57,242 nucleotides of DNA from positions 1 to 57,242 of IMG/VR virus record IMGVR_UViG_3300017917_001302. One strand, 5' to 3'. Below the pieces are notes generated by a model. That model did not search any database. It was not told where the DNA came from and saw nothing but the letters and a program-made list of their open reading frames with translations. Made by a program: the position numbers and the translations under genes. Source of the stretch: a virus. Position 1 is the first letter of the stretch; each line of letters begins with the position of its first letter. Shown in pieces: positions 1-57,242 of the stretch.

Positions 1-237
1 AAAGAAATCATTTGGCCTTTGGGTATGTACAATACTCGTTTCAAAAGACTTAAACGCATGACTGCTGATTTCTTGACTTGGGACGGAAATGATGCTACAA
101 TGTTATATGGCATTGGCAAATACGGTTCAGATAGTTATGAAATCTTTTTCAAACAAAACTACACCGTTGAGCCTACAGATAAAGAATTGAAACGATATCT
201 CGAAGAGGAGATTTTTAATGTTGTTGAAACTGCTTGA
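1..237 (+). CDS. Hypothetical phage protein, 5' end outside window
   Basis: The reading frame is open from the first base of the window (it begins K-E-I-I-W-P-L-G-M-Y), so the true start lies upstream and only the last 78 codons are seen. The visible part is rich in aromatic and basic residues (NTRFKRLKRM near the start, YGIGKYGSDSYEIFF in the middle) and ends in an acidic helix (KELKRYLEEEIFNVVE). No known domain is recognised. The stop overlaps the next gene by 20 bases, so it is the first visible member of the plus-strand operon. A start at an internal TTG or ATG (19 or 25) is possible but has no clear ribosome binding site. Confidence 0.6.
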   Translation, partial: KEIIWPLGMYNTRFKRLKRMTADFLTWDGNDATMLYGIGKYGSDSYEIFFKQNYTVEPTDKELKRYLEEEIFNVVETA

Positions 238-688
238 ACGACTGGGCCGTAAGCGTATCATTTTTGATCGCGTACACAACGAACCTTATCTAGAAAGATA
301 CTATCTCTTTCTTAAAGAAAGAGAACGTTTTCCTTTCAATGTATTCTTACATAAATTCCTCAAAGGAGATCCCGACGATGTTCATGATCATCCGTGGCCT
401 TACGCAACTCTTATCCTTAAAGGCGGATATTACGAATGGGTACCGCAATTTGACGCCGAAGGAAAAAAGAGTTGTGAAATTCGAAAGTGGCGTGGTCCTG
501 GTCACTTCCGTGTATGTAAGCCTACTTCTTATCATCGCATTGAACTAAAAGAAGGTGTTACAGCATGGACTCTGTTTATGCCTGGTCCTCATAAACGTGA
601 ATGGGGTTTTTTAGTTAACAACAAATGGATTCAACACGAACAGTATCTCAAGGAAAGATATGAACAAGCTCATAATCAAACAAGCTGA
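218..688 (+). CDS. Cupin-fold protein
   Basis: This 156-residue protein looks like a small single-domain cupin. The metal-binding pattern is H56-D-H58 in DVHDHPWPYATLILKGGY, E73 in the following strand, and H106 in CKPTSYHRIEL, with alternating hydrophobic strands and glycine turns typical of a double-stranded beta-helix. Cupins include dioxygenases, isomerases and plain sugar- or metal-binding proteins, and the substrate cannot be read from the sequence. The N-terminal about 45 residues are basic and helical. The gene overlaps both neighbours (20 bases upstream, 29 bases with the phosphoribosyltransferase downstream), so it is translated as part of the operon. The fold is well supported and the activity is unknown. 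Confidence 0.7.
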   Translation: MLLKLLERLGRKRIIFDRVHNEPYLERYYLFLKERERFPFNVFLHKFLKGDPDDVHDHPWPYATLILKGGYYEWVPQFDAEGKKSCEIRKWRGPGHFRVCKPTSYHRIELKEGVTAWTLFMPGPHKREWGFLVNNKWIQHEQYLKERYEQAHNQTS

Positions 689-1220
689 ACTAAATGGATT
701 AGTTAGTAAAATCTGTAGAGATATTATCATCAGCGGATGGCGTCCTGAATATGTAGTAGGAATCACTCGTGGCGGGTTGATTCCTGCTGTTATGATCAGT
801 CACTATTTTGGTGTTCCTTGTGAAACACTGAAAGTGAGCCTTCGTGATGGTGGGGAACCAGAAAGCAATCTCTGGATGGCTGAAGATGCATACGGACATA
901 CTTCTAAGGAAGTTGATTTCTTCGAGGGCGATCCTATGGAATTACTCAACGAAGGTCGTGCTAAAGAAATTCTTATTGTAGATGACATCAACGACACAGG
1001 CGCTACATTTAACTGGATCATGAAAGACTGGCCCGGTGGTTGTATGCCCAACGATGAAACATGGAAAGAAGTATGGAACAACAATGTGCGGTTCGCTGTC
1101 TTAGTAGATAATCTTGCTAGTAAGTGTGAAGTTAAAATGGATTATGCAGGTATGGAAATTAACAAGGCAGAGAATGATGTCTGGGTAGATTTTCCATGGG
1201 AAGATTGGTGGACAAAATGA
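660..1220 (+). CDS. Phosphoribosyltransferase
   Basis: A 186-residue type I phosphoribosyltransferase. The PRPP-binding signature is plain at residues 105-116 (ILIVDDINDTGAT, with adjacent acidic residues D108 and D109), and the pyrophosphate loop is T36-R-G-G-L40 in VVGITRGGLIPA. The fold resembles bacterial hypoxanthine or xanthine-guanine phosphoribosyltransferases, which salvage purine bases to nucleotides using PRPP in the cytoplasm. The hood region (residues 60-95) differs enough that the base specificity is uncertain. It overlaps the cupin gene upstream and the 40-codon gene downstream (ATGA overlap). A nucleotide-salvage role during phage DNA synthesis is inferred from the family and the early-type operon. 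Confidence 0.85.
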   Translation: MNKLIIKQAELNGLVSKICRDIIISGWRPEYVVGITRGGLIPAVMISHYFGVPCETLKVSLRDGGEPESNLWMAEDAYGHTSKEVDFFEGDPMELLNEGRAKEILIVDDINDTGATFNWIMKDWPGGCMPNDETWKEVWNNNVRFAVLVDNLASKCEVKMDYAGMEINKAENDVWVDFPWEDWWTK

Positions 1221-1339
1221 CTAGATTAAGAATAACTATAGCCCGTTGGATTTTAGGCAAGCATTGTGCCTGTTATAATATGGGCTATCATAAACTCTGT
1301 GATTTTCGTAATCAGCGTATAGGCGGAGGTGGTAAATGA
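1217..1339 (+). CDS. Small cysteine-containing protein, 40 aa
   Basis: A 40-codon gene fills the gap between the phosphoribosyltransferase and the next gene. Its ATG overlaps the upstream stop (ATGA at 1217-1220), and its TGA overlaps the next ATG (ATGA at 1336-1339), the same coupling seen throughout the operon. The product begins MTRLRITIARWILGKHCACY, with a basic amphipathic N-terminus, three cysteines (HCAC at residues 16-19, then LCDF) and a glycine-rich tail (RIGGGGK). It could be a zinc-binding or membrane-associated peptide. No family is recognised. The support is the position and the double overlap, not similarity. Confidence 0.55.
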   Translation: MTRLRITIARWILGKHCACYNMGYHKLCDFRNQRIGGGGK

Positions 1340-1563
1340 TTGACGCTAAGGTAAAGATACATTGCACTGACAACGGCAAAGATATCGAAGCGCATGTTCT
1401 TAATTACAGACCTAAAACATTCTTAGAAGTTGCTTTTCAAACTGTAAAATTACGCATGGTTTATAAAGAAAATACTCGTGTTTTTTTCGGAAGTTTGATG
1501 GGCAGAGAATTTGTTATTAAAGAAGATGCTCTTCCACAAGATCGTAAGGAATTTCAAAGATGA
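1336..1563 (+). CDS. Hypothetical protein, 75 aa
   Basis: A 75-residue protein with a predominantly beta pattern (DAKVKIHCTD, KTFLEVAFQTVKLRMVY, TRVFFGSLMGREFVI) and a short charged tail. A GGAGG Shine-Dalgarno sequence sits at 1324-1328, seven bases before the ATG, inside the end of the 40-codon gene. It overlaps the HIT gene downstream by an ATGA. No domain is recognised. It is real by spacing, ribosome binding site and codon pattern, and its function is unknown. Confidence 0.7.
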   Translation: MIDAKVKIHCTDNGKDIEAHVLNYRPKTFLEVAFQTVKLRMVYKENTRVFFGSLMGREFVIKEDALPQDRKEFQR

Positions 1564-1961
1564 AAGAAAATAATACGAATAAGATAATGCTCGGTCAGCC
1601 TCCTTTTATAGATGACAGTAAAGCACCTTGGACTGAATTGATCGAAGAAGATTACCATGTTAAAGTTTTTGAGGACAAGTATCCAGTAACACCGGGACAT
1701 CTTTTATTTGTACCTAAATACAACACCGTAGCTGTTCTTACAGACTGCTTTGAAGCCGCTGTCCAAGACGGAATTAAAAGAGTAAAAGACGGTGAGTGGG
1801 ATGGTTTTAATGTAGGTTTTAATTATGGTTCAGCAGCAGGACAAACGGTCGAGTGGCCGCATGTTCATTTAATTCCCCGACGCAAGGGAGATATGGAAGA
1901 CCCCACAGGCGGAGTGCGTCATGTGATTCCTGAACGGGGCAATTATAGGAAATGGAAATGA
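1560..1961 (+). CDS. HIT-family protein (nucleotidyl hydrolase/transferase-like)
   Basis: A 133-residue histidine-triad protein. The core is seen in order: the strand-turn PVTPGHLLFVPKYNT at residues 42-56, the helix with FEAAVQDGIKRV, then QTVEWPHVHLIPRRKGD at 95-111, and the C-terminal GGVRHVIPERGNY. HIT proteins hydrolyse dinucleoside polyphosphates or nucleoside phosphoramidates through the middle histidine of His-x-His-x-His. Aligning Q95, V97, I105 and P106-R107 with the family consensus places tryptophan (W99) at the first histidine, while H101 (nucleophile position) and H103 remain. It is therefore a variant triad that may be active or altered. It is coupled by ATGA overlaps to both neighbours. 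Confidence 0.85.
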   Translation: MKENNTNKIMLGQPPFIDDSKAPWTELIEEDYHVKVFEDKYPVTPGHLLFVPKYNTVAVLTDCFEAAVQDGIKRVKDGEWDGFNVGFNYGSAAGQTVEWPHVHLIPRRKGDMEDPTGGVRHVIPERGNYRKWK

Positions 1962-2161
1962 GACAACAACTTTTAGATGCGTTAAGATTACATTTTTCTT
2001 CTCACATTCTTAAGCACAAAATGAATGTAGAAGTTATGTTAAAGAATCCAACAGCTTTACCAGATCATACAGATTTAATGGATGCTATGGAAAAAGAGAT
2101 TGCACTTATCGCAGAGTACATGGATAAACTTGAAGTATTAGACAAACATTTTAAGGAATAA
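1958..2161 (+). CDS. Hypothetical helical protein, 67 aa
   Basis: A small all-helical protein (MRQQLLDALRLHFSSHILKH at the start, then an acidic helix ending LEVLDKHFKE). Two ATGs are close together at 1952 and 1958. The second is preferred because AGGA at 1947-1950 lies seven bases before it, and its ATGA overlaps the stop of the HIT gene. From 1952 the same AGGA would be only one base away. The protein resembles, from memory, a short conserved hypothetical of aquatic T4-like phages. No function can be assigned. Confidence 0.7.
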   Translation: MRQQLLDALRLHFSSHILKHKMNVEVMLKNPTALPDHTDLMDAMEKEIALIAEYMDKLEVLDKHFKE

Positions 2162-2164
2162 ATT

Positions 2165-2392
2165 ATGCAAATTAGAGCAGATCAAATTACTGAAGGCGGA
2201 GTAGCCTGTGGCTGTGGTCGTAGTCCAACTGGTAAATGTATTGGTTGGCATGGTTTAACTGAAGAAATGTATCAACACCAAAAAATGTTATGGATGGAAG
2301 ATCAGTTTCGACGAGACCAAGAATTAGCAGAATACACCAAACAGGCACAAGAGCTCTGGTCAGATTCTTGTACTACAGAAAGATCTAAATAA
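2165..2392 (+). CDS. CDGSH-like small cysteine protein, 75 aa
   Basis: A 75-residue protein whose N-terminal third carries C15-G-C17-G-R-S-P-T-G-K-C25-I-G-W-H29. This is close to the CDGSH iron-sulfur signature (C-x-C-x2-S/T-x3-P-x-C-D-G-S-H), with three Cys and one His in the right order but one residue fewer in the loop and I-G-W in place of D-G-S. CDGSH proteins bind a redox-active 2Fe-2S cluster through this 3Cys-1His set. The rest is a charged helix (EMYQHQKMLWMEDQFRRDQE). A zinc site is the alternative reading. Its stop shares a base with the next start (TAATG). Confidence 0.65.
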   Translation: MQIRADQITEGGVACGCGRSPTGKCIGWHGLTEEMYQHQKMLWMEDQFRRDQELAEYTKQAQELWSDSCTTERSK

Positions 2393-2586
2393 TGATCGAA
2401 ATACGAGTTCCATGGAAAAGCCAAAGTAATCAATGGTGGAATGAGACCTGCGCTCAAATCATTGAACATTTTGGTCTTCCTGGAGATCGATATACTACGG
2501 AAGTAGCTGCTGACGAAATGAAATTTTTTTTTAAAGATGAAAAAGAAGCTCTTCTTTGTAAAATTATGATCAGCGAAGAATTATGA
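2392..2586 (+). CDS. Hypothetical protein, 64 aa
   Basis: A 64-residue acidic protein (begins MIEIRVPWKSQSNQWWNETC, ends KIMISEEL) with a possible alpha-beta fold: strand, helix around CAQIIEHFGLPG, strand, helix, strand. It resembles a short hypothetical found in aquatic T4-like phages, recalled without a database check. The start codon overlaps the previous stop by one base and the stop overlaps the next ATG (ATGA). Function unknown. Confidence 0.65.
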   Translation: MIEIRVPWKSQSNQWWNETCAQIIEHFGLPGDRYTTEVAADEMKFFFKDEKEALLCKIMISEEL

Positions 2587-2795
2587 AAGAAAAATTTCTT
2601 TTCGTTATAATGATTTTATTCGCTGCATTTATCTTAACTTTTGCAGAATTTAAAAAACCTGTAAGGGTTTACGATTGCGGAATGGCTGAATGGCATCCAG
2701 ATATTCCGATTGATGTTCGAGACGAATGTCGTAGACTTAGATACGAGCAATGGAAGAAAGAGCAAGAAGAATCTAAAAAGAAAATATTTATATGA
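2583..2795 (+). CDS. Small membrane-anchored or exported protein, 70 aa
   Basis: The first 21 residues (MKEKFLFVIMILFAAFILTF) form a lysine-flanked hydrophobic segment that would act as a signal anchor, with the rest on the outer face or in the periplasm. The following part carries two cysteines (VYDCGMAEWHP and DECRRLRYE) that could form a disulfide, and then a charged helix with many Glu and Lys (EQWKKEQEESKKK). No lipobox is seen. There is no recognised family. Small membrane proteins in such operons often affect lysis timing or exclusion of other phages, but nothing here shows which. It is ATGA-coupled on both sides. Confidence 0.65.
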   Translation: MKEKFLFVIMILFAAFILTFAEFKKPVRVYDCGMAEWHPDIPIDVRDECRRLRYEQWKKEQEESKKKIFI

Positions 2796-2998
2796 CAAAA
2801 TCTTGGATACTGCGAATAGAAGAAGATCCAAATTCAGATGATGCTATTTTAACATTTCCTCCAGACCTGCTATTAGAGGCCGGATGGGAAGAAGGTGATT
2901 CAATTCATTGGATTGATAATCATGACGGATCTTGGAATCTTGTCAAAGAAGAAGACTTGACAAACTTCATTAAAAAAGGTATAATAAAGAATGAGTAA
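2792..2998 (+). CDS. AbrB/MazE-like small protein, 68 aa
   Basis: A 68-residue acidic protein. The pattern of strand, then LTFPPDLLLEAGWEEGDSI, then a tryptophan-containing strand (DGSWNLVKEE), resembles the swapped-hairpin SpoVT-AbrB/MazE domain, in which a hydrophobic strand, a P-x-x-h-h-x-x-h-G-h-x-x-G-D motif and a final strand form a DNA-binding dimer. Strong acidity and the lack of a basic N-terminus argue against ordinary DNA binding. No toxin gene is adjacent. The fold is a moderate inference and the role is unknown. It overlaps the QueE-like gene by eight bases. Confidence 0.6.
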   Translation: MTKSWILRIEEDPNSDDAILTFPPDLLLEAGWEEGDSIHWIDNHDGSWNLVKEEDLTNFIKKGIIKNE

Positions 2999-3842
2999 AA
3001 TAAAAATAGCAGAACTATTTTATAGTGTTCAAGGCGAAGGACGTTATATGGGCGTGCCTTCTGTTTTCTTACGTACATTTGGCTGTAACTTTAAATGCGC
3101 TGGGTTTGGTATGCCCAAAGGCGAACTTAGTGCAGAGGTCGAAGCTATTGCTGCAAAGATAGGAGAGTTTAAGAAGTATGAAGAACTCCCATTGGTTTCT
3201 ACTGGTTGTGATAGTTATGCTAGCTGGGATCCTCGCTTTAAGGATCTTAGCCCAATGCTTACTAGCGACGCCATCGCAGAAAGAATCTGCGAAATTTTAC
3301 CGTTCAATGAATGGCGAGATGAACATCTTGTCATTACAGGAGGAGAACCGTTGCTTGGGTGGCAACGTGCTTACCCCGAACTGTTAGAACATCCTAAGAT
3401 GAAAAATCTTAGAGAACTGACATTTGAAACTAACGGCACCCAAAAACTAACTAAAGAATTCAAAGAATATTTACGCAATTGGGGTTTAGATCAAAGAGGT
3501 TACCACAAGTTAACATTTTCAGTTAGTGCCAAACTTAGCTGTTCGGGGGAAGAAAGACACGAAGCTATTCGACCTGATGTGATTTGTGATTACGAAGATG
3601 TTGGCTATACATATCTTAAATTTGTCGTTGCTACAGAGGAAGATGCAGAAGAAGCTCTAGAAACCTTAGATATCTATCGTGCAGAAGGTTTTGCAGGTCC
3701 TTGTTACTTGATGCCTGTGGGCGGAGTCGAATCAGTTTATACATTAAATAATCGCCGTGTTGCAGAATTAGCAATGAAAAACGGACTTCGTTACTCAGAT
3801 AGACTACAGGTACCGTTGTTTAAAAATGAATGGGGAACTTAA
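2991..3842 (+). CDS. queE: QueE-like radical SAM enzyme (7-carboxy-7-deazaguanine synthase)
   Basis: A 283-residue QueE-like protein: the N-terminal AELFYSVQGEGRYMGVPSVF box of QueE, radical SAM cysteines, and ITGGEPLLGW for SAM binding. QueE converts 6-carboxytetrahydropterin to 7-carboxy-7-deazaguanine, the first 7-deazaguanine of the queuosine and preQ0 pathway; phages use that pathway for tRNA or for DNA-base modification. The cluster motif is unusual. C32 and C36 (GCNFKC) are followed not by x-x-C but by a 36-residue segment ending in T-G-C73-D-S, so the third ligand and the usual C-D-T/S come after an insertion. No queC, queD or folE is visible in the window, so the precursor would come from the host or from elsewhere in the phage genome. 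Confident on family, moderate on exact product. Confidence 0.85.
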   Translation: MSKIKIAELFYSVQGEGRYMGVPSVFLRTFGCNFKCAGFGMPKGELSAEVEAIAAKIGEFKKYEELPLVSTGCDSYASWDPRFKDLSPMLTSDAIAERICEILPFNEWRDEHLVITGGEPLLGWQRAYPELLEHPKMKNLRELTFETNGTQKLTKEFKEYLRNWGLDQRGYHKLTFSVSAKLSCSGEERHEAIRPDVICDYEDVGYTYLKFVVATEEDAEEALETLDIYRAEGFAGPCYLMPVGGVESVYTLNNRRVAELAMKNGLRYSDRLQVPLFKNEWGT

Positions 3843-4306
3843 TGTTAACTAAATTAATTAAAAAAATTACAGGCATTGATAAGTTAGAAGCAAGTATCTT
3901 AGAAATGCAGGCAAGAGAAAAAGAAGCCGTTGAACAATTAGCAGCTAATCTTAGAGAAGCAGAACGTGCTAGACAAGAAGCAGTTAAGGCCAAAGAAGAA
4001 GAAGAATTAGCAAGACTTGGTCCAAAAGAACGTGCCACACGCAAAAAAGAACCTTGGGTAGGTGTTTTGGATACACATGTTAACAAAGATAATATTCGTA
4101 ACGGTTTTTTTGAGCTTGACTGGAATGAGCATTTTGTGTTAAAATTAAAGCAAGAAGGTTATGGTGCAGACGGTGACAAAGATGAAGAAATCGTCGATCG
4201 TTGGTTCCGTGAGCTTTGTGCCAATGTTGTAGTAGATGGCGACTATGGTGGTACCGTTGAAACTGGTACTTTGGACATACAGGCTGTGAAGAAGAATAAT
4301 CAATGA
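3842..4306 (+). CDS. Conserved phage protein with N-terminal coiled coil
   Basis: The ATG at 3842 overlaps the QueE stop (TAATG) and has GGGGA at 3833-3837 before it. An in-frame ATG at 3830 is less likely because it lies inside the QueE gene without a ribosome binding site. The 154-residue product has a long charged helix at residues about 10-65 (heptads rich in Ala, Glu and Arg) and a compact C-terminal domain beginning EPWVGVLDTHVNKDNIRNGF, with FELDWNEHFV and an acidic GADGDKDEEIVDRWF helix. This C-terminal part resembles a conserved hypothetical of aquatic T4-like phages. No function is assigned. Confidence 0.75.
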   Translation: MLTKLIKKITGIDKLEASILEMQAREKEAVEQLAANLREAERARQEAVKAKEEEELARLGPKERATRKKEPWVGVLDTHVNKDNIRNGFFELDWNEHFVLKLKQEGYGADGDKDEEIVDRWFRELCANVVVDGDYGGTVETGTLDIQAVKKNNQ

Positions 4307-5289
4307 CATATATTTTAGTTGATACTGCTAACACGTTTTTTCGTGCTAGACACGTTATTAACGGCGATGCTGACATTAAGCTCGGCATGGCTTTTCACAT
4401 AACTCTAAATTCTATCAGAAAAGCGTGGCAACAATTTCATGGTAGCCATGTTATTTTCTGTTTAGAAGGTCGTTCATGGCGCAAGGACTATTACGAACCA
4501 TATAAACGAAATCGTGCAGAAACCCGTGCTGCTCTTAACGAACGCGAGCAAGAAGAGGATCGTGTATTCTGGGAAGCCTTTGACACATTCAAAGAATTCA
4601 TTACAGATAAAACTAATTGCACAGTATTACAAAATCCACAGTTAGAAGCCGATGATCTAATTGCTGGCTGGATACAGAGTCATCCCGGTGACGATCATGT
4701 TATCATTAGCACTGACACAGACTTTGTACAACTTATCGCACCCAATGTTCGACAATATAACGGTGTGATGGAACATGTTATCACACACGAAGGAATTTTT
4801 GATGACAAAGGCAAACCAGTCATCGACAAGAAAACCAAAGAACCCAAACCCGCTCCTGACCCAGAATGGTTATTATTTGAAAAATGTATGCGTGGTGATA
4901 CCAGTGATAATGTCTTCTCAGCGTATCCGGGTGTTCGTACTAAAGGCACAAGCAAAAAAGTGGGTCTCACTGAAGCATTCGAAGATCGTAAAAGCAAAGG
5001 ATTTGCGTGGAACAATCTCATGCTTCAGAGATGGACCGATCACGAAGGCAAAGAACATCGGGTCTTAGAAGATTACGAACGCAATCGTCGATTAATCGAT
5101 TTGTCATATCAGCCAGATCATATCAAAGAAATCATTTCTACCACAATTTCACAGGCAATTGAAGCCAACAAAAATATCAGTCAGGTCGGAATTAGACTAA
5201 TGAAATTTTGTAATCTTTATGATCTTAAAAAGATTTCAGAACAGGCACAGAGTTACGCCGAACCATTAAATGCGAGGTATACACTATGA
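4303..5289 (+). CDS. rnh: RNase H / 5'-3' flap exonuclease (T4 Rnh-like)
   Basis: A 328-residue nuclease of the FEN-1/T4 RNase H family, close to the 305 residues of T4 Rnh. Metal-binding acidic residues appear in family order: D7 in YILVDTANTFF, CLEGRSWRKDYYEPYKRNR at 53-71 (the arch/clamp approach), E115-A-D117-D118, D138-T-D140, and G198-D199-T-S-D202-N in the helix-hairpin-helix region. T4 RNase H removes RNA primers and adjacent DNA from lagging strands at the replication fork. The central segment 165-190 (GKPVIDKKTKEPKPAPD) is a charged insertion-like loop. The start overlaps the previous stop (ATGA), and the gene overlaps the next by four bases. Confidence 0.9.
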   Translation: MTYILVDTANTFFRARHVINGDADIKLGMAFHITLNSIRKAWQQFHGSHVIFCLEGRSWRKDYYEPYKRNRAETRAALNEREQEEDRVFWEAFDTFKEFITDKTNCTVLQNPQLEADDLIAGWIQSHPGDDHVIISTDTDFVQLIAPNVRQYNGVMEHVITHEGIFDDKGKPVIDKKTKEPKPAPDPEWLLFEKCMRGDTSDNVFSAYPGVRTKGTSKKVGLTEAFEDRKSKGFAWNNLMLQRWTDHEGKEHRVLEDYERNRRLIDLSYQPDHIKEIISTTISQAIEANKNISQVGIRLMKFCNLYDLKKISEQAQSYAEPLNARYTL

Positions 5290-5762
5290 CAGAGATTCAT
5301 GCTAAACCAATTATCGATAATAAATTTTGGATCGTCGAAAAGGACGGTGAAAAATTTGCTACCTTAAGAAAAGATGAAGACAATCGATTTGTTATGAGCA
5401 ACGAACTCGGTATTAAAATTTATGATACCAAAGAAAGTCTTACACGACAATTTGGTAAAGAATTTTTTGTCGCTAAAATTTTAAAAGAAAGTAACGATTC
5501 ACAACCTAACGAAATTCACGGATATCCTACCAGCACCGAACCTCACAACGCTATGTTTGATATTCGACGTAAACTTCCACTCTTTACCAAGAGCGGAGAT
5601 AGTAAAAGTCTTTACTGTGCTGGTTACTATGTTATTCGTTTCGATAAGGGTTGGGTTAAAAGTTTTTGTCCTAAACTTATTACCCTTCAACGATATGATT
5701 ACAAAGGACCGTTTAAAACAGAATTAGAAATGAAACAGGTGCTCTCAAATGTCTCAAAATGA
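5286..5762 (+). CDS. Conserved hypothetical phage protein, 158 aa
   Basis: A 158-residue protein with a beta-rich N-terminus (KFWIVEKDGEKFATLRKDED) and a strongly patterned C-terminal region (FDIRRKLPLFTKSGDSKSL, YCAGYYVIRFDKGWVKSFCP, then YDYKGPFKTELEMKQVL). This latter part recalls a conserved hypothetical of T4-like phages of aquatic bacteria. Two cysteines (YCAG and SFCP) flank a strand. It directly follows the RNase H gene, and the coupling (ATGA) suggests co-expression with replication genes. No enzymatic motif is visible. Confidence 0.75.
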   Translation: MTEIHAKPIIDNKFWIVEKDGEKFATLRKDEDNRFVMSNELGIKIYDTKESLTRQFGKEFFVAKILKESNDSQPNEIHGYPTSTEPHNAMFDIRRKLPLFTKSGDSKSLYCAGYYVIRFDKGWVKSFCPKLITLQRYDYKGPFKTELEMKQVLSNVSK

Positions 5763-5997
5763 TCTACCCGTAACATTACCATCTATCCAAAAGTTAATTC
5801 AACGTATTTCTATGGCTGAAAGAAGTCAGCAAAAAGAAATACGTATCACTATACAAGAAGCTAGAGATCTCACATTAGAATTAGCAGTATTAACATCTAG
5901 ATTATCGTCAACTGTACAAGAAATACATGCTATGTTGTCTAATATCCAGGCTAATGCTGAAAAAATAGACGTTAAGTTCGACGGGGGCTCTTTCTAA
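5749..5997 (+). CDS. Hypothetical helical protein, 82 aa
   Basis: An 82-residue protein, almost entirely helical (residues about 10-70 form one or two amphipathic helices, including IRITIQEARDLTLELAVLTS), ending in a separate VKFDGGSF tail. It could form a small coiled-coil oligomer. The gene overlaps its upstream neighbour by 14 bases and is the last gene before the late promoter at 6002, so it closes the early-type operon. No family is recognised. Confidence 0.65.
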   Translation: MSQNDLPVTLPSIQKLIQRISMAERSQQKEIRITIQEARDLTLELAVLTSRLSSTVQEIHAMLSNIQANAEKIDVKFDGGSF

Positions 5998-6001
5998 AAG
6001 A

Positions 6002-6009
6002 TATAAATA
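6002..6009 (+). promoter_or_regulatory. T4-type late promoter (TATAAATA)
   Basis: A perfect copy of the T4 late promoter octamer TATAAATA in the 42-base gap between two genes, 30 bases before the next ATG at 6040. Such promoters are recognised by gp55, which is encoded at 52735 in this window. Transcription would begin about six bases after the octamer, near 6015. It marks the six genes to 8167 as late genes, distinct from the operon to the left. Confidence 0.75.
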
Positions 6010-6039
6010 TATACGTGGTTAATTAGGAAACACGTATAG

Positions 6040-6324
6040 ATGAGTAGACCAAAACCTAAAGTAATACTTGAACATGCTAACAAAGAGAATTATAAACTAG
6101 ATCAAGTTCTCGATAGTGAAGCGATATGGGCTGTATTTTATAAAGGAAAACCTTTTAATTTAAAAAGCGGAAGTCTATTGGCTAGTTATCCTGGACCGAA
6201 ATATAAGAAGGTTAGTTTTTCAAATCCAGGCCATGCACATAACTTAGCTAAAAAATTAAATCGACTTTTTAAGTGCACCGACTTTGAAGTTTATAAACTA
6301 ACGAACGGCGAAAGGGTAAAGTAA
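6040..6324 (+). CDS. Conserved hypothetical phage protein, 94 aa
   Basis: A basic 94-residue protein with a predicted alpha-beta arrangement: IWAVFYKGKPFNLKSGSLL, YPGPKYKKVSFSNPGHAHNL, a lysine-rich helix (LAKKLNRLFKC), and a final strand (TDFEVYKLTNGERVK). The text YPGPKYKKVSFSNPGHA recalls a short conserved protein of aquatic T4-like phages. It is the first gene behind the late promoter at 6002, with AGGA at 6025-6028 as a somewhat distant ribosome binding site. Late expression hints at a virion or assembly role, but no structural family is recognised. Confidence 0.75.
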   Translation: MSRPKPKVILEHANKENYKLDQVLDSEAIWAVFYKGKPFNLKSGSLLASYPGPKYKKVSFSNPGHAHNLAKKLNRLFKCTDFEVYKLTNGERVK

Positions 6325-6723
6325 ATGGATATCAAGGATACCTACACAACGGTAATCCTAAAATCAAAAAACGAAGCCGTTGATCAAGACATTGTTAAAA
6401 AAATGCGTAGTGTGATATGGCACAATGTTCGCGAAAAAACAGAAGGCGGCTTGCGACTAACAGAACAGGGAATTAAACTAGTCGAAGAAGCTGATATCAA
6501 AACTTACAAAATTAATCTACCCGACGAATTTAAAATCACTCCTCAGATTTTAGTTTGGTTAGATAACTTCTTAGATTCTCCCTTTTATCTAACCAAAAAA
6601 TATATAGTGGTTCTAAAAGAAAAAGCAGCATTTGAATTATATCTATTCTCTGGAGATATAAGAAAAATGGGATATGGCAAAGCCCTATCTAAAAGACTTA
6701 GCCAAGAATCCGCCTCGTCATAA
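6325..6723 (+). CDS. Conserved hypothetical phage protein, 132 aa
   Basis: A 132-residue mixed alpha-beta protein, starting directly after the previous stop. It has a basic helix (DIVKKMRSVIWHNVREKTEG), a GLRLTEQGIKLVEEADIKTY segment resembling a small winged turn, a hydrophobic strand pair (YIVVLKEKAAFELYLFSG) and a basic C-terminal helix (GKALSKRLSQ). No catalytic motif is visible. By position it belongs to the late-expressed group behind 6002. Function unknown. Confidence 0.7.
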   Translation: MDIKDTYTTVILKSKNEAVDQDIVKKMRSVIWHNVREKTEGGLRLTEQGIKLVEEADIKTYKINLPDEFKITPQILVWLDNFLDSPFYLTKKYIVVLKEKAAFELYLFSGDIRKMGYGKALSKRLSQESASS

Positions 6724-6731
6724 ACTACCCA

Positions 6732-6739
6732 CATAAATA
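6732..6739 (+). promoter_or_regulatory. Late promoter variant (CATAAATA)
   Basis: CATAAATA differs from the T4 late octamer at its first base only. The same first-base variation is seen in front of structural genes here (CATAAATA at 16318, GATAAATA at 21938, AATAAATA at 28644, 46856 and 52684). It lies in a 24-base gap and only eight bases before the ATG at 6748, so a transcript beginning near 6745 would have almost no leader for that gene. Confidence 0.45.
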
Positions 6740-6747
6740 TTTTTACT

Positions 6748-7023
6748 ATGTTTGAGATCAATCCGTTAGACGTTCTAAAGAAAAGAAAAATAAGTTTCAT
6801 GCCTCAGCATTTTTCAAAATTGAAAATTAGCGATACAGATTACTTTGATTCTAATTTAGAAAATTGGATTTTTAATAAATTAAAAGGTCGATTTGCTATT
6901 AGTAAGATTCCTATGGTAGACCAAGATAACAAATTAAAAGTTTCAATAGTTGTAGGATTTGAAAATCAAAAAGAATTAACATTTTTCATGCTCGCATGTC
7001 CATACTTAAGGAGAACACAATGA
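6748..7023 (+). CDS. Conserved hypothetical phage protein, 91 aa
   Basis: A 91-residue basic protein. It begins MFEINPLDVLKKRKISFMPQ, has a middle helix (NLENWIFNKLKGRFAISK) and ends with two strands (KVSIVVGFENQKELTFFMLA) before CPYLRRTQ. It resembles a short conserved protein of aquatic T4-like phages. No Shine-Dalgarno precedes the ATG at 6748, and a late promoter variant ends eight bases before it. Either translation is leaderless or coupled, or an internal ATG (6799) is used. The stop overlaps the next start (ATGA). Function unknown. Confidence 0.7.
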   Translation: MFEINPLDVLKKRKISFMPQHFSKLKISDTDYFDSNLENWIFNKLKGRFAISKIPMVDQDNKLKVSIVVGFENQKELTFFMLACPYLRRTQ

Positions 7024-7247
7024 CCGAGGAAATCAAGAATCAACCAGCGGCCGAAACAGCAGCACCTCCGCAGCCGGAGCAACAACAAACTGATCTTAAT
7101 ATCAGCGACCTTGTTTCTTTGAAAAGCATCATCGAGGTTGCCAGCCAACGAGGCGCATTTAAAGCAAACGAGTTAGAAGCAGTTGGTAAGACTTTTAATA
7201 AACTGAATTCATTCTTAGAATCAGTAACTAAAAAAGAAGGACAATAA
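7020..7247 (+). CDS. Conserved hypothetical phage protein, 75 aa
   Basis: The start at 7020 is chosen because AAGGAG at 7008-7013 sits six bases before it and its ATGA overlaps the previous stop. An in-frame ATG at 6996 would lie inside the upstream gene without a binding site. The 75-residue product has a disordered Pro/Gln/Ala N-terminus (AAPPQPEQQQ) and a helical C-terminal domain (DLVSLKSIIEVASQRGAF, ELEAVGKTFNKLNSFLESV). It recalls a short conserved protein of T4-like cyanophages. A role in particle assembly or late regulation is possible, but nothing in the sequence shows it. Confidence 0.75.
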   Translation: MTEEIKNQPAAETAAPPQPEQQQTDLNISDLVSLKSIIEVASQRGAFKANELEAVGKTFNKLNSFLESVTKKEGQ

Positions 7248-7248
7248 T

Positions 7249-7869
7249 ATGAGAACCCTAAAACACATTGGAAGAATCGAAAATACCGGGGCAAAAGTTT
7301 TAGTGGCTTTCAGAACTTTGCCCGGAGAATCAAATATGGCATTAGTAGTATCTGCTTCAAATTTGCCAGATTCCTATCATGATGCAATCATGGCGTTGGT
7401 TGAAAGCGAACAAGCTCAAGAAACTTTTGAGTTCGGAGAGCTATTACACATTAGAATGTTCCCGGACGGTAAACCTATGTTAAGAACCTTGCAGGTAGGA
7501 GGATGGTTGCACAAAGTGGCTACTGATCACGTCACGATGACTCCTACTACGAACGATTCAATTCGATTAGACCAATTAAATGTTTTAATCGCGGAACAAC
7601 GTAACTGTGCAGTGGATGATCTAGCATATTTTGTTGCCGGAGCTCCGGATAAACCAGCAGAAGTACAGACTGTTGCAGAAGTAACAGAAATTGAAACACC
7701 CAAATCTCAAACCGAACCTGCTGTATTAACTGACAAAGATCTTGCTCGTAGTTACAGAAGTCAGGCAGACGCTATGTATAAAGAAGCGGCAAGACTACGC
7801 AAACAAGCTGACGAATTAGATCCGCCACAGAAAAAAACTGCTAAGGCTAAAGAAACTACAGATGCCTAA
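7249..7869 (+). CDS. Conserved hypothetical phage protein, 206 aa
   Basis: A 206-residue protein in two parts. Residues 1-125 form a compact domain with KVLVAFRTLPGESNMALVVS, LPDSYHDAIMALVESEQAQE, MFPDGKPMLRTL, and VATDHVTMTPTTNDSIRLDQ. Residues 135-206 are a low-complexity acidic linker followed by a helix (DLARSYRSQADAMYKEAARL) and a lysine-rich tail. The N-terminal domain resembles a conserved T4-like cyanophage hypothetical. It starts one base after the previous stop. Late expression by context. No catalytic residues are recognised. Confidence 0.75.
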   Translation: MRTLKHIGRIENTGAKVLVAFRTLPGESNMALVVSASNLPDSYHDAIMALVESEQAQETFEFGELLHIRMFPDGKPMLRTLQVGGWLHKVATDHVTMTPTTNDSIRLDQLNVLIAEQRNCAVDDLAYFVAGAPDKPAEVQTVAEVTEIETPKSQTEPAVLTDKDLARSYRSQADAMYKEAARLRKQADELDPPQKKTAKAKETTDA

Positions 7870-8167
7870 GCCGTTATATAAATTACCGAATCATTTTATA
7901 AAAGAATGGCCGGAAATATTTGAAGATCTCTATGTAAACACTATTCCGGTGTATTACATAGAGTTCGTCAGATTAGAATTTAAAAATGGTAGAGTGTGGG
8001 AAATTGATGTAAAAGAACAATTAGCAGACAGCCATGCTCAGATTATATCAGATCGATTAGTTGAAACTTTTCAGGAATATCGAGAAGATATAACAAAAAT
8101 AGATTTTAGATTTGATATTTCTCGACTTAAGAAAGACATCGCAGAATCTAGCTCTAAAATTTTATAA
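7862..8167 (+). CDS. Conserved hypothetical phage protein, 101 aa
   Basis: A 101-residue protein (begins MPKPLYKLPNHFIKEWPEIF; core VYYIEFVRLEFKNGRVWEID; helix VETFQEYREDITKIDFRFDI; ends KKDIAESSSKIL). It is conserved in my recollection of aquatic T4-like phages, without assigned function. It overlaps the upstream gene by eight bases. Its stop overlaps the convergent SGNH hydrolase gene's stop by six bases, so this is the end of the plus-strand late unit, with no intergenic terminator. Confidence 0.75.
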   Translation: MPKPLYKLPNHFIKEWPEIFEDLYVNTIPVYYIEFVRLEFKNGRVWEIDVKEQLADSHAQIISDRLVETFQEYREDITKIDFRFDISRLKKDIAESSSKIL

Positions 8168-8977
8168 TTCGTTTCTTTCTTTTAAAAATTCAACCAATTT
8201 GGCGGCCCAGCGATCTGTACTGATCGGGCCCCAATGTCCGTTATCTCTTCCAAAGTCTACTTGATTATTTCCATAATTATAATAAAAAATATTTTCTCGA
8301 TTTATACAAGAATTGATAACTGACATAGTGCTATCATCCCAAGACGACCAATATAATCTAGTCCCATTTAATTTTGCTGTGGTTTTAGCCCAAGCAATAT
8401 AATCTAAGGCCGACGAAACAAAATAATCAGACGTAAGAACTTTGTATACCTTTTCATATGATGATCTAGTATTTTCCATATTAGGTAGAATATTATGATA
8501 ATCCCAATCGCCTGCTCTATTCCTACTAGGATTTGGTATTCTATCTAAAGCCGGTAATGTTATCATGGCGCACTTGCTAGGTTGTGCAGTATTAAACACA
8601 TGAAATGATTTTAAAACAAAAGGTAACGATCCGCCCGGAATTCCAAGATTTATACATTTGATTCCTGTTCGTTCTTCAAATATAGTAGTTACGTTCTTGT
8701 CAACTCCGATACCAAAAGTATAACTACACCCAAAGAAAGGTATAAAATTTTTTTTGAATTTCCATTCTTTACCTCTGAAGCCGTGAGAATTAATTTTATA
8801 AGTCCACGGATCTGTTTTTACGCCTGGCTCTCTGAGATAAGGAAATTCTAAGATCTCAAACGGTTTTCCAACACTTTGTTCTTTACGCAAAATTCCGTGA
8901 ATAAATTGATTTATCCTACCGATATTTTCAAGACCCATGTTAGGGGCATATATCTGATCAATATTATAAACAGTCAT
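8162..8977 (-). CDS. SGNH-like hydrolase (putative acyl-esterase or acyltransferase)
   Basis: A 271-residue protein with SGNH-hydrolase features: the nucleophile elbow F-F-G83-C-S85-Y-T-F-G (block I, usually G-D-S), a block II-like NLGIPGGS after the second strand, and a C-terminal D245-x-x-H248 dyad in GRDNGHWGPISTDRW. Such enzymes hydrolyse or transfer acyl groups on sugars, lipids or peptides. There is no signal peptide, so it would act in the cytoplasm. It is the last gene of the late cassette, overlapping the radical SAM gene by four bases. Next to glycosyltransferases, a sugar-deacylating or acylating role is plausible but unproven. The Asn and Gly oxyanion residues are not securely placed. 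Confidence 0.7.
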   Translation of the reverse strand: MTVYNIDQIYAPNMGLENIGRINQFIHGILRKEQSVGKPFEILEFPYLREPGVKTDPWTYKINSHGFRGKEWKFKKNFIPFFGCSYTFGIGVDKNVTTIFEERTGIKCINLGIPGGSLPFVLKSFHVFNTAQPSKCAMITLPALDRIPNPSRNRAGDWDYHNILPNMENTRSSYEKVYKVLTSDYFVSSALDYIAWAKTTAKLNGTRLYWSSWDDSTMSVINSCINRENIFYYNYGNNQVDFGRDNGHWGPISTDRWAAKLVEFLKERNEL

Positions 8978-10383
8978 ACTTTTGAACAGAGGTTATAAAA
9001 GTCAGTAAATTCCGGAAAGGTTGATAAAAAATTTGTATCTCTTCTAGCGTCATGTTCATTTACAAAGGCATAAAAGTCTCGTCTATCTTGTGTAGTATCT
9101 TCTGGATTTTCAATGTACGACTTAAACAAGAAATACACTCTTTTCATTTTTTCATACTCGGCTTGTTCAAAACCAAATAATTCTCTCGATGTATAATCAA
9201 TCAAATTGTTTTCCATAAATTTAATCTGCGATTCTATATAAGACATAAAATCAGGCGTTAATATTTTTATACTTTGATGGAGAGGATTTCTAAGATATGG
9301 AATGTCGATAATAAATTTATAATGCTGTATTCCGAGCTCTCTTCTATATTTCTTTAGAGCCAGCATATCTTCGAGAAATTTTTCAAACGTAGCTACAGAA
9401 AGAGCATTGTAGGTACACATTAAACCGACGGTAGCTTTAGGACATTCTCTACTAAATTCGTACAAGTTTTCGATCCATTTATTATAATCCATTCCGTATC
9501 TAATATATTCGGCCTGAGCACCGTACGCTTCACCGCTGGTAAAAAGAGCGAAACTTTTTACCATTCGGTTTTCTAAAATAGTTTTGATCTTAGAAATAAA
9601 TTCTTTGAACAAATTATCAGGTACCACAAGATTAGAATTAATAGCTAATTCTAACTTTGGATTAGGATTTTCTATGATATAATCTAATACTCGAAAAGTG
9701 TGTTTAGTTAGTAGTGGTTCGCCTCCGGTAATCCTAAATGTGTGTAATTCAGGATAGAGATCTGGCCACCAGCGCCAAAATGCATCAACATATGGGTTTT
9801 CTTCTCTTTCCGGAATAGGCATTTTATTATGATGATTCTTAATATGCTCCAAACCATTAAATTGAGTAGAAGTTGGATAAGGACCAAATGCTACTATTTC
9901 TTCCATCCACTTAGAACTAACGTCCGGGGAACAATAACTGCATTTAAAATTACAAGTAGTATTAAAACTTATTTCAAGATAGCTAGGGTTAATATTTCCT
10001 TCCCAGGTCACTTCTTCTATTTTGTTTTTTAAAATTCTCGACCAAGGTTCAGCACTTTTATATATTCTATCACTATAGAAATCATTATTACCATAATCAG
10101 TTTTATCTTCAACGTTCCAACAATACTGGCACTCTGAAGGTCGAAAACCGTTCATCATTTCTCTTCGTTTTTCTTTCTTATAATTGGTATTATGTAAAGC
10201 ACTAGCATCAATTACAATTTCTTCAACAGGAATTTTATGTGTTCCAGGATGATGGCAACTATGAGTATGACCGGTTCCTAAATGAATAGTTGTTTGACTC
10301 CATTTGGCCAGACACATTCCAGGACCATATTGATCTAATTCTTCTTTAATCTTCTTATACAATACGATTCTATGCTGTTCCAT
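8974..10383 (-). CDS. Radical SAM protein with auxiliary cysteines (twitch type)
   Basis: A 469-residue radical SAM enzyme. The cluster motif is C144-N-F-K-C148-S-Y-C151, with FRITGGEPLLTKHTFRVLDY further on for SAM binding. Before the core, cysteines C24, C43, C85 and C88 (MCLAKW, HSCHHPG, ECQYCW) suggest a second iron-sulfur site, as in SPASM/twitch enzymes that modify peptides or carry out sugar chemistry. The C-terminal about 150 residues are helical and without a known motif. The product is unknown. The neighbouring glycosyltransferases and SGNH hydrolase suggest a glycan or peptide substrate. Its ATG shares one base with the upstream stop (TAATG), so it is translated from the late cassette. 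Confidence 0.85.
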   Translation of the reverse strand: MEQHRIVLYKKIKEELDQYGPGMCLAKWSQTTIHLGTGHTHSCHHPGTHKIPVEEIVIDASALHNTNYKKEKRREMMNGFRPSECQYCWNVEDKTDYGNNDFYSDRIYKSAEPWSRILKNKIEEVTWEGNINPSYLEISFNTTCNFKCSYCSPDVSSKWMEEIVAFGPYPTSTQFNGLEHIKNHHNKMPIPEREENPYVDAFWRWWPDLYPELHTFRITGGEPLLTKHTFRVLDYIIENPNPKLELAINSNLVVPDNLFKEFISKIKTILENRMVKSFALFTSGEAYGAQAEYIRYGMDYNKWIENLYEFSRECPKATVGLMCTYNALSVATFEKFLEDMLALKKYRRELGIQHYKFIIDIPYLRNPLHQSIKILTPDFMSYIESQIKFMENNLIDYTSRELFGFEQAEYEKMKRVYFLFKSYIENPEDTTQDRRDFYAFVNEHDARRDTNFLSTFPEFTDFYNLCSKV

Positions 10384-11774
10384 TACTTAGAAAATTCCTT
10401 TTCAAATTCTTTTTTCAACCATTCAAAATCATTAATCATATTTAACATGTCGGGATTATCTTTATTTGTTTCACCGTAAGCTCGGCCTGCGTTAGCTCCT
10501 GCCAAAGAATACTCTCCAAAATCTCTGTCTTTACCCACCGTGCACCATATTTCTAATCTTTCTAGGGTTTCTTTTTCTCTATTTCTTGCGATAATTCCAC
10601 TAGATAATTTCACACACTCTCTAAAAGCAGACTTCCATGTAGAAAATGCATCTGTATTAAATGCCGTTATGTTTGATACAAATGGCATGGCTTTAAATTG
10701 TTTAGATATACTAGTTGTCATGTCCGGTCTAGTGGTATCCATATTCAATGTTAATTTCTTAGGAAATAGTTTAACACCGCCATAACCGTATTCTAAATCA
10801 TTAATAGGATTACGGCTTCTCCAAACATGTACTGTTTCTTTATCATAAGTAGAAACTATATGGTCAAATTTAAATTCGTCTACAATTAATGCATCTGCAT
10901 CGACTACCCAAAATACATCAGTGGTAGACAATTTAGCAGCTTCAATATGTGCTTGATGTATTCCTTTAATTTTATCAACTCGTTTGGCTCGAGGAAATCT
11001 TTTCAACAATAATTTATAATTCTCATCGGCATTAGGTTCATTATAGCTAATAAAAACAATATCGTAAGGCTTAGGAATAGATGCCTGTATATCTGTTTCT
11101 TTTTTGTTAGCAAAAAATTTATAGGCAAATTCACGTTGAGAGATTTCTATATCTTTAGGAAATAAGCATATTCCATCATAATAATTGCCATTTTTAAATG
11201 CATGGATGTATTTGGTATCTGCATATGTAGCTGCACGATAAGTAAAATCAAAATCATCATTGATCAGTACATCATACCAAACTATCCAAAACATTTTAGT
11301 AGATGACGTATTTTTAATTTCTTCTAGAGTAGCTGTTGTTGGTAAAAGTTTCGCTCGGGGATGATTTTTAATTACCTTTTGATCAACGTCTCCTATACAA
11401 ATAATATCATATTTTTTAAAACGACTAGCTAATATTTCTATCGGTTTAAAATTCATAAAAAATCTAAATTCAATTTCTTTTTTACTTACTTCACTGTCTT
11501 TAGAAATAAGAACCACACCGTTATATTCTTTATCGTTTAAAAATAGGTGAGTATAGGCCTTGTCCCATTCTGGAATCACATAATCAAATTTAAATTCGTC
11601 GACGATTTCTAGATCATCCCAAACTATCCAGAAAAATTTTGTAAAACTTTTTGATTTGAGATCATCAAATGTTTCTACATTATCACAACGTATAGCTCTA
11701 GGAAATTTAGATTTAAAATCAATCCAATCTTGATCTAATATCTTATCTCGACTGGCATACAAGATATCATACAT
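10383..11774 (-). CDS. Three-domain glycosyltransferase-like protein
   Basis: A 463-residue protein made of three related units. Residues about 2-115 and 120-235 are short copies, and 239-463 is a full copy resembling the 303-aa protein encoded just upstream. Each unit has Y-D-I-h-h at its start, a P-R-A-h-R/L segment, and a strand F-W-h-V followed by the presumed metal-binding loop. Only the third has a proper DxD (WVVDADALIVDEF); the first two read WIVWDDLEI and WIVWYDVLI. The third unit also keeps SYNEPNADENY, characteristic of this phage glycosyltransferase-like family. The first two units are probably non-catalytic and used for binding or spacing. The sugar donor and acceptor are unknown. 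It is part of the late, overlapping cassette. Confidence 0.75.
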   Translation of the reverse strand: MYDILYASRDKILDQDWIDFKSKFPRAIRCDNVETFDDLKSKSFTKFFWIVWDDLEIVDEFKFDYVIPEWDKAYTHLFLNDKEYNGVVLISKDSEVSKKEIEFRFFMNFKPIEILASRFKKYDIICIGDVDQKVIKNHPRAKLLPTTATLEEIKNTSSTKMFWIVWYDVLINDDFDFTYRAATYADTKYIHAFKNGNYYDGICLFPKDIEISQREFAYKFFANKKETDIQASIPKPYDIVFISYNEPNADENYKLLLKRFPRAKRVDKIKGIHQAHIEAAKLSTTDVFWVVDADALIVDEFKFDHIVSTYDKETVHVWRSRNPINDLEYGYGGVKLFPKKLTLNMDTTRPDMTTSISKQFKAMPFVSNITAFNTDAFSTWKSAFRECVKLSSGIIARNREKETLERLEIWCTVGKDRDFGEYSLAGANAGRAYGETNKDNPDMLNMINDFEWLKKEFEKEFSK

Positions 11775-12678
11775 GTTCTGGCATTCTAAAATAAGTTTTG
11801 CACAACTCTATAGTTTCGTTATAAAGATCTAGAGTGTATTTGCTAGTAGCAGGTTCTAGATAAGGCCAATTAAATCCTAATTGAAGTTTTATTTTTTCTC
11901 CTAGAGATTTAATTTCTTCTACTAGACCTTCGCCGTTGACTTCTTCATAAGGGCGTCCATATTGATTCCATATACCTCTAAGAATTTCAAAATCTCGTAC
12001 TTCTATATAATTCCAATCTGTACAATTGGTCATCCATGTACCTAGTCGAGCACCATATACTGCATAGATACCATTTTCTTCATGACTGCCTACGGTGGCC
12101 CACATTTTTAACCTATGAAGATTGTGCCACCAAATGCGTTTTTGTATTTCTTGAGGTTCGACCTTGATACCATCAAGCAAGGTCATTTTTACACCCTCAC
12201 GAAATCCTGCTCTCCATGCTTGGAAAGGCGATCCTGTAATGATACTATCGCTGAAACTCATTGGAAAATTACGATAACCATCTTCCCAACAAAAATCTAC
12301 CTGAGCTCGATCACTTTCGCTGGCTTCATGGGTTTTCATGTTAAGAACAAATTCTTTATTCCAAATTTTCAACCCGCCGTTTCCATAGCGTAGACCATTG
12401 ATAACATTTCGGCCGCACCATCCGTAGACTTTGATCTTAGGATCATTCATATCTAGATTAAAATTAAAAAATTCAGGATCAACAATATTGTCAGCATCGA
12501 CCGTAATAAACCATTCAGTTTCACTGGCTTCTGCTGCGGCCTTATGTGCAGCGTCCGATCCTTTTACTCCATGAATACGTTTAGCCCAAGGAACTTTATT
12601 ACAAAGATCTGCATAATGCAGATCAGCATTGGGTTCGTCGTAGCTGAGAAAAATAATATCAAATTCGATTACTCTCAT
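11767..12678 (-). CDS. Glycosyltransferase-like protein (GT-A type)
   Basis: A 303-residue protein with IIFLSYDEPNADLHYADLCN at the start, a WAKRIHGVKGSDAAHKAAAE stretch, and the DxD loop in WFITVDADNIVDPEF (residues about 53-67). This arrangement is that of GT-A nucleotide-sugar transferases, in which DxD holds the metal and sugar phosphate. The C-terminal part has aromatic-rich acceptor-side segments (WWHNLHRLKMWATVGSHEEN). It is homologous to the third unit of the next gene, so the two arose by duplication. No membrane segment is visible, so it acts in the cytoplasm. The eight-base overlap with the following gene indicates coupled translation. The acceptor is unknown; virion protein, DNA base or host glycan are all possible. 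Confidence 0.75.
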   Translation of the reverse strand: MRVIEFDIIFLSYDEPNADLHYADLCNKVPWAKRIHGVKGSDAAHKAAAEASETEWFITVDADNIVDPEFFNFNLDMNDPKIKVYGWCGRNVINGLRYGNGGLKIWNKEFVLNMKTHEASESDRAQVDFCWEDGYRNFPMSFSDSIITGSPFQAWRAGFREGVKMTLLDGIKVEPQEIQKRIWWHNLHRLKMWATVGSHEENGIYAVYGARLGTWMTNCTDWNYIEVRDFEILRGIWNQYGRPYEEVNGEGLVEEIKSLGEKIKLQLGFNWPYLEPATSKYTLDLYNETIELCKTYFRMPEHV

Positions 12679-13271
12679 AATATCTCCAATTGATAATGAG
12701 GGAAAACTCTCTTGGAAAATATACTAAATTCTCCGTCAACATCAACTTTTTTTTCAATAATCTTTTTTTCTAAAATATGTCCTAGTGTAAACGAAACAGT
12801 ATCATATAGAATATGTGGATCATTATAACCAGTAACAATGAATTTTAATTCTAAATTTTTAGGCCAGGTTACATCGCTAAAATATTTTTGATGTATTTTA
12901 AATTTCATTATCTTTGTTTTAGAATCGTATGTAATCTCTATATCATTCTTTTTGGTCTTTTTTGTATTCCATTTTTTTTCTATAATTCTATGTAAAACTG
13001 TATCGATAGAAATTTCTGAACTATCCTCTATGACATCTATAGTTCTATTGTATAGATTTACCTTACACTTGGACATATTAAGAAAACCACTATTAATCTT
13101 TTCTGCTAATTCGTGGTCGACCGGAATAGCATCAACGATATCTTCTAGAGCATGTCGAGGATAAACACCTTTTACCGTTAAGGTATTAATATCATAAAGG
13201 GCATAATATTCAAGTTTTTTAAGATCAAACTTGTCTGCAAAATCGGAAAAATCGTAGATTATTTCTTCCAT
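12675..13271 (-). CDS. Unknown protein in the glycosyltransferase cassette, 198 aa
   Basis: A 198-residue protein without a recognised domain. The N-terminal part has a Y-D-I/F-x-D pattern and an acidic helix (HALEDIVDAIPVDHELAEKI). The C-terminal half reads as a beta-sandwich (IEITYDSKTKIMKFKIHQ, LELKFIVTGYNDPHILYD, KVDVDGEFSIFSKRVFPHYQ). It overlaps both glycosyltransferase genes beside it by four to thirteen bases, which suggests it serves the same pathway, perhaps as a binding partner. Lysine- and isoleucine-rich, AT-rich coding like its neighbours. No signal peptide. Confidence 0.65.
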   Translation of the reverse strand: MEEIIYDFSDFADKFDLKKLEYYALYDINTLTVKGVYPRHALEDIVDAIPVDHELAEKINSGFLNMSKCKVNLYNRTIDVIEDSSEISIDTVLHRIIEKKWNTKKTKKNDIEITYDSKTKIMKFKIHQKYFSDVTWPKNLELKFIVTGYNDPHILYDTVSFTLGHILEKKIIEKKVDVDGEFSIFSKRVFPHYQLEIL

Positions 13272-14098
13272 GCTATTTTCTCTAAAGTTGAAATTAATTC
13301 ATCTGTCATTATATCTTTTTCGACATAATGAACAATACTGTGTTGCTGCTGATTGCCTATCTTTAATTGTCCTCGATCATTGAGGTAGAAACCTGCATGA
13401 TCTGTTACCTTGTTCGAAGGCCAGGGCCAATCCTGTACCATCGGTTTCATATGAACTATTTTAGGAAAATCTAAAGGATAAGCTATCTCATCTTGTATAT
13501 CTAAAATTTTAGCACTAAGAGCAAATGCTTCATCGGTTCCTACTTCGTTAGGAATAAATTCAGATAGAAAAGTATTTTTAAATTCTAAATGATTTTTAAT
13601 TACATAACGACCGAGGGTGAAAAAATCATTTGCTAATTCACTATCTTTCTTAAAATAAGTATAAAAAGAATAAAGATTAGGTAATTTATTTTTAGTAAAG
13701 GCTTGACGATAAAAATCCTTAGTAACAATTTTATCACTAATCGTGTAAGATTTATTAGCCACATACAATTCGCTGTTGTTAATAAAATAATCGGCCCAAT
13801 GACTACAATCTCTCAAAAACAACATATCTACATCTAAACAAACTGTACAATCCCAAGGACTCAATTTATCCATCCAGGATCTACCATCCCAGTATGTTTC
13901 TTTATCCCAATGTATTACTTCATCAAATACCCAAGGACTTTTTAATTTTTTTACTCTGTTAACATTATTAGTTACTAGAGCAACTTTATCGAGGCCTTCT
14001 TTCTGTGTATTTTTTATACTTAGAGCTAGAGCATATGCCATCTTAAGATAATCTCTAGATACATGCTCCGAAATGATTAACAAATACCCGAATGTCAT
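13259..14098 (-). CDS. Glycosyltransferase-like protein (GT8-like)
   Basis: A 279-residue GT-A-like protein. The N-terminal Rossmann-type half contains DYLKMAYALALSIKNTQKEG, DKVALVTNN, and the metal motif in CTVCLDVDMLFLRDCSHWAD (D-V-D). A downstream GTDEAFALSAKILDI and the late IVHMKPM/HSIVHYVEK histidines resemble the donor-binding side of GT8-family enzymes such as glycogenin-like transferases. The protein is soluble. It shares the general architecture of the upstream 286-aa gene but is not a close copy. ATGA overlap with its upstream neighbour. Specific sugar and acceptor unknown. Confidence 0.7.
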   Translation of the reverse strand: MTFGYLLIISEHVSRDYLKMAYALALSIKNTQKEGLDKVALVTNNVNRVKKLKSPWVFDEVIHWDKETYWDGRSWMDKLSPWDCTVCLDVDMLFLRDCSHWADYFINNSELYVANKSYTISDKIVTKDFYRQAFTKNKLPNLYSFYTYFKKDSELANDFFTLGRYVIKNHLEFKNTFLSEFIPNEVGTDEAFALSAKILDIQDEIAYPLDFPKIVHMKPMVQDWPWPSNKVTDHAGFYLNDRGQLKIGNQQQHSIVHYVEKDIMTDELISTLEKIAWKK

Positions 14099-14955
14099 AT
14101 CATCTCCAACAATAAATCTTTATTTCTAACTATACTTTGTTTATTCATGACATGCACATCTCTTCCAGAAACTACTGCTGGATAAAAAGCATTCCATTCT
14201 TGTTGCTTGTGTATTAAAAATATCAATCTACCATCTTTAACATCAATTAATACATCTCTATCTATAGTAGTTAAAAGAGGAGGCAGAGCTGACGTGAGAT
14301 CAGCTTCAAAGCCATCCATAATATGTTTTGCGACACTGAATGAAATATCGTTTCTATATTGCTCGGTAGAAAATTTAAAAATTTCTCCGTAATGTTTATA
14401 GTTTTCTTGAACGTGAGTTGTTAGATTAAAGAATGTTTTAGCATAATCGGATTTAGAAAACATAACGCATGTCGCCCAATATAAATGAGTTCCTGTTTCC
14501 GATACTGTGATATCTAAATGGCCTACCCTATCACCTTGTACATCATCGATAGATTTTGATATCATCACATCATAATCTAAATCCCAATAGTGGGATAATT
14601 GATCAGAAAAAATTAAAAAGTCACTGTCTATCAATAATGTTCTATCATATGGAGAAACATCATATGCTACAGTACGGCTAGAATTAATAAAAGGAACCAT
14701 CTTAGATTCACCGCCGTCGTTAAGACGACGAACATTAGCAGTATCTGGCCTTTCCACTAATATAATCTTTTCGAAAGTATCTTTAAATCTTTCTTCGTTA
14801 CCTGATTCTTTAACCCAATCCATTGTTGACTGATCGGTAACTACAGATACTGGAACTTTGAGATGTTTTTTAGCAAGGCTTCCTGATATAAGAGCCAAAA
14901 CTGAATAATCAATCTCTCTACTATTATGAGCAAATATTAGAACACCTTTATTCAT
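14095..14955 (-). CDS. Glycosyltransferase-like protein (GT-A fold)
   Basis: A 286-residue protein beginning with a strand-helix pair (KGVLIFAHNSREIDYSVLAL), VPVSVVTDQSTMDWVK, and the putative metal site in DRTLLIDSDFLIFSDQLSHY (D-S-D, residues about 105-107). A WATCVMFSKSDYAKTFF segment and an EQYRNDISFSVAKHIMDG helix follow, then a C-terminal HKQQEWNAFYP and VHVMNKQSIVR. These match the layout of GT8-like or family-unassigned transferases found near phage fibre genes. It is the first transferase of the cassette and overlaps the 116-aa gene by four bases. The identification is from fold pattern only; the exact family is uncertain. Confidence 0.65.
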   Translation of the reverse strand: MNKGVLIFAHNSREIDYSVLALISGSLAKKHLKVPVSVVTDQSTMDWVKESGNEERFKDTFEKIILVERPDTANVRRLNDGGESKMVPFINSSRTVAYDVSPYDRTLLIDSDFLIFSDQLSHYWDLDYDVMISKSIDDVQGDRVGHLDITVSETGTHLYWATCVMFSKSDYAKTFFNLTTHVQENYKHYGEIFKFSTEQYRNDISFSVAKHIMDGFEADLTSALPPLLTTIDRDVLIDVKDGRLIFLIHKQQEWNAFYPAVVSGRDVHVMNKQSIVRNKDLLLEMI

Positions 14956-15302
14956 AGGTCTAATAATTTTTCAATAGTTCTTGATTTTTTCAACTTATCG
15001 AAAGAATCAATATATTCATTTGTAGCTGAAAAATATCTATCAAGTATCTCATCTTTGAATTTTTCAAGATCGTGGACCATGATCGGATTACCGTTGGCGT
15101 CTATTAAGGGGATAGACTCTGTGCGTCCGTTCTTGATGAAAAAATCAACAAACGTTAACAGATTTTGATCTATTTTAAATATGCCGCCGTTAAAACCGTA
15201 GGTTAATCGAGCTTCTAGTTTTTCTTTTAACAATCGTCGCTGTGTAGCTAGAGTCTGGCGATAATTTGAAAATGCCAGGGCGGATTTGAGTTTGTCGTCC
15301 AA
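14952..15302 (-). CDS. Conserved T4-like phage protein, 116 aa (TTG start)
   Basis: A 116-residue helical protein (DDKLKSALAFSNYRQTLATQ, then RLLKEKLEARLTYGFNGGIF, and a final NEYIDSFDKLKKSRTIEKLL). It recalls a conserved hypothetical encoded beside structural genes in T4-like cyanophages. The start codon is TTG: GGAGAG lies eight bases before it, and the nearby ATG is out of frame. It is the first gene behind the perfect late promoter at 15330-15337, and the transferase cassette is coupled to it by overlap. Function unknown; a virion or assembly role fits the late timing. Confidence 0.75.
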   Translation of the reverse strand: MDDKLKSALAFSNYRQTLATQRRLLKEKLEARLTYGFNGGIFKIDQNLLTFVDFFIKNGRTESIPLIDANGNPIMVHDLEKFKDEILDRYFSATNEYIDSFDKLKKSRTIEKLLDL

Positions 15303-15324
15303 TTTAATCTCTCCATTATATACG

Positions 15325-15344
15325 CAGTTTATTTATAAACTGCC
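15325..15344. repeat. Inverted repeat with an 8-base-pair stem around the late promoter
   Basis: Arms GCAGTTTA and TAAACTGC are perfectly complementary and separated by four bases (TTTA), so the DNA or RNA can form an eight-pair hairpin. The late promoter octamer overlaps the loop and the right arm. No T-run follows in either direction, so a standard intrinsic terminator is not supported. It could be a processing site, a weak terminator for the upstream gene, or a protein-binding operator. Confidence 0.6.
15330..15337 (-). promoter_or_regulatory. T4-type late promoter (TATAAATA), minus strand
   Basis: A perfect TATAAATA on the minus strand, in the 59-base gap between the short fibre-like gene and the 116-aa gene, 28 bases before the TTG start at 15302. 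A gp55-type start would fall near 15324. It would drive the 116-aa gene and, by gene overlap, the whole glycosyltransferase, radical SAM and SGNH cassette to 8162. Confidence 0.75.
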
Positions 15345-15361
15345 TAACAGAAGAGAAAAAT

Positions 15362-16291
15362 TTATGAACCTGTTATGTTGCCTAGAGTGTATATAGGAGA
15401 GTCGATGAAAAAACTTGCAGGAATTAGGTCTGGATATAAGACTCCGCTAGGTCTAATTTGACTGACAAATAATTCTAATTTTCCGTCAACTGCATCGCCT
15501 GGTAGCGGTGGCCCTGGATCGTTATATCTATCTTCCCATGTTGCCGTGAAAGTCAGTATTCTTGCGCCGCCGTTTGTATTATTAGTTATATCGCAACGAG
15601 CGGCTAAACGGAATCTATTAGTAGAATAAGGAGAGCTTGCCGAAGCAGTATACCAGAATTGATCAGTATTAGTCAAAGTATAAAAATTTACTGCGGGTGC
15701 AGTTGAACCAAAAGACTGTGTACCTACTGTATTTAAAAGGCTAGTCCAAGAAGTGTTTTGCGACGTAGAAACTCCACCAGATCTTTCACTAGAAAATCTA
15801 ATTTTGCCGCCTGCATTGAAAAAATATCTTGCTGCATCTGTCGATGCAAAAGTCACTGTCACAGTTGCGGTACAACTAATACGCCATGTTGTAGGTGAAG
15901 TCGTTGAGTCCCAAGTCCTCGAAATCGAACCTCTAGATTCTGTAACAAACTGACCGTTAGCTATATTAAATTTATTAGTTCCAATATTGGCCGCTGCATT
16001 AGTATAAACTGTTGGAACCTCTGTAGAAGCAGCACTGATCACACGACCTTCTTGTAAACTAATTAAATTAGGTGTTACACCGTCTTGATGCAAAAGTATG
16101 CTTAATAAGTCAAATTTTAAATTTTCCCAATCTTGAACAGAAACCAGTCTTCCGGCCGGTATCTGTATCGACCGTAATGTCTGACCGTAACCAGAGGTGC
16201 CGGCTCCGGTACCTAAAATATTAGCTACCTGAGCTCTTAAATCATTATAATCTGCTATTCGAACTAGCGCATTAGTTACTGGTATCGCCAT
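15362..16291 (-). CDS. Short tail-fibre/adhesin-like protein, paralogue of the 1276-aa protein's N-terminus
   Basis: A 309-residue beta-rich protein. It is homologous over its whole length to residues 1-290 of the 1276-aa protein encoded next upstream. Shared elements are a helical start (YNDLRAQVANILGTGAGTSG against YNTIRSKIAEIMGVGSGSKG), YGQT, an L-H-Q-x-G-V-x-P turn, A-R-Y/F-F-F-N-x-G-G-K-I-R, the RSGG-x-x-x-S-Q-N stretch, F-G and V-N-F-Y-x-L-T, and R-x-x-A-R-C-D. It therefore looks like a stand-alone copy of the virion attachment or base domain of that adhesin. It has its own late promoter variant at 16318. No enzyme motif. It could cap or substitute for the long adhesin. Confidence 0.7.
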   Translation of the reverse strand: MAIPVTNALVRIADYNDLRAQVANILGTGAGTSGYGQTLRSIQIPAGRLVSVQDWENLKFDLLSILLHQDGVTPNLISLQEGRVISAASTEVPTVYTNAAANIGTNKFNIANGQFVTESRGSISRTWDSTTSPTTWRISCTATVTVTFASTDAARYFFNAGGKIRFSSERSGGVSTSQNTSWTSLLNTVGTQSFGSTAPAVNFYTLTNTDQFWYTASASSPYSTNRFRLAARCDITNNTNGGARILTFTATWEDRYNDPGPPLPGDAVDGKLELFVSQIRPSGVLYPDLIPASFFIDSPIYTLGNITGS

Positions 16292-16317
16292 TTTTTATAT
16301 TCGTAAATTCACTGAAC

Positions 16318-16325
16318 TATTTATG
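16318..16325 (-). promoter_or_regulatory. Late promoter variant (CATAAATA), minus strand
   Basis: CATAAATA on the minus strand, 27 bases before the ATG at 16291 and overlapping the stop codon of the 1276-aa gene. One mismatch at the first position from the T4 consensus. Its spacing matches the other late promoters of this window. Confidence 0.6.
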
Positions 16326-19300
16326 GTGCTCGACCCATGTATCTTAAAAATTCAATCTCCGCTGTTTGTGCTACACCGTTTATGTAGGCTGCACCAAGAA
16401 TAGCACCCGACGGATATCCTGCAAGATAAATCGGCAATGCTACGGTTCCTGAACTTACATTAGCTGGGATAGTAACTGATAATGTTGTATTACTATCAGT
16501 TCCATATATGTTAGTTATAGGGCCTGTCCAATCAAACCTTAATTCTACTACTATCGGTGTAAGAGAAGGTGTATTTAAAGTGACTCGTAATTGAGGAGTC
16601 TGACCCCAATATACTTGTGAAGGCTCACCTGTCACTGAAGCTACTGAGACATTTCTTCCTTGACCTGCGTAAGTTAAGAACGCTAGATTATTATTAGATT
16701 GAGGAATATTATTAATAAATGCGGTACCAATTAACCCGCCAGCTGGTAAATTAGTCTGATAAACAGTTCCCAATACCGATGCTGTAGTTTGACCTGCAGG
16801 TACATTAATATTAAAAGTATTAACTATGCCAACTTGTCCTATGGCAGATGCAATAGCACCCGAATATACATACCTAATCTCAACCGGTGTTACTGCCGCA
16901 GAAGGACGAGTTAGTTCAACATGAATTCTCGGAGTTTCTCCCCAATAAATGGTTTCAGGAGTTGTATAAATTCTACCAACCGAAATCGCTTGACTGCCTG
17001 GAACCTGCTGTGTAAATGTTCTAGACCTTACTGCCGAAATAGCATCTAAGTTATCCTTATATCTCACATCAACACGATAGGAAATCTGTGTCCCCGGAGT
17101 AGCCGACGAAACTTCAATATTAGCACTTCCGGTGTAGCCGGATCCGGTCCAGGTTCTGAAAGAGATACCACCTGCTCCACCACCGCCACCTGCTGTTCCA
17201 TCTTGTGCAGGAGATCCAGCGCCGCCGCCGCCAGCGCCGATAGCCCAAATTCTAACCGCAGTAGTTCCTGCAGGAACTGTGTATGCTGTTCCGCTAGTTA
17301 ATACTATGTATTGAGTTGATCCGCCGACAAATTGGCAAACTACAGCACCTTGACCGCCTCGGCCACCTGTTTGTACCGCTGAGTAACCAGAAGCGCCACC
17401 GCCTCCGCCACCATATAAACCTGTGCCTCCGTTGCCGCCATACCAACCAGCTCCGCCACCACCGCAACCAAATCCTAAAGCAGTACCACCGTTCTTAGCA
17501 TTTCTAGGTGTTGATCCATCATCTGCTCCTGCGCCAGTACCGATCCAGGTAAAATTAGATGCTATAACCGCTGCCTGTAATCCTAAATAATCTGAGCTTT
17601 GGGCACCGTTTTGTCCTCTGTTCGAAGACCCGGTATACGGAGCTCCGACACCACCGATAGCGCCACCGCCACCACCACCGTCATCTCCTGTCATTCCGCC
17701 ACCAACACCACCAACTACACCACTGTCTCCTCCGCTGAAACTACCACCATTGGCATTTTGTGTTGAATTATATCTTCCACCTGTACCGCCAAATGCTGTA
17801 AGTGTGACTCCTTGGAATGTAACTGTTGTATTGGTTCCGTTATTACCGTTCGATGCACCAGAACCTCCCTGACCACCTTGACCAAGAGTATATGTTATAG
17901 TTTGACCTGCTAAAGATAGTCCTGATACCGGTGCTCCAGTAATTAGTTGTTCTCCATTAAAAGGTCCTCCGATAAAACCTGATATCGGAGTAAGCGTCCA
18001 TAATGCAGATTTTAATGTACCGTCAGTATCGCCGCCGCCTGACCAACTAAATCCAATATTAGCAATACCTCTAAATGTTGTACCCCAAGACAAGGCTACT
18101 TTACCAGAACTTCCGTTTCCTCCAGGATTTCCAGGATTAGTTACAGTATTACTAACTTGAGTTATTCCGCCTCCGCCACCTCCTGCGCCGAATCCTTGAC
18201 CATTATTACCTGTGCCACCAAGGCTACCTAATCCTCCTGTACCGATTGGAGTAGATCCTCCGTTACCACCAGTTGAGCTATTTGGATTATCAGTTTTAGT
18301 TCCCGAGGTTCCAGCTTGGCCGCCGGGCAGGCCTGCTAATCCTCCCTTACCTAATAAAGATGTAGTTGCATCTTCACCCTGGATACCGCCGCCGGCTGAG
18401 TAGACTCCGGTAAGAGTCGATTTTCTTCCATATCTTGTGGTCCATATAATTCTACTACCTTGCGTGATAGTAGCCGCAACACCTGCAGGATTACCGCTAG
18501 AAGAAGCAAAATTTTCACCTACCACTACGATAGTATATAACCCAGCAGTGAGTGTTCTAGTTACTGTACTAGTGCTTGTAAAGGTATTAACATTTTGCAT
18601 GATTAATTCATCGTTCAACCATAGTGCGTTGAGAGAATTATCTGCTGCGGCAGTAAATGTATATGAACCATCAGAAGGTATATGAACTTCATAATACCAT
18701 ACTTCTCGATCTCCTTCCGAAGGAGCCGAAGTAACTGGGCCTGCTGGCCATACTGCATACGATTTCATAAAACTAGACCAAGAAGGCCATGTTACTTCCG
18801 GATAAACGGTACTGTATGAAGGAGTTAGATTTGTAAATCCTTCAGCAATATAAGACATAGTACCGTTTCTATTTAAAGAAACTCTATTTGTATTGGCTTG
18901 ACCTGCACGTCCTACACGAATCTGTAACTTTTGACCTGGAAAAACTGAAATAGATCTTGAAACATATCCTCCAGAACCACCGCCACCGCCACCTAATTGA
19001 GGGTCATCTCTTACAGAAAATCCACCAGCTCCGCCACCACCAGCAACTTCAACATTTAAAGTAGAAACTCCAGGTGGTACTGTAAATTCATAATTTCCAG
19101 GAGTTGTATATTCTTGTGTTCCGGAAGGTGTAAAAACATCATACGAAGACAAGGTAATTGCCGATTCGATTTCTGTCGGTCGAGTGGGCGGTATATTGGT
19201 AATCGCAGGAACATACGGAACATAGAGAGAACCAGGTGGAACCACTGGTGCTCCGGATTCTGAAATTGGAATAGTAGTAACTGTCGGTCTAACAATAGAG

Positions 19301-20151
19301 AAAGTTCCCGAACCCTCAGGTACCAATGTTCCCTGTGCTCTAATTTCGTCAACAGTGAGATTTAATGTGCCGTCAGTGAATCGACTAAATGTATTGGGTT
19401 GTAAGTCGATATAAGAAATTCTAAATTGGACTGTTCTTGCTGTGCCGCCAGTATTTGTAGTGGTATCGCATCGAGCTTCGATCCTGTATTCGTTGTTTCT
19501 ATAAACTGAACTATAGTAAATACCGCCTGATCTACTACTAAAAACTGTTTGAAAATCGCCTGTTAAATTATAAAAATTTACGGTGTTGCCGATAGCACCA
19601 AAATCTCTTGCACCTACCGAACTTAATAATCCGGTCCATGCACGATTTTGCGACGAAACAGTACCTCCCGAACGAGAACTAGTTAAACGTATTTTACCAC
19701 CTGAATTAAAAAAGAATCTCGCTTGATCTGGTGATCCGAAAGTTACAGTAACAATCGTTGAAAGTGTATTATACCATAAATTTGTATAATTTAAATTGGC
19801 AATATTTTGAACAACAAATTGACCAGGTCCTAATAAAAATCTATCTAGAACTGCTTGATCAGCTAATTGATTATATTGCACCGCAGGTTGACTGGTTCCG
19901 AAAACGACTGGATCAGCTCTATTCACTGTCGGAATAATCGGGATTACTCCTGTCTGGTGTATTCTAAGATTTAATAGATCAAATCTTAAATCATCCCACT
20001 GGGATTTTGTAATAATCGAACCAGGTGCAACTGCCTGACTTATAATTGTTTGGCCGTATCCCTTACTACCGGAACCTACTCCCATTATTTCTGCAATTTT
20101 GCTACGAATAGTATTATAACCAATCGCAGTGATGAACGATCCTGAAGTCAT
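16321..20151 (-). CDS. Large glycine-rich tail adhesin with PA14-like and Ig-like repeats
   Basis: A 1276-residue modular protein, probably a receptor-binding tail adhesin. Residues 1-290 form a beta-rich base domain shared with the 309-aa protein; 290-345 is a Pro/Thr linker. A first glycine-rich segment (about 365-440, GGGGAGGFSV and QLGGGGGGSGGY) is followed by a PA14-like sandwich (about 445-590, with WYYEVHIPSDGSYTFTAAAD and NALWLNDELI). A long region of Gly-Gly-Gly runs (about 590-1000) recalls the polyglycine-II tip domain of T4-like gp38 adhesins. The C-terminus has two tandem Ig-like repeats of about 110 residues, each with I/V-Y-W-G-x-T-P. The two-gene unit (584-aa gene plus this one) lies behind the late promoter at 21938. 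Receptor unknown. Confidence 0.8.
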   Translation of the reverse strand: MTSGSFITAIGYNTIRSKIAEIMGVGSGSKGYGQTIISQAVAPGSIITKSQWDDLRFDLLNLRIHQTGVIPIIPTVNRADPVVFGTSQPAVQYNQLADQAVLDRFLLGPGQFVVQNIANLNYTNLWYNTLSTIVTVTFGSPDQARFFFNSGGKIRLTSSRSGGTVSSQNRAWTGLLSSVGARDFGAIGNTVNFYNLTGDFQTVFSSRSGGIYYSSVYRNNEYRIEARCDTTTNTGGTARTVQFRISYIDLQPNTFSRFTDGTLNLTVDEIRAQGTLVPEGSGTFSIVRPTVTTIPISESGAPVVPPGSLYVPYVPAITNIPPTRPTEIESAITLSSYDVFTPSGTQEYTTPGNYEFTVPPGVSTLNVEVAGGGGAGGFSVRDDPQLGGGGGGSGGYVSRSISVFPGQKLQIRVGRAGQANTNRVSLNRNGTMSYIAEGFTNLTPSYSTVYPEVTWPSWSSFMKSYAVWPAGPVTSAPSEGDREVWYYEVHIPSDGSYTFTAAADNSLNALWLNDELIMQNVNTFTSTSTVTRTLTAGLYTIVVVGENFASSSGNPAGVAATITQGSRIIWTTRYGRKSTLTGVYSAGGGIQGEDATTSLLGKGGLAGLPGGQAGTSGTKTDNPNSSTGGNGGSTPIGTGGLGSLGGTGNNGQGFGAGGGGGGITQVSNTVTNPGNPGGNGSSGKVALSWGTTFRGIANIGFSWSGGGDTDGTLKSALWTLTPISGFIGGPFNGEQLITGAPVSGLSLAGQTITYTLGQGGQGGSGASNGNNGTNTTVTFQGVTLTAFGGTGGRYNSTQNANGGSFSGGDSGVVGGVGGGMTGDDGGGGGGAIGGVGAPYTGSSNRGQNGAQSSDYLGLQAAVIASNFTWIGTGAGADDGSTPRNAKNGGTALGFGCGGGGAGWYGGNGGTGLYGGGGGGASGYSAVQTGGRGGQGAVVCQFVGGSTQYIVLTSGTAYTVPAGTTAVRIWAIGAGGGGAGSPAQDGTAGGGGGAGGISFRTWTGSGYTGSANIEVSSATPGTQISYRVDVRYKDNLDAISAVRSRTFTQQVPGSQAISVGRIYTTPETIYWGETPRIHVELTRPSAAVTPVEIRYVYSGAIASAIGQVGIVNTFNINVPAGQTTASVLGTVYQTNLPAGGLIGTAFINNIPQSNNNLAFLTYAGQGRNVSVASVTGEPSQVYWGQTPQLRVTLNTPSLTPIVVELRFDWTGPITNIYGTDSNTTLSVTIPANVSSGTVALPIYLAGYPSGAILGAAYINGVAQTAEIEFLRYMGRAP

Positions 20152-20159
20152 ATCTATCC

Positions 20160-21914
20160 TTATATTACCAATGCTTCAATAATTTTTACGCCTTCGTCGT
20201 CGTTACTCTCTAAAGCAACTGCAAAAACGCCATTAGAATGAGGAACTGCGATCATAGCACAGCCGTTATCAGCTGCGATTAAATCATCTCCTTTTTTAAC
20301 ACGACCGATTACTTTAACTGGAACTCGACCTTTTAGAGCTACATAAACTCCGCCCTCTAGATCTTTATTCATCATAAATGCAGGATTCTCGCTGATTACA
20401 CCAATCGCACGTTTACCCCATTTAGATGCTGTAATTTCTTTTTCGCCTCCGATCATCACAACTGTGCCTGTTTCGTAATCCGAATCTGGAAGATATTTTT
20501 CAGCAAGGTCTGCATATCTCGCGGCCGTCGCTGTTCCGTCAAATAAAACAGCAAAAAGATTTCCAGCTGCATCTCTAGCAGCGATAGTATTGCCGGCTGC
20601 TGTAGTTTTTGCACTAACATATGTGGCGCTGGTATCGACCGCAGTATTATCAATTCTTAAACGGTCAGTGGTATCACTATTGCCTTTAAATGCTGTAGCA
20701 AAGATCTGCCCTGTACTATCTCTGATAGCAACAGTAGAACCCGACGCAGAAACGTTACCTGTCAAACCATTAAGTGTTAACGTATTTGTAGAAGTTCCTG
20801 TAACATCACCAATAACGTTTCCAGTTAATGTTCCTTGGAAGTCTGCTGTAATAATCTTAGTGTTGGCATTAAAAACAACAGAATCGTCGTTAGCGGTTAT
20901 ATTTCCTTTGTGTGTTCCTATGGTATTACCTGTTACGTTACCTTGTAGATCTCCAATAAAGGTAGTAGCTACTATTGAGAACCAAGCGTTGCCTGTTGCA
21001 CCAATTGAATAAAAATTGTTAGCACCAGGTAAAAGACCGTTTGGAGCAATAACAAGCGGCGTTTTAGTATCTGACGACGAAACTTTAACTCTAAAATTAA
21101 AGGTGCCGCCACCGTTATCTGTTTCAAATACTACCTGATCTCCGTTTTCAACTTTAACTGATAGATCCTTTTGATCTCCTAATCTAAATCCAGGATCATT
21201 AAAATCAACACGCTGATCAAATAAAATAGAACCTTTTCTAACGAAATCGTCAGCTACGAATCCGCCTAATTTGATAGAATTAGAAGCAGTACCCCAGTAA
21301 TAATGATCTGAACTAGTTACTCCAGTAGTTGACGAATTAATTAAATTATAACCTTTCTTAATCGTGGTAAATCCAGCGATCGGATTTAGTGTGCTGTTAA
21401 GAGTAAATTCGTCTTTACTTAAAATTACTAAAGTGTCGCCGCCTGATTGAAATTTTAATATAGAGTGATTTGTACCACTAATATCCTTAACAATCTGTGG
21501 GACAACTCCAGATGCTCCTAAATCGGGGCTAGCCTCAGGGCCAACAAGAATAAAATCAGATCCCGACCATGTGTATAATTGATTAGCTGTCGTATCCCAC
21601 CAGAAATCACCAACTGTTAGTCCTGATGGAGCAGTTGCTGAAGCTTCAGCACCGCTGGTTACTCTAAATTTTGCTCCGTCATAAAACTTTAATCGTTTTT
21701 CTCCGCTGTCGTACCAAATCTGTCCTGTAATTACTTTTGGTGGCTGTGTGGTATTAGCAAAATTTTCTAGTAAATGTAAGAAATTTTCATTCTGTACCTC
21801 ACCATATCCTGCATAATTTTTACCAACAAAGCGAATATCAGTCGTGGTATCAATAGTACCATCTGCGACTGAGGTTAAAAAGGTTCCGTTAAATTTATCT
21901 ACTTGATATGGCAT
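20160..21914 (-). CDS. Tail fibre protein with shared N-terminal module and C-terminal G2-like domain
   Basis: A 584-residue fibre. Residues 1-130 carry the attachment-type module shared with three neighbouring fibre genes (DTTTDIRFVGKNYAGYGEVQ, NENFLHLLENFANTTQPPKV, GQIWYDSGEKRLKFYDGAKF). The middle is a repetitive beta-structured shaft (FQGTLTGNVIGDVTGTSTNT). The end, from residue about 466 (ARYADLAEKYLPDSDYETGT), resembles a peptidase-G2-like C-terminal domain of phage fibres, which in some phages is a self-cleaving chaperone; here cleavage is unproven. The closest relative of that end is in the 702-aa gene two genes upstream. A late promoter variant lies 24 bases upstream. Part of a fibre cluster with diversified tips. 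Confidence 0.8.
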   Translation of the reverse strand: MPYQVDKFNGTFLTSVADGTIDTTTDIRFVGKNYAGYGEVQNENFLHLLENFANTTQPPKVITGQIWYDSGEKRLKFYDGAKFRVTSGAEASATAPSGLTVGDFWWDTTANQLYTWSGSDFILVGPEASPDLGASGVVPQIVKDISGTNHSILKFQSGGDTLVILSKDEFTLNSTLNPIAGFTTIKKGYNLINSSTTGVTSSDHYYWGTASNSIKLGGFVADDFVRKGSILFDQRVDFNDPGFRLGDQKDLSVKVENGDQVVFETDNGGGTFNFRVKVSSSDTKTPLVIAPNGLLPGANNFYSIGATGNAWFSIVATTFIGDLQGNVTGNTIGTHKGNITANDDSVVFNANTKIITADFQGTLTGNVIGDVTGTSTNTLTLNGLTGNVSASGSTVAIRDSTGQIFATAFKGNSDTTDRLRIDNTAVDTSATYVSAKTTAAGNTIAARDAAGNLFAVLFDGTATAARYADLAEKYLPDSDYETGTVVMIGGEKEITASKWGKRAIGVISENPAFMMNKDLEGGVYVALKGRVPVKVIGRVKKGDDLIAADNGCAMIAVPHSNGVFAVALESNDDEGVKIIEALVI

Positions 21915-21937
21915 CGAGTAACTCCATTATCTCATAC

Positions 21938-21945
21938 TATTTATC
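21938..21945 (-). promoter_or_regulatory. Late promoter variant (GATAAATA), minus strand
   Basis: GATAAATA on the minus strand in the 42-base gap between two fibre genes, 24 bases before the ATG at 21914. One mismatch (first base) from TATAAATA. It would express the 584-aa fibre and the 1276-aa adhesin. Confidence 0.6.
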
Positions 21946-21956
21946 AGGATCTAAAT

Positions 21957-24065
21957 TTAGACCCTACCAACTACAACTTCAATTAATCCCTGTTCTCCAT
22001 CAAAATTTTCAATGGATTTACCGATAACTGATCCTATTTTAGGAGAATTTTCGGCTTTGGCAAAGCCATTGCCTGCACTAACTAACATATCTCCTTTTCT
22101 AACAGAGCCTTTTACTTTACAATAAACTCTACCCTGCAATGCTACTGGTACTACATACGTCGATTCTAACTCGCTGTTCATTAAGTATGCAGGATTTTGA
22201 GAAACAATACCTGCAATTCTTGTTGAATTTTCCGATGAGATAGTAACCTCGCAATCTCCTCCAAAATCTAAAACCGTGCCATATTCGTACGCCGAATCTG
22301 CTGTATAATTTTCAGCTAAGTCAGCGTATCGAGCACTAGTCGCTGTACCTATAAAAGTAAATGCTCCAGCATCAAGATCCTTGTTTACGTTCCACTTGTC
22401 GCCATTGACGCTATAAAAGAATTGTGCTCCTGCACCGTCGATTGAAATTCCTGCTCCGTTCGCTGCTGCTGGATTAGCAGAACCGGCTGCTAAAGTTAAT
22501 AAAATATCATCGATAAATGTTTGAGTCGAATTAATGATCGTTGATACACCATTAACTATTAAGTTGCCATCGATCACTACATTACTAGTCATTGTTACAA
22601 CATTTTGTGGATCTGTGGTATTAATAACCGCAGTATTGATAGTAGGTGCCGAAACTGTAGTAGAATGAATAGTATTAAATTTATTAGCTGTAGATCCTAT
22701 ATTGATAGGTACAGTTCCTACGGGTAATATTGATGGAAAATCTTCACCTCCAGATGCTAATACTGTGGCAGAATCTACAAATCTAATAGATCCGTATCCC
22801 GGTCCAACAGCAACATCTTTTATTGAAAAAGTAATTCCTTTATTATTTTCAACTTTTACCTCTACTCCTGCATCAGACGATGCTGAGATTCTAACATCAT
22901 CTGCACTACCCACAATAATTCCTAAATTAGACACCTTAAGAGAAGTAAGAGTACCTAAAGAAGTTAAGTCTGATTCGACTACATTTGGTGCTAATCTTGG
23001 ACCTGTTAAACTGATAGCAGGCGACGGAACTGTGATATTTGATGTTCCGTCAAACAACACTCCGTTGATTTGACGTGCTGTTTGTAATCTAGTTGCAGAA
23101 GACGCATTTCCTGATAAATTAGCTCCAATAAATTCTTCTGCTTCTACAATTTTAAAAATACTTCTACCAATAGTAGTCGAGACATTTCCTAATAATGTTC
23201 CTCTAAGATTGGCCGTAATTGTTCCTGCAGAAAAATTACCAGAACCATCTCTTGCGACCACTTTACCAATAGTATTATTTGGAGTAGCATCAACCGACCA
23301 AGATGTCCCAACCGAACCATCGAAATCGTTGCCTAATAGATATGTTCCTCTGATTAATCTATTAGTGGTACTAGCTTTCAACGTAATATCTGACTGACCA
23401 TCAAATACCACCCCGTTAATCGTTCTCGGATTTTGTAGTGCTGTAGCGGTATCTGCATTACCTTTTAGAGGTCCTTTGAAAGATCCGATCAAAGAATTTA
23501 GATTAAATCCTACTACCACTTCGTCAAATCCGGAGATAGGAGTTTCTGGATTTATTGTAAAAGTATCTGATGTGATGATACCTAGAACAAAATCATTAAC
23601 TAATACTTTGATCACTGCATGAAATGTTCCTACAGTATCAGCTATTTGTTCTGATACCATCTTTGTATCGCCAAAATTTTCAACAGCTTCGGGTCCAACC
23701 AATCGCCATTCGTTGTTTGCAAAGACAAAAAGCTGATCAGTAGTTGATTTATACCAAAATCCACCAGATCCGTTTGTTGGAGGAGTATCTTGTACATTGG
23801 CAGATCCCACAGCTTTCCATGTAGATCTATCGTAGATGTTTAATCTTTGTGTAGTAGTGTCGAACCACAGTTGACCCTGTATTGGTCTTGCCGGAGCAGA
23901 AATATTTGCAAAATTTTCTAGTAGATAAACAAAATTTTCATTCTGTACTTCACCATAACCACTATAGTTTCTTCCTAACAATCCGATACTTGTAGTCGTA
24001 TCGAGATTACCATCATCGATTACAACTAATTCTGTTCCGTCCGATTTGTTTATAATGTATGGCAT
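21957..24065 (-). CDS. Tail fibre protein (shared N-terminal module, G2-like end), 702 aa
   Basis: A 702-residue fibre. Residues 1-130 are the shared module (TTTSIGLLGRNYSGYGEVQN, ENFVYLLENFANISAPARPI, GQLWFDTTTQRLNIYDRSTW), followed by the ISGFDEVVVGFNLNS joint also seen in its relatives. The shaft contains T4-fibre-like repeats such as RTINGVVFDGQSDITLKAST and NVVIDGNLIVNGVSTIINST. The C-terminus from residue about 578 (ARYADLAENYTADSAYEYGT) is the G2-like domain also present in the 584-aa fibre. No late promoter octamer is seen directly upstream, so it is probably co-transcribed with the genes to its right. Likely receptor binding; target unknown. Confidence 0.8.
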   Translation of the reverse strand: MPYIINKSDGTELVVIDDGNLDTTTSIGLLGRNYSGYGEVQNENFVYLLENFANISAPARPIQGQLWFDTTTQRLNIYDRSTWKAVGSANVQDTPPTNGSGGFWYKSTTDQLFVFANNEWRLVGPEAVENFGDTKMVSEQIADTVGTFHAVIKVLVNDFVLGIITSDTFTINPETPISGFDEVVVGFNLNSLIGSFKGPLKGNADTATALQNPRTINGVVFDGQSDITLKASTTNRLIRGTYLLGNDFDGSVGTSWSVDATPNNTIGKVVARDGSGNFSAGTITANLRGTLLGNVSTTIGRSIFKIVEAEEFIGANLSGNASSATRLQTARQINGVLFDGTSNITVPSPAISLTGPRLAPNVVESDLTSLGTLTSLKVSNLGIIVGSADDVRISASSDAGVEVKVENNKGITFSIKDVAVGPGYGSIRFVDSATVLASGGEDFPSILPVGTVPINIGSTANKFNTIHSTTVSAPTINTAVINTTDPQNVVTMTSNVVIDGNLIVNGVSTIINSTQTFIDDILLTLAAGSANPAAANGAGISIDGAGAQFFYSVNGDKWNVNKDLDAGAFTFIGTATSARYADLAENYTADSAYEYGTVLDFGGDCEVTISSENSTRIAGIVSQNPAYLMNSELESTYVVPVALQGRVYCKVKGSVRKGDMLVSAGNGFAKAENSPKIGSVIGKSIENFDGEQGLIEVVVGRV

Positions 24066-24084
24066 TTGCCGCTCCTAATTATTC

Positions 24085-25887
24085 TTATGATATAAATGTC
24101 CATGATCCTGCTACCAATTGGAACGTTTTAACAACTCTTGATATTCCTATAATAGGAGCCGGCACACTAACTGTGTTAAACGCAACGTTCGTTACAGCAA
24201 ACGCTGTTCCTCCATCAGCTGTTCTAAATTCAGTACTGTTATCTAATACCAATAATGGGTTCAAATTAACCTGCGTTGGAGAGTTAGATAATGTACTGCA
24301 AAGTAATCTAGCAATGGTTCCATTTCTGTATTCTACAGGCGGCGCTAAAGATGTTAAAATAGTTGCAATAGAACTATTTGAAATACCATCTGACACGTCA
24401 ATCGAGAACAATAAAGCTCGTGTCTGCAATTCATCATCGACATATTCTTTAGTAGCTGCGTCCTGCGGTGCGGTGGGGTTCGCTAATCCTTCTATTTTCG
24501 GAGATCCGATTAATACAATATTTCCTGTACCGTTGGGAGCTATCTCTAGATCTTGATTAGTTACTAATGTAGAAATTCTATTATTTAAAAATTCTATATA
24601 AGGTGTTGGCGGATCTCCCGGAACTAATATCGGGCCGACTCTTAGTTGTGTCTGAGTACCGAAAGAAGTAACACCAGGAATACTAGTAATCGACGGACCT
24701 AACGAATTAGCAGTAATAACATCTAATCCGTTGATCTTATAAGCCTTTCCTGTAGCTAAATTAAAATGCTCTGTGCTATCCCAAGATCCTCCGGCCTGCG
24801 ACCACAAAATAGAATGATCGCTGGCGCCTTTTAAGATTAGACCGCCGCCGTCTGCATAAGCATCGGTAGGTTCTGGAGTTCTTGCTAATTCAATATTTTT
24901 ATCTTCTACTGTTAAAATAGACGAACTTAACGTTGTTACTGCACCTTTAACTTCAAAATTTCCCTGAACTGTTAGATCGCCACCGATGTACACTTCACTA
25001 TCTGTCTCTTCTCTGTAAAAGTTAACAGTTCTTGTAGCTGTCTCAACGAACATCGCAGGTTCTTGAATAACACCCCTACGAAGATTAAGCGTAAAGTTTC
25101 TATTAGACGCAATATTCGCTAATAATATATTACCGTTCTGTACTTGAAACAAACCCTGGCCAGCATCACCAATAACTAAACCTAAGTTAGAAGTTAAAAT
25201 TAACTGTCCGTTAATAATGTTAGAGGTATCATTTCGAACATAAACGTTTGCTGGTTGTCCACCCAACTGTTCTGCGTTAGTAGCAGTGACATTAAATTTA
25301 ATACCGCTCAATGTTCCTGCATTAAATCCTGGAACTATTGAGCCGTCAAATCCGCTAATAGGAACCTTAGGCGTAAAAGCGTCCTTAGCGAAAATACCTA
25401 ATAATATACCGTTATTGTATAAGATTGTGATAACACGATTTTGATTCAGTGTATCAAGCAGACTAACTACTTTTAAACCCGACAGACCTTGACTAACAGA
25501 ATAATCAGGTCCAAGTAAAATAGTCTGTGTTCCGTCAAAGAAATACAATTGCTTGTCAATATCGTTAAACCATAGGTCTCCTGTACCTAATGTTGTTGGC
25601 TGACTGTTAGCGATAGTTGCCGAACTAACTGGCTGAAAAGCCAGGCCGTTATAAACTTTTAATTTTAATTCTGCTGTGTCGAACCAAATTTGTCCTCTAA
25701 TTGGTTTTGTCGGAGCTGCTGAACCAGAAAAATTCTCTAAGATTTTAATAAAGTTTTCATTAAGTGCTTCGCCAAAGCCGCTGTAATTTTTTCCTATAAG
25801 AGTGATATTAGTAGATAATGTATCAACTTGGCCGTCGGCTACTGTTGCTAAAATACTACCATCTGTTTTATTAATAATATATGCCAT
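24085..25887 (-). CDS. Tail fibre protein (shared N-terminal module), 600 aa
   Basis: A 600-residue fibre. Residues 1-130 are the shared module (NITLIGKNYSGFGEALNENF, then IRGQIWFDTAELKLKVYNGL), with VPISGFDGSIVPGFNAG after it. The middle contains fibre repeats (GDLTVQGNFEVKGAVTTLSS, EDKNIELARTPEPTDAYADG), and GLANPTAPQDAATKEYVDDE near residue 480, a stretch common just before fibre tips. Unlike its neighbours it has neither the collar domain nor the G2-like end; the last about 110 residues are a distinct beta-domain. It follows the 688-aa fibre by ten bases and is probably co-transcribed from the 28644 promoter. Confidence 0.75.
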   Translation of the reverse strand: MAYIINKTDGSILATVADGQVDTLSTNITLIGKNYSGFGEALNENFIKILENFSGSAAPTKPIRGQIWFDTAELKLKVYNGLAFQPVSSATIANSQPTTLGTGDLWFNDIDKQLYFFDGTQTILLGPDYSVSQGLSGLKVVSLLDTLNQNRVITILYNNGILLGIFAKDAFTPKVPISGFDGSIVPGFNAGTLSGIKFNVTATNAEQLGGQPANVYVRNDTSNIINGQLILTSNLGLVIGDAGQGLFQVQNGNILLANIASNRNFTLNLRRGVIQEPAMFVETATRTVNFYREETDSEVYIGGDLTVQGNFEVKGAVTTLSSSILTVEDKNIELARTPEPTDAYADGGGLILKGASDHSILWSQAGGSWDSTEHFNLATGKAYKINGLDVITANSLGPSITSIPGVTSFGTQTQLRVGPILVPGDPPTPYIEFLNNRISTLVTNQDLEIAPNGTGNIVLIGSPKIEGLANPTAPQDAATKEYVDDELQTRALLFSIDVSDGISNSSIATILTSLAPPVEYRNGTIARLLCSTLSNSPTQVNLNPLLVLDNSTEFRTADGGTAFAVTNVAFNTVSVPAPIIGISRVVKTFQLVAGSWTFIS

Positions 25888-25897
25888 GTCTTTAACC

Positions 25898-27964
25898 TTA
25901 GAACGCAGGTGGTCCTGAACGTATAATGTAATTTAATGTTAGATAGGGATTCATAATTGTAAAAGGCTGATTCAACGAACCATTGGTTCTAACACTACCT
26001 GTATTTGGCAGATACTGTGATTGACCGATAGCTGTTGGACCTCTATCTGAAAATGCTCCGATATCTAATGGAACCGCAGTATCAACTCTGGTTGCATAAT
26101 ATTGCTGACCAGTTGAACCTCTCATAGTATGTTCGTGATTTGGTAAATTAGATGTGGTCAATGTATTAGATGATGATCCTCCCGATCCGCCCAAGTTATC
26201 TGCAGCAGTTCCCGGAACTCTATCAACGTTGCCGCCGCCGGCATCTACATATCCACCAACTGTGTTAGGAACAACACCCGTATTATCCATGTTATCTCTA
26301 CCTAGAGCAAATCTACCACGCAGATCTGGAAGTTTAAATGTGTTAACTCCTAATGACGTAACTCCATAAATTGTGCCGATCACGTCATATAAATCACTAT
26401 ATTTCGATCTTTCAACCTCGCTACCATCACATAATAGATAACCATAAGGAACATTATTACCGGCAAAAGGCATTATTGCACCGATAGGTACCGCAAGGTC
26501 CCCCACAAACACATTTCTTCTTTCTTTTAATAAACCAGAACCTGGTCTAAAAACTAAGATAAAATCGTTCGGTGATGATATATTTGGAAACGGTTCATTT
26601 TTACTACTAATAATCGCCGACGTTAATGATGTATTAAAAATCTTTGAAGATCCACCTGACTGGCCGTCAAAGTCTAAGACCTGAGACGTTACATCTCCTG
26701 CAAGAGAAAAAGACGTAATAAAACGTAGGTTAGTAGCTGTAGTCGCATTACCTTCGATATCCCCTTTAAGAGTACCTTCGATAGTATCGGCAACTAAAGA
26801 CTTGGCTCGAACCGTTCCCCATCGTCTTTCAACTGTACCTATATCAAATGCTTCAGTTGTAGCAGGAATTGTAGTTCTTAAAATACTTGTACCTAGAACA
26901 TTAATATCTTGTCCTATCAGTGCATTTTTAGTTACAGCAATACCGCCTGCTGTTCTAATGCTACCGTTATTTAGATTGGTACTTTCTGCAACGTTGGTCA
27001 CTATTAAAGAACCAGATGTTCGAATATTACCTTCAATATCTAATGCTTCGTCAGGAACTAATTTATTAATACCTACTTTATTATCAAAAATTCTTAATAC
27101 AGTAGTAGGCGTTCCCTCTCTGTTAATTTGCAAATCGATAGAACTACCGATCGCAGAGTTATAAATTTTAGAAGCAGTTGTAGAGGTTGATAAACTGAAT
27201 GTGCCATCAACACCTAATGTAATACCTTGGTTGTTTCTGATGTTAATACCAAATTCAACAGTATTAACAACATCAGATCGCAAGAACCTAGAAGCAGGAA
27301 CTTCAGTGTCAAGAATGTTTAACGCATCGGCGTTTTTAGCAGTTCCATATAACTTAGGCAATGCCTGTGTTATATCGACTTTTTCTTCAGTAATATTAAT
27401 ACCAGTTCTGATAACCGGAAAGCCAACGATTGTTTGTTTAGGAGTAAAAGTATTTTTACTAAAAATAATAACTGGAAGATCTTCAACATAGAAAGTTAAA
27501 ATAACTTGGTTTCGGCTATCTGAATCTAGAACAGTTTCAACCAAAGGACCGCTTCGTACTCCGGAACTAAATGTCGGTCCAACTAAAATCCATCTCTTAC
27601 CTGAGAAAATATATAACTGCTGATTAACAGTATCAACCCATAGCTCGCCAACCTTAGATTCTAAAACTGCTGGTTCAGTTACGCTTCGTTGGATTGTACT
27701 GGCTGCTTTCCAATTTGAACCATCCCATAGCTGTAAAGAACTTGTTGTGGTATCATACCACAATTGACCTTCAACTGGATTTACTGGATCATTCTCGGAA
27801 GCAAAATTTTCTAATAGAGCAAGAAAATTTTCTGCAATTACCTGTCCGTATCCTGTAACATTTCTTCCAGGAAATCTCAAAGAGGTATCTGTACTAGTAC
27901 TGTTATCATAAACTGTGATAGGTACCTTATTTTGTTTGTCTGTAAAATTAACAATATATGGCAT
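25898..27964 (-). CDS. Tail fibre protein with phage tail-collar domain
   Basis: A 688-residue fibre. Residues 1-130 are a diverged copy of the shared module (DTSLRFPGRNVTGYGQVIAE, NFLALLENFASENDPVNPVE, GQLWYDTTTSSLQLWDGSNW). The shaft includes RTAGGIAVTKNALIGQDINV and KLYGTAKNADALNILD. From residue about 495 there is a tail-collar (short-tail-fibre) domain: GAIMPFAGNNVPYGYLLCDG, then YSDLYDVIGTIYG, FKLPDLRGRFALGRDNMDNT, a Gly-Ser-rich region, and a final NPYLTLNYIIRSG. This is the hallmark of T4 gp12-type fibres, which attach irreversibly to the host surface. It is the second gene of the fibre unit, three bases after the 215-aa gene, with GAGG as ribosome binding site. Confidence 0.85.
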   Translation of the reverse strand: MPYIVNFTDKQNKVPITVYDNSTSTDTSLRFPGRNVTGYGQVIAENFLALLENFASENDPVNPVEGQLWYDTTTSSLQLWDGSNWKAASTIQRSVTEPAVLESKVGELWVDTVNQQLYIFSGKRWILVGPTFSSGVRSGPLVETVLDSDSRNQVILTFYVEDLPVIIFSKNTFTPKQTIVGFPVIRTGINITEEKVDITQALPKLYGTAKNADALNILDTEVPASRFLRSDVVNTVEFGINIRNNQGITLGVDGTFSLSTSTTASKIYNSAIGSSIDLQINREGTPTTVLRIFDNKVGINKLVPDEALDIEGNIRTSGSLIVTNVAESTNLNNGSIRTAGGIAVTKNALIGQDINVLGTSILRTTIPATTEAFDIGTVERRWGTVRAKSLVADTIEGTLKGDIEGNATTATNLRFITSFSLAGDVTSQVLDFDGQSGGSSKIFNTSLTSAIISSKNEPFPNISSPNDFILVFRPGSGLLKERRNVFVGDLAVPIGAIMPFAGNNVPYGYLLCDGSEVERSKYSDLYDVIGTIYGVTSLGVNTFKLPDLRGRFALGRDNMDNTGVVPNTVGGYVDAGGGNVDRVPGTAADNLGGSGGSSSNTLTTSNLPNHEHTMRGSTGQQYYATRVDTAVPLDIGAFSDRGPTAIGQSQYLPNTGSVRTNGSLNQPFTIMNPYLTLNYIIRSGPPAF

Positions 27965-27967
27965 TTA

Positions 27968-28615
27968 TTATACCTCTGTGAAACCAGTTAAACTTTGAAT
28001 TCTAATCGTGTAATCAATTTGAATCAACCTGTTCAATGATTTTTGAACAGGGTGAAAAATTACATGAGTTAATAATTTTCCGTTGCCGTCTGGGTTATAG
28101 CTTTTAAGTCCTAATTCGTCGAATACGAAATTTCCGCTAAGATCCTGGCTATTGTCGAAAGCTTCTTGACCATCTGGCTCACCATAATCTAATAAACAAC
28201 TAACAATAATGTCACTATAGGTAGCACCGCTAATATGACGTATTTCCATTCTATTTCTATTTGGGTCTACGTTTTCAATAGCTGTTTGATCGACAACTTT
28301 TCTATAAGTTTGATTGTAAAGGCTAGTGTTTACACCGACTGTATTTGGGGTTAGATATGTAATAATTCCCGTAGGATCTACGGTGGTTCCGCCTGTTCCA
28401 AAAACCATTTCATAAATAGTTCCTTGCCCTTGATTTGAAAGACTATTCACCATGGCTACTGACATGTTTTCGTAATGAATCGCGTTTCTTTTATCGATAA
28501 AGACTTCTTTCGTTTCTGGATCGAAAATTTTAATGTGGCCTTCGAAATGAAAGCCCCCTAATTCGTCGGGCGATTTTTGGGCTTCTTGGGCAGTTTCTTG
28601 TATATTTTCTGACAT
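27968..28615 (-). CDS. Putative virion structural protein, 215 aa
   Basis: A 215-residue acidic protein. A disordered N-terminus is followed by GGFHFEGHIKIFDPETKEVF, KRNAIHYENMSVAMVNSLSN, a GQGTIYEMVFGTGGTTVDPT turn, and a beta-rich C-terminal half ending FHPVQKSLNRLIQIDYTIRI. This sequence style matches virion structural proteins lying between the baseplate and fibre genes of aquatic T4-like phages (recalled). An upstream in-frame ATG at 28639 would add eight residues. It is not preferred because it has no ribosome binding site and lies where the late transcript would just begin (promoter 28644-28651), while 28615 has GAG six bases before it. Possibly a fibre-attachment or baseplate edge protein. 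Confidence 0.7.
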   Translation of the reverse strand: MSENIQETAQEAQKSPDELGGFHFEGHIKIFDPETKEVFIDKRNAIHYENMSVAMVNSLSNQGQGTIYEMVFGTGGTTVDPTGIITYLTPNTVGVNTSLYNQTYRKVVDQTAIENVDPNRNRMEIRHISGATYSDIIVSCLLDYGEPDGQEAFDNSQDLSGNFVFDELGLKSYNPDGNGKLLTHVIFHPVQKSLNRLIQIDYTIRIQSLTGFTEV

Positions 28616-28643
28616 TTTGTTCTCGTTTTCAGGTTTCATAGTG

Positions 28644-28651
28644 TATTTATT
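28644..28651 (-). promoter_or_regulatory. Late promoter variant (AATAAATA), minus strand
   Basis: AATAAATA on the minus strand, overlapping the stop codon of the giant baseplate gene. By T4 geometry transcription would begin near 28638, so the next usable ATG is 28615. The same octamer precedes gp6 and gp48 here. Expected to drive the structural protein and the following fibre genes. Confidence 0.6.
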
Positions 28652-31600
28652 ACAGAACTTTAGTGGACTTCTGTCGGATGAATCTAGCTATAGCTGTTTC
28701 ATTCTTTAATAATGTTTGTCCTTTGCTAGGATTAGATTCTGATCTTTCGTACCATACCGACCCTTTGCGTCTAATTACTGTGATTCTAGTACCAGCAGGC
28801 AATGCTTTAGTTATCCTAAAATACGGTGTAGTTCCAGTGACTGAGAATTCAGCTTCAATTTGTATATCTCCCACAGGACTATACATTCCTTTGGTTTCGT
28901 CAAATACCGTTAAAGAATCTTTACGTAATCTCTTTCCGGATACAAACACTTCAATTTCATCACAAGAAAAATGTGTTTCGGGAATGCTGGTAAATTCTGT
29001 AAATGCCACTGTACCAGAACCGTCTGCAGGACCAGTAGCTACAAAAATCATACCTACTACATTATCAGGAGCACCGTATAGAGTAAAATCAGTAGTACCT
29101 AAAGCAACGATTCTATAACGTAGACCAGGTTGCATCACATGAGCACCGAAAATATGATCTCTTGTTTCTCGGAACCATGTGGTTTTGTCTGATCGTGTAG
29201 GTACAAAAGGCAATGGGCCTATCTCAACTGTGCTGCCGTCGCTGACAAAATCAAATCTTTCCTGTTCTTCTGTATATGGCAATTGTTCAGAAACACTTAC
29301 ATCAACTACGGCAGATCCAGCAGAGTGTGTTACAGGAATGGCTGTTCCTTGACTACCTCTTCTTAATTGTGATAAGGTATTGCCCTGCTTAATCAGATAT
29401 TCGATTCTTTCAGATCCTATCGTAACGATTCCTGGTATATTTCTAGATCTAATCGGTTCAGCTAAATCGGAAGCATCGTTGACTATTATTTCAGTATCAT
29501 AATAATTCAAATCTTGTGCAAGGACACAATCTGTTTCTGAGAATCTATTGAATCTATAAATGTTTAGCATGTCCTTGTTGATTTCATAAGCTGAAGGTAA
29601 AGAATATGTATCGCTGGCATACTGAACTATTTTAATTTCATCGGTTAATTGACCTGTATCCTTTAAGTACACTTCTCCGTAAGGCAATTTTACATAAAAG
29701 TCTTGATTTAGAGTTAATCTTTGACCGTTTCTATAAACATAGACATAACTGTCGGATAAAGGTTTTCTAGATAAAACATATTTAAATTTGCCCCCTTCGT
29801 ATTGATCTGAGACAATGCTTAACGAAGGATATTCACCAAACCAGGTAACATCTATGTCATCTGTAGGATTCAAAGTCACTGTACTATCAATCCTTAAATT
29901 ATTATCTTCAATGAAATATTCTGCACGTAGATCGACTTCGATGCGAATCGTATCGTCTTTTGCTATCGAAAGAGGATTAATGATAACCTGGCCCTGATTT
30001 CCGTCATAGGTGTAATCAATAACGAATCTCTTCAAAATATCATTGATATAAACTCTAATATCCCCAGACGTAATAGTACCGATAGGCTCTTGTGGGTCTA
30101 CACCGACTTCGACAATATTATTAACACCGTCATAAACCTTATAAATCGTATCAACACTCTTTAATTGACGACCATTGACTTCTACTAATATCGACGAAGC
30201 AGCAGATGCCCTTGATAAATTCACAAAATTATCAAGATCAAATACTCTTGACGATCCATCAAACATTACTCGCTGTTGATTTATTCTTATCAAAGATAAT
30301 CCTGCAGAATCTGTATCTAGAGCTGCGCCTAGTACAACAACTTTAACAGATTGAGATCTTGCAGGAGCGATTGCAAATTCAACTAGAACCTTATCGAGAG
30401 TATCGACAATTCCTGTGCTAGAAACAAAAGATGCGTCATATTGTACACCGTCAAGTGTGACAAATATATTTCTTGCATCGTTAAAGTTAGCTCTGGTTAA
30501 GAAATATCTTGTTTCGCCGTCGCCGACAAATTCGGAATAATCCAATATTGCGATACCGCCTACTCCCAACGAAGTTATTTCAATTACCGATCCTGCGGGC
30601 GGTGCTGCTACAAATTCAATCGTTGAGTTGGTAAAATCGATAGTATAATTAATTGTACTATCACCTTGATATTCTTGTTTTACTTTATCTACAAACACCA
30701 TCACAGAATTAGCTTCGAAAATTCTTTGACCAATGTCGTACAATTTCTTAATTCCGTCACTGATTGATATTTTAACCTTAAACGGTGCTGCGGCAGCAGG
30801 GGTGAAATTATAAACCTTGATACTAACCGAATCTAAAAACTGGCCTGGTACATTTTCTTCAGGAGCCGGTACATTTTCTGGGCTGATGAACTTACCGCCG
30901 TCGATAGAAATTTCTTCTGCTGTTTTACCGGTGGCAGTCACGTAAGCTCCGCTCATGGCACTTAATGTTCCTCCGCTGATATTTGTATCGATAAGATTAA
31001 TATCAGTGATTGACACTGAGCCGTCACTGTCAAGGGGTCTGAATATTAAAGTATCGCCAACTGAAGTATTAAGGAATCCCTGTATCTGAATAACTGAGGT
31101 CGAACCGTCACCAACAAATGTAGGTATCAAAGCGTTAGGATTAGTGATTGGACCTAGATGCATTGTTGATTCGAATCTTAGATCCGGTTGCCATTCATTG
31201 TTTGGAGCGGCATAAATCCAATCTATTAAACTCTTGCTAAATTCAAAAGTTACTAGAACATGATTAGTTGGTCTAACGATTGGTAATGGCTCGATTGCAC
31301 TATCCTCGGCTTGCCATGTTTGTACGTCCCATATATTATTCGGTGTATCTAAAGATCTATATTTTTTAGTAGATATACCTGTGGTCAAATGATTATTATT
31401 CATGAACCAATAATCGTTAGGATATTTAAAAATCCTAATGTCGGGATTTTGTTTTCCAACATAATAGTCTAGAGCAACATATCCGGGAGCCAAGGAAGCC
31501 GGAATTCTTACATACGTTTGATTAAATTCGGGCGATCCTGCATTAGTTATTACTATTTCGTTAGTAGGATTTCTAGTTACAGTTACTCTAGTATCAGGCT

Positions 31601-34600
31601 GAACATATGTTCCATAAACATACCAACCCGTTTGAATGGCGGCTCCTGCATCTCCTAGATAGCCTTGTTGACCTGCAACTAATCCTGCGTTTTCTAGATA
31701 TGTTATGGTATTAGTTACTGTTGTAGATCCGTCATAATCAAACGGCGGATTTACTTCATGGTCTAAGGTAACTTTCTCGATTTCTACAAAATTCGGATCA
31801 TCAATTCGAATAGTTTTATTATCAGAAATACGTTTTAGGTAAATCGATAATATCTTTCCGTTTTCCGGAACTGTAGGTAGGGAAACAAAGGCTGTAGAGC
31901 CGTCCGCTACATAATAATAATCAGAGTTAGCTGCAACGCTGTCCCAGCTATCAGTGAACCAAGGCAAAGCATCCCATCCACCTGTGATGTCAAACGTTGT
32001 ACCCTGAATCTGAACTCCGCCAAAGTCGAAACCAGTCATTAATTGAGAAAAATCTCTCGAAGTTATGTTTCCAGCATTATCAGTTAATACAGGAAGACCT
32101 TTCATTCCAGGTGTAGGTTTATAAAATTTTTCAATTCTGCCTATACTATCAAATATAGAAGAATCTTTTTCAAATGTAACAAGTATGACCGAATTAATCG
32201 ACGGAGGAACAATAAAAATTAATTTTCCTTTAAGGACGGTATATGTTCCAATATTTTGGAAATAAAGATTAACAGAATATTCACTGTTTAACAGCAATTG
32301 ATCATCTTTGAATACTGTAATTTTACTTTTATCTAAAGTGGGAGGATAATCTAATTCAAAAATCGATGTTTGACCGGTAGCGACAAAACTCTGTACATAT
32401 TGATTTGTATTATACAATGCCCTCTTATCAATACGATCAAATTTTAAAGTAAAATCAAAAGAACGAGCCTTGTTATCTCCTAATACGATAGATGCTCTAG
32501 CTTTATCGAGAGAAGATCCGTTGCCTCCAACTAGCATCACAGAAGGTGTTTTAGTATATCCTAATCCTGGATTGGTTACTTTAATCGCAGAAACTTTTCC
32601 GTTTGAAATATAGGCCTGCGCAGTAGCTCCGGTTCCGTCACCTTCAATAATTACCTGCGGTGGTGCAGTATAATCTGATCCACCATTTGAGATCAAGATG
32701 TCGACTACCGATAAACCTTTCGAATCAGTCCACCATTTCCATGGATAATCAGACAGTCTATTATAGAAATTATTTACAGGAACGATTTTTCCTAATTCTT
32801 TTGAATATGCAGGAGGTAAATCAAAATCTATAGCAGAAACATTTACATTTTCTAAATTTTTATATCTGCTAGTGTATTCTCTTATAGAAGTTCTATAGGG
32901 TTTAATTTCTTCGACATAACGCTGATAGCTATCAAGATTATCGTTTTTATAATTTAATTTCTGTTCAAGGTCGCCAACATTGTGTATAGCATTTAAGAAA
33001 CTAGTCTTAAATGCCCAGTCAATGACTGGCTGTTCTGCAAAGGCAAATTTTACCGAAGAGAAAAATAAATTATTCCATTCAACTCTTAAATCGTCAATAA
33101 AAATATCTTCTTTAACTGCTTTAAAGATATTTCTCATTTCTCTAGTCGGCTCAATATCATACTCTACAGTATCGTATGTTCCTAGGTTATCAAATCCAAC
33201 AGCTGAATTTTTTATACTATAGATAGTCGGTAATATCTTTATAGTTCCGTTATTCCTTCCAACAAGTTCAAATTCTTCAACTATGTTTTCTATAGAGTTG
33301 GTTAGCTTCTTCATTAATGCCCAACCACCCTGGCCATATTCTTTAATTTTTACTAAATCGTCTTTTTCTAATTCAACATCTGTTAAATTATATAAATTTT
33401 GTATTTCTTTAACGACTCTACTTTCAGCAGAATATGTAGGGGCATACCAGTCAATGTATTGCCAATATCTCGGAGTATCAAATGCTTGAGATCTGCTTCT
33501 AAAGAAAACTTTTCTGATAGAATCCCACGAATAGATACTCCATAGGCCTTGTAAATTACTGTCGGTTCGTACCAATACTGAGAATGATCTAATTTTTACA
33601 TTAGCATAGGTATAACGTTTACCCTTGTTTGTAACTGTTACTGACGACACTCTACCTTGATTATCGATCGTTACATCTGCTGTAGCTCCGATACCGTCTC
33701 CTTCGATAGTAATGAAAGGAGTATTCTTGTATCCAAAACCTCTATCGTCTATATCAATTGTTTCAATTTCGCCGTTGATGATGTTTACAGATAATACAGC
33801 TTCTTTAATTCTAACTGTACCAACATTTTGTAGATCAATAAAATTATCAACTGCTACATCATAAATGTTTAGGGATTCGCTAGGAATTCCATCTCTAGAA
33901 TTTAAATTAACAAAATTAATTGTGTCTGAAAATGGTCTTGTTAAAAGAATAGAATTAATTTTATCAAATGTAATTCTTAATGCTAACGTTCTATCAACGA
34001 ACATACTTTGAATAGGTCTAAAAGATATGCCGTATTTTAATTTAGTTGGTAGGTCAGGATCCGGAACTCTGTTGCCTGCACCGTCGATTCCGACTAGACT
34101 ATCTAACCATTTAGTTTCTAATATTTCACTAGGAACGCTATCGATGCTTCCTTCAGTTAGCAGTTGATATTCTCTATGTACGAGATTTTGCTTTGTGTCA
34201 TTGATATATTCAATGTTCAACAAACACTGATCGCTGGTTAGTGTTTCTGAGAAATTATAAGTTAAAAATTTATCTTTATCTATTAATGCGATAAACGGTA
34301 GTCCGCTACCGATAGGATTAGAAATTAAAGATGCTACATCAGATGCGGCCAATCTTCTTCCTGCAATATTCTGAGGAATTATAGATGTATTTCTTACCCA
34401 ATAATAATATTTGGTAGAAGTAGGTTGTTCTGTGTTAGGATTGAATAAAACTTTTATACTGTAAACATTATTATTAGGATAAAGAGGTTGACCAGAAATT
34501 CCATTGGCTAAACCTTCTGGCGTATCAGCTAATGCGCTCCAGTCGGACGGTAATAAAACTGTTTCGACCCACTCGTAAACATCAATAGTTGAGCCATAGG

Positions 34601-37600
34601 ACTGAGAATTCCAATTTCCTATTCTATAGGAAATATCTCCTTGCTCATATAAATTCCACTTGGCTGTAGACAAGTTCCACCATAACTTACCTACATTTTT
34701 TTCAAACCATGCTACGTCGGGATCAACTATTTGATCGTCTGTGCCTGTAGTATATACTGCAGGGTCGTAAAGAGTTTTAAATGAAATTTCCTGATCTGCA
34801 ACTGATAATATTTTATTTTTAAAACTGTCAACTATATCTAAATCTCTAATTTTAATATTGTTTTTAGCGTCGATTAAATTAATATTTTTTATCACAGATA
34901 TATCAGTTAGATCTTGCGATTTAGAAATGACTGTCAATGAATCTTTATTAGGATCTTTTCTGAACATCCTCACGCGACCAAGTTTACCTGCATCGGTAGT
35001 ATAATCTGGGGAGCCGACGACTACAACCGAATCGCTGCAACTAATAGAAAAACCAAAAGATTCATTGTTTAAAAAAGTAGCTTCTAAGCGTTCTGCTAAG
35101 AAATATCTCTGTTCTTTTCTTTCAAATACATATCCTCGACCTGGGTATCCCAGATCGTCAAAGAATGTTGTTCTGCCCTTATCATAGATAGTTCCTAGAG
35201 TCTGATCAAAAAATGTAGGCTGATTGTATAAAGAATTTTTTGCACCTACTGCGATTCTTTCTGTGCCATCACTGATGCAAACACTATAACCAAACTGCTC
35301 ATTGCTGTATTTTTCAAAACTCTGCAATTTCTGTTTTAATCTAAATTCTACATTATTCAAATTAGCAGTCTTGAATACATAGACAGCACCTTGATTTATG
35401 AAATCAATATCTGCATCTGGGCTACTAATTACTAATGTAGTGCCTGTAAGATCTAGATCTAAGCTGAAACCAAATCTATCTCCCGATTCTAAAGATTCAT
35501 TGCCTATATCGCTAAACAAAGATAAAGAATCTGATGTAATAGTTTGTACAAGCTCGTAACGATCAGTGACACTTCGTTTGTAAACAAAGACCTTACCTGT
35601 TCTAATGCCTTCGGTAGTTCCGACATTGGTCCACGGTGCTCCTCTGTCAGGAACTTGATCTTTTACTGTGTAAGTAGAATCGCTGGTAGGATCAGGATCG
35701 TCTAATCTGTAATAGTTAGTTCGATATTTTACTACATCGCCTTCTCTGTATTCTTGGTAAGAATTATACACTCCCCTAAATTTAGGAAAGTATTTTCCAT
35801 CGCTATTAGGAACACCTACAGCTAATATAGATCCGTCGCCGTTCATAGTTAAATTATGACCAAACTCATCTCCGGCTTTAACTAATTCTGCTAGATCGTT
35901 TTCAGATAACAGACCCATGTCTAGTGTTGATCCATCATCCTCTATAGAAGCACTGGACGGAATTGAATTGTGGGTAGCAATATCATCTAATTTTTTCCAG
36001 GACTCAGACGTTGTTATTCCGGTACTTCCGTCACCAAATGAATCTTCTAAGGCTTCGTATAAATCATTATCATACCAAACAATAGAACCTTTAGGATATG
36101 ATTCTTCGAGATTATATACTCCGGCATAATTTTGATTTTCTAAATGTCTCCAGCCCTGTGTTCTTACTAAAGAAAATTCAAGAGATACAGTACATCCAGT
36201 TCCGCCTGCTGGGAACACAGATGTTGTTTGGGTTGATGAAACTGTAGTAATAAATTTACCCGGATCAGAAATAGTTAAACTTCTTACTACTCCATTCAGT
36301 GTAGACACGATAAACGATGCAGTTCTTCCGCCGATACTTACCGATAATACATCGCCGTCGGTATAATTAGAACCGCCATTAACGATAGTCACATTAGATA
36401 TTTCAAAAGTTCCAGTAGTATCGTATTGATAGAGATATACTCTACCTTTTCTTTCGACCGCGCCAGGGGCTCCTACAGCCATATAGTAAAGAGAACCTTT
36501 TTTACTAATAGTCACAGAAGAACCAAATTCTTCACCGTCGCCTTGCCGTGGACTTAAAAATATGTCAGTTAATTCCCAAAAAGTTGATCTGTATTCGTAA
36601 ATCGAAATCAGTCCTTGATTAGTATAACCTTGATTTCTTCCAATATTGTTAACTTCTACTATATCTGCTAATGCCCAAAGATCTGAATCAATATTGATCG
36701 TACTGCCGTCTCCGACGATATTATCTAATGCCCTCCATAAACGTCCGCCATAATAGACTATTTCGCCTTGTAGATATGTTGCAGATGGATCAAAAGTTCC
36801 TAAGAAAGAACTCGGAACACCGCTGGCATTAGGAGAAGCGATAACTAAAAATCTCTCGTCCGGACTGACTGCCATGCTTTTTCCGAAAGAGAATCCTAAA
36901 CGATTTACTAGATTTTCAGGAGGAGAAATAATCTCTCTAACTCTTAAACCCTGAGAGGTTTCAGAATAAATCATTACATATCCAGACTGGGGCATACTAG
37001 CTACCACGTGTCCTGTATTCTTTAGATACAGTACCTTATAACCTGTGCTTCTAGGAGTTGTGATTCCGTATTCTAATAAATCTTTAAACTGATATTGTCT
37101 AGATTTTTCAATGACTTGCCATTTATCGCTAGTATTATCAATCCATAATTTTGCACCAGAAGGTAATAAAGCAGTTGAACCTGGATCTATCTGTTCATAT
37201 GATAATTTTCTTGTATCGACGAATAAAGAAGGATTGCTTACAACTGAGCTATTGTCAAATTCTGGATCTGGATCTGCTGCTTTGACCTTAACCCGTATTA
37301 ATTTAAAATCTATTTGGTATACTTTATAAAATCCTGTGAGGTTAGGAATATTTTCAAATCCTACAATATCGTCAACTGAGATACTGTGTATTCTATTAAA
37401 TTTTATCTCAACTACATCTTTTTTCTTTTCGATTTCTTCAATAATCAACAAAGGTTCTTTGTTATATCTTAATACCGTCCAGGTATTTTTGTCAAAAGTC
37501 ACCCATACATGATGATTATCTCTAAAAGTACTAATATCAAGAGTTAAAATTTCATCTCTGTTTTTAACAATATGATCGACTTGATCTGCTCGAACATATC

Positions 37601-40600
37601 CTGCTGACCTATTTAGATCCTCAAAATTCTTTAAAGGATTTATATCTTTAGTAAACACAGAATCAACTAGAGTAAACTTAGAAGAGTTAATTCTGTAATA
37701 TTGATCTTGTGGAAATTCTTCCTGAGAATCTGTGATCAAGATTGGCTGAGGATTGATAACAAATTTATCTTTGATGATTTCAAATTCAACTTGATCTGTT
37801 TGATCGATTCCGCCAAACTGACCTACTCTAAATGCCCACTCTTCTTTAAGAACCAAGCTGTCATCCGCTGTTCTGCTGGTTTTATCAAATACTTTGACTA
37901 GGGCATTTGCGGTTCCTTTTTCTCGAATGAAACCTTGATATAGTCTAAACTGTGTTACTTCATCTTCTGCAAGACCCTGTAGATAGTCTCTGGTCTGGTA
38001 ACCGATAGCATGCCTGCCTAAATCTCGCTGACTAGCTCCTATACCGTCACTGTCTAGATTATAATAATCTTCAAATTGATTTATTCTATAATCAAAGTTC
38101 GGTACTAGTTTCTTAGATGGAGTAGAATCTAATTTACTCCATTTCGTATCGTCAAATGTTTCTACACCAACTTGATTTACTTGACTGACATAATTAAATG
38201 ATTGATATGTTACTATATCTCCTAATCTATAGTCAGTGAATGGTTGCCACGGGTCAATTGATACATTGTCAAATAAGAATCCCGGGCTAGTATAATCTCC
38301 ATCCCAATCTAGTGTCCTAAATCCTCTGCACTTAATTCTTTCTTGACGATATCCTGTGGTTTTATCATAGATGACATCATTAAAAACTGTTCTATCATCA
38401 AACACAACCACGTGTTCTTTAAGAACATAGTAAATCTTTAAAAAATAAATGCCGGCAGTGGTATTTGTTGTTTCAATTGAAAACTTCTGAAAGTCTCTCT
38501 TAACATTTATAAAATTTGGTAGTAACGGTAATCCGTCATTTCTTAAAATTTTATAATCATAGAAATCGTTAAGTACACTATCAACCACTCCGATCGGATT
38601 TACTATTTCGATCTTATCTGCAATTGGACTGAGAGATATTAAAGAACCAACTGCCCAATTATGGATCGTCCAGAACATAAACTCTTTACAGGCCGTAGAA
38701 AAATCTTTAGGAGTTTGAGTCGCAGGATCGTATCCGTCAAATACCATTCCCTTTGATCTTAGATATTCTTCATAGCCTAATAAAAAATCAACCACAGACT
38801 GTATTGTGTTAAATTCTGTGCCATAAGGAATTTGTTTTGTCTGTGTTTTATTAAAATTAATTCTTCTAAATGCATCTACACCGCCAACCAAGGGTAGCTT
38901 GGGAATTTTTTTCCAAAGAGATACATTTAATGTTGTTTCAGATGTATGGCTTTTTAAGCTTCTATAAAATTCATTGTTGTATCTTACAATCACACCATTA
39001 CCAAAAAATGTTTCAGGTGCCCATTCTGCAAATTTTTCGCTTACTCCGCCGACTGTCATGAATACATCGGATTGATTAGGTACTGCTTGATAAAAATCAA
39101 AAACTGGATTTAATTTGTCGTAACCATTTAATTTCCAACCCCTTTCTGTTTTTTCTAAAATTACACCACTGTATGTAAAGGTAGAAATTGGAGAGCTAAC
39201 ATTAAAAATAATGTCGTAGTTCTCTGAAGGAATAAAAACCGCACTAGATTTAGAGCTTGGAGATTTACTATCCAAAATATATTTTTGATTATCTTTATCA
39301 ACGAATCCAGAGATTCTGCTAGAAAGCGCAACGTCTATTCTATCAATAATATCCGATATAATACTAGATGGCAATCCTCTGGTTTTTAGATAATCTACTA
39401 CATATGAAATTAATCCGCTGGTTCTCTGATCTACCGCAGGCATATTAATATCGCCCGGTTTGAAGAACCAATTAGAAGATTTATTAATTGTCTGACCAAT
39501 TATGTTTGTAGTAATAGAGGCTCTATCGAGACTCTGTGGTACAAATTCAAATGGTCTTAAAAGCGATAGTGCAGCCGTTACAGCGAAAGGCCATTCTGAG
39601 CTCGTTCTCCATGCATGTTCCGGAGGAGCGATATCACCAATCTTGAAACTTCCTTTATTATTAATTAAAACAAAATTCTGAGCAAGATTTGACGTTAATG
39701 GGCTTAATAGTTTTCCTTCATCATCTGTAGGAATATGAGTCATCAATGATGGACGCTTATATCTATCGTAGGTACCTGCTCTAGAACCCCTACGTATAAT
39801 ACCGTCTCGAAGATCTTCCCATAGAATTAAATTATTTCTTGTATAAGGAGCAGGACCATATTCCTGATCCCACCAATCTGGTTTCTCGCTGAAACCTAAC
39901 ATTTCCCACGGATCGGTATGCGGTCTATCAGTATCATAAAACCACTGATAAACTCCTCTCCACCAGCCTGGAAGATTTTCAGAACCGTCAGGACTGGTCA
40001 TGTTAGTATAAGTGTAGGTAAATGAATTCTCGCTGTCGAAATATTGATTTGAAGTATAATCTATATTAGTATCTGCTAACCAGTTTAAAAAATATCTATC
40101 AACAATTTTGTCTAAAGCATTTTTAGAATAAAAACCAGTCTTGTAATATCCACCTAAAACTTGATCATTGTCAAACACCCTATCATTATATTCTTGTTTT
40201 AAATTATTATAAATTCTAAATTCTAATTCTAATATTAGATCATCTCTAAAATCATTAAATGCAGCAATTCTACTACCGTCGTGTCCTTCTATCATCCATC
40301 GAGGGGTGATATAGGTATCATCATAATATCTTCTCGGAACAAACTTTTTATATAATCCTAGTTTGGTCGGAGTCGCTGGAATAAAACAGAAACTGGTAGA
40401 TACATATTCTCTAATCTGTATCTTGTCTCCTTCTTCAAGATCAACTTTTAATAAAACAAAACCAAAATTTATATTAAATTCATAATCTCTTTTATGTAAA
40501 AGCTGCTTGTCATTTAGATAAACATAGACAGCTTTATTTGATAAAGCAGACAGATCAAATTTTTCATTCAATGCAAAAGTCTTAATTCCAGGGTCGTCTA

Positions 40601-43430
40601 CTTCATAATCGATGCTGGTAAAAGCACCTGTTCCTATCATATCAGAATCAAAAAACGGACTAGAATCGACTTTTGTTTTAGTCATTTCTTTTAAAATAAC
40701 ATCTACAAAATCTACTATATCTTGATTAAAAAATAATTCCTCAGACAGTTTTATAAAATTACTTTTAAATGTCGAATATGAATTTTTTGCGTATTCGATA
40801 GACTTAATAATATTTGCTTGTTTGTCTGTTAACAAAGCAACTGCTAATACTGGCAATCCTCCGTGTTTTAAGAAACGCTTACCGAACTGTACATAATCTG
40901 ATAAATCTCTTAGATTATTCGGTCCCACAACTCCGCCAAGTAATCTATCATCAAACTCTAGAGCTGTTTCTACATGATCGACAAATGTACCTAATGTAAA
41001 TGTATTAAGATCTTGATTTAACGGATTTTTTTCTAAACCTACAGGAATTTCATAATATCCCCGGTCAGGGTCAATGTCTGCAAAAATTTTAATAACCACT
41101 GTGTCATTTTTAACAAATTCAGTTTCGAATGTAAATTGACTTAATGTGTTAGTATAAGGCACTGATAATTTTTTACCGTTAAGATAAAAAACTATTAATA
41201 CTGGCCGGCCTTCTTCTCGTAGCTTTTCTAAATGATTCCAATCTACTGTAAAAAATTCAACAGTACTGGTATTTTCTTTGATAACGACATGATCAATAAT
41301 CGGTTGTAAGAATCTATCATCGGTTCGAATCCAACCATTTTGATATTCTAACGAAGGAGAAAAAATCTTATAGAAACCTACTTTAATCTCTGTTTCAATC
41401 GTATTTCGAGATTCTAAATCTTTATATGTAAATGTATCTTGTTCCCAATCAAATTCAAATTGAATGTCGCCTACATTGTTAATATTCAAATAACTAATAG
41501 GAAAACCTAGTTCTGCATCGACGATCGAATTACCTATTTTATAACTTAGTAATTCAGAACCGATAAATGAAGAAACTGGATATTTTTCAGTGTCCGAAAA
41601 ACTAATGCCTTGAGAATCAAACACATCGAACAAAGGAGGTTGATTAACTTCTGTTTTTTTCTGGCTTAGGACCCAAGAACCTTTATAAAAATGAAACATT
41701 AAATTTTTATATTTTAGGCCTAGATTAATTAAAACAGATTCTCCTTCATTTGATTCTGAATTTTCTGTTTTTCTAAGACTAATTTGTCTTACGCCGTTGT
41801 GTGTGATAAATCTTACTTCATATATTCTGTTGTTAGCTAATGTATCAGTGTCAGCTACGACCAATAACTTTGCACCGTCAAATAATGGCTCGCCGTCTAC
41901 GATGTAACCTCTACTGCCTTCAATTGTAGAAAATACGTCTGTAGTGAAGTCGTCGATGAAATCTACCGCTCCTTTGTATATAGATCCGTGATTAATTAAT
42001 TGAATGTTAGATCTAAATTCAATGATTGGTCTCTTTGCTCTAAGATTCTCATCAGATTCAAAATCAGTCCCGTTAACTTTGTGTGCATACTCTAATACAG
42101 ATCGGTGGAACCAGCGATTATATCTGCTCCACGGATTGAAGTCTTTGCTTCCTCTGTCAATAGTAATGTAATCTTTAGTTCCTGGAAATCCTGATGCATC
42201 ATCAAAGGGACCTGTATCAAATCCGGTATCGTCAAATTCGACATCTGGAAAAGATGTATTAATTGTTGGAACTTTTAAATCATCAAAATTTACCAGTGAT
42301 ATTGAGGATCCGACTCCTTGCACTATCCAATTGCCTGTGGCGTATTTTGCAGGGATAACTTTTCCGCCGAATGTTATTTTTAGTCCATTGGTAAATTCTA
42401 CACCGTTGGCCGATCTATAAGTTGTCATACCAACGATTTCTCTATCAACATTGATGCTGGTATTAGACTCTATGTTAGAAATTATAAAACGGCCAAAACG
42501 ATCAGGCTCAGTTAGACTTTGATAAAATAATGTTTCGGGTGCATCAAACGGAACGGTAAATGTAACAGTACCAGATTGGGCACCATTATTTGTAATTCCT
42601 TTAACATAATCTAATGCCGAACCTTGGCCTGCCTGTTCAACGAATTCCCAATCTTGACTATTTTCATCTATGGTACTACCGTCTTCTGGAAATACTGTAG
42701 TTTTAGCTTTCCATAACTTTCCGTCAAATACCACTAACTGATCTTTGAAATAAGTTCTATTAGGATTGTATAATAAAGAACCAGTATCATAATTTGTTCT
42801 AATATAAAATCCATTGTTAGGAACATTAACTATAAATCTATAAGTCTGTCCTCGATATAATGTAATCGTAGGATTATTTGTAAAACCGTCCGGTGCAAAT
42901 ATAAAGACCGGTCCAGTTCCGAGGGAAACCCTATAGGTTGCCTGCACTTCGTCGTTTTGACCGAATACTTTTATCGAAGGCGGGCCGCCTGGTTGCCAAT
43001 AGTACTCTCGATAATTTATAAACATGTCCCAGTTTATGGGAGGATTCCAACTATAATGTTCATGTGTGCAAAAAAGATCATCTCTTTCGCTGTCGTTACC
43101 GAAAAACTTTAATTGATTTTTTAGGTCAAGATAATCGTAATATCGCTCAATCTTATCTTGATTTTTATCTTTGATGATAACACCGGTTTCCAACTGGTAT
43201 CTGCTTCTCAGAGTTTCATCATCATCAAGGTAGATGTCTTGCCCTCTGTATGTCTTACCGTATCGTTTTCCAACATAACCAACAATTTTTTCGAGAGATC
43301 CTGGCTGTATTAATGGATCAACTACTCCTGATAAAAACTTGTCGTTAGTAGATGTCTGAAAAATCTGTGGTAATAATTCAGAAGACTTCCTAATAGGTAA
43401 TTGACTTTTTGGATAATACTTGTTTGCCAT
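28650..43430 (-). CDS. Giant 4926-aa baseplate/virion structural protein at the gp7 position
   Basis: One uninterrupted frame of 4926 codons, directly after gp6 where T4 has gp7 (1032 aa). The start reads MANKYYPKSQLPIRKSSELL; residues about 50-150 have baseplate-type text (YVGKRYGKTYRGQDIYLDDD). Visible modules: six chitin-binding-like segments (near 221, 1477, 1727, 2214, 2434 and 2551, each with a G-D/E-h-V-h-Y-x-x-x-h-Y/W pattern); an integrin-type FG-GAP propeller at about 2175-2830 with six repeats (for example GDEFGHNLTMNGDGSILAVG, GDRFGFSLDLDLTGTTLVIS); three G-x-x-Y-T repeats (about 2347, 3224, 3584); and several V-x-x-x-G-x-x-L beta-sandwich repeats towards the end. It probably forms the wedge body plus peripheral surface-binding arms. 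Cleavage is not excluded. It lies behind gp6, three bases away. Confidence 0.8.
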   Translation of the reverse strand: MANKYYPKSQLPIRKSSELLPQIFQTSTNDKFLSGVVDPLIQPGSLEKIVGYVGKRYGKTYRGQDIYLDDDETLRSRYQLETGVIIKDKNQDKIERYYDYLDLKNQLKFFGNDSERDDLFCTHEHYSWNPPINWDMFINYREYYWQPGGPPSIKVFGQNDEVQATYRVSLGTGPVFIFAPDGFTNNPTITLYRGQTYRFIVNVPNNGFYIRTNYDTGSLLYNPNRTYFKDQLVVFDGKLWKAKTTVFPEDGSTIDENSQDWEFVEQAGQGSALDYVKGITNNGAQSGTVTFTVPFDAPETLFYQSLTEPDRFGRFIISNIESNTSINVDREIVGMTTYRSANGVEFTNGLKITFGGKVIPAKYATGNWIVQGVGSSISLVNFDDLKVPTINTSFPDVEFDDTGFDTGPFDDASGFPGTKDYITIDRGSKDFNPWSRYNRWFHRSVLEYAHKVNGTDFESDENLRAKRPIIEFRSNIQLINHGSIYKGAVDFIDDFTTDVFSTIEGSRGYIVDGEPLFDGAKLLVVADTDTLANNRIYEVRFITHNGVRQISLRKTENSESNEGESVLINLGLKYKNLMFHFYKGSWVLSQKKTEVNQPPLFDVFDSQGISFSDTEKYPVSSFIGSELLSYKIGNSIVDAELGFPISYLNINNVGDIQFEFDWEQDTFTYKDLESRNTIETEIKVGFYKIFSPSLEYQNGWIRTDDRFLQPIIDHVVIKENTSTVEFFTVDWNHLEKLREEGRPVLIVFYLNGKKLSVPYTNTLSQFTFETEFVKNDTVVIKIFADIDPDRGYYEIPVGLEKNPLNQDLNTFTLGTFVDHVETALEFDDRLLGGVVGPNNLRDLSDYVQFGKRFLKHGGLPVLAVALLTDKQANIIKSIEYAKNSYSTFKSNFIKLSEELFFNQDIVDFVDVILKEMTKTKVDSSPFFDSDMIGTGAFTSIDYEVDDPGIKTFALNEKFDLSALSNKAVYVYLNDKQLLHKRDYEFNINFGFVLLKVDLEEGDKIQIREYVSTSFCFIPATPTKLGLYKKFVPRRYYDDTYITPRWMIEGHDGSRIAAFNDFRDDLILELEFRIYNNLKQEYNDRVFDNDQVLGGYYKTGFYSKNALDKIVDRYFLNWLADTNIDYTSNQYFDSENSFTYTYTNMTSPDGSENLPGWWRGVYQWFYDTDRPHTDPWEMLGFSEKPDWWDQEYGPAPYTRNNLILWEDLRDGIIRRGSRAGTYDRYKRPSLMTHIPTDDEGKLLSPLTSNLAQNFVLINNKGSFKIGDIAPPEHAWRTSSEWPFAVTAALSLLRPFEFVPQSLDRASITTNIIGQTINKSSNWFFKPGDINMPAVDQRTSGLISYVVDYLKTRGLPSSIISDIIDRIDVALSSRISGFVDKDNQKYILDSKSPSSKSSAVFIPSENYDIIFNVSSPISTFTYSGVILEKTERGWKLNGYDKLNPVFDFYQAVPNQSDVFMTVGGVSEKFAEWAPETFFGNGVIVRYNNEFYRSLKSHTSETTLNVSLWKKIPKLPLVGGVDAFRRINFNKTQTKQIPYGTEFNTIQSVVDFLLGYEEYLRSKGMVFDGYDPATQTPKDFSTACKEFMFWTIHNWAVGSLISLSPIADKIEIVNPIGVVDSVLNDFYDYKILRNDGLPLLPNFINVKRDFQKFSIETTNTTAGIYFLKIYYVLKEHVVVFDDRTVFNDVIYDKTTGYRQERIKCRGFRTLDWDGDYTSPGFLFDNVSIDPWQPFTDYRLGDIVTYQSFNYVSQVNQVGVETFDDTKWSKLDSTPSKKLVPNFDYRINQFEDYYNLDSDGIGASQRDLGRHAIGYQTRDYLQGLAEDEVTQFRLYQGFIREKGTANALVKVFDKTSRTADDSLVLKEEWAFRVGQFGGIDQTDQVEFEIIKDKFVINPQPILITDSQEEFPQDQYYRINSSKFTLVDSVFTKDINPLKNFEDLNRSAGYVRADQVDHIVKNRDEILTLDISTFRDNHHVWVTFDKNTWTVLRYNKEPLLIIEEIEKKKDVVEIKFNRIHSISVDDIVGFENIPNLTGFYKVYQIDFKLIRVKVKAADPDPEFDNSSVVSNPSLFVDTRKLSYEQIDPGSTALLPSGAKLWIDNTSDKWQVIEKSRQYQFKDLLEYGITTPRSTGYKVLYLKNTGHVVASMPQSGYVMIYSETSQGLRVREIISPPENLVNRLGFSFGKSMAVSPDERFLVIASPNASGVPSSFLGTFDPSATYLQGEIVYYGGRLWRALDNIVGDGSTINIDSDLWALADIVEVNNIGRNQGYTNQGLISIYEYRSTFWELTDIFLSPRQGDGEEFGSSVTISKKGSLYYMAVGAPGAVERKGRVYLYQYDTTGTFEISNVTIVNGGSNYTDGDVLSVSIGGRTASFIVSTLNGVVRSLTISDPGKFITTVSSTQTTSVFPAGGTGCTVSLEFSLVRTQGWRHLENQNYAGVYNLEESYPKGSIVWYDNDLYEALEDSFGDGSTGITTSESWKKLDDIATHNSIPSSASIEDDGSTLDMGLLSENDLAELVKAGDEFGHNLTMNGDGSILAVGVPNSDGKYFPKFRGVYNSYQEYREGDVVKYRTNYYRLDDPDPTSDSTYTVKDQVPDRGAPWTNVGTTEGIRTGKVFVYKRSVTDRYELVQTITSDSLSLFSDIGNESLESGDRFGFSLDLDLTGTTLVISSPDADIDFINQGAVYVFKTANLNNVEFRLKQKLQSFEKYSNEQFGYSVCISDGTERIAVGAKNSLYNQPTFFDQTLGTIYDKGRTTFFDDLGYPGRGYVFERKEQRYFLAERLEATFLNNESFGFSISCSDSVVVVGSPDYTTDAGKLGRVRMFRKDPNKDSLTVISKSQDLTDISVIKNINLIDAKNNIKIRDLDIVDSFKNKILSVADQEISFKTLYDPAVYTTGTDDQIVDPDVAWFEKNVGKLWWNLSTAKWNLYEQGDISYRIGNWNSQSYGSTIDVYEWVETVLLPSDWSALADTPEGLANGISGQPLYPNNNVYSIKVLFNPNTEQPTSTKYYYWVRNTSIIPQNIAGRRLAASDVASLISNPIGSGLPFIALIDKDKFLTYNFSETLTSDQCLLNIEYINDTKQNLVHREYQLLTEGSIDSVPSEILETKWLDSLVGIDGAGNRVPDPDLPTKLKYGISFRPIQSMFVDRTLALRITFDKINSILLTRPFSDTINFVNLNSRDGIPSESLNIYDVAVDNFIDLQNVGTVRIKEAVLSVNIINGEIETIDIDDRGFGYKNTPFITIEGDGIGATADVTIDNQGRVSSVTVTNKGKRYTYANVKIRSFSVLVRTDSNLQGLWSIYSWDSIRKVFFRSRSQAFDTPRYWQYIDWYAPTYSAESRVVKEIQNLYNLTDVELEKDDLVKIKEYGQGGWALMKKLTNSIENIVEEFELVGRNNGTIKILPTIYSIKNSAVGFDNLGTYDTVEYDIEPTREMRNIFKAVKEDIFIDDLRVEWNNLFFSSVKFAFAEQPVIDWAFKTSFLNAIHNVGDLEQKLNYKNDNLDSYQRYVEEIKPYRTSIREYTSRYKNLENVNVSAIDFDLPPAYSKELGKIVPVNNFYNRLSDYPWKWWTDSKGLSVVDILISNGGSDYTAPPQVIIEGDGTGATAQAYISNGKVSAIKVTNPGLGYTKTPSVMLVGGNGSSLDKARASIVLGDNKARSFDFTLKFDRIDKRALYNTNQYVQSFVATGQTSIFELDYPPTLDKSKITVFKDDQLLLNSEYSVNLYFQNIGTYTVLKGKLIFIVPPSINSVILVTFEKDSSIFDSIGRIEKFYKPTPGMKGLPVLTDNAGNITSRDFSQLMTGFDFGGVQIQGTTFDITGGWDALPWFTDSWDSVAANSDYYYVADGSTAFVSLPTVPENGKILSIYLKRISDNKTIRIDDPNFVEIEKVTLDHEVNPPFDYDGSTTVTNTITYLENAGLVAGQQGYLGDAGAAIQTGWYVYGTYVQPDTRVTVTRNPTNEIVITNAGSPEFNQTYVRIPASLAPGYVALDYYVGKQNPDIRIFKYPNDYWFMNNNHLTTGISTKKYRSLDTPNNIWDVQTWQAEDSAIEPLPIVRPTNHVLVTFEFSKSLIDWIYAAPNNEWQPDLRFESTMHLGPITNPNALIPTFVGDGSTSVIQIQGFLNTSVGDTLIFRPLDSDGSVSITDINLIDTNISGGTLSAMSGAYVTATGKTAEEISIDGGKFISPENVPAPEENVPGQFLDSVSIKVYNFTPAAAAPFKVKISISDGIKKLYDIGQRIFEANSVMVFVDKVKQEYQGDSTINYTIDFTNSTIEFVAAPPAGSVIEITSLGVGGIAILDYSEFVGDGETRYFLTRANFNDARNIFVTLDGVQYDASFVSSTGIVDTLDKVLVEFAIAPARSQSVKVVVLGAALDTDSAGLSLIRINQQRVMFDGSSRVFDLDNFVNLSRASAASSILVEVNGRQLKSVDTIYKVYDGVNNIVEVGVDPQEPIGTITSGDIRVYINDILKRFVIDYTYDGNQGQVIINPLSIAKDDTIRIEVDLRAEYFIEDNNLRIDSTVTLNPTDDIDVTWFGEYPSLSIVSDQYEGGKFKYVLSRKPLSDSYVYVYRNGQRLTLNQDFYVKLPYGEVYLKDTGQLTDEIKIVQYASDTYSLPSAYEINKDMLNIYRFNRFSETDCVLAQDLNYYDTEIIVNDASDLAEPIRSRNIPGIVTIGSERIEYLIKQGNTLSQLRRGSQGTAIPVTHSAGSAVVDVSVSEQLPYTEEQERFDFVSDGSTVEIGPLPFVPTRSDKTTWFRETRDHIFGAHVMQPGLRYRIVALGTTDFTLYGAPDNVVGMIFVATGPADGSGTVAFTEFTSIPETHFSCDEIEVFVSGKRLRKDSLTVFDETKGMYSPVGDIQIEAEFSVTGTTPYFRITKALPAGTRITVIRRKGSVWYERSESNPSKGQTLLKNETAIARFIRQKSTKVL

Positions 43431-43432
43431 AA

Positions 43433-46400
43433 TTAATTCGTCGAGTTAATAATAGAATTTAGATCTGCTCTAATTTCTGCTGCTGTAATTGCTGTTATAA
43501 TTTCAATATCATCAACTGTGGCTCCGCTAACAAAAATTTCATCAGAACGACTTTGTATTTCAAAAAGACTTCCGAATGTTTGTGATGCTTGTCTTGGAAC
43601 TATAATGATATTACTTACATCTGGAGCTACTGAATTAGTTATATAGGTAATCAACTCCCCGAGATAAAACTTATCTCCGAAATCCCAGTTGCTAACTTCA
43701 AAAAACGAATTTATAGCTAATACTATTCTAACTTTTAAATCGTTATCATTAATTGCTCTATTAGAATTTTTAACTACCTTAAAAACCGCTCTTAACTTTT
43801 CATCGGCAGCAGGACCAAACAATACTTTATATTCAACCGGATGATAAATTATCTCATCGCTGATAGCTTTGATAGGATCTAACTTAGATCCAAAAGTTAT
43901 TCTTAACTGGTCGCTGGTTGGTCTTTCTGGTCTAACACTGGTAGCGCCAATGAGAAAATTTCTATAAGCTACATCGTATGCTCTGGTCAACAAATAAACG
44001 TCAATGATATTACTAACACTAGGATCGATTCGACGATCAACATTGGCGGTATGGGTATACTGAAATTTTAAATTAGATCTACCAATATTGGCTCTAAATT
44101 GTGGCTGAATTTCTAATGTGTTAGTGGTTCTGTTTACTTTTTTAACTACTTCTTCATCCACGCTGTAAAAATAAATTAACTGGCCGTCACTGTAATTGTT
44201 GATGTTAATTGCTGATTCTTTTTCTTGAATTAAAATAGTATTCAACGAATTATCAAAATATTCAAAAGATTTTTGTCCAAAAAAATCAATATTTTCTACA
44301 AAGAAAATATATGATAATTCCGAATCCGGACCTGCTATCGCTTGAAATGAATCAGGATCATCAATAACTCCGTCGTCGTCTCGATCAGCAAATGCTATTT
44401 TAATTTCCTTGGTCGATTGGTACCCGTCATCGAACCTTATGGTGTCGCTGACTTCAAATTTTATATCTGATTTAAGAGCATTGATCCTGCCGTTATCGGT
44501 ATTGATTCCTAAAACTGATACTTGATCCTTAATAATTTTATTTGTTTTCGAATCATATGTTTTTTCGTTTCTATCGAAATAGAATCTATTTTGATTTACA
44601 CTACCGAAAATATAATCAAGACCGCGAACTCTAATAATGTATTCATCTGCTTTTCTTACAAAAGATAAAAGCCAGGACGAGTCAAGATTAGTATTTGTAG
44701 TATCACCTGTTTTACCTAAACTAAAATCTGCTGATAAATTTAAATTTCCCGAAGTAATAACTCTCCAAGAAGATTCTAAAACATCGTATCTTAAACCAAA
44801 ATTTAAACTTTGAGACATGAGATTAATCATTTCTGATTCTAATGCAGGGGGTAAATTGTTTACGAATCTCGGAACGATTTGAGATGCAACAGCACCGGTA
44901 GGAACTATATCATTAAACACCACAGCACCAAGGCCGTTGGCTAGTACACCTCGACCTGCATTGGTTCCGTCCCCTACCACCTTGATCACTTTAGTCCATA
45001 TTCTGTTTAATTGTTCTGGATCTGTGGGGTCAATATCAACTATTTTACCTCTTCTAAAAGCCTTACCTGCTGGCGGAACAAATTTAATCAATGCGCCAAT
45101 TGTAATATATCTTAGATTATTTGTAGTATACGAAGCTACTTTTTGTAGTGTTCCGTCAATCGCATTGGTAAAATAACCAGTAGTTTGATTAACATCTTGT
45201 GTAACTGTATTCCACAGCGTGTTAGCATCTGTGAATAAAATTTTATTAAATTTTGTTAGATAAAAATTATAAAAATTATCTGTAGTAAACAAAGGTTCGA
45301 TAGATCTTCTAATGTAATTGATAATTTCTACTCTATTGTTAAATTTAAATGCCAGAGTTTGTTCTGTTTCATTTTTATAAATGAAACCGTCATCAGCAAA
45401 AACATTAACATTTGAATATTTTCCGCTGGCATCGATTATGTCAAAATTCCTACTAATGCCGCTGGACGTTCTATTGATAGCTTTTACTTTTACGATTTCT
45501 TGAGAGTTTGCTAATGGCGCAAGATTATAATCCTCAGCGGTAATCATCCTATTCTGAGTGTAATATTGTGCAGGAGCATTAGCTCGAATACTATCAACTG
45601 ATTCTGATGCCGCTGAATTTGAAACTGTATATTTTAGACTCATACTGATTGTTAATGTATGAGCAACACCTTGTTTGTTTGCGTAAGGAATCGAAATATT
45701 AATTCCTCTCATATCTGCCGGCGCTATCTGATATACTATACCGTTGCTGACTCTATAGTAAGTTCTAAATGAACCCTGCGGTAATGCACCGTATACTCCG
45801 TCAGCAAATAAAAGATCAACTCTATCTTCTTCTTTAGAAACAACAGAATAAATGTTTCTTACGCTGTTAACGATACTATTGTAGGCGATATTGTTTCCTG
45901 TAATGTCAGAAACTTTAGTCCACTTATCTAATTGAACACCAGAAGCAGAAAGAGAATATAACCATATATCGTCGTTGTTTACTCCCTCGGTGTTGATTGC
46001 AACTATTTCGTTTGAAGTAGGAACATCGATATTAAAATCTGCTAATTCTAAACTGCCTTGCTTAAACATTAAGAAGAAACCGGTATTGGGACTGGCTGCT
46101 CCTCGACCGTCCTGTCGATAAACAAATCCCAATTGATTGCCCGGAACTGGATCTTCTTCGTAGAAAACTTCTTTGTTTTTAAAACTGGTGCTAACTAATT
46201 CAAACGCCATTCTTCTTCCAGATACCGCTTTAGTAAAGCTAAAGATCGGAACATCTTGGCTAGTAGTTCTTAATCTATACTGATCAGACGGAACTCCTTG
46301 TATCACCGACGATCCTTGACTTCTACCAAATTCTGTATTATCTGCCATGGCTGCATTTAATACTAATATAAATTGTTCTTGCCAATTTGGATTGGTAGTA

Positions 46401-46837
46401 TCGTTCCAAATTATTGTCTGTTGAGAAAGATTTTTACCGTTGCTGTCAACTAGATCTTCAGTGGTACTTACAGTATCAAATTTCAATAGACCTTGAGCTG
46501 CGATATTGCGTTTGGCATTATAGCTCAACATACGAGCGATTCGAAGAACGCTGTCTTTTCTTTCAGCTAATTCGATAAAATTTTCTCTGGATGCTAAATC
46601 AATACGAAAACTTAGGCTTTGTCCTAAAAACGCCACAGCATCTATAAGAGCCATGTATTCAGAACTTTCAATATAATCATTAAAATCTTCTGGGTAGTTT
46701 TCGCGAAGATAGGTGATGATTACCCTACGTAGATTTTCAAAATCATAAGATTTGAAATCTGCATTTTTAAAGGTCTGATAGATTCTTGTCCAATCTTCGT
46801 TTAAAATTAAATTATTCTGTCTAGCAGTTACCGTCAT
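43433..46837 (-). CDS. 6: Baseplate wedge protein gp6 (J-domain), enlarged
   Basis: A 1134-residue gp6-type wedge protein, against 660 residues in T4. The N-terminus is typical: LRENYPEDFNDYIESSEYMA, LIDAVAFLGQSLSFRIDLAS, RENFIELAERKDSVLRIARM, LSYNAKRN. A baseplate-J pattern follows near residue 336 (VDLLFADGVYGALPQGSFRT). The C-terminal part has DPIKAISDEIIYHPVEYKVL and ends in a beta-domain (ITYITNSVAPDVSNIIIVPR). Gp6 dimers tie the wedges into the ring around the hub. Extra length lies in the middle (about 500-950), where the protein is rich in short beta segments. It starts 19 bases after the late promoter at 46856, with AGGA as ribosome binding site. Confidence 0.9.
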   Translation of the reverse strand: MTVTARQNNLILNEDWTRIYQTFKNADFKSYDFENLRRVIITYLRENYPEDFNDYIESSEYMALIDAVAFLGQSLSFRIDLASRENFIELAERKDSVLRIARMLSYNAKRNIAAQGLLKFDTVSTTEDLVDSNGKNLSQQTIIWNDTTNPNWQEQFILVLNAAMADNTEFGRSQGSSVIQGVPSDQYRLRTTSQDVPIFSFTKAVSGRRMAFELVSTSFKNKEVFYEEDPVPGNQLGFVYRQDGRGAASPNTGFFLMFKQGSLELADFNIDVPTSNEIVAINTEGVNNDDIWLYSLSASGVQLDKWTKVSDITGNNIAYNSIVNSVRNIYSVVSKEEDRVDLLFADGVYGALPQGSFRTYYRVSNGIVYQIAPADMRGINISIPYANKQGVAHTLTISMSLKYTVSNSAASESVDSIRANAPAQYYTQNRMITAEDYNLAPLANSQEIVKVKAINRTSSGISRNFDIIDASGKYSNVNVFADDGFIYKNETEQTLAFKFNNRVEIINYIRRSIEPLFTTDNFYNFYLTKFNKILFTDANTLWNTVTQDVNQTTGYFTNAIDGTLQKVASYTTNNLRYITIGALIKFVPPAGKAFRRGKIVDIDPTDPEQLNRIWTKVIKVVGDGTNAGRGVLANGLGAVVFNDIVPTGAVASQIVPRFVNNLPPALESEMINLMSQSLNFGLRYDVLESSWRVITSGNLNLSADFSLGKTGDTTNTNLDSSWLLSFVRKADEYIIRVRGLDYIFGSVNQNRFYFDRNEKTYDSKTNKIIKDQVSVLGINTDNGRINALKSDIKFEVSDTIRFDDGYQSTKEIKIAFADRDDDGVIDDPDSFQAIAGPDSELSYIFFVENIDFFGQKSFEYFDNSLNTILIQEKESAININNYSDGQLIYFYSVDEEVVKKVNRTTNTLEIQPQFRANIGRSNLKFQYTHTANVDRRIDPSVSNIIDVYLLTRAYDVAYRNFLIGATSVRPERPTSDQLRITFGSKLDPIKAISDEIIYHPVEYKVLFGPAADEKLRAVFKVVKNSNRAINDNDLKVRIVLAINSFFEVSNWDFGDKFYLGELITYITNSVAPDVSNIIIVPRQASQTFGSLFEIQSRSDEIFVSGATVDDIEIITAITAAEIRADLNSIINSTN

Positions 46838-46855
46838 AGTTTTATCCTTACTTGA

Positions 46856-46863
46856 TATTTATT
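46856..46863 (-). promoter_or_regulatory. Late promoter variant (AATAAATA), minus strand
   Basis: AATAAATA on the minus strand in the 41-base gap between gp25 and gp6, 19 bases before the gp6 ATG. It would drive gp6 and the giant gene behind it. Confidence 0.65.
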
Positions 46864-46878
46864 TGAAAAATTAACTGC

Positions 46879-47316
46879 TTAGTTAATGACAGAGTTATTT
46901 CTATCAAAATCAAAACTCATGCGTTCTGTTACATTAAAAGGCACATAAACTACTTCCGCTTCAATTCTAATACCCATGTCTGTGCTATCAATCGAGACTG
47001 AATTTACAATCAGCCTAGGATCATAATTTATGATCTGCTCAATATCCTGAGATATAATCTTTTTAACATCTTCTGTCATTGGTTCAAATAGTATGTCCCA
47101 GATCACTGTGCCAAACTCTGGATTTTGCAACTTTTCGCCTTTACGAATGTAGAGATGATTTATAAGATCTTTTTTAACCAAATCTATATCATATAATTTA
47201 AACCCAGTTTTAGATTCTGTAGAACTAAAACCTTTGTAGGTATGGGAAAGATTTCCCTGTTTGCCCACAGATGCGACATTATTAGCTACTGATTTTTGAT
47301 TGTATAATTTTGTCAT
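46879..47316 (-). CDS. 25: Baseplate wedge protein gp25
   Basis: A 145-residue gp25-like protein, near the 132 residues of T4 gp25. The family signature is KLYDIDLVKKDLINHLYIRKGEKLQNPEFG split across residues about 40-70, followed by VIWDILFEPMTEDVKKIISQ, DIEQIINYDPRLIVNSV, and a beta-strand end (AEVVYVPFNVTERMSFDFDR). Gp25 caps the sheath contact on the gp6 dimer and is also found in type VI secretion baseplates (TssE). It lies nine bases downstream of the spike gene, with AAGGA as ribosome binding site. The N-terminal 30 residues are a polar extension. Confidence 0.9.
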   Translation of the reverse strand: MTKLYNQKSVANNVASVGKQGNLSHTYKGFSSTESKTGFKLYDIDLVKKDLINHLYIRKGEKLQNPEFGTVIWDILFEPMTEDVKKIISQDIEQIINYDPRLIVNSVSIDSTDMGIRIEAEVVYVPFNVTERMSFDFDRNNSVIN

Positions 47317-47325
47317 AATAAATCC

Positions 47326-48885
47326 TTATTCCAGTTCTCTATCAGTCAAGTCTGGAGTATATAATTTAGGTGCATAATTTTCATGAAGAGGCCAAGGTTC
47401 GTGCATCGGTATACGCTTAATAATACTTTTTAACGGTTCTTCTTTAAAATATTTGGTTTTAGCCCATTCGAGATCTTTATCCGTTACTGGGCTTTCATAC
47501 GTCGGCAATGCTGTGGCCGGTAATGCTGGAGTTGCAGGAACTCCGTTCATATGTATTATTCCTGCAGTTTCAAAATGTCCCACTGTGCTTAATATGTTGG
47601 TAGAAACTCCGGCTGTAAGATTATTTGATTTAGTTGTGAAGATTTCTAAATCTTCAGTGGTTGTTATTTTTCCACCTTTACCTATAATTATTTTTGTATC
47701 GTGACGACTTTCTATTTGTACTCGACCGCTATCAAATCCTAGATCATCTTTATCTGCATCTTTACTGTAATCGGCAGCAGCTTTGATATTAACATTTCTG
47801 CCAGCTTCTAAATTAATATCGCGATCAGCACGTATATTGAGATCGTTTTTGGTATGTATACTGATGCTATCTTCAGAAAAAATATCTATCTTACCATTAC
47901 TAGTTAATTCTACCCAAGCCGTTCCTCTAGCGTTACCGATATAAATTAAATCTTCTGAATTATGTAAAAGTATTTGATGTCCTGTTCTAGTACGCACACG
48001 AAAATATTCACTAAAGGGAATGTCAGGTTCGCCTGTTTCGTTATTCTGTGTATCTGCATATTCAGACGGGCCTTCACCTGCTGAAGTTTTGCGTTGATAT
48101 CTTCCGTCACCATCGTCCATTACAAATTGAGTTCCGCCCATCCTACTAACAGGAACTGGTTCTTTAGAAGGATCCTGTTTAGTACCTATGAATTTTTTTG
48201 TTGCACCAGGACGCCTATCTAATGGCCCTGGAGATAAAATACCGAAAGACATATTAGGTACTTCTCGTCTTGCAGATGTTGTAGAATATCCCCTTGTATC
48301 ATCCTCTAACAATCCTTGTTCTAAAAATCTATCTGCTATAGGATGTACAGCTTTTTTAACCTTATCTACTGCCATATTTTGCGAAAGATCGTTGGCCTTT
48401 CGATTAATTTCTGCTACAGGCAAAGGAGAAGATGTTGCGTATTTTTCTTTCTGAGCAGGCGATGCATCATTGCTAGTAGTGGCTCCAATAGCCGGAAGCA
48501 TCTGATTACAAAATTTACTAGGGACGCAAGCGAACCAATATCCGTCAGCTGGGTTTCCGTCTATAAAAATCACAAGGACCGTGACTCCTACGTCAGGAGG
48601 CACGAACCACATACCATAAGATTTTTGCGTATCGTTATAGGCACTATCGTTTCCTACATTATTTCCCATAAATTCATAAGCGGTACTGCCATAAAACGGA
48701 GTAGCACATTTAACTGTATAAGTTTGTGTATCATCGCCTACGCTGTTTCCCGACTCCCGAAGTAAGGTAACCTCAAGACCTCCCATAAACGACGGATCTA
48801 GATGGCTAACAACTTTGGCTAGATAAGGTGCAGGCCTTAAGTTTGTAGATGAATTTTTTTCTGATTTGCGTATTTCTGTTGCCAT
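47326..48885 (-). CDS. 5: Baseplate central spike gp5-like, no lysozyme domain
   Basis: A 519-residue spike protein (T4 gp5: 575). An N-terminal OB-fold spans about 17-135 (YLAKVVSHLDPSFMGGLEVT, FVPPDVGVTVLVIFIDGNPA, DGYWFACVPSKFCNQMLPAI). A linker follows. Then comes the VgrG/gpV-type part (about 270-400): VRTRTGHQILLHNSEDLIYI, GTAWVELTSNGKIDIFSEDS, ISIHTKNDLNIRADRDINLE, AGRNVNIKAA, a triple beta-helix pattern with eight-residue spacing. The region that holds lysozyme in T4 gp5 has no recognisable lysozyme fold here, so peptidoglycan cleavage must come from another protein. The spike would pierce the outer membrane. It is next to the 790-aa gene (six bases) and gp25. Confidence 0.85.
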   Translation of the reverse strand: MATEIRKSEKNSSTNLRPAPYLAKVVSHLDPSFMGGLEVTLLRESGNSVGDDTQTYTVKCATPFYGSTAYEFMGNNVGNDSAYNDTQKSYGMWFVPPDVGVTVLVIFIDGNPADGYWFACVPSKFCNQMLPAIGATTSNDASPAQKEKYATSSPLPVAEINRKANDLSQNMAVDKVKKAVHPIADRFLEQGLLEDDTRGYSTTSARREVPNMSFGILSPGPLDRRPGATKKFIGTKQDPSKEPVPVSRMGGTQFVMDDGDGRYQRKTSAGEGPSEYADTQNNETGEPDIPFSEYFRVRTRTGHQILLHNSEDLIYIGNARGTAWVELTSNGKIDIFSEDSISIHTKNDLNIRADRDINLEAGRNVNIKAAADYSKDADKDDLGFDSGRVQIESRHDTKIIIGKGGKITTTEDLEIFTTKSNNLTAGVSTNILSTVGHFETAGIIHMNGVPATPALPATALPTYESPVTDKDLEWAKTKYFKEEPLKSIIKRIPMHEPWPLHENYAPKLYTPDLTDRELE

Positions 48886-48891
48886 ATTATC

Positions 48892-51264
48892 TTATACCCA
48901 TTCTGCGTTATCATCCGAACCTGCAAAACCTGAAGGAGTAGGTTCAACTTCTTGTGTCTTATACTGCATAACATCTTTGGTAATCGGTTTGAGAGGTGTG
49001 TCAAAATCATTGATTTGATAATTCATCCTAATACCAGTAATAGCCTGCTTGAACAGACCGTCTCTCACTGTGCTAATCACTTTAGTGACTTTGTATATTC
49101 CGCTAAAGGGACTTTCTGATTCTGGAGGAAACTGGAATGTGCCTGGAGGGAACCCGGCGTAATGTTCGGGTTCGATTGGAGTTCTGAATCTCAAAAACAC
49201 ATAAGTATCTCCGCCATCATAATCAGCATTACCATCGGAATTGATCATTGCTGTTTCGCCAGGACCGGCAAAATATCCCCCTTGACCGCTATCGGATATC
49301 CAATAAGGATCTCCTAAAACTTCGATGTTAATACCAACCATGTTGGTTACGTTTTGTAAAAATGCTGCATGAAAATTATTGGCCACTATCTGCTCGGTGG
49401 TTAGGTTTCCTGATCCACCAAAAGGTAATTTGAGATCCTGGCTCGGTTTAGCTGTAACGCCACCAGTCTTTGCACCTGCTGTAGCATTGACACCTGCACT
49501 ACCTTCAGTTTTTTCAGCCTTAGAAACTGGTGTTTCTCCGCCTGATTCTTGATCTGGATTTTTTAATTTTCCTGAATCTGATTGAGGAACTGGTGCTATC
49601 GCTGTGAAGAAAGCATTATTAATATCAATGTCGAATTTTAAAACATCGACATTTTGTCCTGTATAGATATAGTTGTATTCTTTTACGATAGATTTAGCTA
49701 TTTCACTATATCCCGGCGGAACTGCTCCGGTATTGCTGAATACACTACAATGAACAAGATACGGCAAGACTCGATATATTATCCTCTTACCCCACTGACC
49801 TAACGATTCGTCCCATTCGGTTAATTGTATTTGCACATCGATGCGAAACCACTTAACGTATCCTTCAGGCGTAACAAAATTTTCTTCCTTGATAGCCTCA
49901 GTTGCGTACTCAGAACTCAATACCGTTTGTGTAATAATAGCTGTTATAGTCTGTCCTTGAGCATATTGAAAGGTTCTTTTTTTAGGATCAATCGTTACTG
50001 TTTCTCTAACTACGACGCCTGTCTTGGGATCAATAGCGTCACTGGCTCTGGTATAAACAAAATTACCTCCGGACGAAGGGCTAAATCCAAACCCAGCACC
50101 TCCGATAGCATTGTCACCAAAGTCTGGAGCATTCTTATAAGATTTTCCCGCTTCTCTAAGTACTGTTTCGTTTTGCGGATCTAGTGTTGCTCTTTTGACC
50201 GCTTCAGAGATAGGACTTGATAGCGCAATAGGAGAATTAACTGCTTCGGGAAAATGTATTTCGTAGACATCGGCGACTTTTTTACCATCTTTGCCTACCT
50301 TTCTAATCTCTTGTTCATTTAACGCTATGCATAAACTTCGTTCACTGGTAGTTAAAACTTCTTTAACTGTGTTACCGGTCAATGCTATATCGTTATAGGT
50401 GTTGTTAATAACGCTGCTGAACCCTTGCAAATTATATGGTATGGCTTGTAAAACATACTTAGACCCAGCTTCGTCTGTTTTAAAGGTTGTGTTTCTTAGA
50501 GTTACCACAAAATATTTAGGCTTGACTGGTTTGATCGAATTTCCCCATTGGTCAAACCCTGTAAACTCCATAACTATCACATACGGTGTACCATTTAAAT
50601 AATTTGGTTGACCGGAATTTATAGCAGCGATCTGTAGGCTCTGCAAAAATAGACCCATCGAATAGGGTTCATAAATTTCAAATTCGATATTTGTTTGTAA
50701 GGAAACACCCTGTGCTTCAGTGGCTGTAGGTATTGATGTTATAGAAAAGCCGTTAACATAATATTCAGGTGCATAGTTTGTATAGGCTGTATTGACCCTA
50801 TTAGCTTCAAATCTTCCTGCAGAAGAAAATACAACATTAGTTAAAGAAGAAGGATTTCCTCTGTATGAGAAAGGATTATTAGCCTGCTCTTTGGTTAGTG
50901 CTGCCATCGTAAATAAAACATTATAGCTAGCAAATTTTTCTAATTCGTTTCTTTTACCTCTAGTTTGATATCTTTTCCTATAACTAAAATCTGTTTCGAT
51001 CGAAAAATCAATATTAGGATCTATAGTTGCGCCTGGTTGAGAAGCACCAGGCATAATAGCTTCTGCCAGTCCTTTAGGAAGTGCTGATTTAAGTGCGGTG
51101 GTTAAGATTGGTGTTCCATCGGGTTTATTTCCCAATATAGTACTGGCCGCTACTCCGATATTTCTTGCTGCCTGTGCGAAATTACCGGCGACTTGGCCGG
51201 CACCTGAAACTACCGAAGAAATTTTTGATGCAAACTGAGCTGCGGTGGTGTCAAAGACTCCCAT
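48892..51264 (-). CDS. Large baseplate/hub structural protein of unknown family, 790 aa
   Basis: A 790-residue protein between gp53 and the spike gp5. The first 75 residues are Ala/Gly-rich with helices (AAQFASKISSVVSGAGQVAG). The core has aromatic-rich segments (NIDFSIETDFSYRKRYQTRG, ASYNVLFTMAALTKEQANNP, YEPYSMGLFLQSLQIAAINS, VIVMEFTGFDQWGNSIKPVK). Residues about 560-620 are low-complexity Ala/Gly/Thr. A C-terminal domain reads IYKVTKVISTVRDGLFKQAI. The size, position and partner genes suggest a tail-hub or spike-associated protein, possibly taking the place of T4 gp27, but I do not recognise gp27 directly. It starts immediately after the gp53 stop (TAAATG). Confidence 0.65.
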   Translation of the reverse strand: MGVFDTTAAQFASKISSVVSGAGQVAGNFAQAARNIGVAASTILGNKPDGTPILTTALKSALPKGLAEAIMPGASQPGATIDPNIDFSIETDFSYRKRYQTRGKRNELEKFASYNVLFTMAALTKEQANNPFSYRGNPSSLTNVVFSSAGRFEANRVNTAYTNYAPEYYVNGFSITSIPTATEAQGVSLQTNIEFEIYEPYSMGLFLQSLQIAAINSGQPNYLNGTPYVIVMEFTGFDQWGNSIKPVKPKYFVVTLRNTTFKTDEAGSKYVLQAIPYNLQGFSSVINNTYNDIALTGNTVKEVLTTSERSLCIALNEQEIRKVGKDGKKVADVYEIHFPEAVNSPIALSSPISEAVKRATLDPQNETVLREAGKSYKNAPDFGDNAIGGAGFGFSPSSGGNFVYTRASDAIDPKTGVVVRETVTIDPKKRTFQYAQGQTITAIITQTVLSSEYATEAIKEENFVTPEGYVKWFRIDVQIQLTEWDESLGQWGKRIIYRVLPYLVHCSVFSNTGAVPPGYSEIAKSIVKEYNYIYTGQNVDVLKFDIDINNAFFTAIAPVPQSDSGKLKNPDQESGGETPVSKAEKTEGSAGVNATAGAKTGGVTAKPSQDLKLPFGGSGNLTTEQIVANNFHAAFLQNVTNMVGINIEVLGDPYWISDSGQGGYFAGPGETAMINSDGNADYDGGDTYVFLRFRTPIEPEHYAGFPPGTFQFPPESESPFSGIYKVTKVISTVRDGLFKQAITGIRMNYQINDFDTPLKPITKDVMQYKTQEVEPTPSGFAGSDDNAEWV

Positions 51265-51564
51265 TTAAACTCCTAGAAATCGTTGGAGATTTGATTTTTT
51301 AGGAATATAGATTTTTTTTCCTGGTTCGAAATCATAGATAGGGTCTTTAAGTACGCTCATATTTCTTTGCACGAACACCCACCATAGCTTTGAATCACCG
51401 TATAGATCGTAGGCCAACAAATCCGGTCTATGATTATATTGATTCTCAATAACATAAAGAAAATCATCTTTTTCTGCCGGGATCGGTCTAATAGTCAGTA
51501 AGTCTAGATACAGAGCATTCTGTGTCGTTTCTGCATACGGCGATGATTTAGAATAAACTGTCAT
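51265..51564 (-). CDS. 53: Baseplate wedge protein gp53-like (LysM-like)
   Basis: A 99-residue protein, shorter than T4 gp53 (196). It matches the gp53/LysM-like wedge core: FLYVIENQYNHRPDLLAYDL, YGDSKLWWVFVQRNMSVLKD, PIYDFEPGKKIYIPKKSNLQ. The Y-x-x-R-P-D-x-L-A and D-P-h-x-D-h-x-x-G-x-x-I-h-h-P motifs are characteristic. In T4 gp53 contacts gp6, gp25 and the sheath-proximal part of the wedge. It lies between gp48 and the 790-aa gene with two-base and zero-base gaps, and belongs to the operon from the promoter at 52684. Only the conserved domain is present, with no extra T4-like N-terminal part. Confidence 0.8.
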   Translation of the reverse strand: MTVYSKSSPYAETTQNALYLDLLTIRPIPAEKDDFLYVIENQYNHRPDLLAYDLYGDSKLWWVFVQRNMSVLKDPIYDFEPGKKIYIPKKSNLQRFLGV

Positions 51565-51566
51565 GA

Positions 51567-52664
51567 TTAATGGAATCCGTAATTGGCTAAAGTTCCGCCT
51601 TGTGCGAAATCTTCTAAGCTGAAATCTCTTAATCTAGCTCTGTTGTATATCGGAGCCACTGTAACCGATATCGTGCTCATCACCGGAACCCATGTAGGGC
51701 TAAGTCCTGGCGGTTCACATTTGATATATTGAACATCGTCTTTCAGGTCAACCTGGAATGATTTTACTATTACCGGAACTGAATTAAAAATATTCGCACC
51801 ATATCCATTTAATTCACATATAATAGGAGGATTTCCTACATTTTCTCCTCGACCAAAAAACATCTTGGTTGCGGATCTTAAAAATCTTGTAGCTGCGATC
51901 CAATACAATGCATCTCTTTCAGTTTCGCAACTGAACTCGCCGGATATCTGTATGTCATCAATTTGACTACCTTTGTATGCCTGGAAAGAATAATTATTAT
52001 GTACAGGATCTTGTTGAGTATACATAGCTTTGGATGACAAAGTAATGTTCGGCATATACGGCCAGACCATTCCGCCAGTTGGTTTTAAGGTCTTATTGAA
52101 CAGGTCCGATTGAAAAAGATCCCAATTGCAATCTAAACGAACTCTCCAATCTTTCGAAGCAATCTGTTTAACTTCTGTTACACCGCTTCTCTGCGAAAAT
52201 AGTTCCCCGCCGGCTGGTAAATTAGCACCCCGAATACCGCTAAGCAAGTTATTAAGTTGGCCGGCTGCTCCAGAAATTTTTGAAGCTAGGCCAGCGATTC
52301 CAGATGCTAGGCCGCCAGAAGCAATTTTATCAATAGATCTACCAATATCTGATGCTATGTTGCTGATGCTACCGGCAACATTTCCTAGATTTTTTAAGCC
52401 TGTGCCTACACCGCCCACAGCTGATTGCACAGCACCACTTACTCCTCCTAGCGCAGTCTGCCCGCCAATGCCTACGCTGCCGAATCCACCGTTGGCAAAA
52501 CCTCCACCGGTATTGCTTAATCTAGACACAGTTTCGCCTACATTTAATTTTCCGAGATCGGCCTGTATCGATGATGCAGCATTTCCTGCAGCCGCTGCCG
52601 CAGGGGCCAAAGATGCAGATATTTGTGCTACCAACGCTGCTTGAGGATTTACTGATCTTGCCAT
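51567..52664 (-). CDS. 48: Baseplate tail-tube cap/initiator gp48-like
   Basis: A 365-residue protein, matching T4 gp48 in length (364). The N-terminal 160 residues are low complexity, Ala/Gly/Ser-rich with helical repeats (VGGVGTGLKNLGNVAGSISN). The C-terminal domain is the conserved tube-initiator-like region: DWRVRLDCNWDLFQ, GGMVWPYMPNITLSSKAMYT, DPVHNNYSFQAYKGSQIDDI, ISGEFSCETERDALYWIAAT, RFLRSATKMFFG, PPIICELNGYGANIFNSVPV. Gp48 and gp54 sit on the hub and template tail-tube growth. It is the first gene behind the late promoter at 52684. An alternative is gp54, which is a relative; length and order favour gp48. Confidence 0.8.
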   Translation of the reverse strand: MARSVNPQAALVAQISASLAPAAAAAGNAASSIQADLGKLNVGETVSRLSNTGGGFANGGFGSVGIGGQTALGGVSGAVQSAVGGVGTGLKNLGNVAGSISNIASDIGRSIDKIASGGLASGIAGLASKISGAAGQLNNLLSGIRGANLPAGGELFSQRSGVTEVKQIASKDWRVRLDCNWDLFQSDLFNKTLKPTGGMVWPYMPNITLSSKAMYTQQDPVHNNYSFQAYKGSQIDDIQISGEFSCETERDALYWIAATRFLRSATKMFFGRGENVGNPPIICELNGYGANIFNSVPVIVKSFQVDLKDDVQYIKCEPPGLSPTWVPVMSTISVTVAPIYNRARLRDFSLEDFAQGGTLANYGFH

Positions 52665-52683
52665 ATTTTGAGTTCCTTTAGTG

Positions 52684-52691
52684 TATTTATT
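52684..52691 (-). promoter_or_regulatory. Late promoter variant (AATAAATA), minus strand
   Basis: AATAAATA on the minus strand in the 70-base divergent gap, 20 bases before the gp48 ATG at 52664. It would drive gp48, gp53, the 790-aa protein, gp5 and gp25. Confidence 0.65.
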
Positions 52692-52703
52692 ATTGAAAAA
52701 ATG

Positions 52704-52712
52704 TGCTATTAT
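52704..52712 (+). promoter_or_regulatory. Possible host-type extended -10 promoter for the gp55 operon
   Basis: TGCTATTAT matches the extended -10 form TGnTATAAT with one mismatch. It lies in the divergent gap, about 23 bases before the gp55 start; no convincing -35 is needed for extended -10 promoters and none is clear. Transcription would begin near 52719, just before the AGGAG. It would place gp55, gp47 and gp46 in an earlier class than the structural genes. Confidence 0.4.
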
Positions 52713-52734
52713 ATTAATTAACAGGAGATTTTAA

Positions 52735-53586
52735 TTGATTATGCAACCACCAAAAATAAAGTATCTTACCAATAAAGACTTATTAAAAGAAATCCATAGA
52801 AGCAAAAATACATTTTGTAGCTTTAGTGCTCCGGAGTATTCGGATTACGACCTAATTGTTCCTACCCTAGAAAAAATTAATGTAAGAACTATTGCCGAAG
52901 CTAAACGTAACAGGGCAGCAAAACTATCTAAAGAAGCACACGAATCTGCACAAGCAGGAGGTAAAAAATTTCCGGCTAAAGATTTTGAAATAGATTATAA
53001 GAAAATTAACAAACAAGATGTGGTATTTAGAGTAATGACTTTTGAACATATTCCTTTGGCTCCTGGTCGTAAAAAGACCTTAAAGAATACCGCAGACAGT
53101 CACGAGAAAGTAAATTTTCCTCCTTTCCAACATTGGAAATTTGATGACAACGATAATCTGATCTGTGTGGGAAAGAGTCACTGGAAAGGGGGCGTTAAGT
53201 CTGGAAAATTTTCAAAGGATCATGGCCAGATGACCGATAATCTAGCACGTATGTTTATCAAGCTCTGTGAAAGATATGCAACAAGAGGAAACGTTCGTGG
53301 ATATACTTATAACGACGAAATGCGCGGTCAAGCTATCCTACAGCTAACACAGATAGGACTTCAGTTTGATGAAAGTAAATCCGATAATCCTTTTGCTTAT
53401 TATACTGCTGCCGTTACTAACTCATTCGTTAGAATCATCAACATCGAAAAACGTAACCAGAACATTAGGGATGACATACTGGAGATGAATGGTATGAATC
53501 CGAGTTGGACTCGTCAAAACAGCGGAAACGGTGCTGGTAGCGGTCCAGTAGTCAGCGGTTCCGTAGATGGCAGTGATTGGGATTGA
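52735..53586 (+). CDS. 55: Late transcription sigma factor gp55, enlarged N-terminal half
   Basis: A 283-residue gp55 relative (T4 gp55: 185). The N-terminal KYLTNKDLLKEIHRSK matches the T4 N-terminus. The sigma-2-like region is at about 168-250: MTDNLARMFIKLCERYATRG, YTYNDEMRGQAILQLTQIGL, FDESKSDNPFAYYTAAVTNS, FVRIINIEKRNQNIRDDILE. Between them is an extra basic segment of about 120-140 residues (GGKKFPAKDFEIDYKKINKQ, FPPFQHWKFDDNDNLICVGK). Gp55 binds host RNA polymerase to read TATAAATA promoters and is coupled to replication by the sliding clamp. TTG at 52735 is chosen because AGGAG (52723-52727) is seven bases away; ATG at 52741 is the alternative. The C-terminal tail is Gly/Ser-rich. Confidence 0.9.
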   Translation: MIMQPPKIKYLTNKDLLKEIHRSKNTFCSFSAPEYSDYDLIVPTLEKINVRTIAEAKRNRAAKLSKEAHESAQAGGKKFPAKDFEIDYKKINKQDVVFRVMTFEHIPLAPGRKKTLKNTADSHEKVNFPPFQHWKFDDNDNLICVGKSHWKGGVKSGKFSKDHGQMTDNLARMFIKLCERYATRGNVRGYTYNDEMRGQAILQLTQIGLQFDESKSDNPFAYYTAAVTNSFVRIINIEKRNQNIRDDILEMNGMNPSWTRQNSGNGAGSGPVVSGSVDGSDWD

Positions 53587-53617
53587 TTTTTAAAAACAGA
53601 GGCATTAACATATATCT

Positions 53618-54628
53618 ATGAGTCTATTCAAAAAAGCTGCCTGTTTTACAGACATTCATTTTGGTTTGAAGTCTGGTAGTAGGATACACAATCAAGATTG
53701 TGAAGAATTTGTAACTTGGTTCTGCGAAGAAGCCAAGCGCGAAGGATGCGAAACCGCATTTTTCCTAGGTGACTGGCATCATAATCGATCCACTACTGAT
53801 GTTAGCACTATGAATTATACAGTTTCTAATCTCGAACGGTTAAGTGATAATTTTGAACGTGTGTATTTTATATTAGGAAATCACGATTTATTTTACAAAG
53901 ACAAGCGTGAGATCAACTCTGTCGAGTTTATGCGATTGTTTCCCAATGTGATTCCTATCAAAGATCCTTTTACCGAAGGCGATGTAACAATTTTACCTTG
54001 GTTAGTGGCAGACGAATGGAAAACTATTCCTAATATTAAAAGTCGTTATATCTTCGGACATTTAGAATTACCTAGCTTTTACATGAATGCTATGGTACAG
54101 ATGCCCGATCACGGACAATTACAAAGAAGTCACTTTGTAAATCAGGAATATGTCTTTACCGGCCACTTCCATAAAAGACAGGCCACTAATAATATTGTCT
54201 ATATAGGCAATGCATTTCCTCATAACTACGCAGATTCAGGCGATGACGACAGGGGCATGATGATATTAGAATGGGGAGGAAAGCCTGAATATCGTACTTG
54301 GCCTAAGCAACCTGTTTATCGGACGTATAAACTTAGTCAAATCATTGATCGTCCCGATGAATTATTGCGTGAAAAAATGCATTGTCGTGTAACTATCGAC
54401 TTACCTATTACATTTGAAGAAGCGAATTTTATCAAAGAGCAATTTATTCCGCAATACAATTTGCGAGAATTAATGTTGATACCAGAAAAAGTAGAAGTTG
54501 AAAGTAATTCAACTCCTATAGATATCAACTTTGAAAGTGTTGATACCATTGTAATGAATCAGATAAACGCTATCGAAAGCGACACCTACAACAAAAATCT
54601 ATTGTTGGATATCTATAAAGAATTATGA
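53618..54628 (+). CDS. 47: Recombination endonuclease subunit gp47 (Mre11/SbcD-like)
   Basis: A 336-residue calcineurin-type nuclease, the same size as T4 gp47 (339). Metal-binding motifs are complete and in order: D12-I-H14, G51-D52-W-H54-H55, G87-N88-H89-D90, H148 in FGHLELPSF, and G182-H183-F-H185-K-R. With gp46 it resects DNA ends for recombination-dependent replication and host DNA breakdown. The C-terminal part (HCRVTIDLPITFEEANFIKE) is the partner-binding region. Its stop overlaps the gp46 start (ATGA), which fits equal production of the two subunits. Confidence 0.95.
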   Translation: MSLFKKAACFTDIHFGLKSGSRIHNQDCEEFVTWFCEEAKREGCETAFFLGDWHHNRSTTDVSTMNYTVSNLERLSDNFERVYFILGNHDLFYKDKREINSVEFMRLFPNVIPIKDPFTEGDVTILPWLVADEWKTIPNIKSRYIFGHLELPSFYMNAMVQMPDHGQLQRSHFVNQEYVFTGHFHKRQATNNIVYIGNAFPHNYADSGDDDRGMMILEWGGKPEYRTWPKQPVYRTYKLSQIIDRPDELLREKMHCRVTIDLPITFEEANFIKEQFIPQYNLRELMLIPEKVEVESNSTPIDINFESVDTIVMNQINAIESDTYNKNLLLDIYKEL

Positions 54629-56406
54629 TAAAAATTAAAAATTTAACTGTTAGAAATTTTATGAGTGTGGGCAATCAGACCCAGGCCATAGACTTCGATC
54701 GTGGACAGCTAACTTTGGTCTTAGGTGAAAATCTAGATCTAGGAGGTGATGACTCTGGTGCCCGCAACGGTACAGGCAAAACTACAATCATCAACGGCCT
54801 AAGTTATGCTATCTACGGCCAGGCGTTAACAAATATCAAAAAAGATAATCTAATTAATAAGATCAACAGCAAAGGAATGCTGTGTACCGTTACGTTTGAA
54901 AAAGACGGTATCGAATATCATATCGAACGTGGTCGTAAACCTAATATTCTAAAGTTCAGTATTAACGGACAAGAGCAAGAATTACAAGATTTAGATGAAA
55001 GTCAGGGAGATTCTCGAGAAACACAGAAAGCCATCGACGAAATGATCGGTATGAGTCACGAAATGTTTAAACATCTCGTGGCTCTTAACACATATACTGA
55101 ACCTTTTCTGAGCATGAAAGCTGCTGATCAGCGCAGTATCATCGAACAGCTACTCGGAATTACACAACTCAGCGAAAAAGCTGAAGCACTTAAAGAACAA
55201 ATTAGACTGACTAAAGATGCTATCTCTACAGAAAATACAAGGATCGAAACTATAAAAATTTCAAACGATCGAATCCAACAAAGTATTGAGTCATTAGAGA
55301 GAAAACAAAAGATATGGGACGATCAAAAAGAAAAATCTATAGAAGACATTCTTAAGAGCATCGACTTATTAAGTAACATCGATATCGAAACTGAGATTTC
55401 AAATCAAAGAGCATTAATAGAATGGAACAAAAATAAAAAAGAATTAGACAGTTTAACGGCTATGATCGCTAAACAAACATCTACCCTTGAAAAAGAACAA
55501 AGGTCATTAGAAAAATTAGAAAAAGAATTAGCTAGTTTGACTGAACACAAATGTCATAGTTGTGGACAAGAAATCCACGATGCAAAACACGAAACTATGC
55601 TTTCAACAAAATCAAAACAAGTAGCAGATAGCCAAGCATCAATTAACGAATACAAAACGGAATTAGAAGATCTCAACGAAGCATTAACTTTAATTGGTGA
55701 ACTAGGAGTGTGTCCTAGTGTTTCTTACGATAGTTTAGAAGAAGCATTAAATCATAAAAACACTTTAGATGGTCTAGAAAAAGATATCGCTGTCAAAGAA
55801 GCAGAAATTAATCCCTATGGAGAGCAAATCGAAGAATTGAAAAAAACTGCTGTACAGGAAATTAACTGGGAAGCAGTAAACGAGTTAACTAAAATTAAAG
55901 ATCATCAAGAATTCCTATACAAACTGTTAACAAATAAAGATAGTTTTGTACGCAAACGCATAATTGATCAGAATCTAGCGTTCTTAAATCAACGTTTGAC
56001 CTACTATCTAGATAAAATTGGACTTCCGCACATAGTTGAATTCCAAAACGATCTCTCTGTGATTATTACTCAGCTAGGACAAGATTTAGATTTTGATAAT
56101 CTCAGTCGCGGAGAACGCAACAGGTTGATATTAAGCATGAGTTGGGCATTCCGCGATGTGTGGGAGAATTTATACCACAGCATCAATCTGTTATTCATTG
56201 ATGAGTTAGTCGACTCAGGAATGGATTCTAGCGGAGTAGAATCAAGTATAGCAGTTCTTAAACGCATGACCAGAGAACGAGAAAAAAATGTGTTCTTGAT
56301 TTCGCATAGAGATGATCTAACCAGCCGTGTAAATCATGTCCTGAAGGTAATCAAAGAAAACGGATTTACCAGTTACTCCAATGATGTTGAGATAGTAACC
56401 TCATGA
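54625..56406 (+). CDS. 46: Recombination endonuclease subunit gp46 (Rad50/SbcC-like)
   Basis: A 593-residue SMC-like ATPase (T4 gp46: 560). Walker A is G45-A-R-N-G-T-G-K-T-T54, the signature LSRGERNRLILSMSWAF is near residue 493, and Walker B is NLLFIDELVDSGMD near 520-533. Two coiled-coil arms (about 170-300 and 315-400) flank a zinc hook C310-H-S-C313-G. The arms are short compared with cellular Rad50, as usual for T4-type gp46. It forms the ATP-driven half of the gp46-gp47 nuclease. The ten-residue loop just before Walker A (ENLDLGGDDS) is common in aquatic T4-like versions by recollection. It overlaps the next gene by ATGA. Confidence 0.95.
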   Translation: MIKIKNLTVRNFMSVGNQTQAIDFDRGQLTLVLGENLDLGGDDSGARNGTGKTTIINGLSYAIYGQALTNIKKDNLINKINSKGMLCTVTFEKDGIEYHIERGRKPNILKFSINGQEQELQDLDESQGDSRETQKAIDEMIGMSHEMFKHLVALNTYTEPFLSMKAADQRSIIEQLLGITQLSEKAEALKEQIRLTKDAISTENTRIETIKISNDRIQQSIESLERKQKIWDDQKEKSIEDILKSIDLLSNIDIETEISNQRALIEWNKNKKELDSLTAMIAKQTSTLEKEQRSLEKLEKELASLTEHKCHSCGQEIHDAKHETMLSTKSKQVADSQASINEYKTELEDLNEALTLIGELGVCPSVSYDSLEEALNHKNTLDGLEKDIAVKEAEINPYGEQIEELKKTAVQEINWEAVNELTKIKDHQEFLYKLLTNKDSFVRKRIIDQNLAFLNQRLTYYLDKIGLPHIVEFQNDLSVIITQLGQDLDFDNLSRGERNRLILSMSWAFRDVWENLYHSINLLFIDELVDSGMDSSGVESSIAVLKRMTREREKNVFLISHRDDLTSRVNHVLKVIKENGFTSYSNDVEIVTS

Positions 56407-56633
56407 CAACAGAATCTCATGACAAGATGATTGCTGCTTTTCAAGAATATTTTAAGTGGCAGGAACGTTTTGAATATAAAGGCTCCGACGAAGCAGGTAT
56501 AAAGGCACGATATTGGCTATCCGAAATTAGAAATGAGGCAAGTAAAAGGCGAGTAGAAATACAAGAAAAACGTGAGGCTCGTAAATTAGCCAGAAAAGGC
56601 AAGCTAGGTCGACCGCCCAAACTAACTAAGTGA
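56403..56633 (+). CDS. Small basic protein with AT-hook-like tail, 76 aa
   Basis: A 76-residue basic helical protein. Residues 1-65 form helices (HDKMIAAFQEYFKWQERFEY, then IKARYWLSEIRNEASKRRVE), and the tail ARKGKLGRPPKLTK contains G-R-P-P-K, resembling an AT-hook minor-groove motif (core R-G-R-P). Proteins of this type often sit next to gp46 in aquatic T4-like phages (recalled). Possibly a DNA-binding accessory to recombination or replication. Its start overlaps the gp46 stop. Confidence 0.65.
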   Translation: MTTESHDKMIAAFQEYFKWQERFEYKGSDEAGIKARYWLSEIRNEASKRRVEIQEKREARKLARKGKLGRPPKLTK

Positions 56634-57068
56634 GTGCAGTGGACTTATCAAAATCAAATCGTAGAAGAAATTCCAGAAGGCTATATTGGCTTTGTTTATC
56701 TCATCACCAATCTTACGACCGGGCAGAAGTATATAGGCAAGAAACTAGCACAGTTTAAACGCACTAAACCACCACTCAAAGGCAAAAAACTTAAAAGAAG
56801 AAGCACAGTAGAAAGCGATTGGCGCGATTACTGGGGTTCATCTGATAGGTTAAACGCAGATGTCCAAGCACTAGGTCCGGAAAACTTCACAAGAGAAATA
56901 CTTTATCTTTGCAAATCCAAGGCAGAAATGTCATATCTAGAGGCAAGAGAGCAGTTTGAACGCAGAGTTTTAGAAACAGATGACTATTATAATGGCATTA
57001 TAAACGTCAGAGTTGGCGGTTCAAACATACTTAGACAGCGTCTAGAAGAACATAAAAAGGCAAAATAA
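56634..57068 (+). CDS. GIY-YIG-like nuclease (GTG start)
   Basis: A 144-residue protein. The N-terminal G19-F-V-Y22-L-I-T-N and K32-Y-I-G35-K-K match the two halves of the GIY-YIG motif (G-h-V-Y in place of G-I-Y). They are followed by a basic loop (KPPLKGKKLKRRSTV), DWRDYWGSSDRLNADVQALG with a candidate catalytic Arg, and a helix carrying Glu residues (SYLEAREQFERRVLETDDYY). GIY-YIG enzymes cut DNA in repair, restriction or homing. There is no recognisable separate DNA-binding domain, and the gene sits in an operon rather than inside another gene, so a resident repair or host-DNA-degrading nuclease is more likely than a homing enzyme. The GTG start directly follows the upstream stop. Confidence 0.7.
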   Translation: MQWTYQNQIVEEIPEGYIGFVYLITNLTTGQKYIGKKLAQFKRTKPPLKGKKLKRRSTVESDWRDYWGSSDRLNADVQALGPENFTREILYLCKSKAEMSYLEAREQFERRVLETDDYYNGIINVRVGGSNILRQRLEEHKKAK

Positions 57069-57242
57069 GGCGGTTTTTTGGCTAGCGCAGGCCTTAATTT
57101 CTTGCGCTCTATACCTGGTCAATCGTGGTCACAGGGACGGAAATCCACGCCGCAGTGGTACTCAACTACTACCCATTTATGGATGAAGATCGCTTAAAAC
57201 CTGCGATTTAGTTGTTTGAAAAGGATAAGCAAAGGTAAAAAG
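57069..57242. other. Non-coding segment with several inverted repeats, right edge
   Basis: These 174 bases hold no open frame of useful length. They include AGCGCA (57084-57089) with TGCGCT (57103-57108); CGTGG (57124-57128) with CCACG (57145-57149); CCAC (57145-57148) with GTGG (57155-57158), which is exclusive with the previous pairing; ATCGC (57189-57193) with GCGAT (57203-57207); and a direct TGGTCA repeat at 57116 and 57126. AAAGG near the right edge could be a ribosome binding site for a gene beyond the window. It may be an untranslated leader or small RNA; a tRNA is not seen. Confidence 0.4.

Follow-up and report, generated by a model that had tools for sequence, protein, structure and literature searches.

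We propose that the 4,926-residue protein encoded in this 57,242-nucleotide viral DNA (hereafter the window) is a structural protein of the wedge locus into which a modular platform for glycan adhesion is built at the rim of the baseplate, a reading that we favor with modest confidence. It would be the second protein of the wedge locus in a jumbo myovirus that presumably infects aquatic bacteria, made with the gp6-, gp25-, gp53- and gp5-like genes and placed in the baseplate; its structural role would fall to two conserved cores (about residues 1-1900 and 2860-3560). The slot between the cores is predicted to hold a β-propeller, with type 5/12 carbohydrate-binding module (CBM5/12)-like and other β modules grafted into its 2-3 and 4-1 loops. 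The propeller would show these modules outward at the rim, where they may bind glycans of the host surface weakly but at many points, either ahead of the dedicated fibres or together with them. The protein family is already known; the lineage-specific slot with its decorated, variable propeller is new and appears undescribed. The features are collected in Table 1.

Table 1. Features of the giant gene and its neighbors, with positions in the window
Feature	Residues of giant	Position	Strand	Basis
Four consecutive fibre/collar genes (688, 600, 702, 584 aa)		20160..27964	-	common N-terminal anchor domain
Conserved 223-aa partner protein		27968..28639	-	phrog_11259 E=2e-70
Giant baseplate-wedge-locus protein, 4,926 aa	1-4926	28650..43430	-	open frame, phrog_10938, same-length sibling L008
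Less conserved C-terminal part	3561-4926	28653..32750	-	conservation profile
Conserved core II	2860-3560	32751..34853	-	blastp to all six reference jumbo phages
Integrin-type seven-bladed β-propeller with inserts (predicted)	2113-2830	34941..37094	-	FG-GAP_2, AlphaFold2, Foldseek, profile
Insert, blade 4 loop 2-3, with CBM-like 2553-2603	2541-2611	35598..35810	-
Insert, loop 4-1 between blades 3 and 4	2352-2525	35856..36377	-	β-repeat and CBM-like 2437-2481
Insert, blade 2 loop 2-3, with CBM-like 2211-2254	2200-2272	36615..36833	-	model DSSP
Conserved core I	1-1900	37731..43430	-	blastp segments of 23-33% identity, conservation profile
CBM5/12-like, core I	1726-1767	38130..38255	-	HMM; 64/64 relatives
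CBM5/12-like, core I	1470-1509	38904..39023	-	best Pfam stretch 1469-1499
CBM5/12-like	221-264	42639..42770	-	HMM 62 bits, weak chitinase match 2rts E=0.84
gp6-like baseplate wedge protein, 1,134 aa		43433..46837	-	phrog_10646 E=4.5e-287, phrog_219 E=2.4e-17

The protein belongs to the family of giant virion proteins encoded behind gp6 in jumbo phages of the RaK2/PA5oct/Atu_ph07 type. It matched the phrog_10938 profile at 1086.8 bits in four stretches, and blastp found it to be homologous to the giants of six isolate jumbo phages: Atu_ph07 gp180 (4,449 aa), Phosso 294 (4,555 aa), PA5oct gp355 (3,857 aa), SCTP-2 gp140 (3,807 aa), CBB gp236 (3,340 aa) and 121Q gp582 (3,323 aa). A profile scan of IMG/VR returned at least 587 relatives, 80 of which were fetched, many with complete frames of 4.0-5.2 kaa. 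Because the jumbo-phage homologs measure 3.3-4.6 kaa, giant size is a family trait and not a peculiarity of the window phage; the original prediction of an enlarged wedge protein was right about the wedge locus and overstated the size as something special. A megablast search of phages with the giant gene gave no match, and a scan of genome contigs for hints of the host turned up three contigs in MAGs, which say nothing useful on that point.

Gene order is conserved along with the protein. The gp6-like gene lies directly upstream of the giant, as had been predicted, in the window, in all 73 testable IMG/VR loci and in five of the six isolates. The exception is SCTP-2, where the gp6-like gene lies at ~231 kb and the giant at 128-139 kb, preceded by a different 3,096-aa ORF. 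On the downstream side, the gene for the 223-aa partner was present in 40 of 40 testable loci and no more than 80 bases away in 37 of them. Family members have been observed in the virions of relatives: CBB_236 was detected by mass spectrometry with 21 peptides and 7.7% coverage (PMC5259590), and the annotation of PA5oct gp355 cites ESI-MS/MS. In phAPEC6, 17 virion peptides were assigned to gp245 (382 kDa), which adjoins the baseplate wedge protein gp244 (PMC7247149) and is taken here as a homolog by size and gene order, without alignment.

Homology between the window protein and the RaK2-like giants covers cores I and II. Core I is common to the window and all six isolates, and identity with the isolates by blastp is limited to about residues 14-1980, 2811-3560 and a short C-terminal stretch; the PA5oct giant aligns to the C-terminal part at 4612-4724. 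A profile self-comparison of residues 3700-4926 found no repeats, leaving the predicted "many β-sandwich repeats" weak. Subtraction of the blastp-aligned core segments gave inter-core slots of ~200 aa in CBB and 121Q, 320-420 aa in PA5oct and SCTP-2 and ~1,500 aa in Atu_ph07 and Phosso. Unlike the slot of the window, those of the isolates have no FG-GAP match, and the long slots of Atu_ph07 and Phosso consist of other sequence. Across the IMG/VR relatives the slot (aligned to window residues 2110-2860) measures 438-1,343 aa, and FG-GAP matches were found in it in all 64 long relatives examined. Slot length tracks the core tree among the relatives, and therefore modules were gained and lost slowly, not freely exchanged.

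We found that the slot carries a predicted seven-bladed propeller. Pfam-A identified FG-GAP_2 (PF14312; E=6.4e-16, 58.7 bits against a curated cut-off of 23), and a scan of the window with the classical FG-GAP PF01839 gave no match; the repeats are of the FG-GAP_2 kind. Six FG-bearing blades begin at residues 2176, 2299, 2520, 2650, 2710 and 2789, in agreement with the six repeats originally predicted at about 2175-2830. An AlphaFold2 model of residues 2110-2860, computed for the window protein with 39 relatives (pLDDT 83.1, pTM 0.78), supported the propeller fold and added a degenerate seventh blade at 2126-2168; by DSSP, 28 modeled strands fit seven four-stranded blades plus an N-terminal closing strand. 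Foldseek against the PDB returned integrin α headpieces among the best matches (4wk2_A, E=6.4e-10, TM by target 0.63) together with other β-propellers, and the slot sequence profile independently matched integrin α-E (E=4.7e-4) and integrin α-4. Among viral models the nearest matches were to FG-GAP proteins from phages and giant viruses, one of them an Atu_ph07 "hemagglutinin" that is separate from the giant.

Integrin-type FG-GAP propellers and their bacterial counterparts have been defined previously (PMC3192720). The window propeller shares with the integrin α propeller its seven blades and the fold match to α heads but is not strictly integrin-type: FG occurs in six of seven blades and FG with the spaced proline in five, the repeats match FG-GAP_2 and not PF01839, the first blade is degenerate, CBM-like inserts are present, and the DxDxDG calcium motif is absent from the whole 4,926-aa protein. 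A tblastn search of phages with the propeller region returned nothing beyond a match of 78 residues in a Phosso gene other than the giant, and the same search with a compact propeller (L061) returned none. The Phosso match lies well away from the wedge cluster, in gene 108 (PV764938.1 57900-68978, ~3,692 aa), and is the sole match to the FG-GAP region in an isolate. Propellers may shift between the wedge protein and separate virion proteins such as Phosso gene 108 and the Atu_ph07 "hemagglutinin". The literature on phage FG-GAP and tail structural proteins yielded no description of a decorated wedge-locus propeller.

The six predicted CBM5/12-like segments were recovered within a few residues of their proposed positions. 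Pfam-A matched CBM_5_12 (PF02839) at E=6.6e-13 and 48.9 bits over the whole protein (cut-off 26.2), with three stretches passing alone. The segments score 53-67 bits with their own HMM, against 3.4 bits for the best of 80 shuffled proteins, and these scores are partly circular because the HMM was built from the same segments. Independent evidence for the putative modules comes from Pfam and from profile matches to chitinase chitin-binding domains (1ed7, E=0.0023; 2rts, E=0.004), the former being the match of the 1470-1509 family profile to the ChiA1 domain. The CBM folds in the AlphaFold2 model are of moderate confidence (block pLDDT roughly 66-87). The module at 221-264 is clade-specific, occurring in 40 of 43 clade I members and 0 of 21 of clade II. 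That at 1470-1509 is present in 61 of 64 relatives and has an equivalent position in Atu_ph07 and Phosso; since it and the module at 1726 are conserved in the core, both may be structural and not acquired.

The remaining three modules lie inside the propeller, and in the model these and the other inserted modules sit only in 2-3 and 4-1 loops. Such loops form the FG-GAP end of the blade, and the 1-2 and 3-4 loops form its other end (PMC3192720). Across the relatives loop 2-3 ranges from 3 to 117 aa in blade 2 and from 2 to 96 aa in blade 4; the 4-1 loop joining blades 3 and 4 ranges from 13 to 297 aa and reaches 468 aa in clade II. Length variation of more than 40 residues was found in 6 of 14 top-face loops and 0 of 13 bottom-face loops in 40 relatives (p about 0.01 in a one-sided Fisher test worked out by hand). 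Clade II shows the same top-face restriction; a 28-residue bottom loop recurs there, and a bottom-loop value of 112 (L060) is probably a misalignment. Compact propellers occur as well (L061, L063, L072 and L086), with no propeller-loop CBM match listed for any of the four. In integrins the face formed by the 2-3 and 4-1 loops carries the ligand sites, and we take the large modules in the 4-1 loop of the window protein to recall the integrin α-I domain. Judged from sequence and model, the placement and variation of the modules match what a binding face would show, in line with the peripheral surface-binding role, with putative sensor arms, that was first proposed. At 35926-36396 (residues about 2345-2502), in the insert that separates blades 3 and 4, the β-repeat at 2345-2397 resembles All3316 of PDB 7b5h (E=1.5e-5), and similar "NGGSxYT" repeats occur at 3229-3280 and 3582-3640 of the giant and in other phage tail families.

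The main rival, a less likely explanation, is that the propeller and its CBM-like modules form a structural hub that docks the four downstream fibres and other virion proteins, so that slot variation would track fibres and not host glycans. The first 100 residues of the fibre proteins are 34-45% identical to those of the first of the four. The shared anchor spans about 90 residues, which hints that one dock takes several fibres, either in turn or side by side; given the shared N-terminal domain, a common dock is expected. The conservation of modules 1470 and 1726 in the core, suggesting structural use of the CBM fold, favors the hub and counts against adhesion, and the tracking of the core tree by slot length also suits a hub. 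We compared the window giant gene with that of L008 (IMGVR_UViG_3300032323_000818), whose product is also exactly 4,926 aa long and 89% identical: the genes differ by 7.5% at codon positions 1 and 2 and by 44% at position 3 (ratio 0.17). Purifying selection acts on the inserts (ratios of 0.13-0.21) about as it does on the remainder of the gene, which fits the adhesion and structural-dock readings alike; a point-mutation arms race in the inserts was considered and dropped, and the missing sign of one, like the absence of DxDxDG and the moderate confidence of the CBM models, counts against adhesion. Two observations speak against the hub. The small slots of CBB and 121Q indicate that docking in general needs no large slot, and module gain and loss are confined to the face that in integrins carries the ligand sites.

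Two precedents bear on the adhesion reading, which we prefer. The wedge protein Gp119 of Vp4 (Herelleviridae) has CBM folds and binds cells; it is enlarged by these folds relative to a close relative (831 versus 341 aa) but differs from the window giant in that the folds are of CBM16/xylanase type, there is no propeller and the protein is far smaller (PMC11406892). Evolved Dit and Tal proteins of siphophages likewise carry CBMs in the loops of a conserved baseplate structural protein, whereas their host domain is of the galectin fold and their CBMs are others (PMC7291167). Our search of the literature found no report of binding by phrog_10938-family proteins. A bolder version of the adhesion reading, which we hold to be doubtful, makes the protein a phage counterpart of the integrin head, in which a wedge-embedded propeller uses its ligand face as a site of module exchange and couples binding directly to the wedge.

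It is improbable that the giant is truly orthologous to T4 gp7 and owes its size to the accretion of domains. Its position, with gp6 before it and a gp10/collar-like gene after it, is that of the 1,032-aa gp7 in T4, but profile similarity was not detectable: none of the 500-aa slices exceeded 5% probability against a five-member gp7 alignment in hhalign. An AlphaFold2 model of residues 1-1012 (pLDDT 81.6) did not have gp7 among its best 50 PDB matches, even though gp7 has been solved (5hx2, 5iv5). Further, the T4 homologs published for CBB include gp6, gp25 and gp53, and gp7 was not seen among them (PMC5259590). The best PDB matches of the residue 1-1012 model were CBA120 TSP4 (E 2e-4) and a baseplate chain of the T4-like KP1; because of TM-scores of 0.1-0.23 they were set aside. 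Of the original interpretation, then, the wedge-locus protein with propeller and CBM-like modules is supported and the homology to gp7 is not. That the giant frame is an artefact, either several genes joined in assembly or an uninformative open frame, has only its unusual length in its favor and is refuted by the same-length sibling L008, with codon-position bias in all domains including the inserts, and by homologs in many independent contigs and in isolate phages, so that the predicted uninterrupted 14.8-kb frame stands as a single ATG-started frame with zero internal stops.

Several neighboring genes were also noted. The first fibre gene carries Collar PF07484 and Gp10_C, and at the end of the fibre block lies a 1,276-aa protein (16321-20151, minus strand) that carries Gly_rich_2 and matches PA14 weakly. 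Beside the tail cluster, 8162-15302 (minus strand) holds mostly unassigned genes, one of which encodes a DUF6473 protein (E=4.9e-10). A radical SAM match in this block stayed below threshold; near the giant in Atu_ph07 and Phosso there are radical SAM genes as well. SbcD/SbcC-like (gp47/gp46) genes at 52735-56406 (plus strand), a stretch that also has a 283-aa ORF at 52735, are divergent from the baseplate cluster and keep the gene order of CBB, 121Q and PA5oct, which have a late sigma factor gene between.

These results show where a poorly explained baseplate giant of jumbo phages gains its length, namely in the propeller slot that separates the two conserved cores, and they suggest a rule for that gain, in which modules are added only in loops of one propeller face. 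The slot offers a defined domain for host-binding work, and the idea of the evolved baseplate protein, drawn from small proteins of siphophages, is widened to take in giant wedge proteins. If the comparison with the integrin head were true, surface binding could contribute to the triggering of tail contraction, with no need for a separate receptor-binding fibre.
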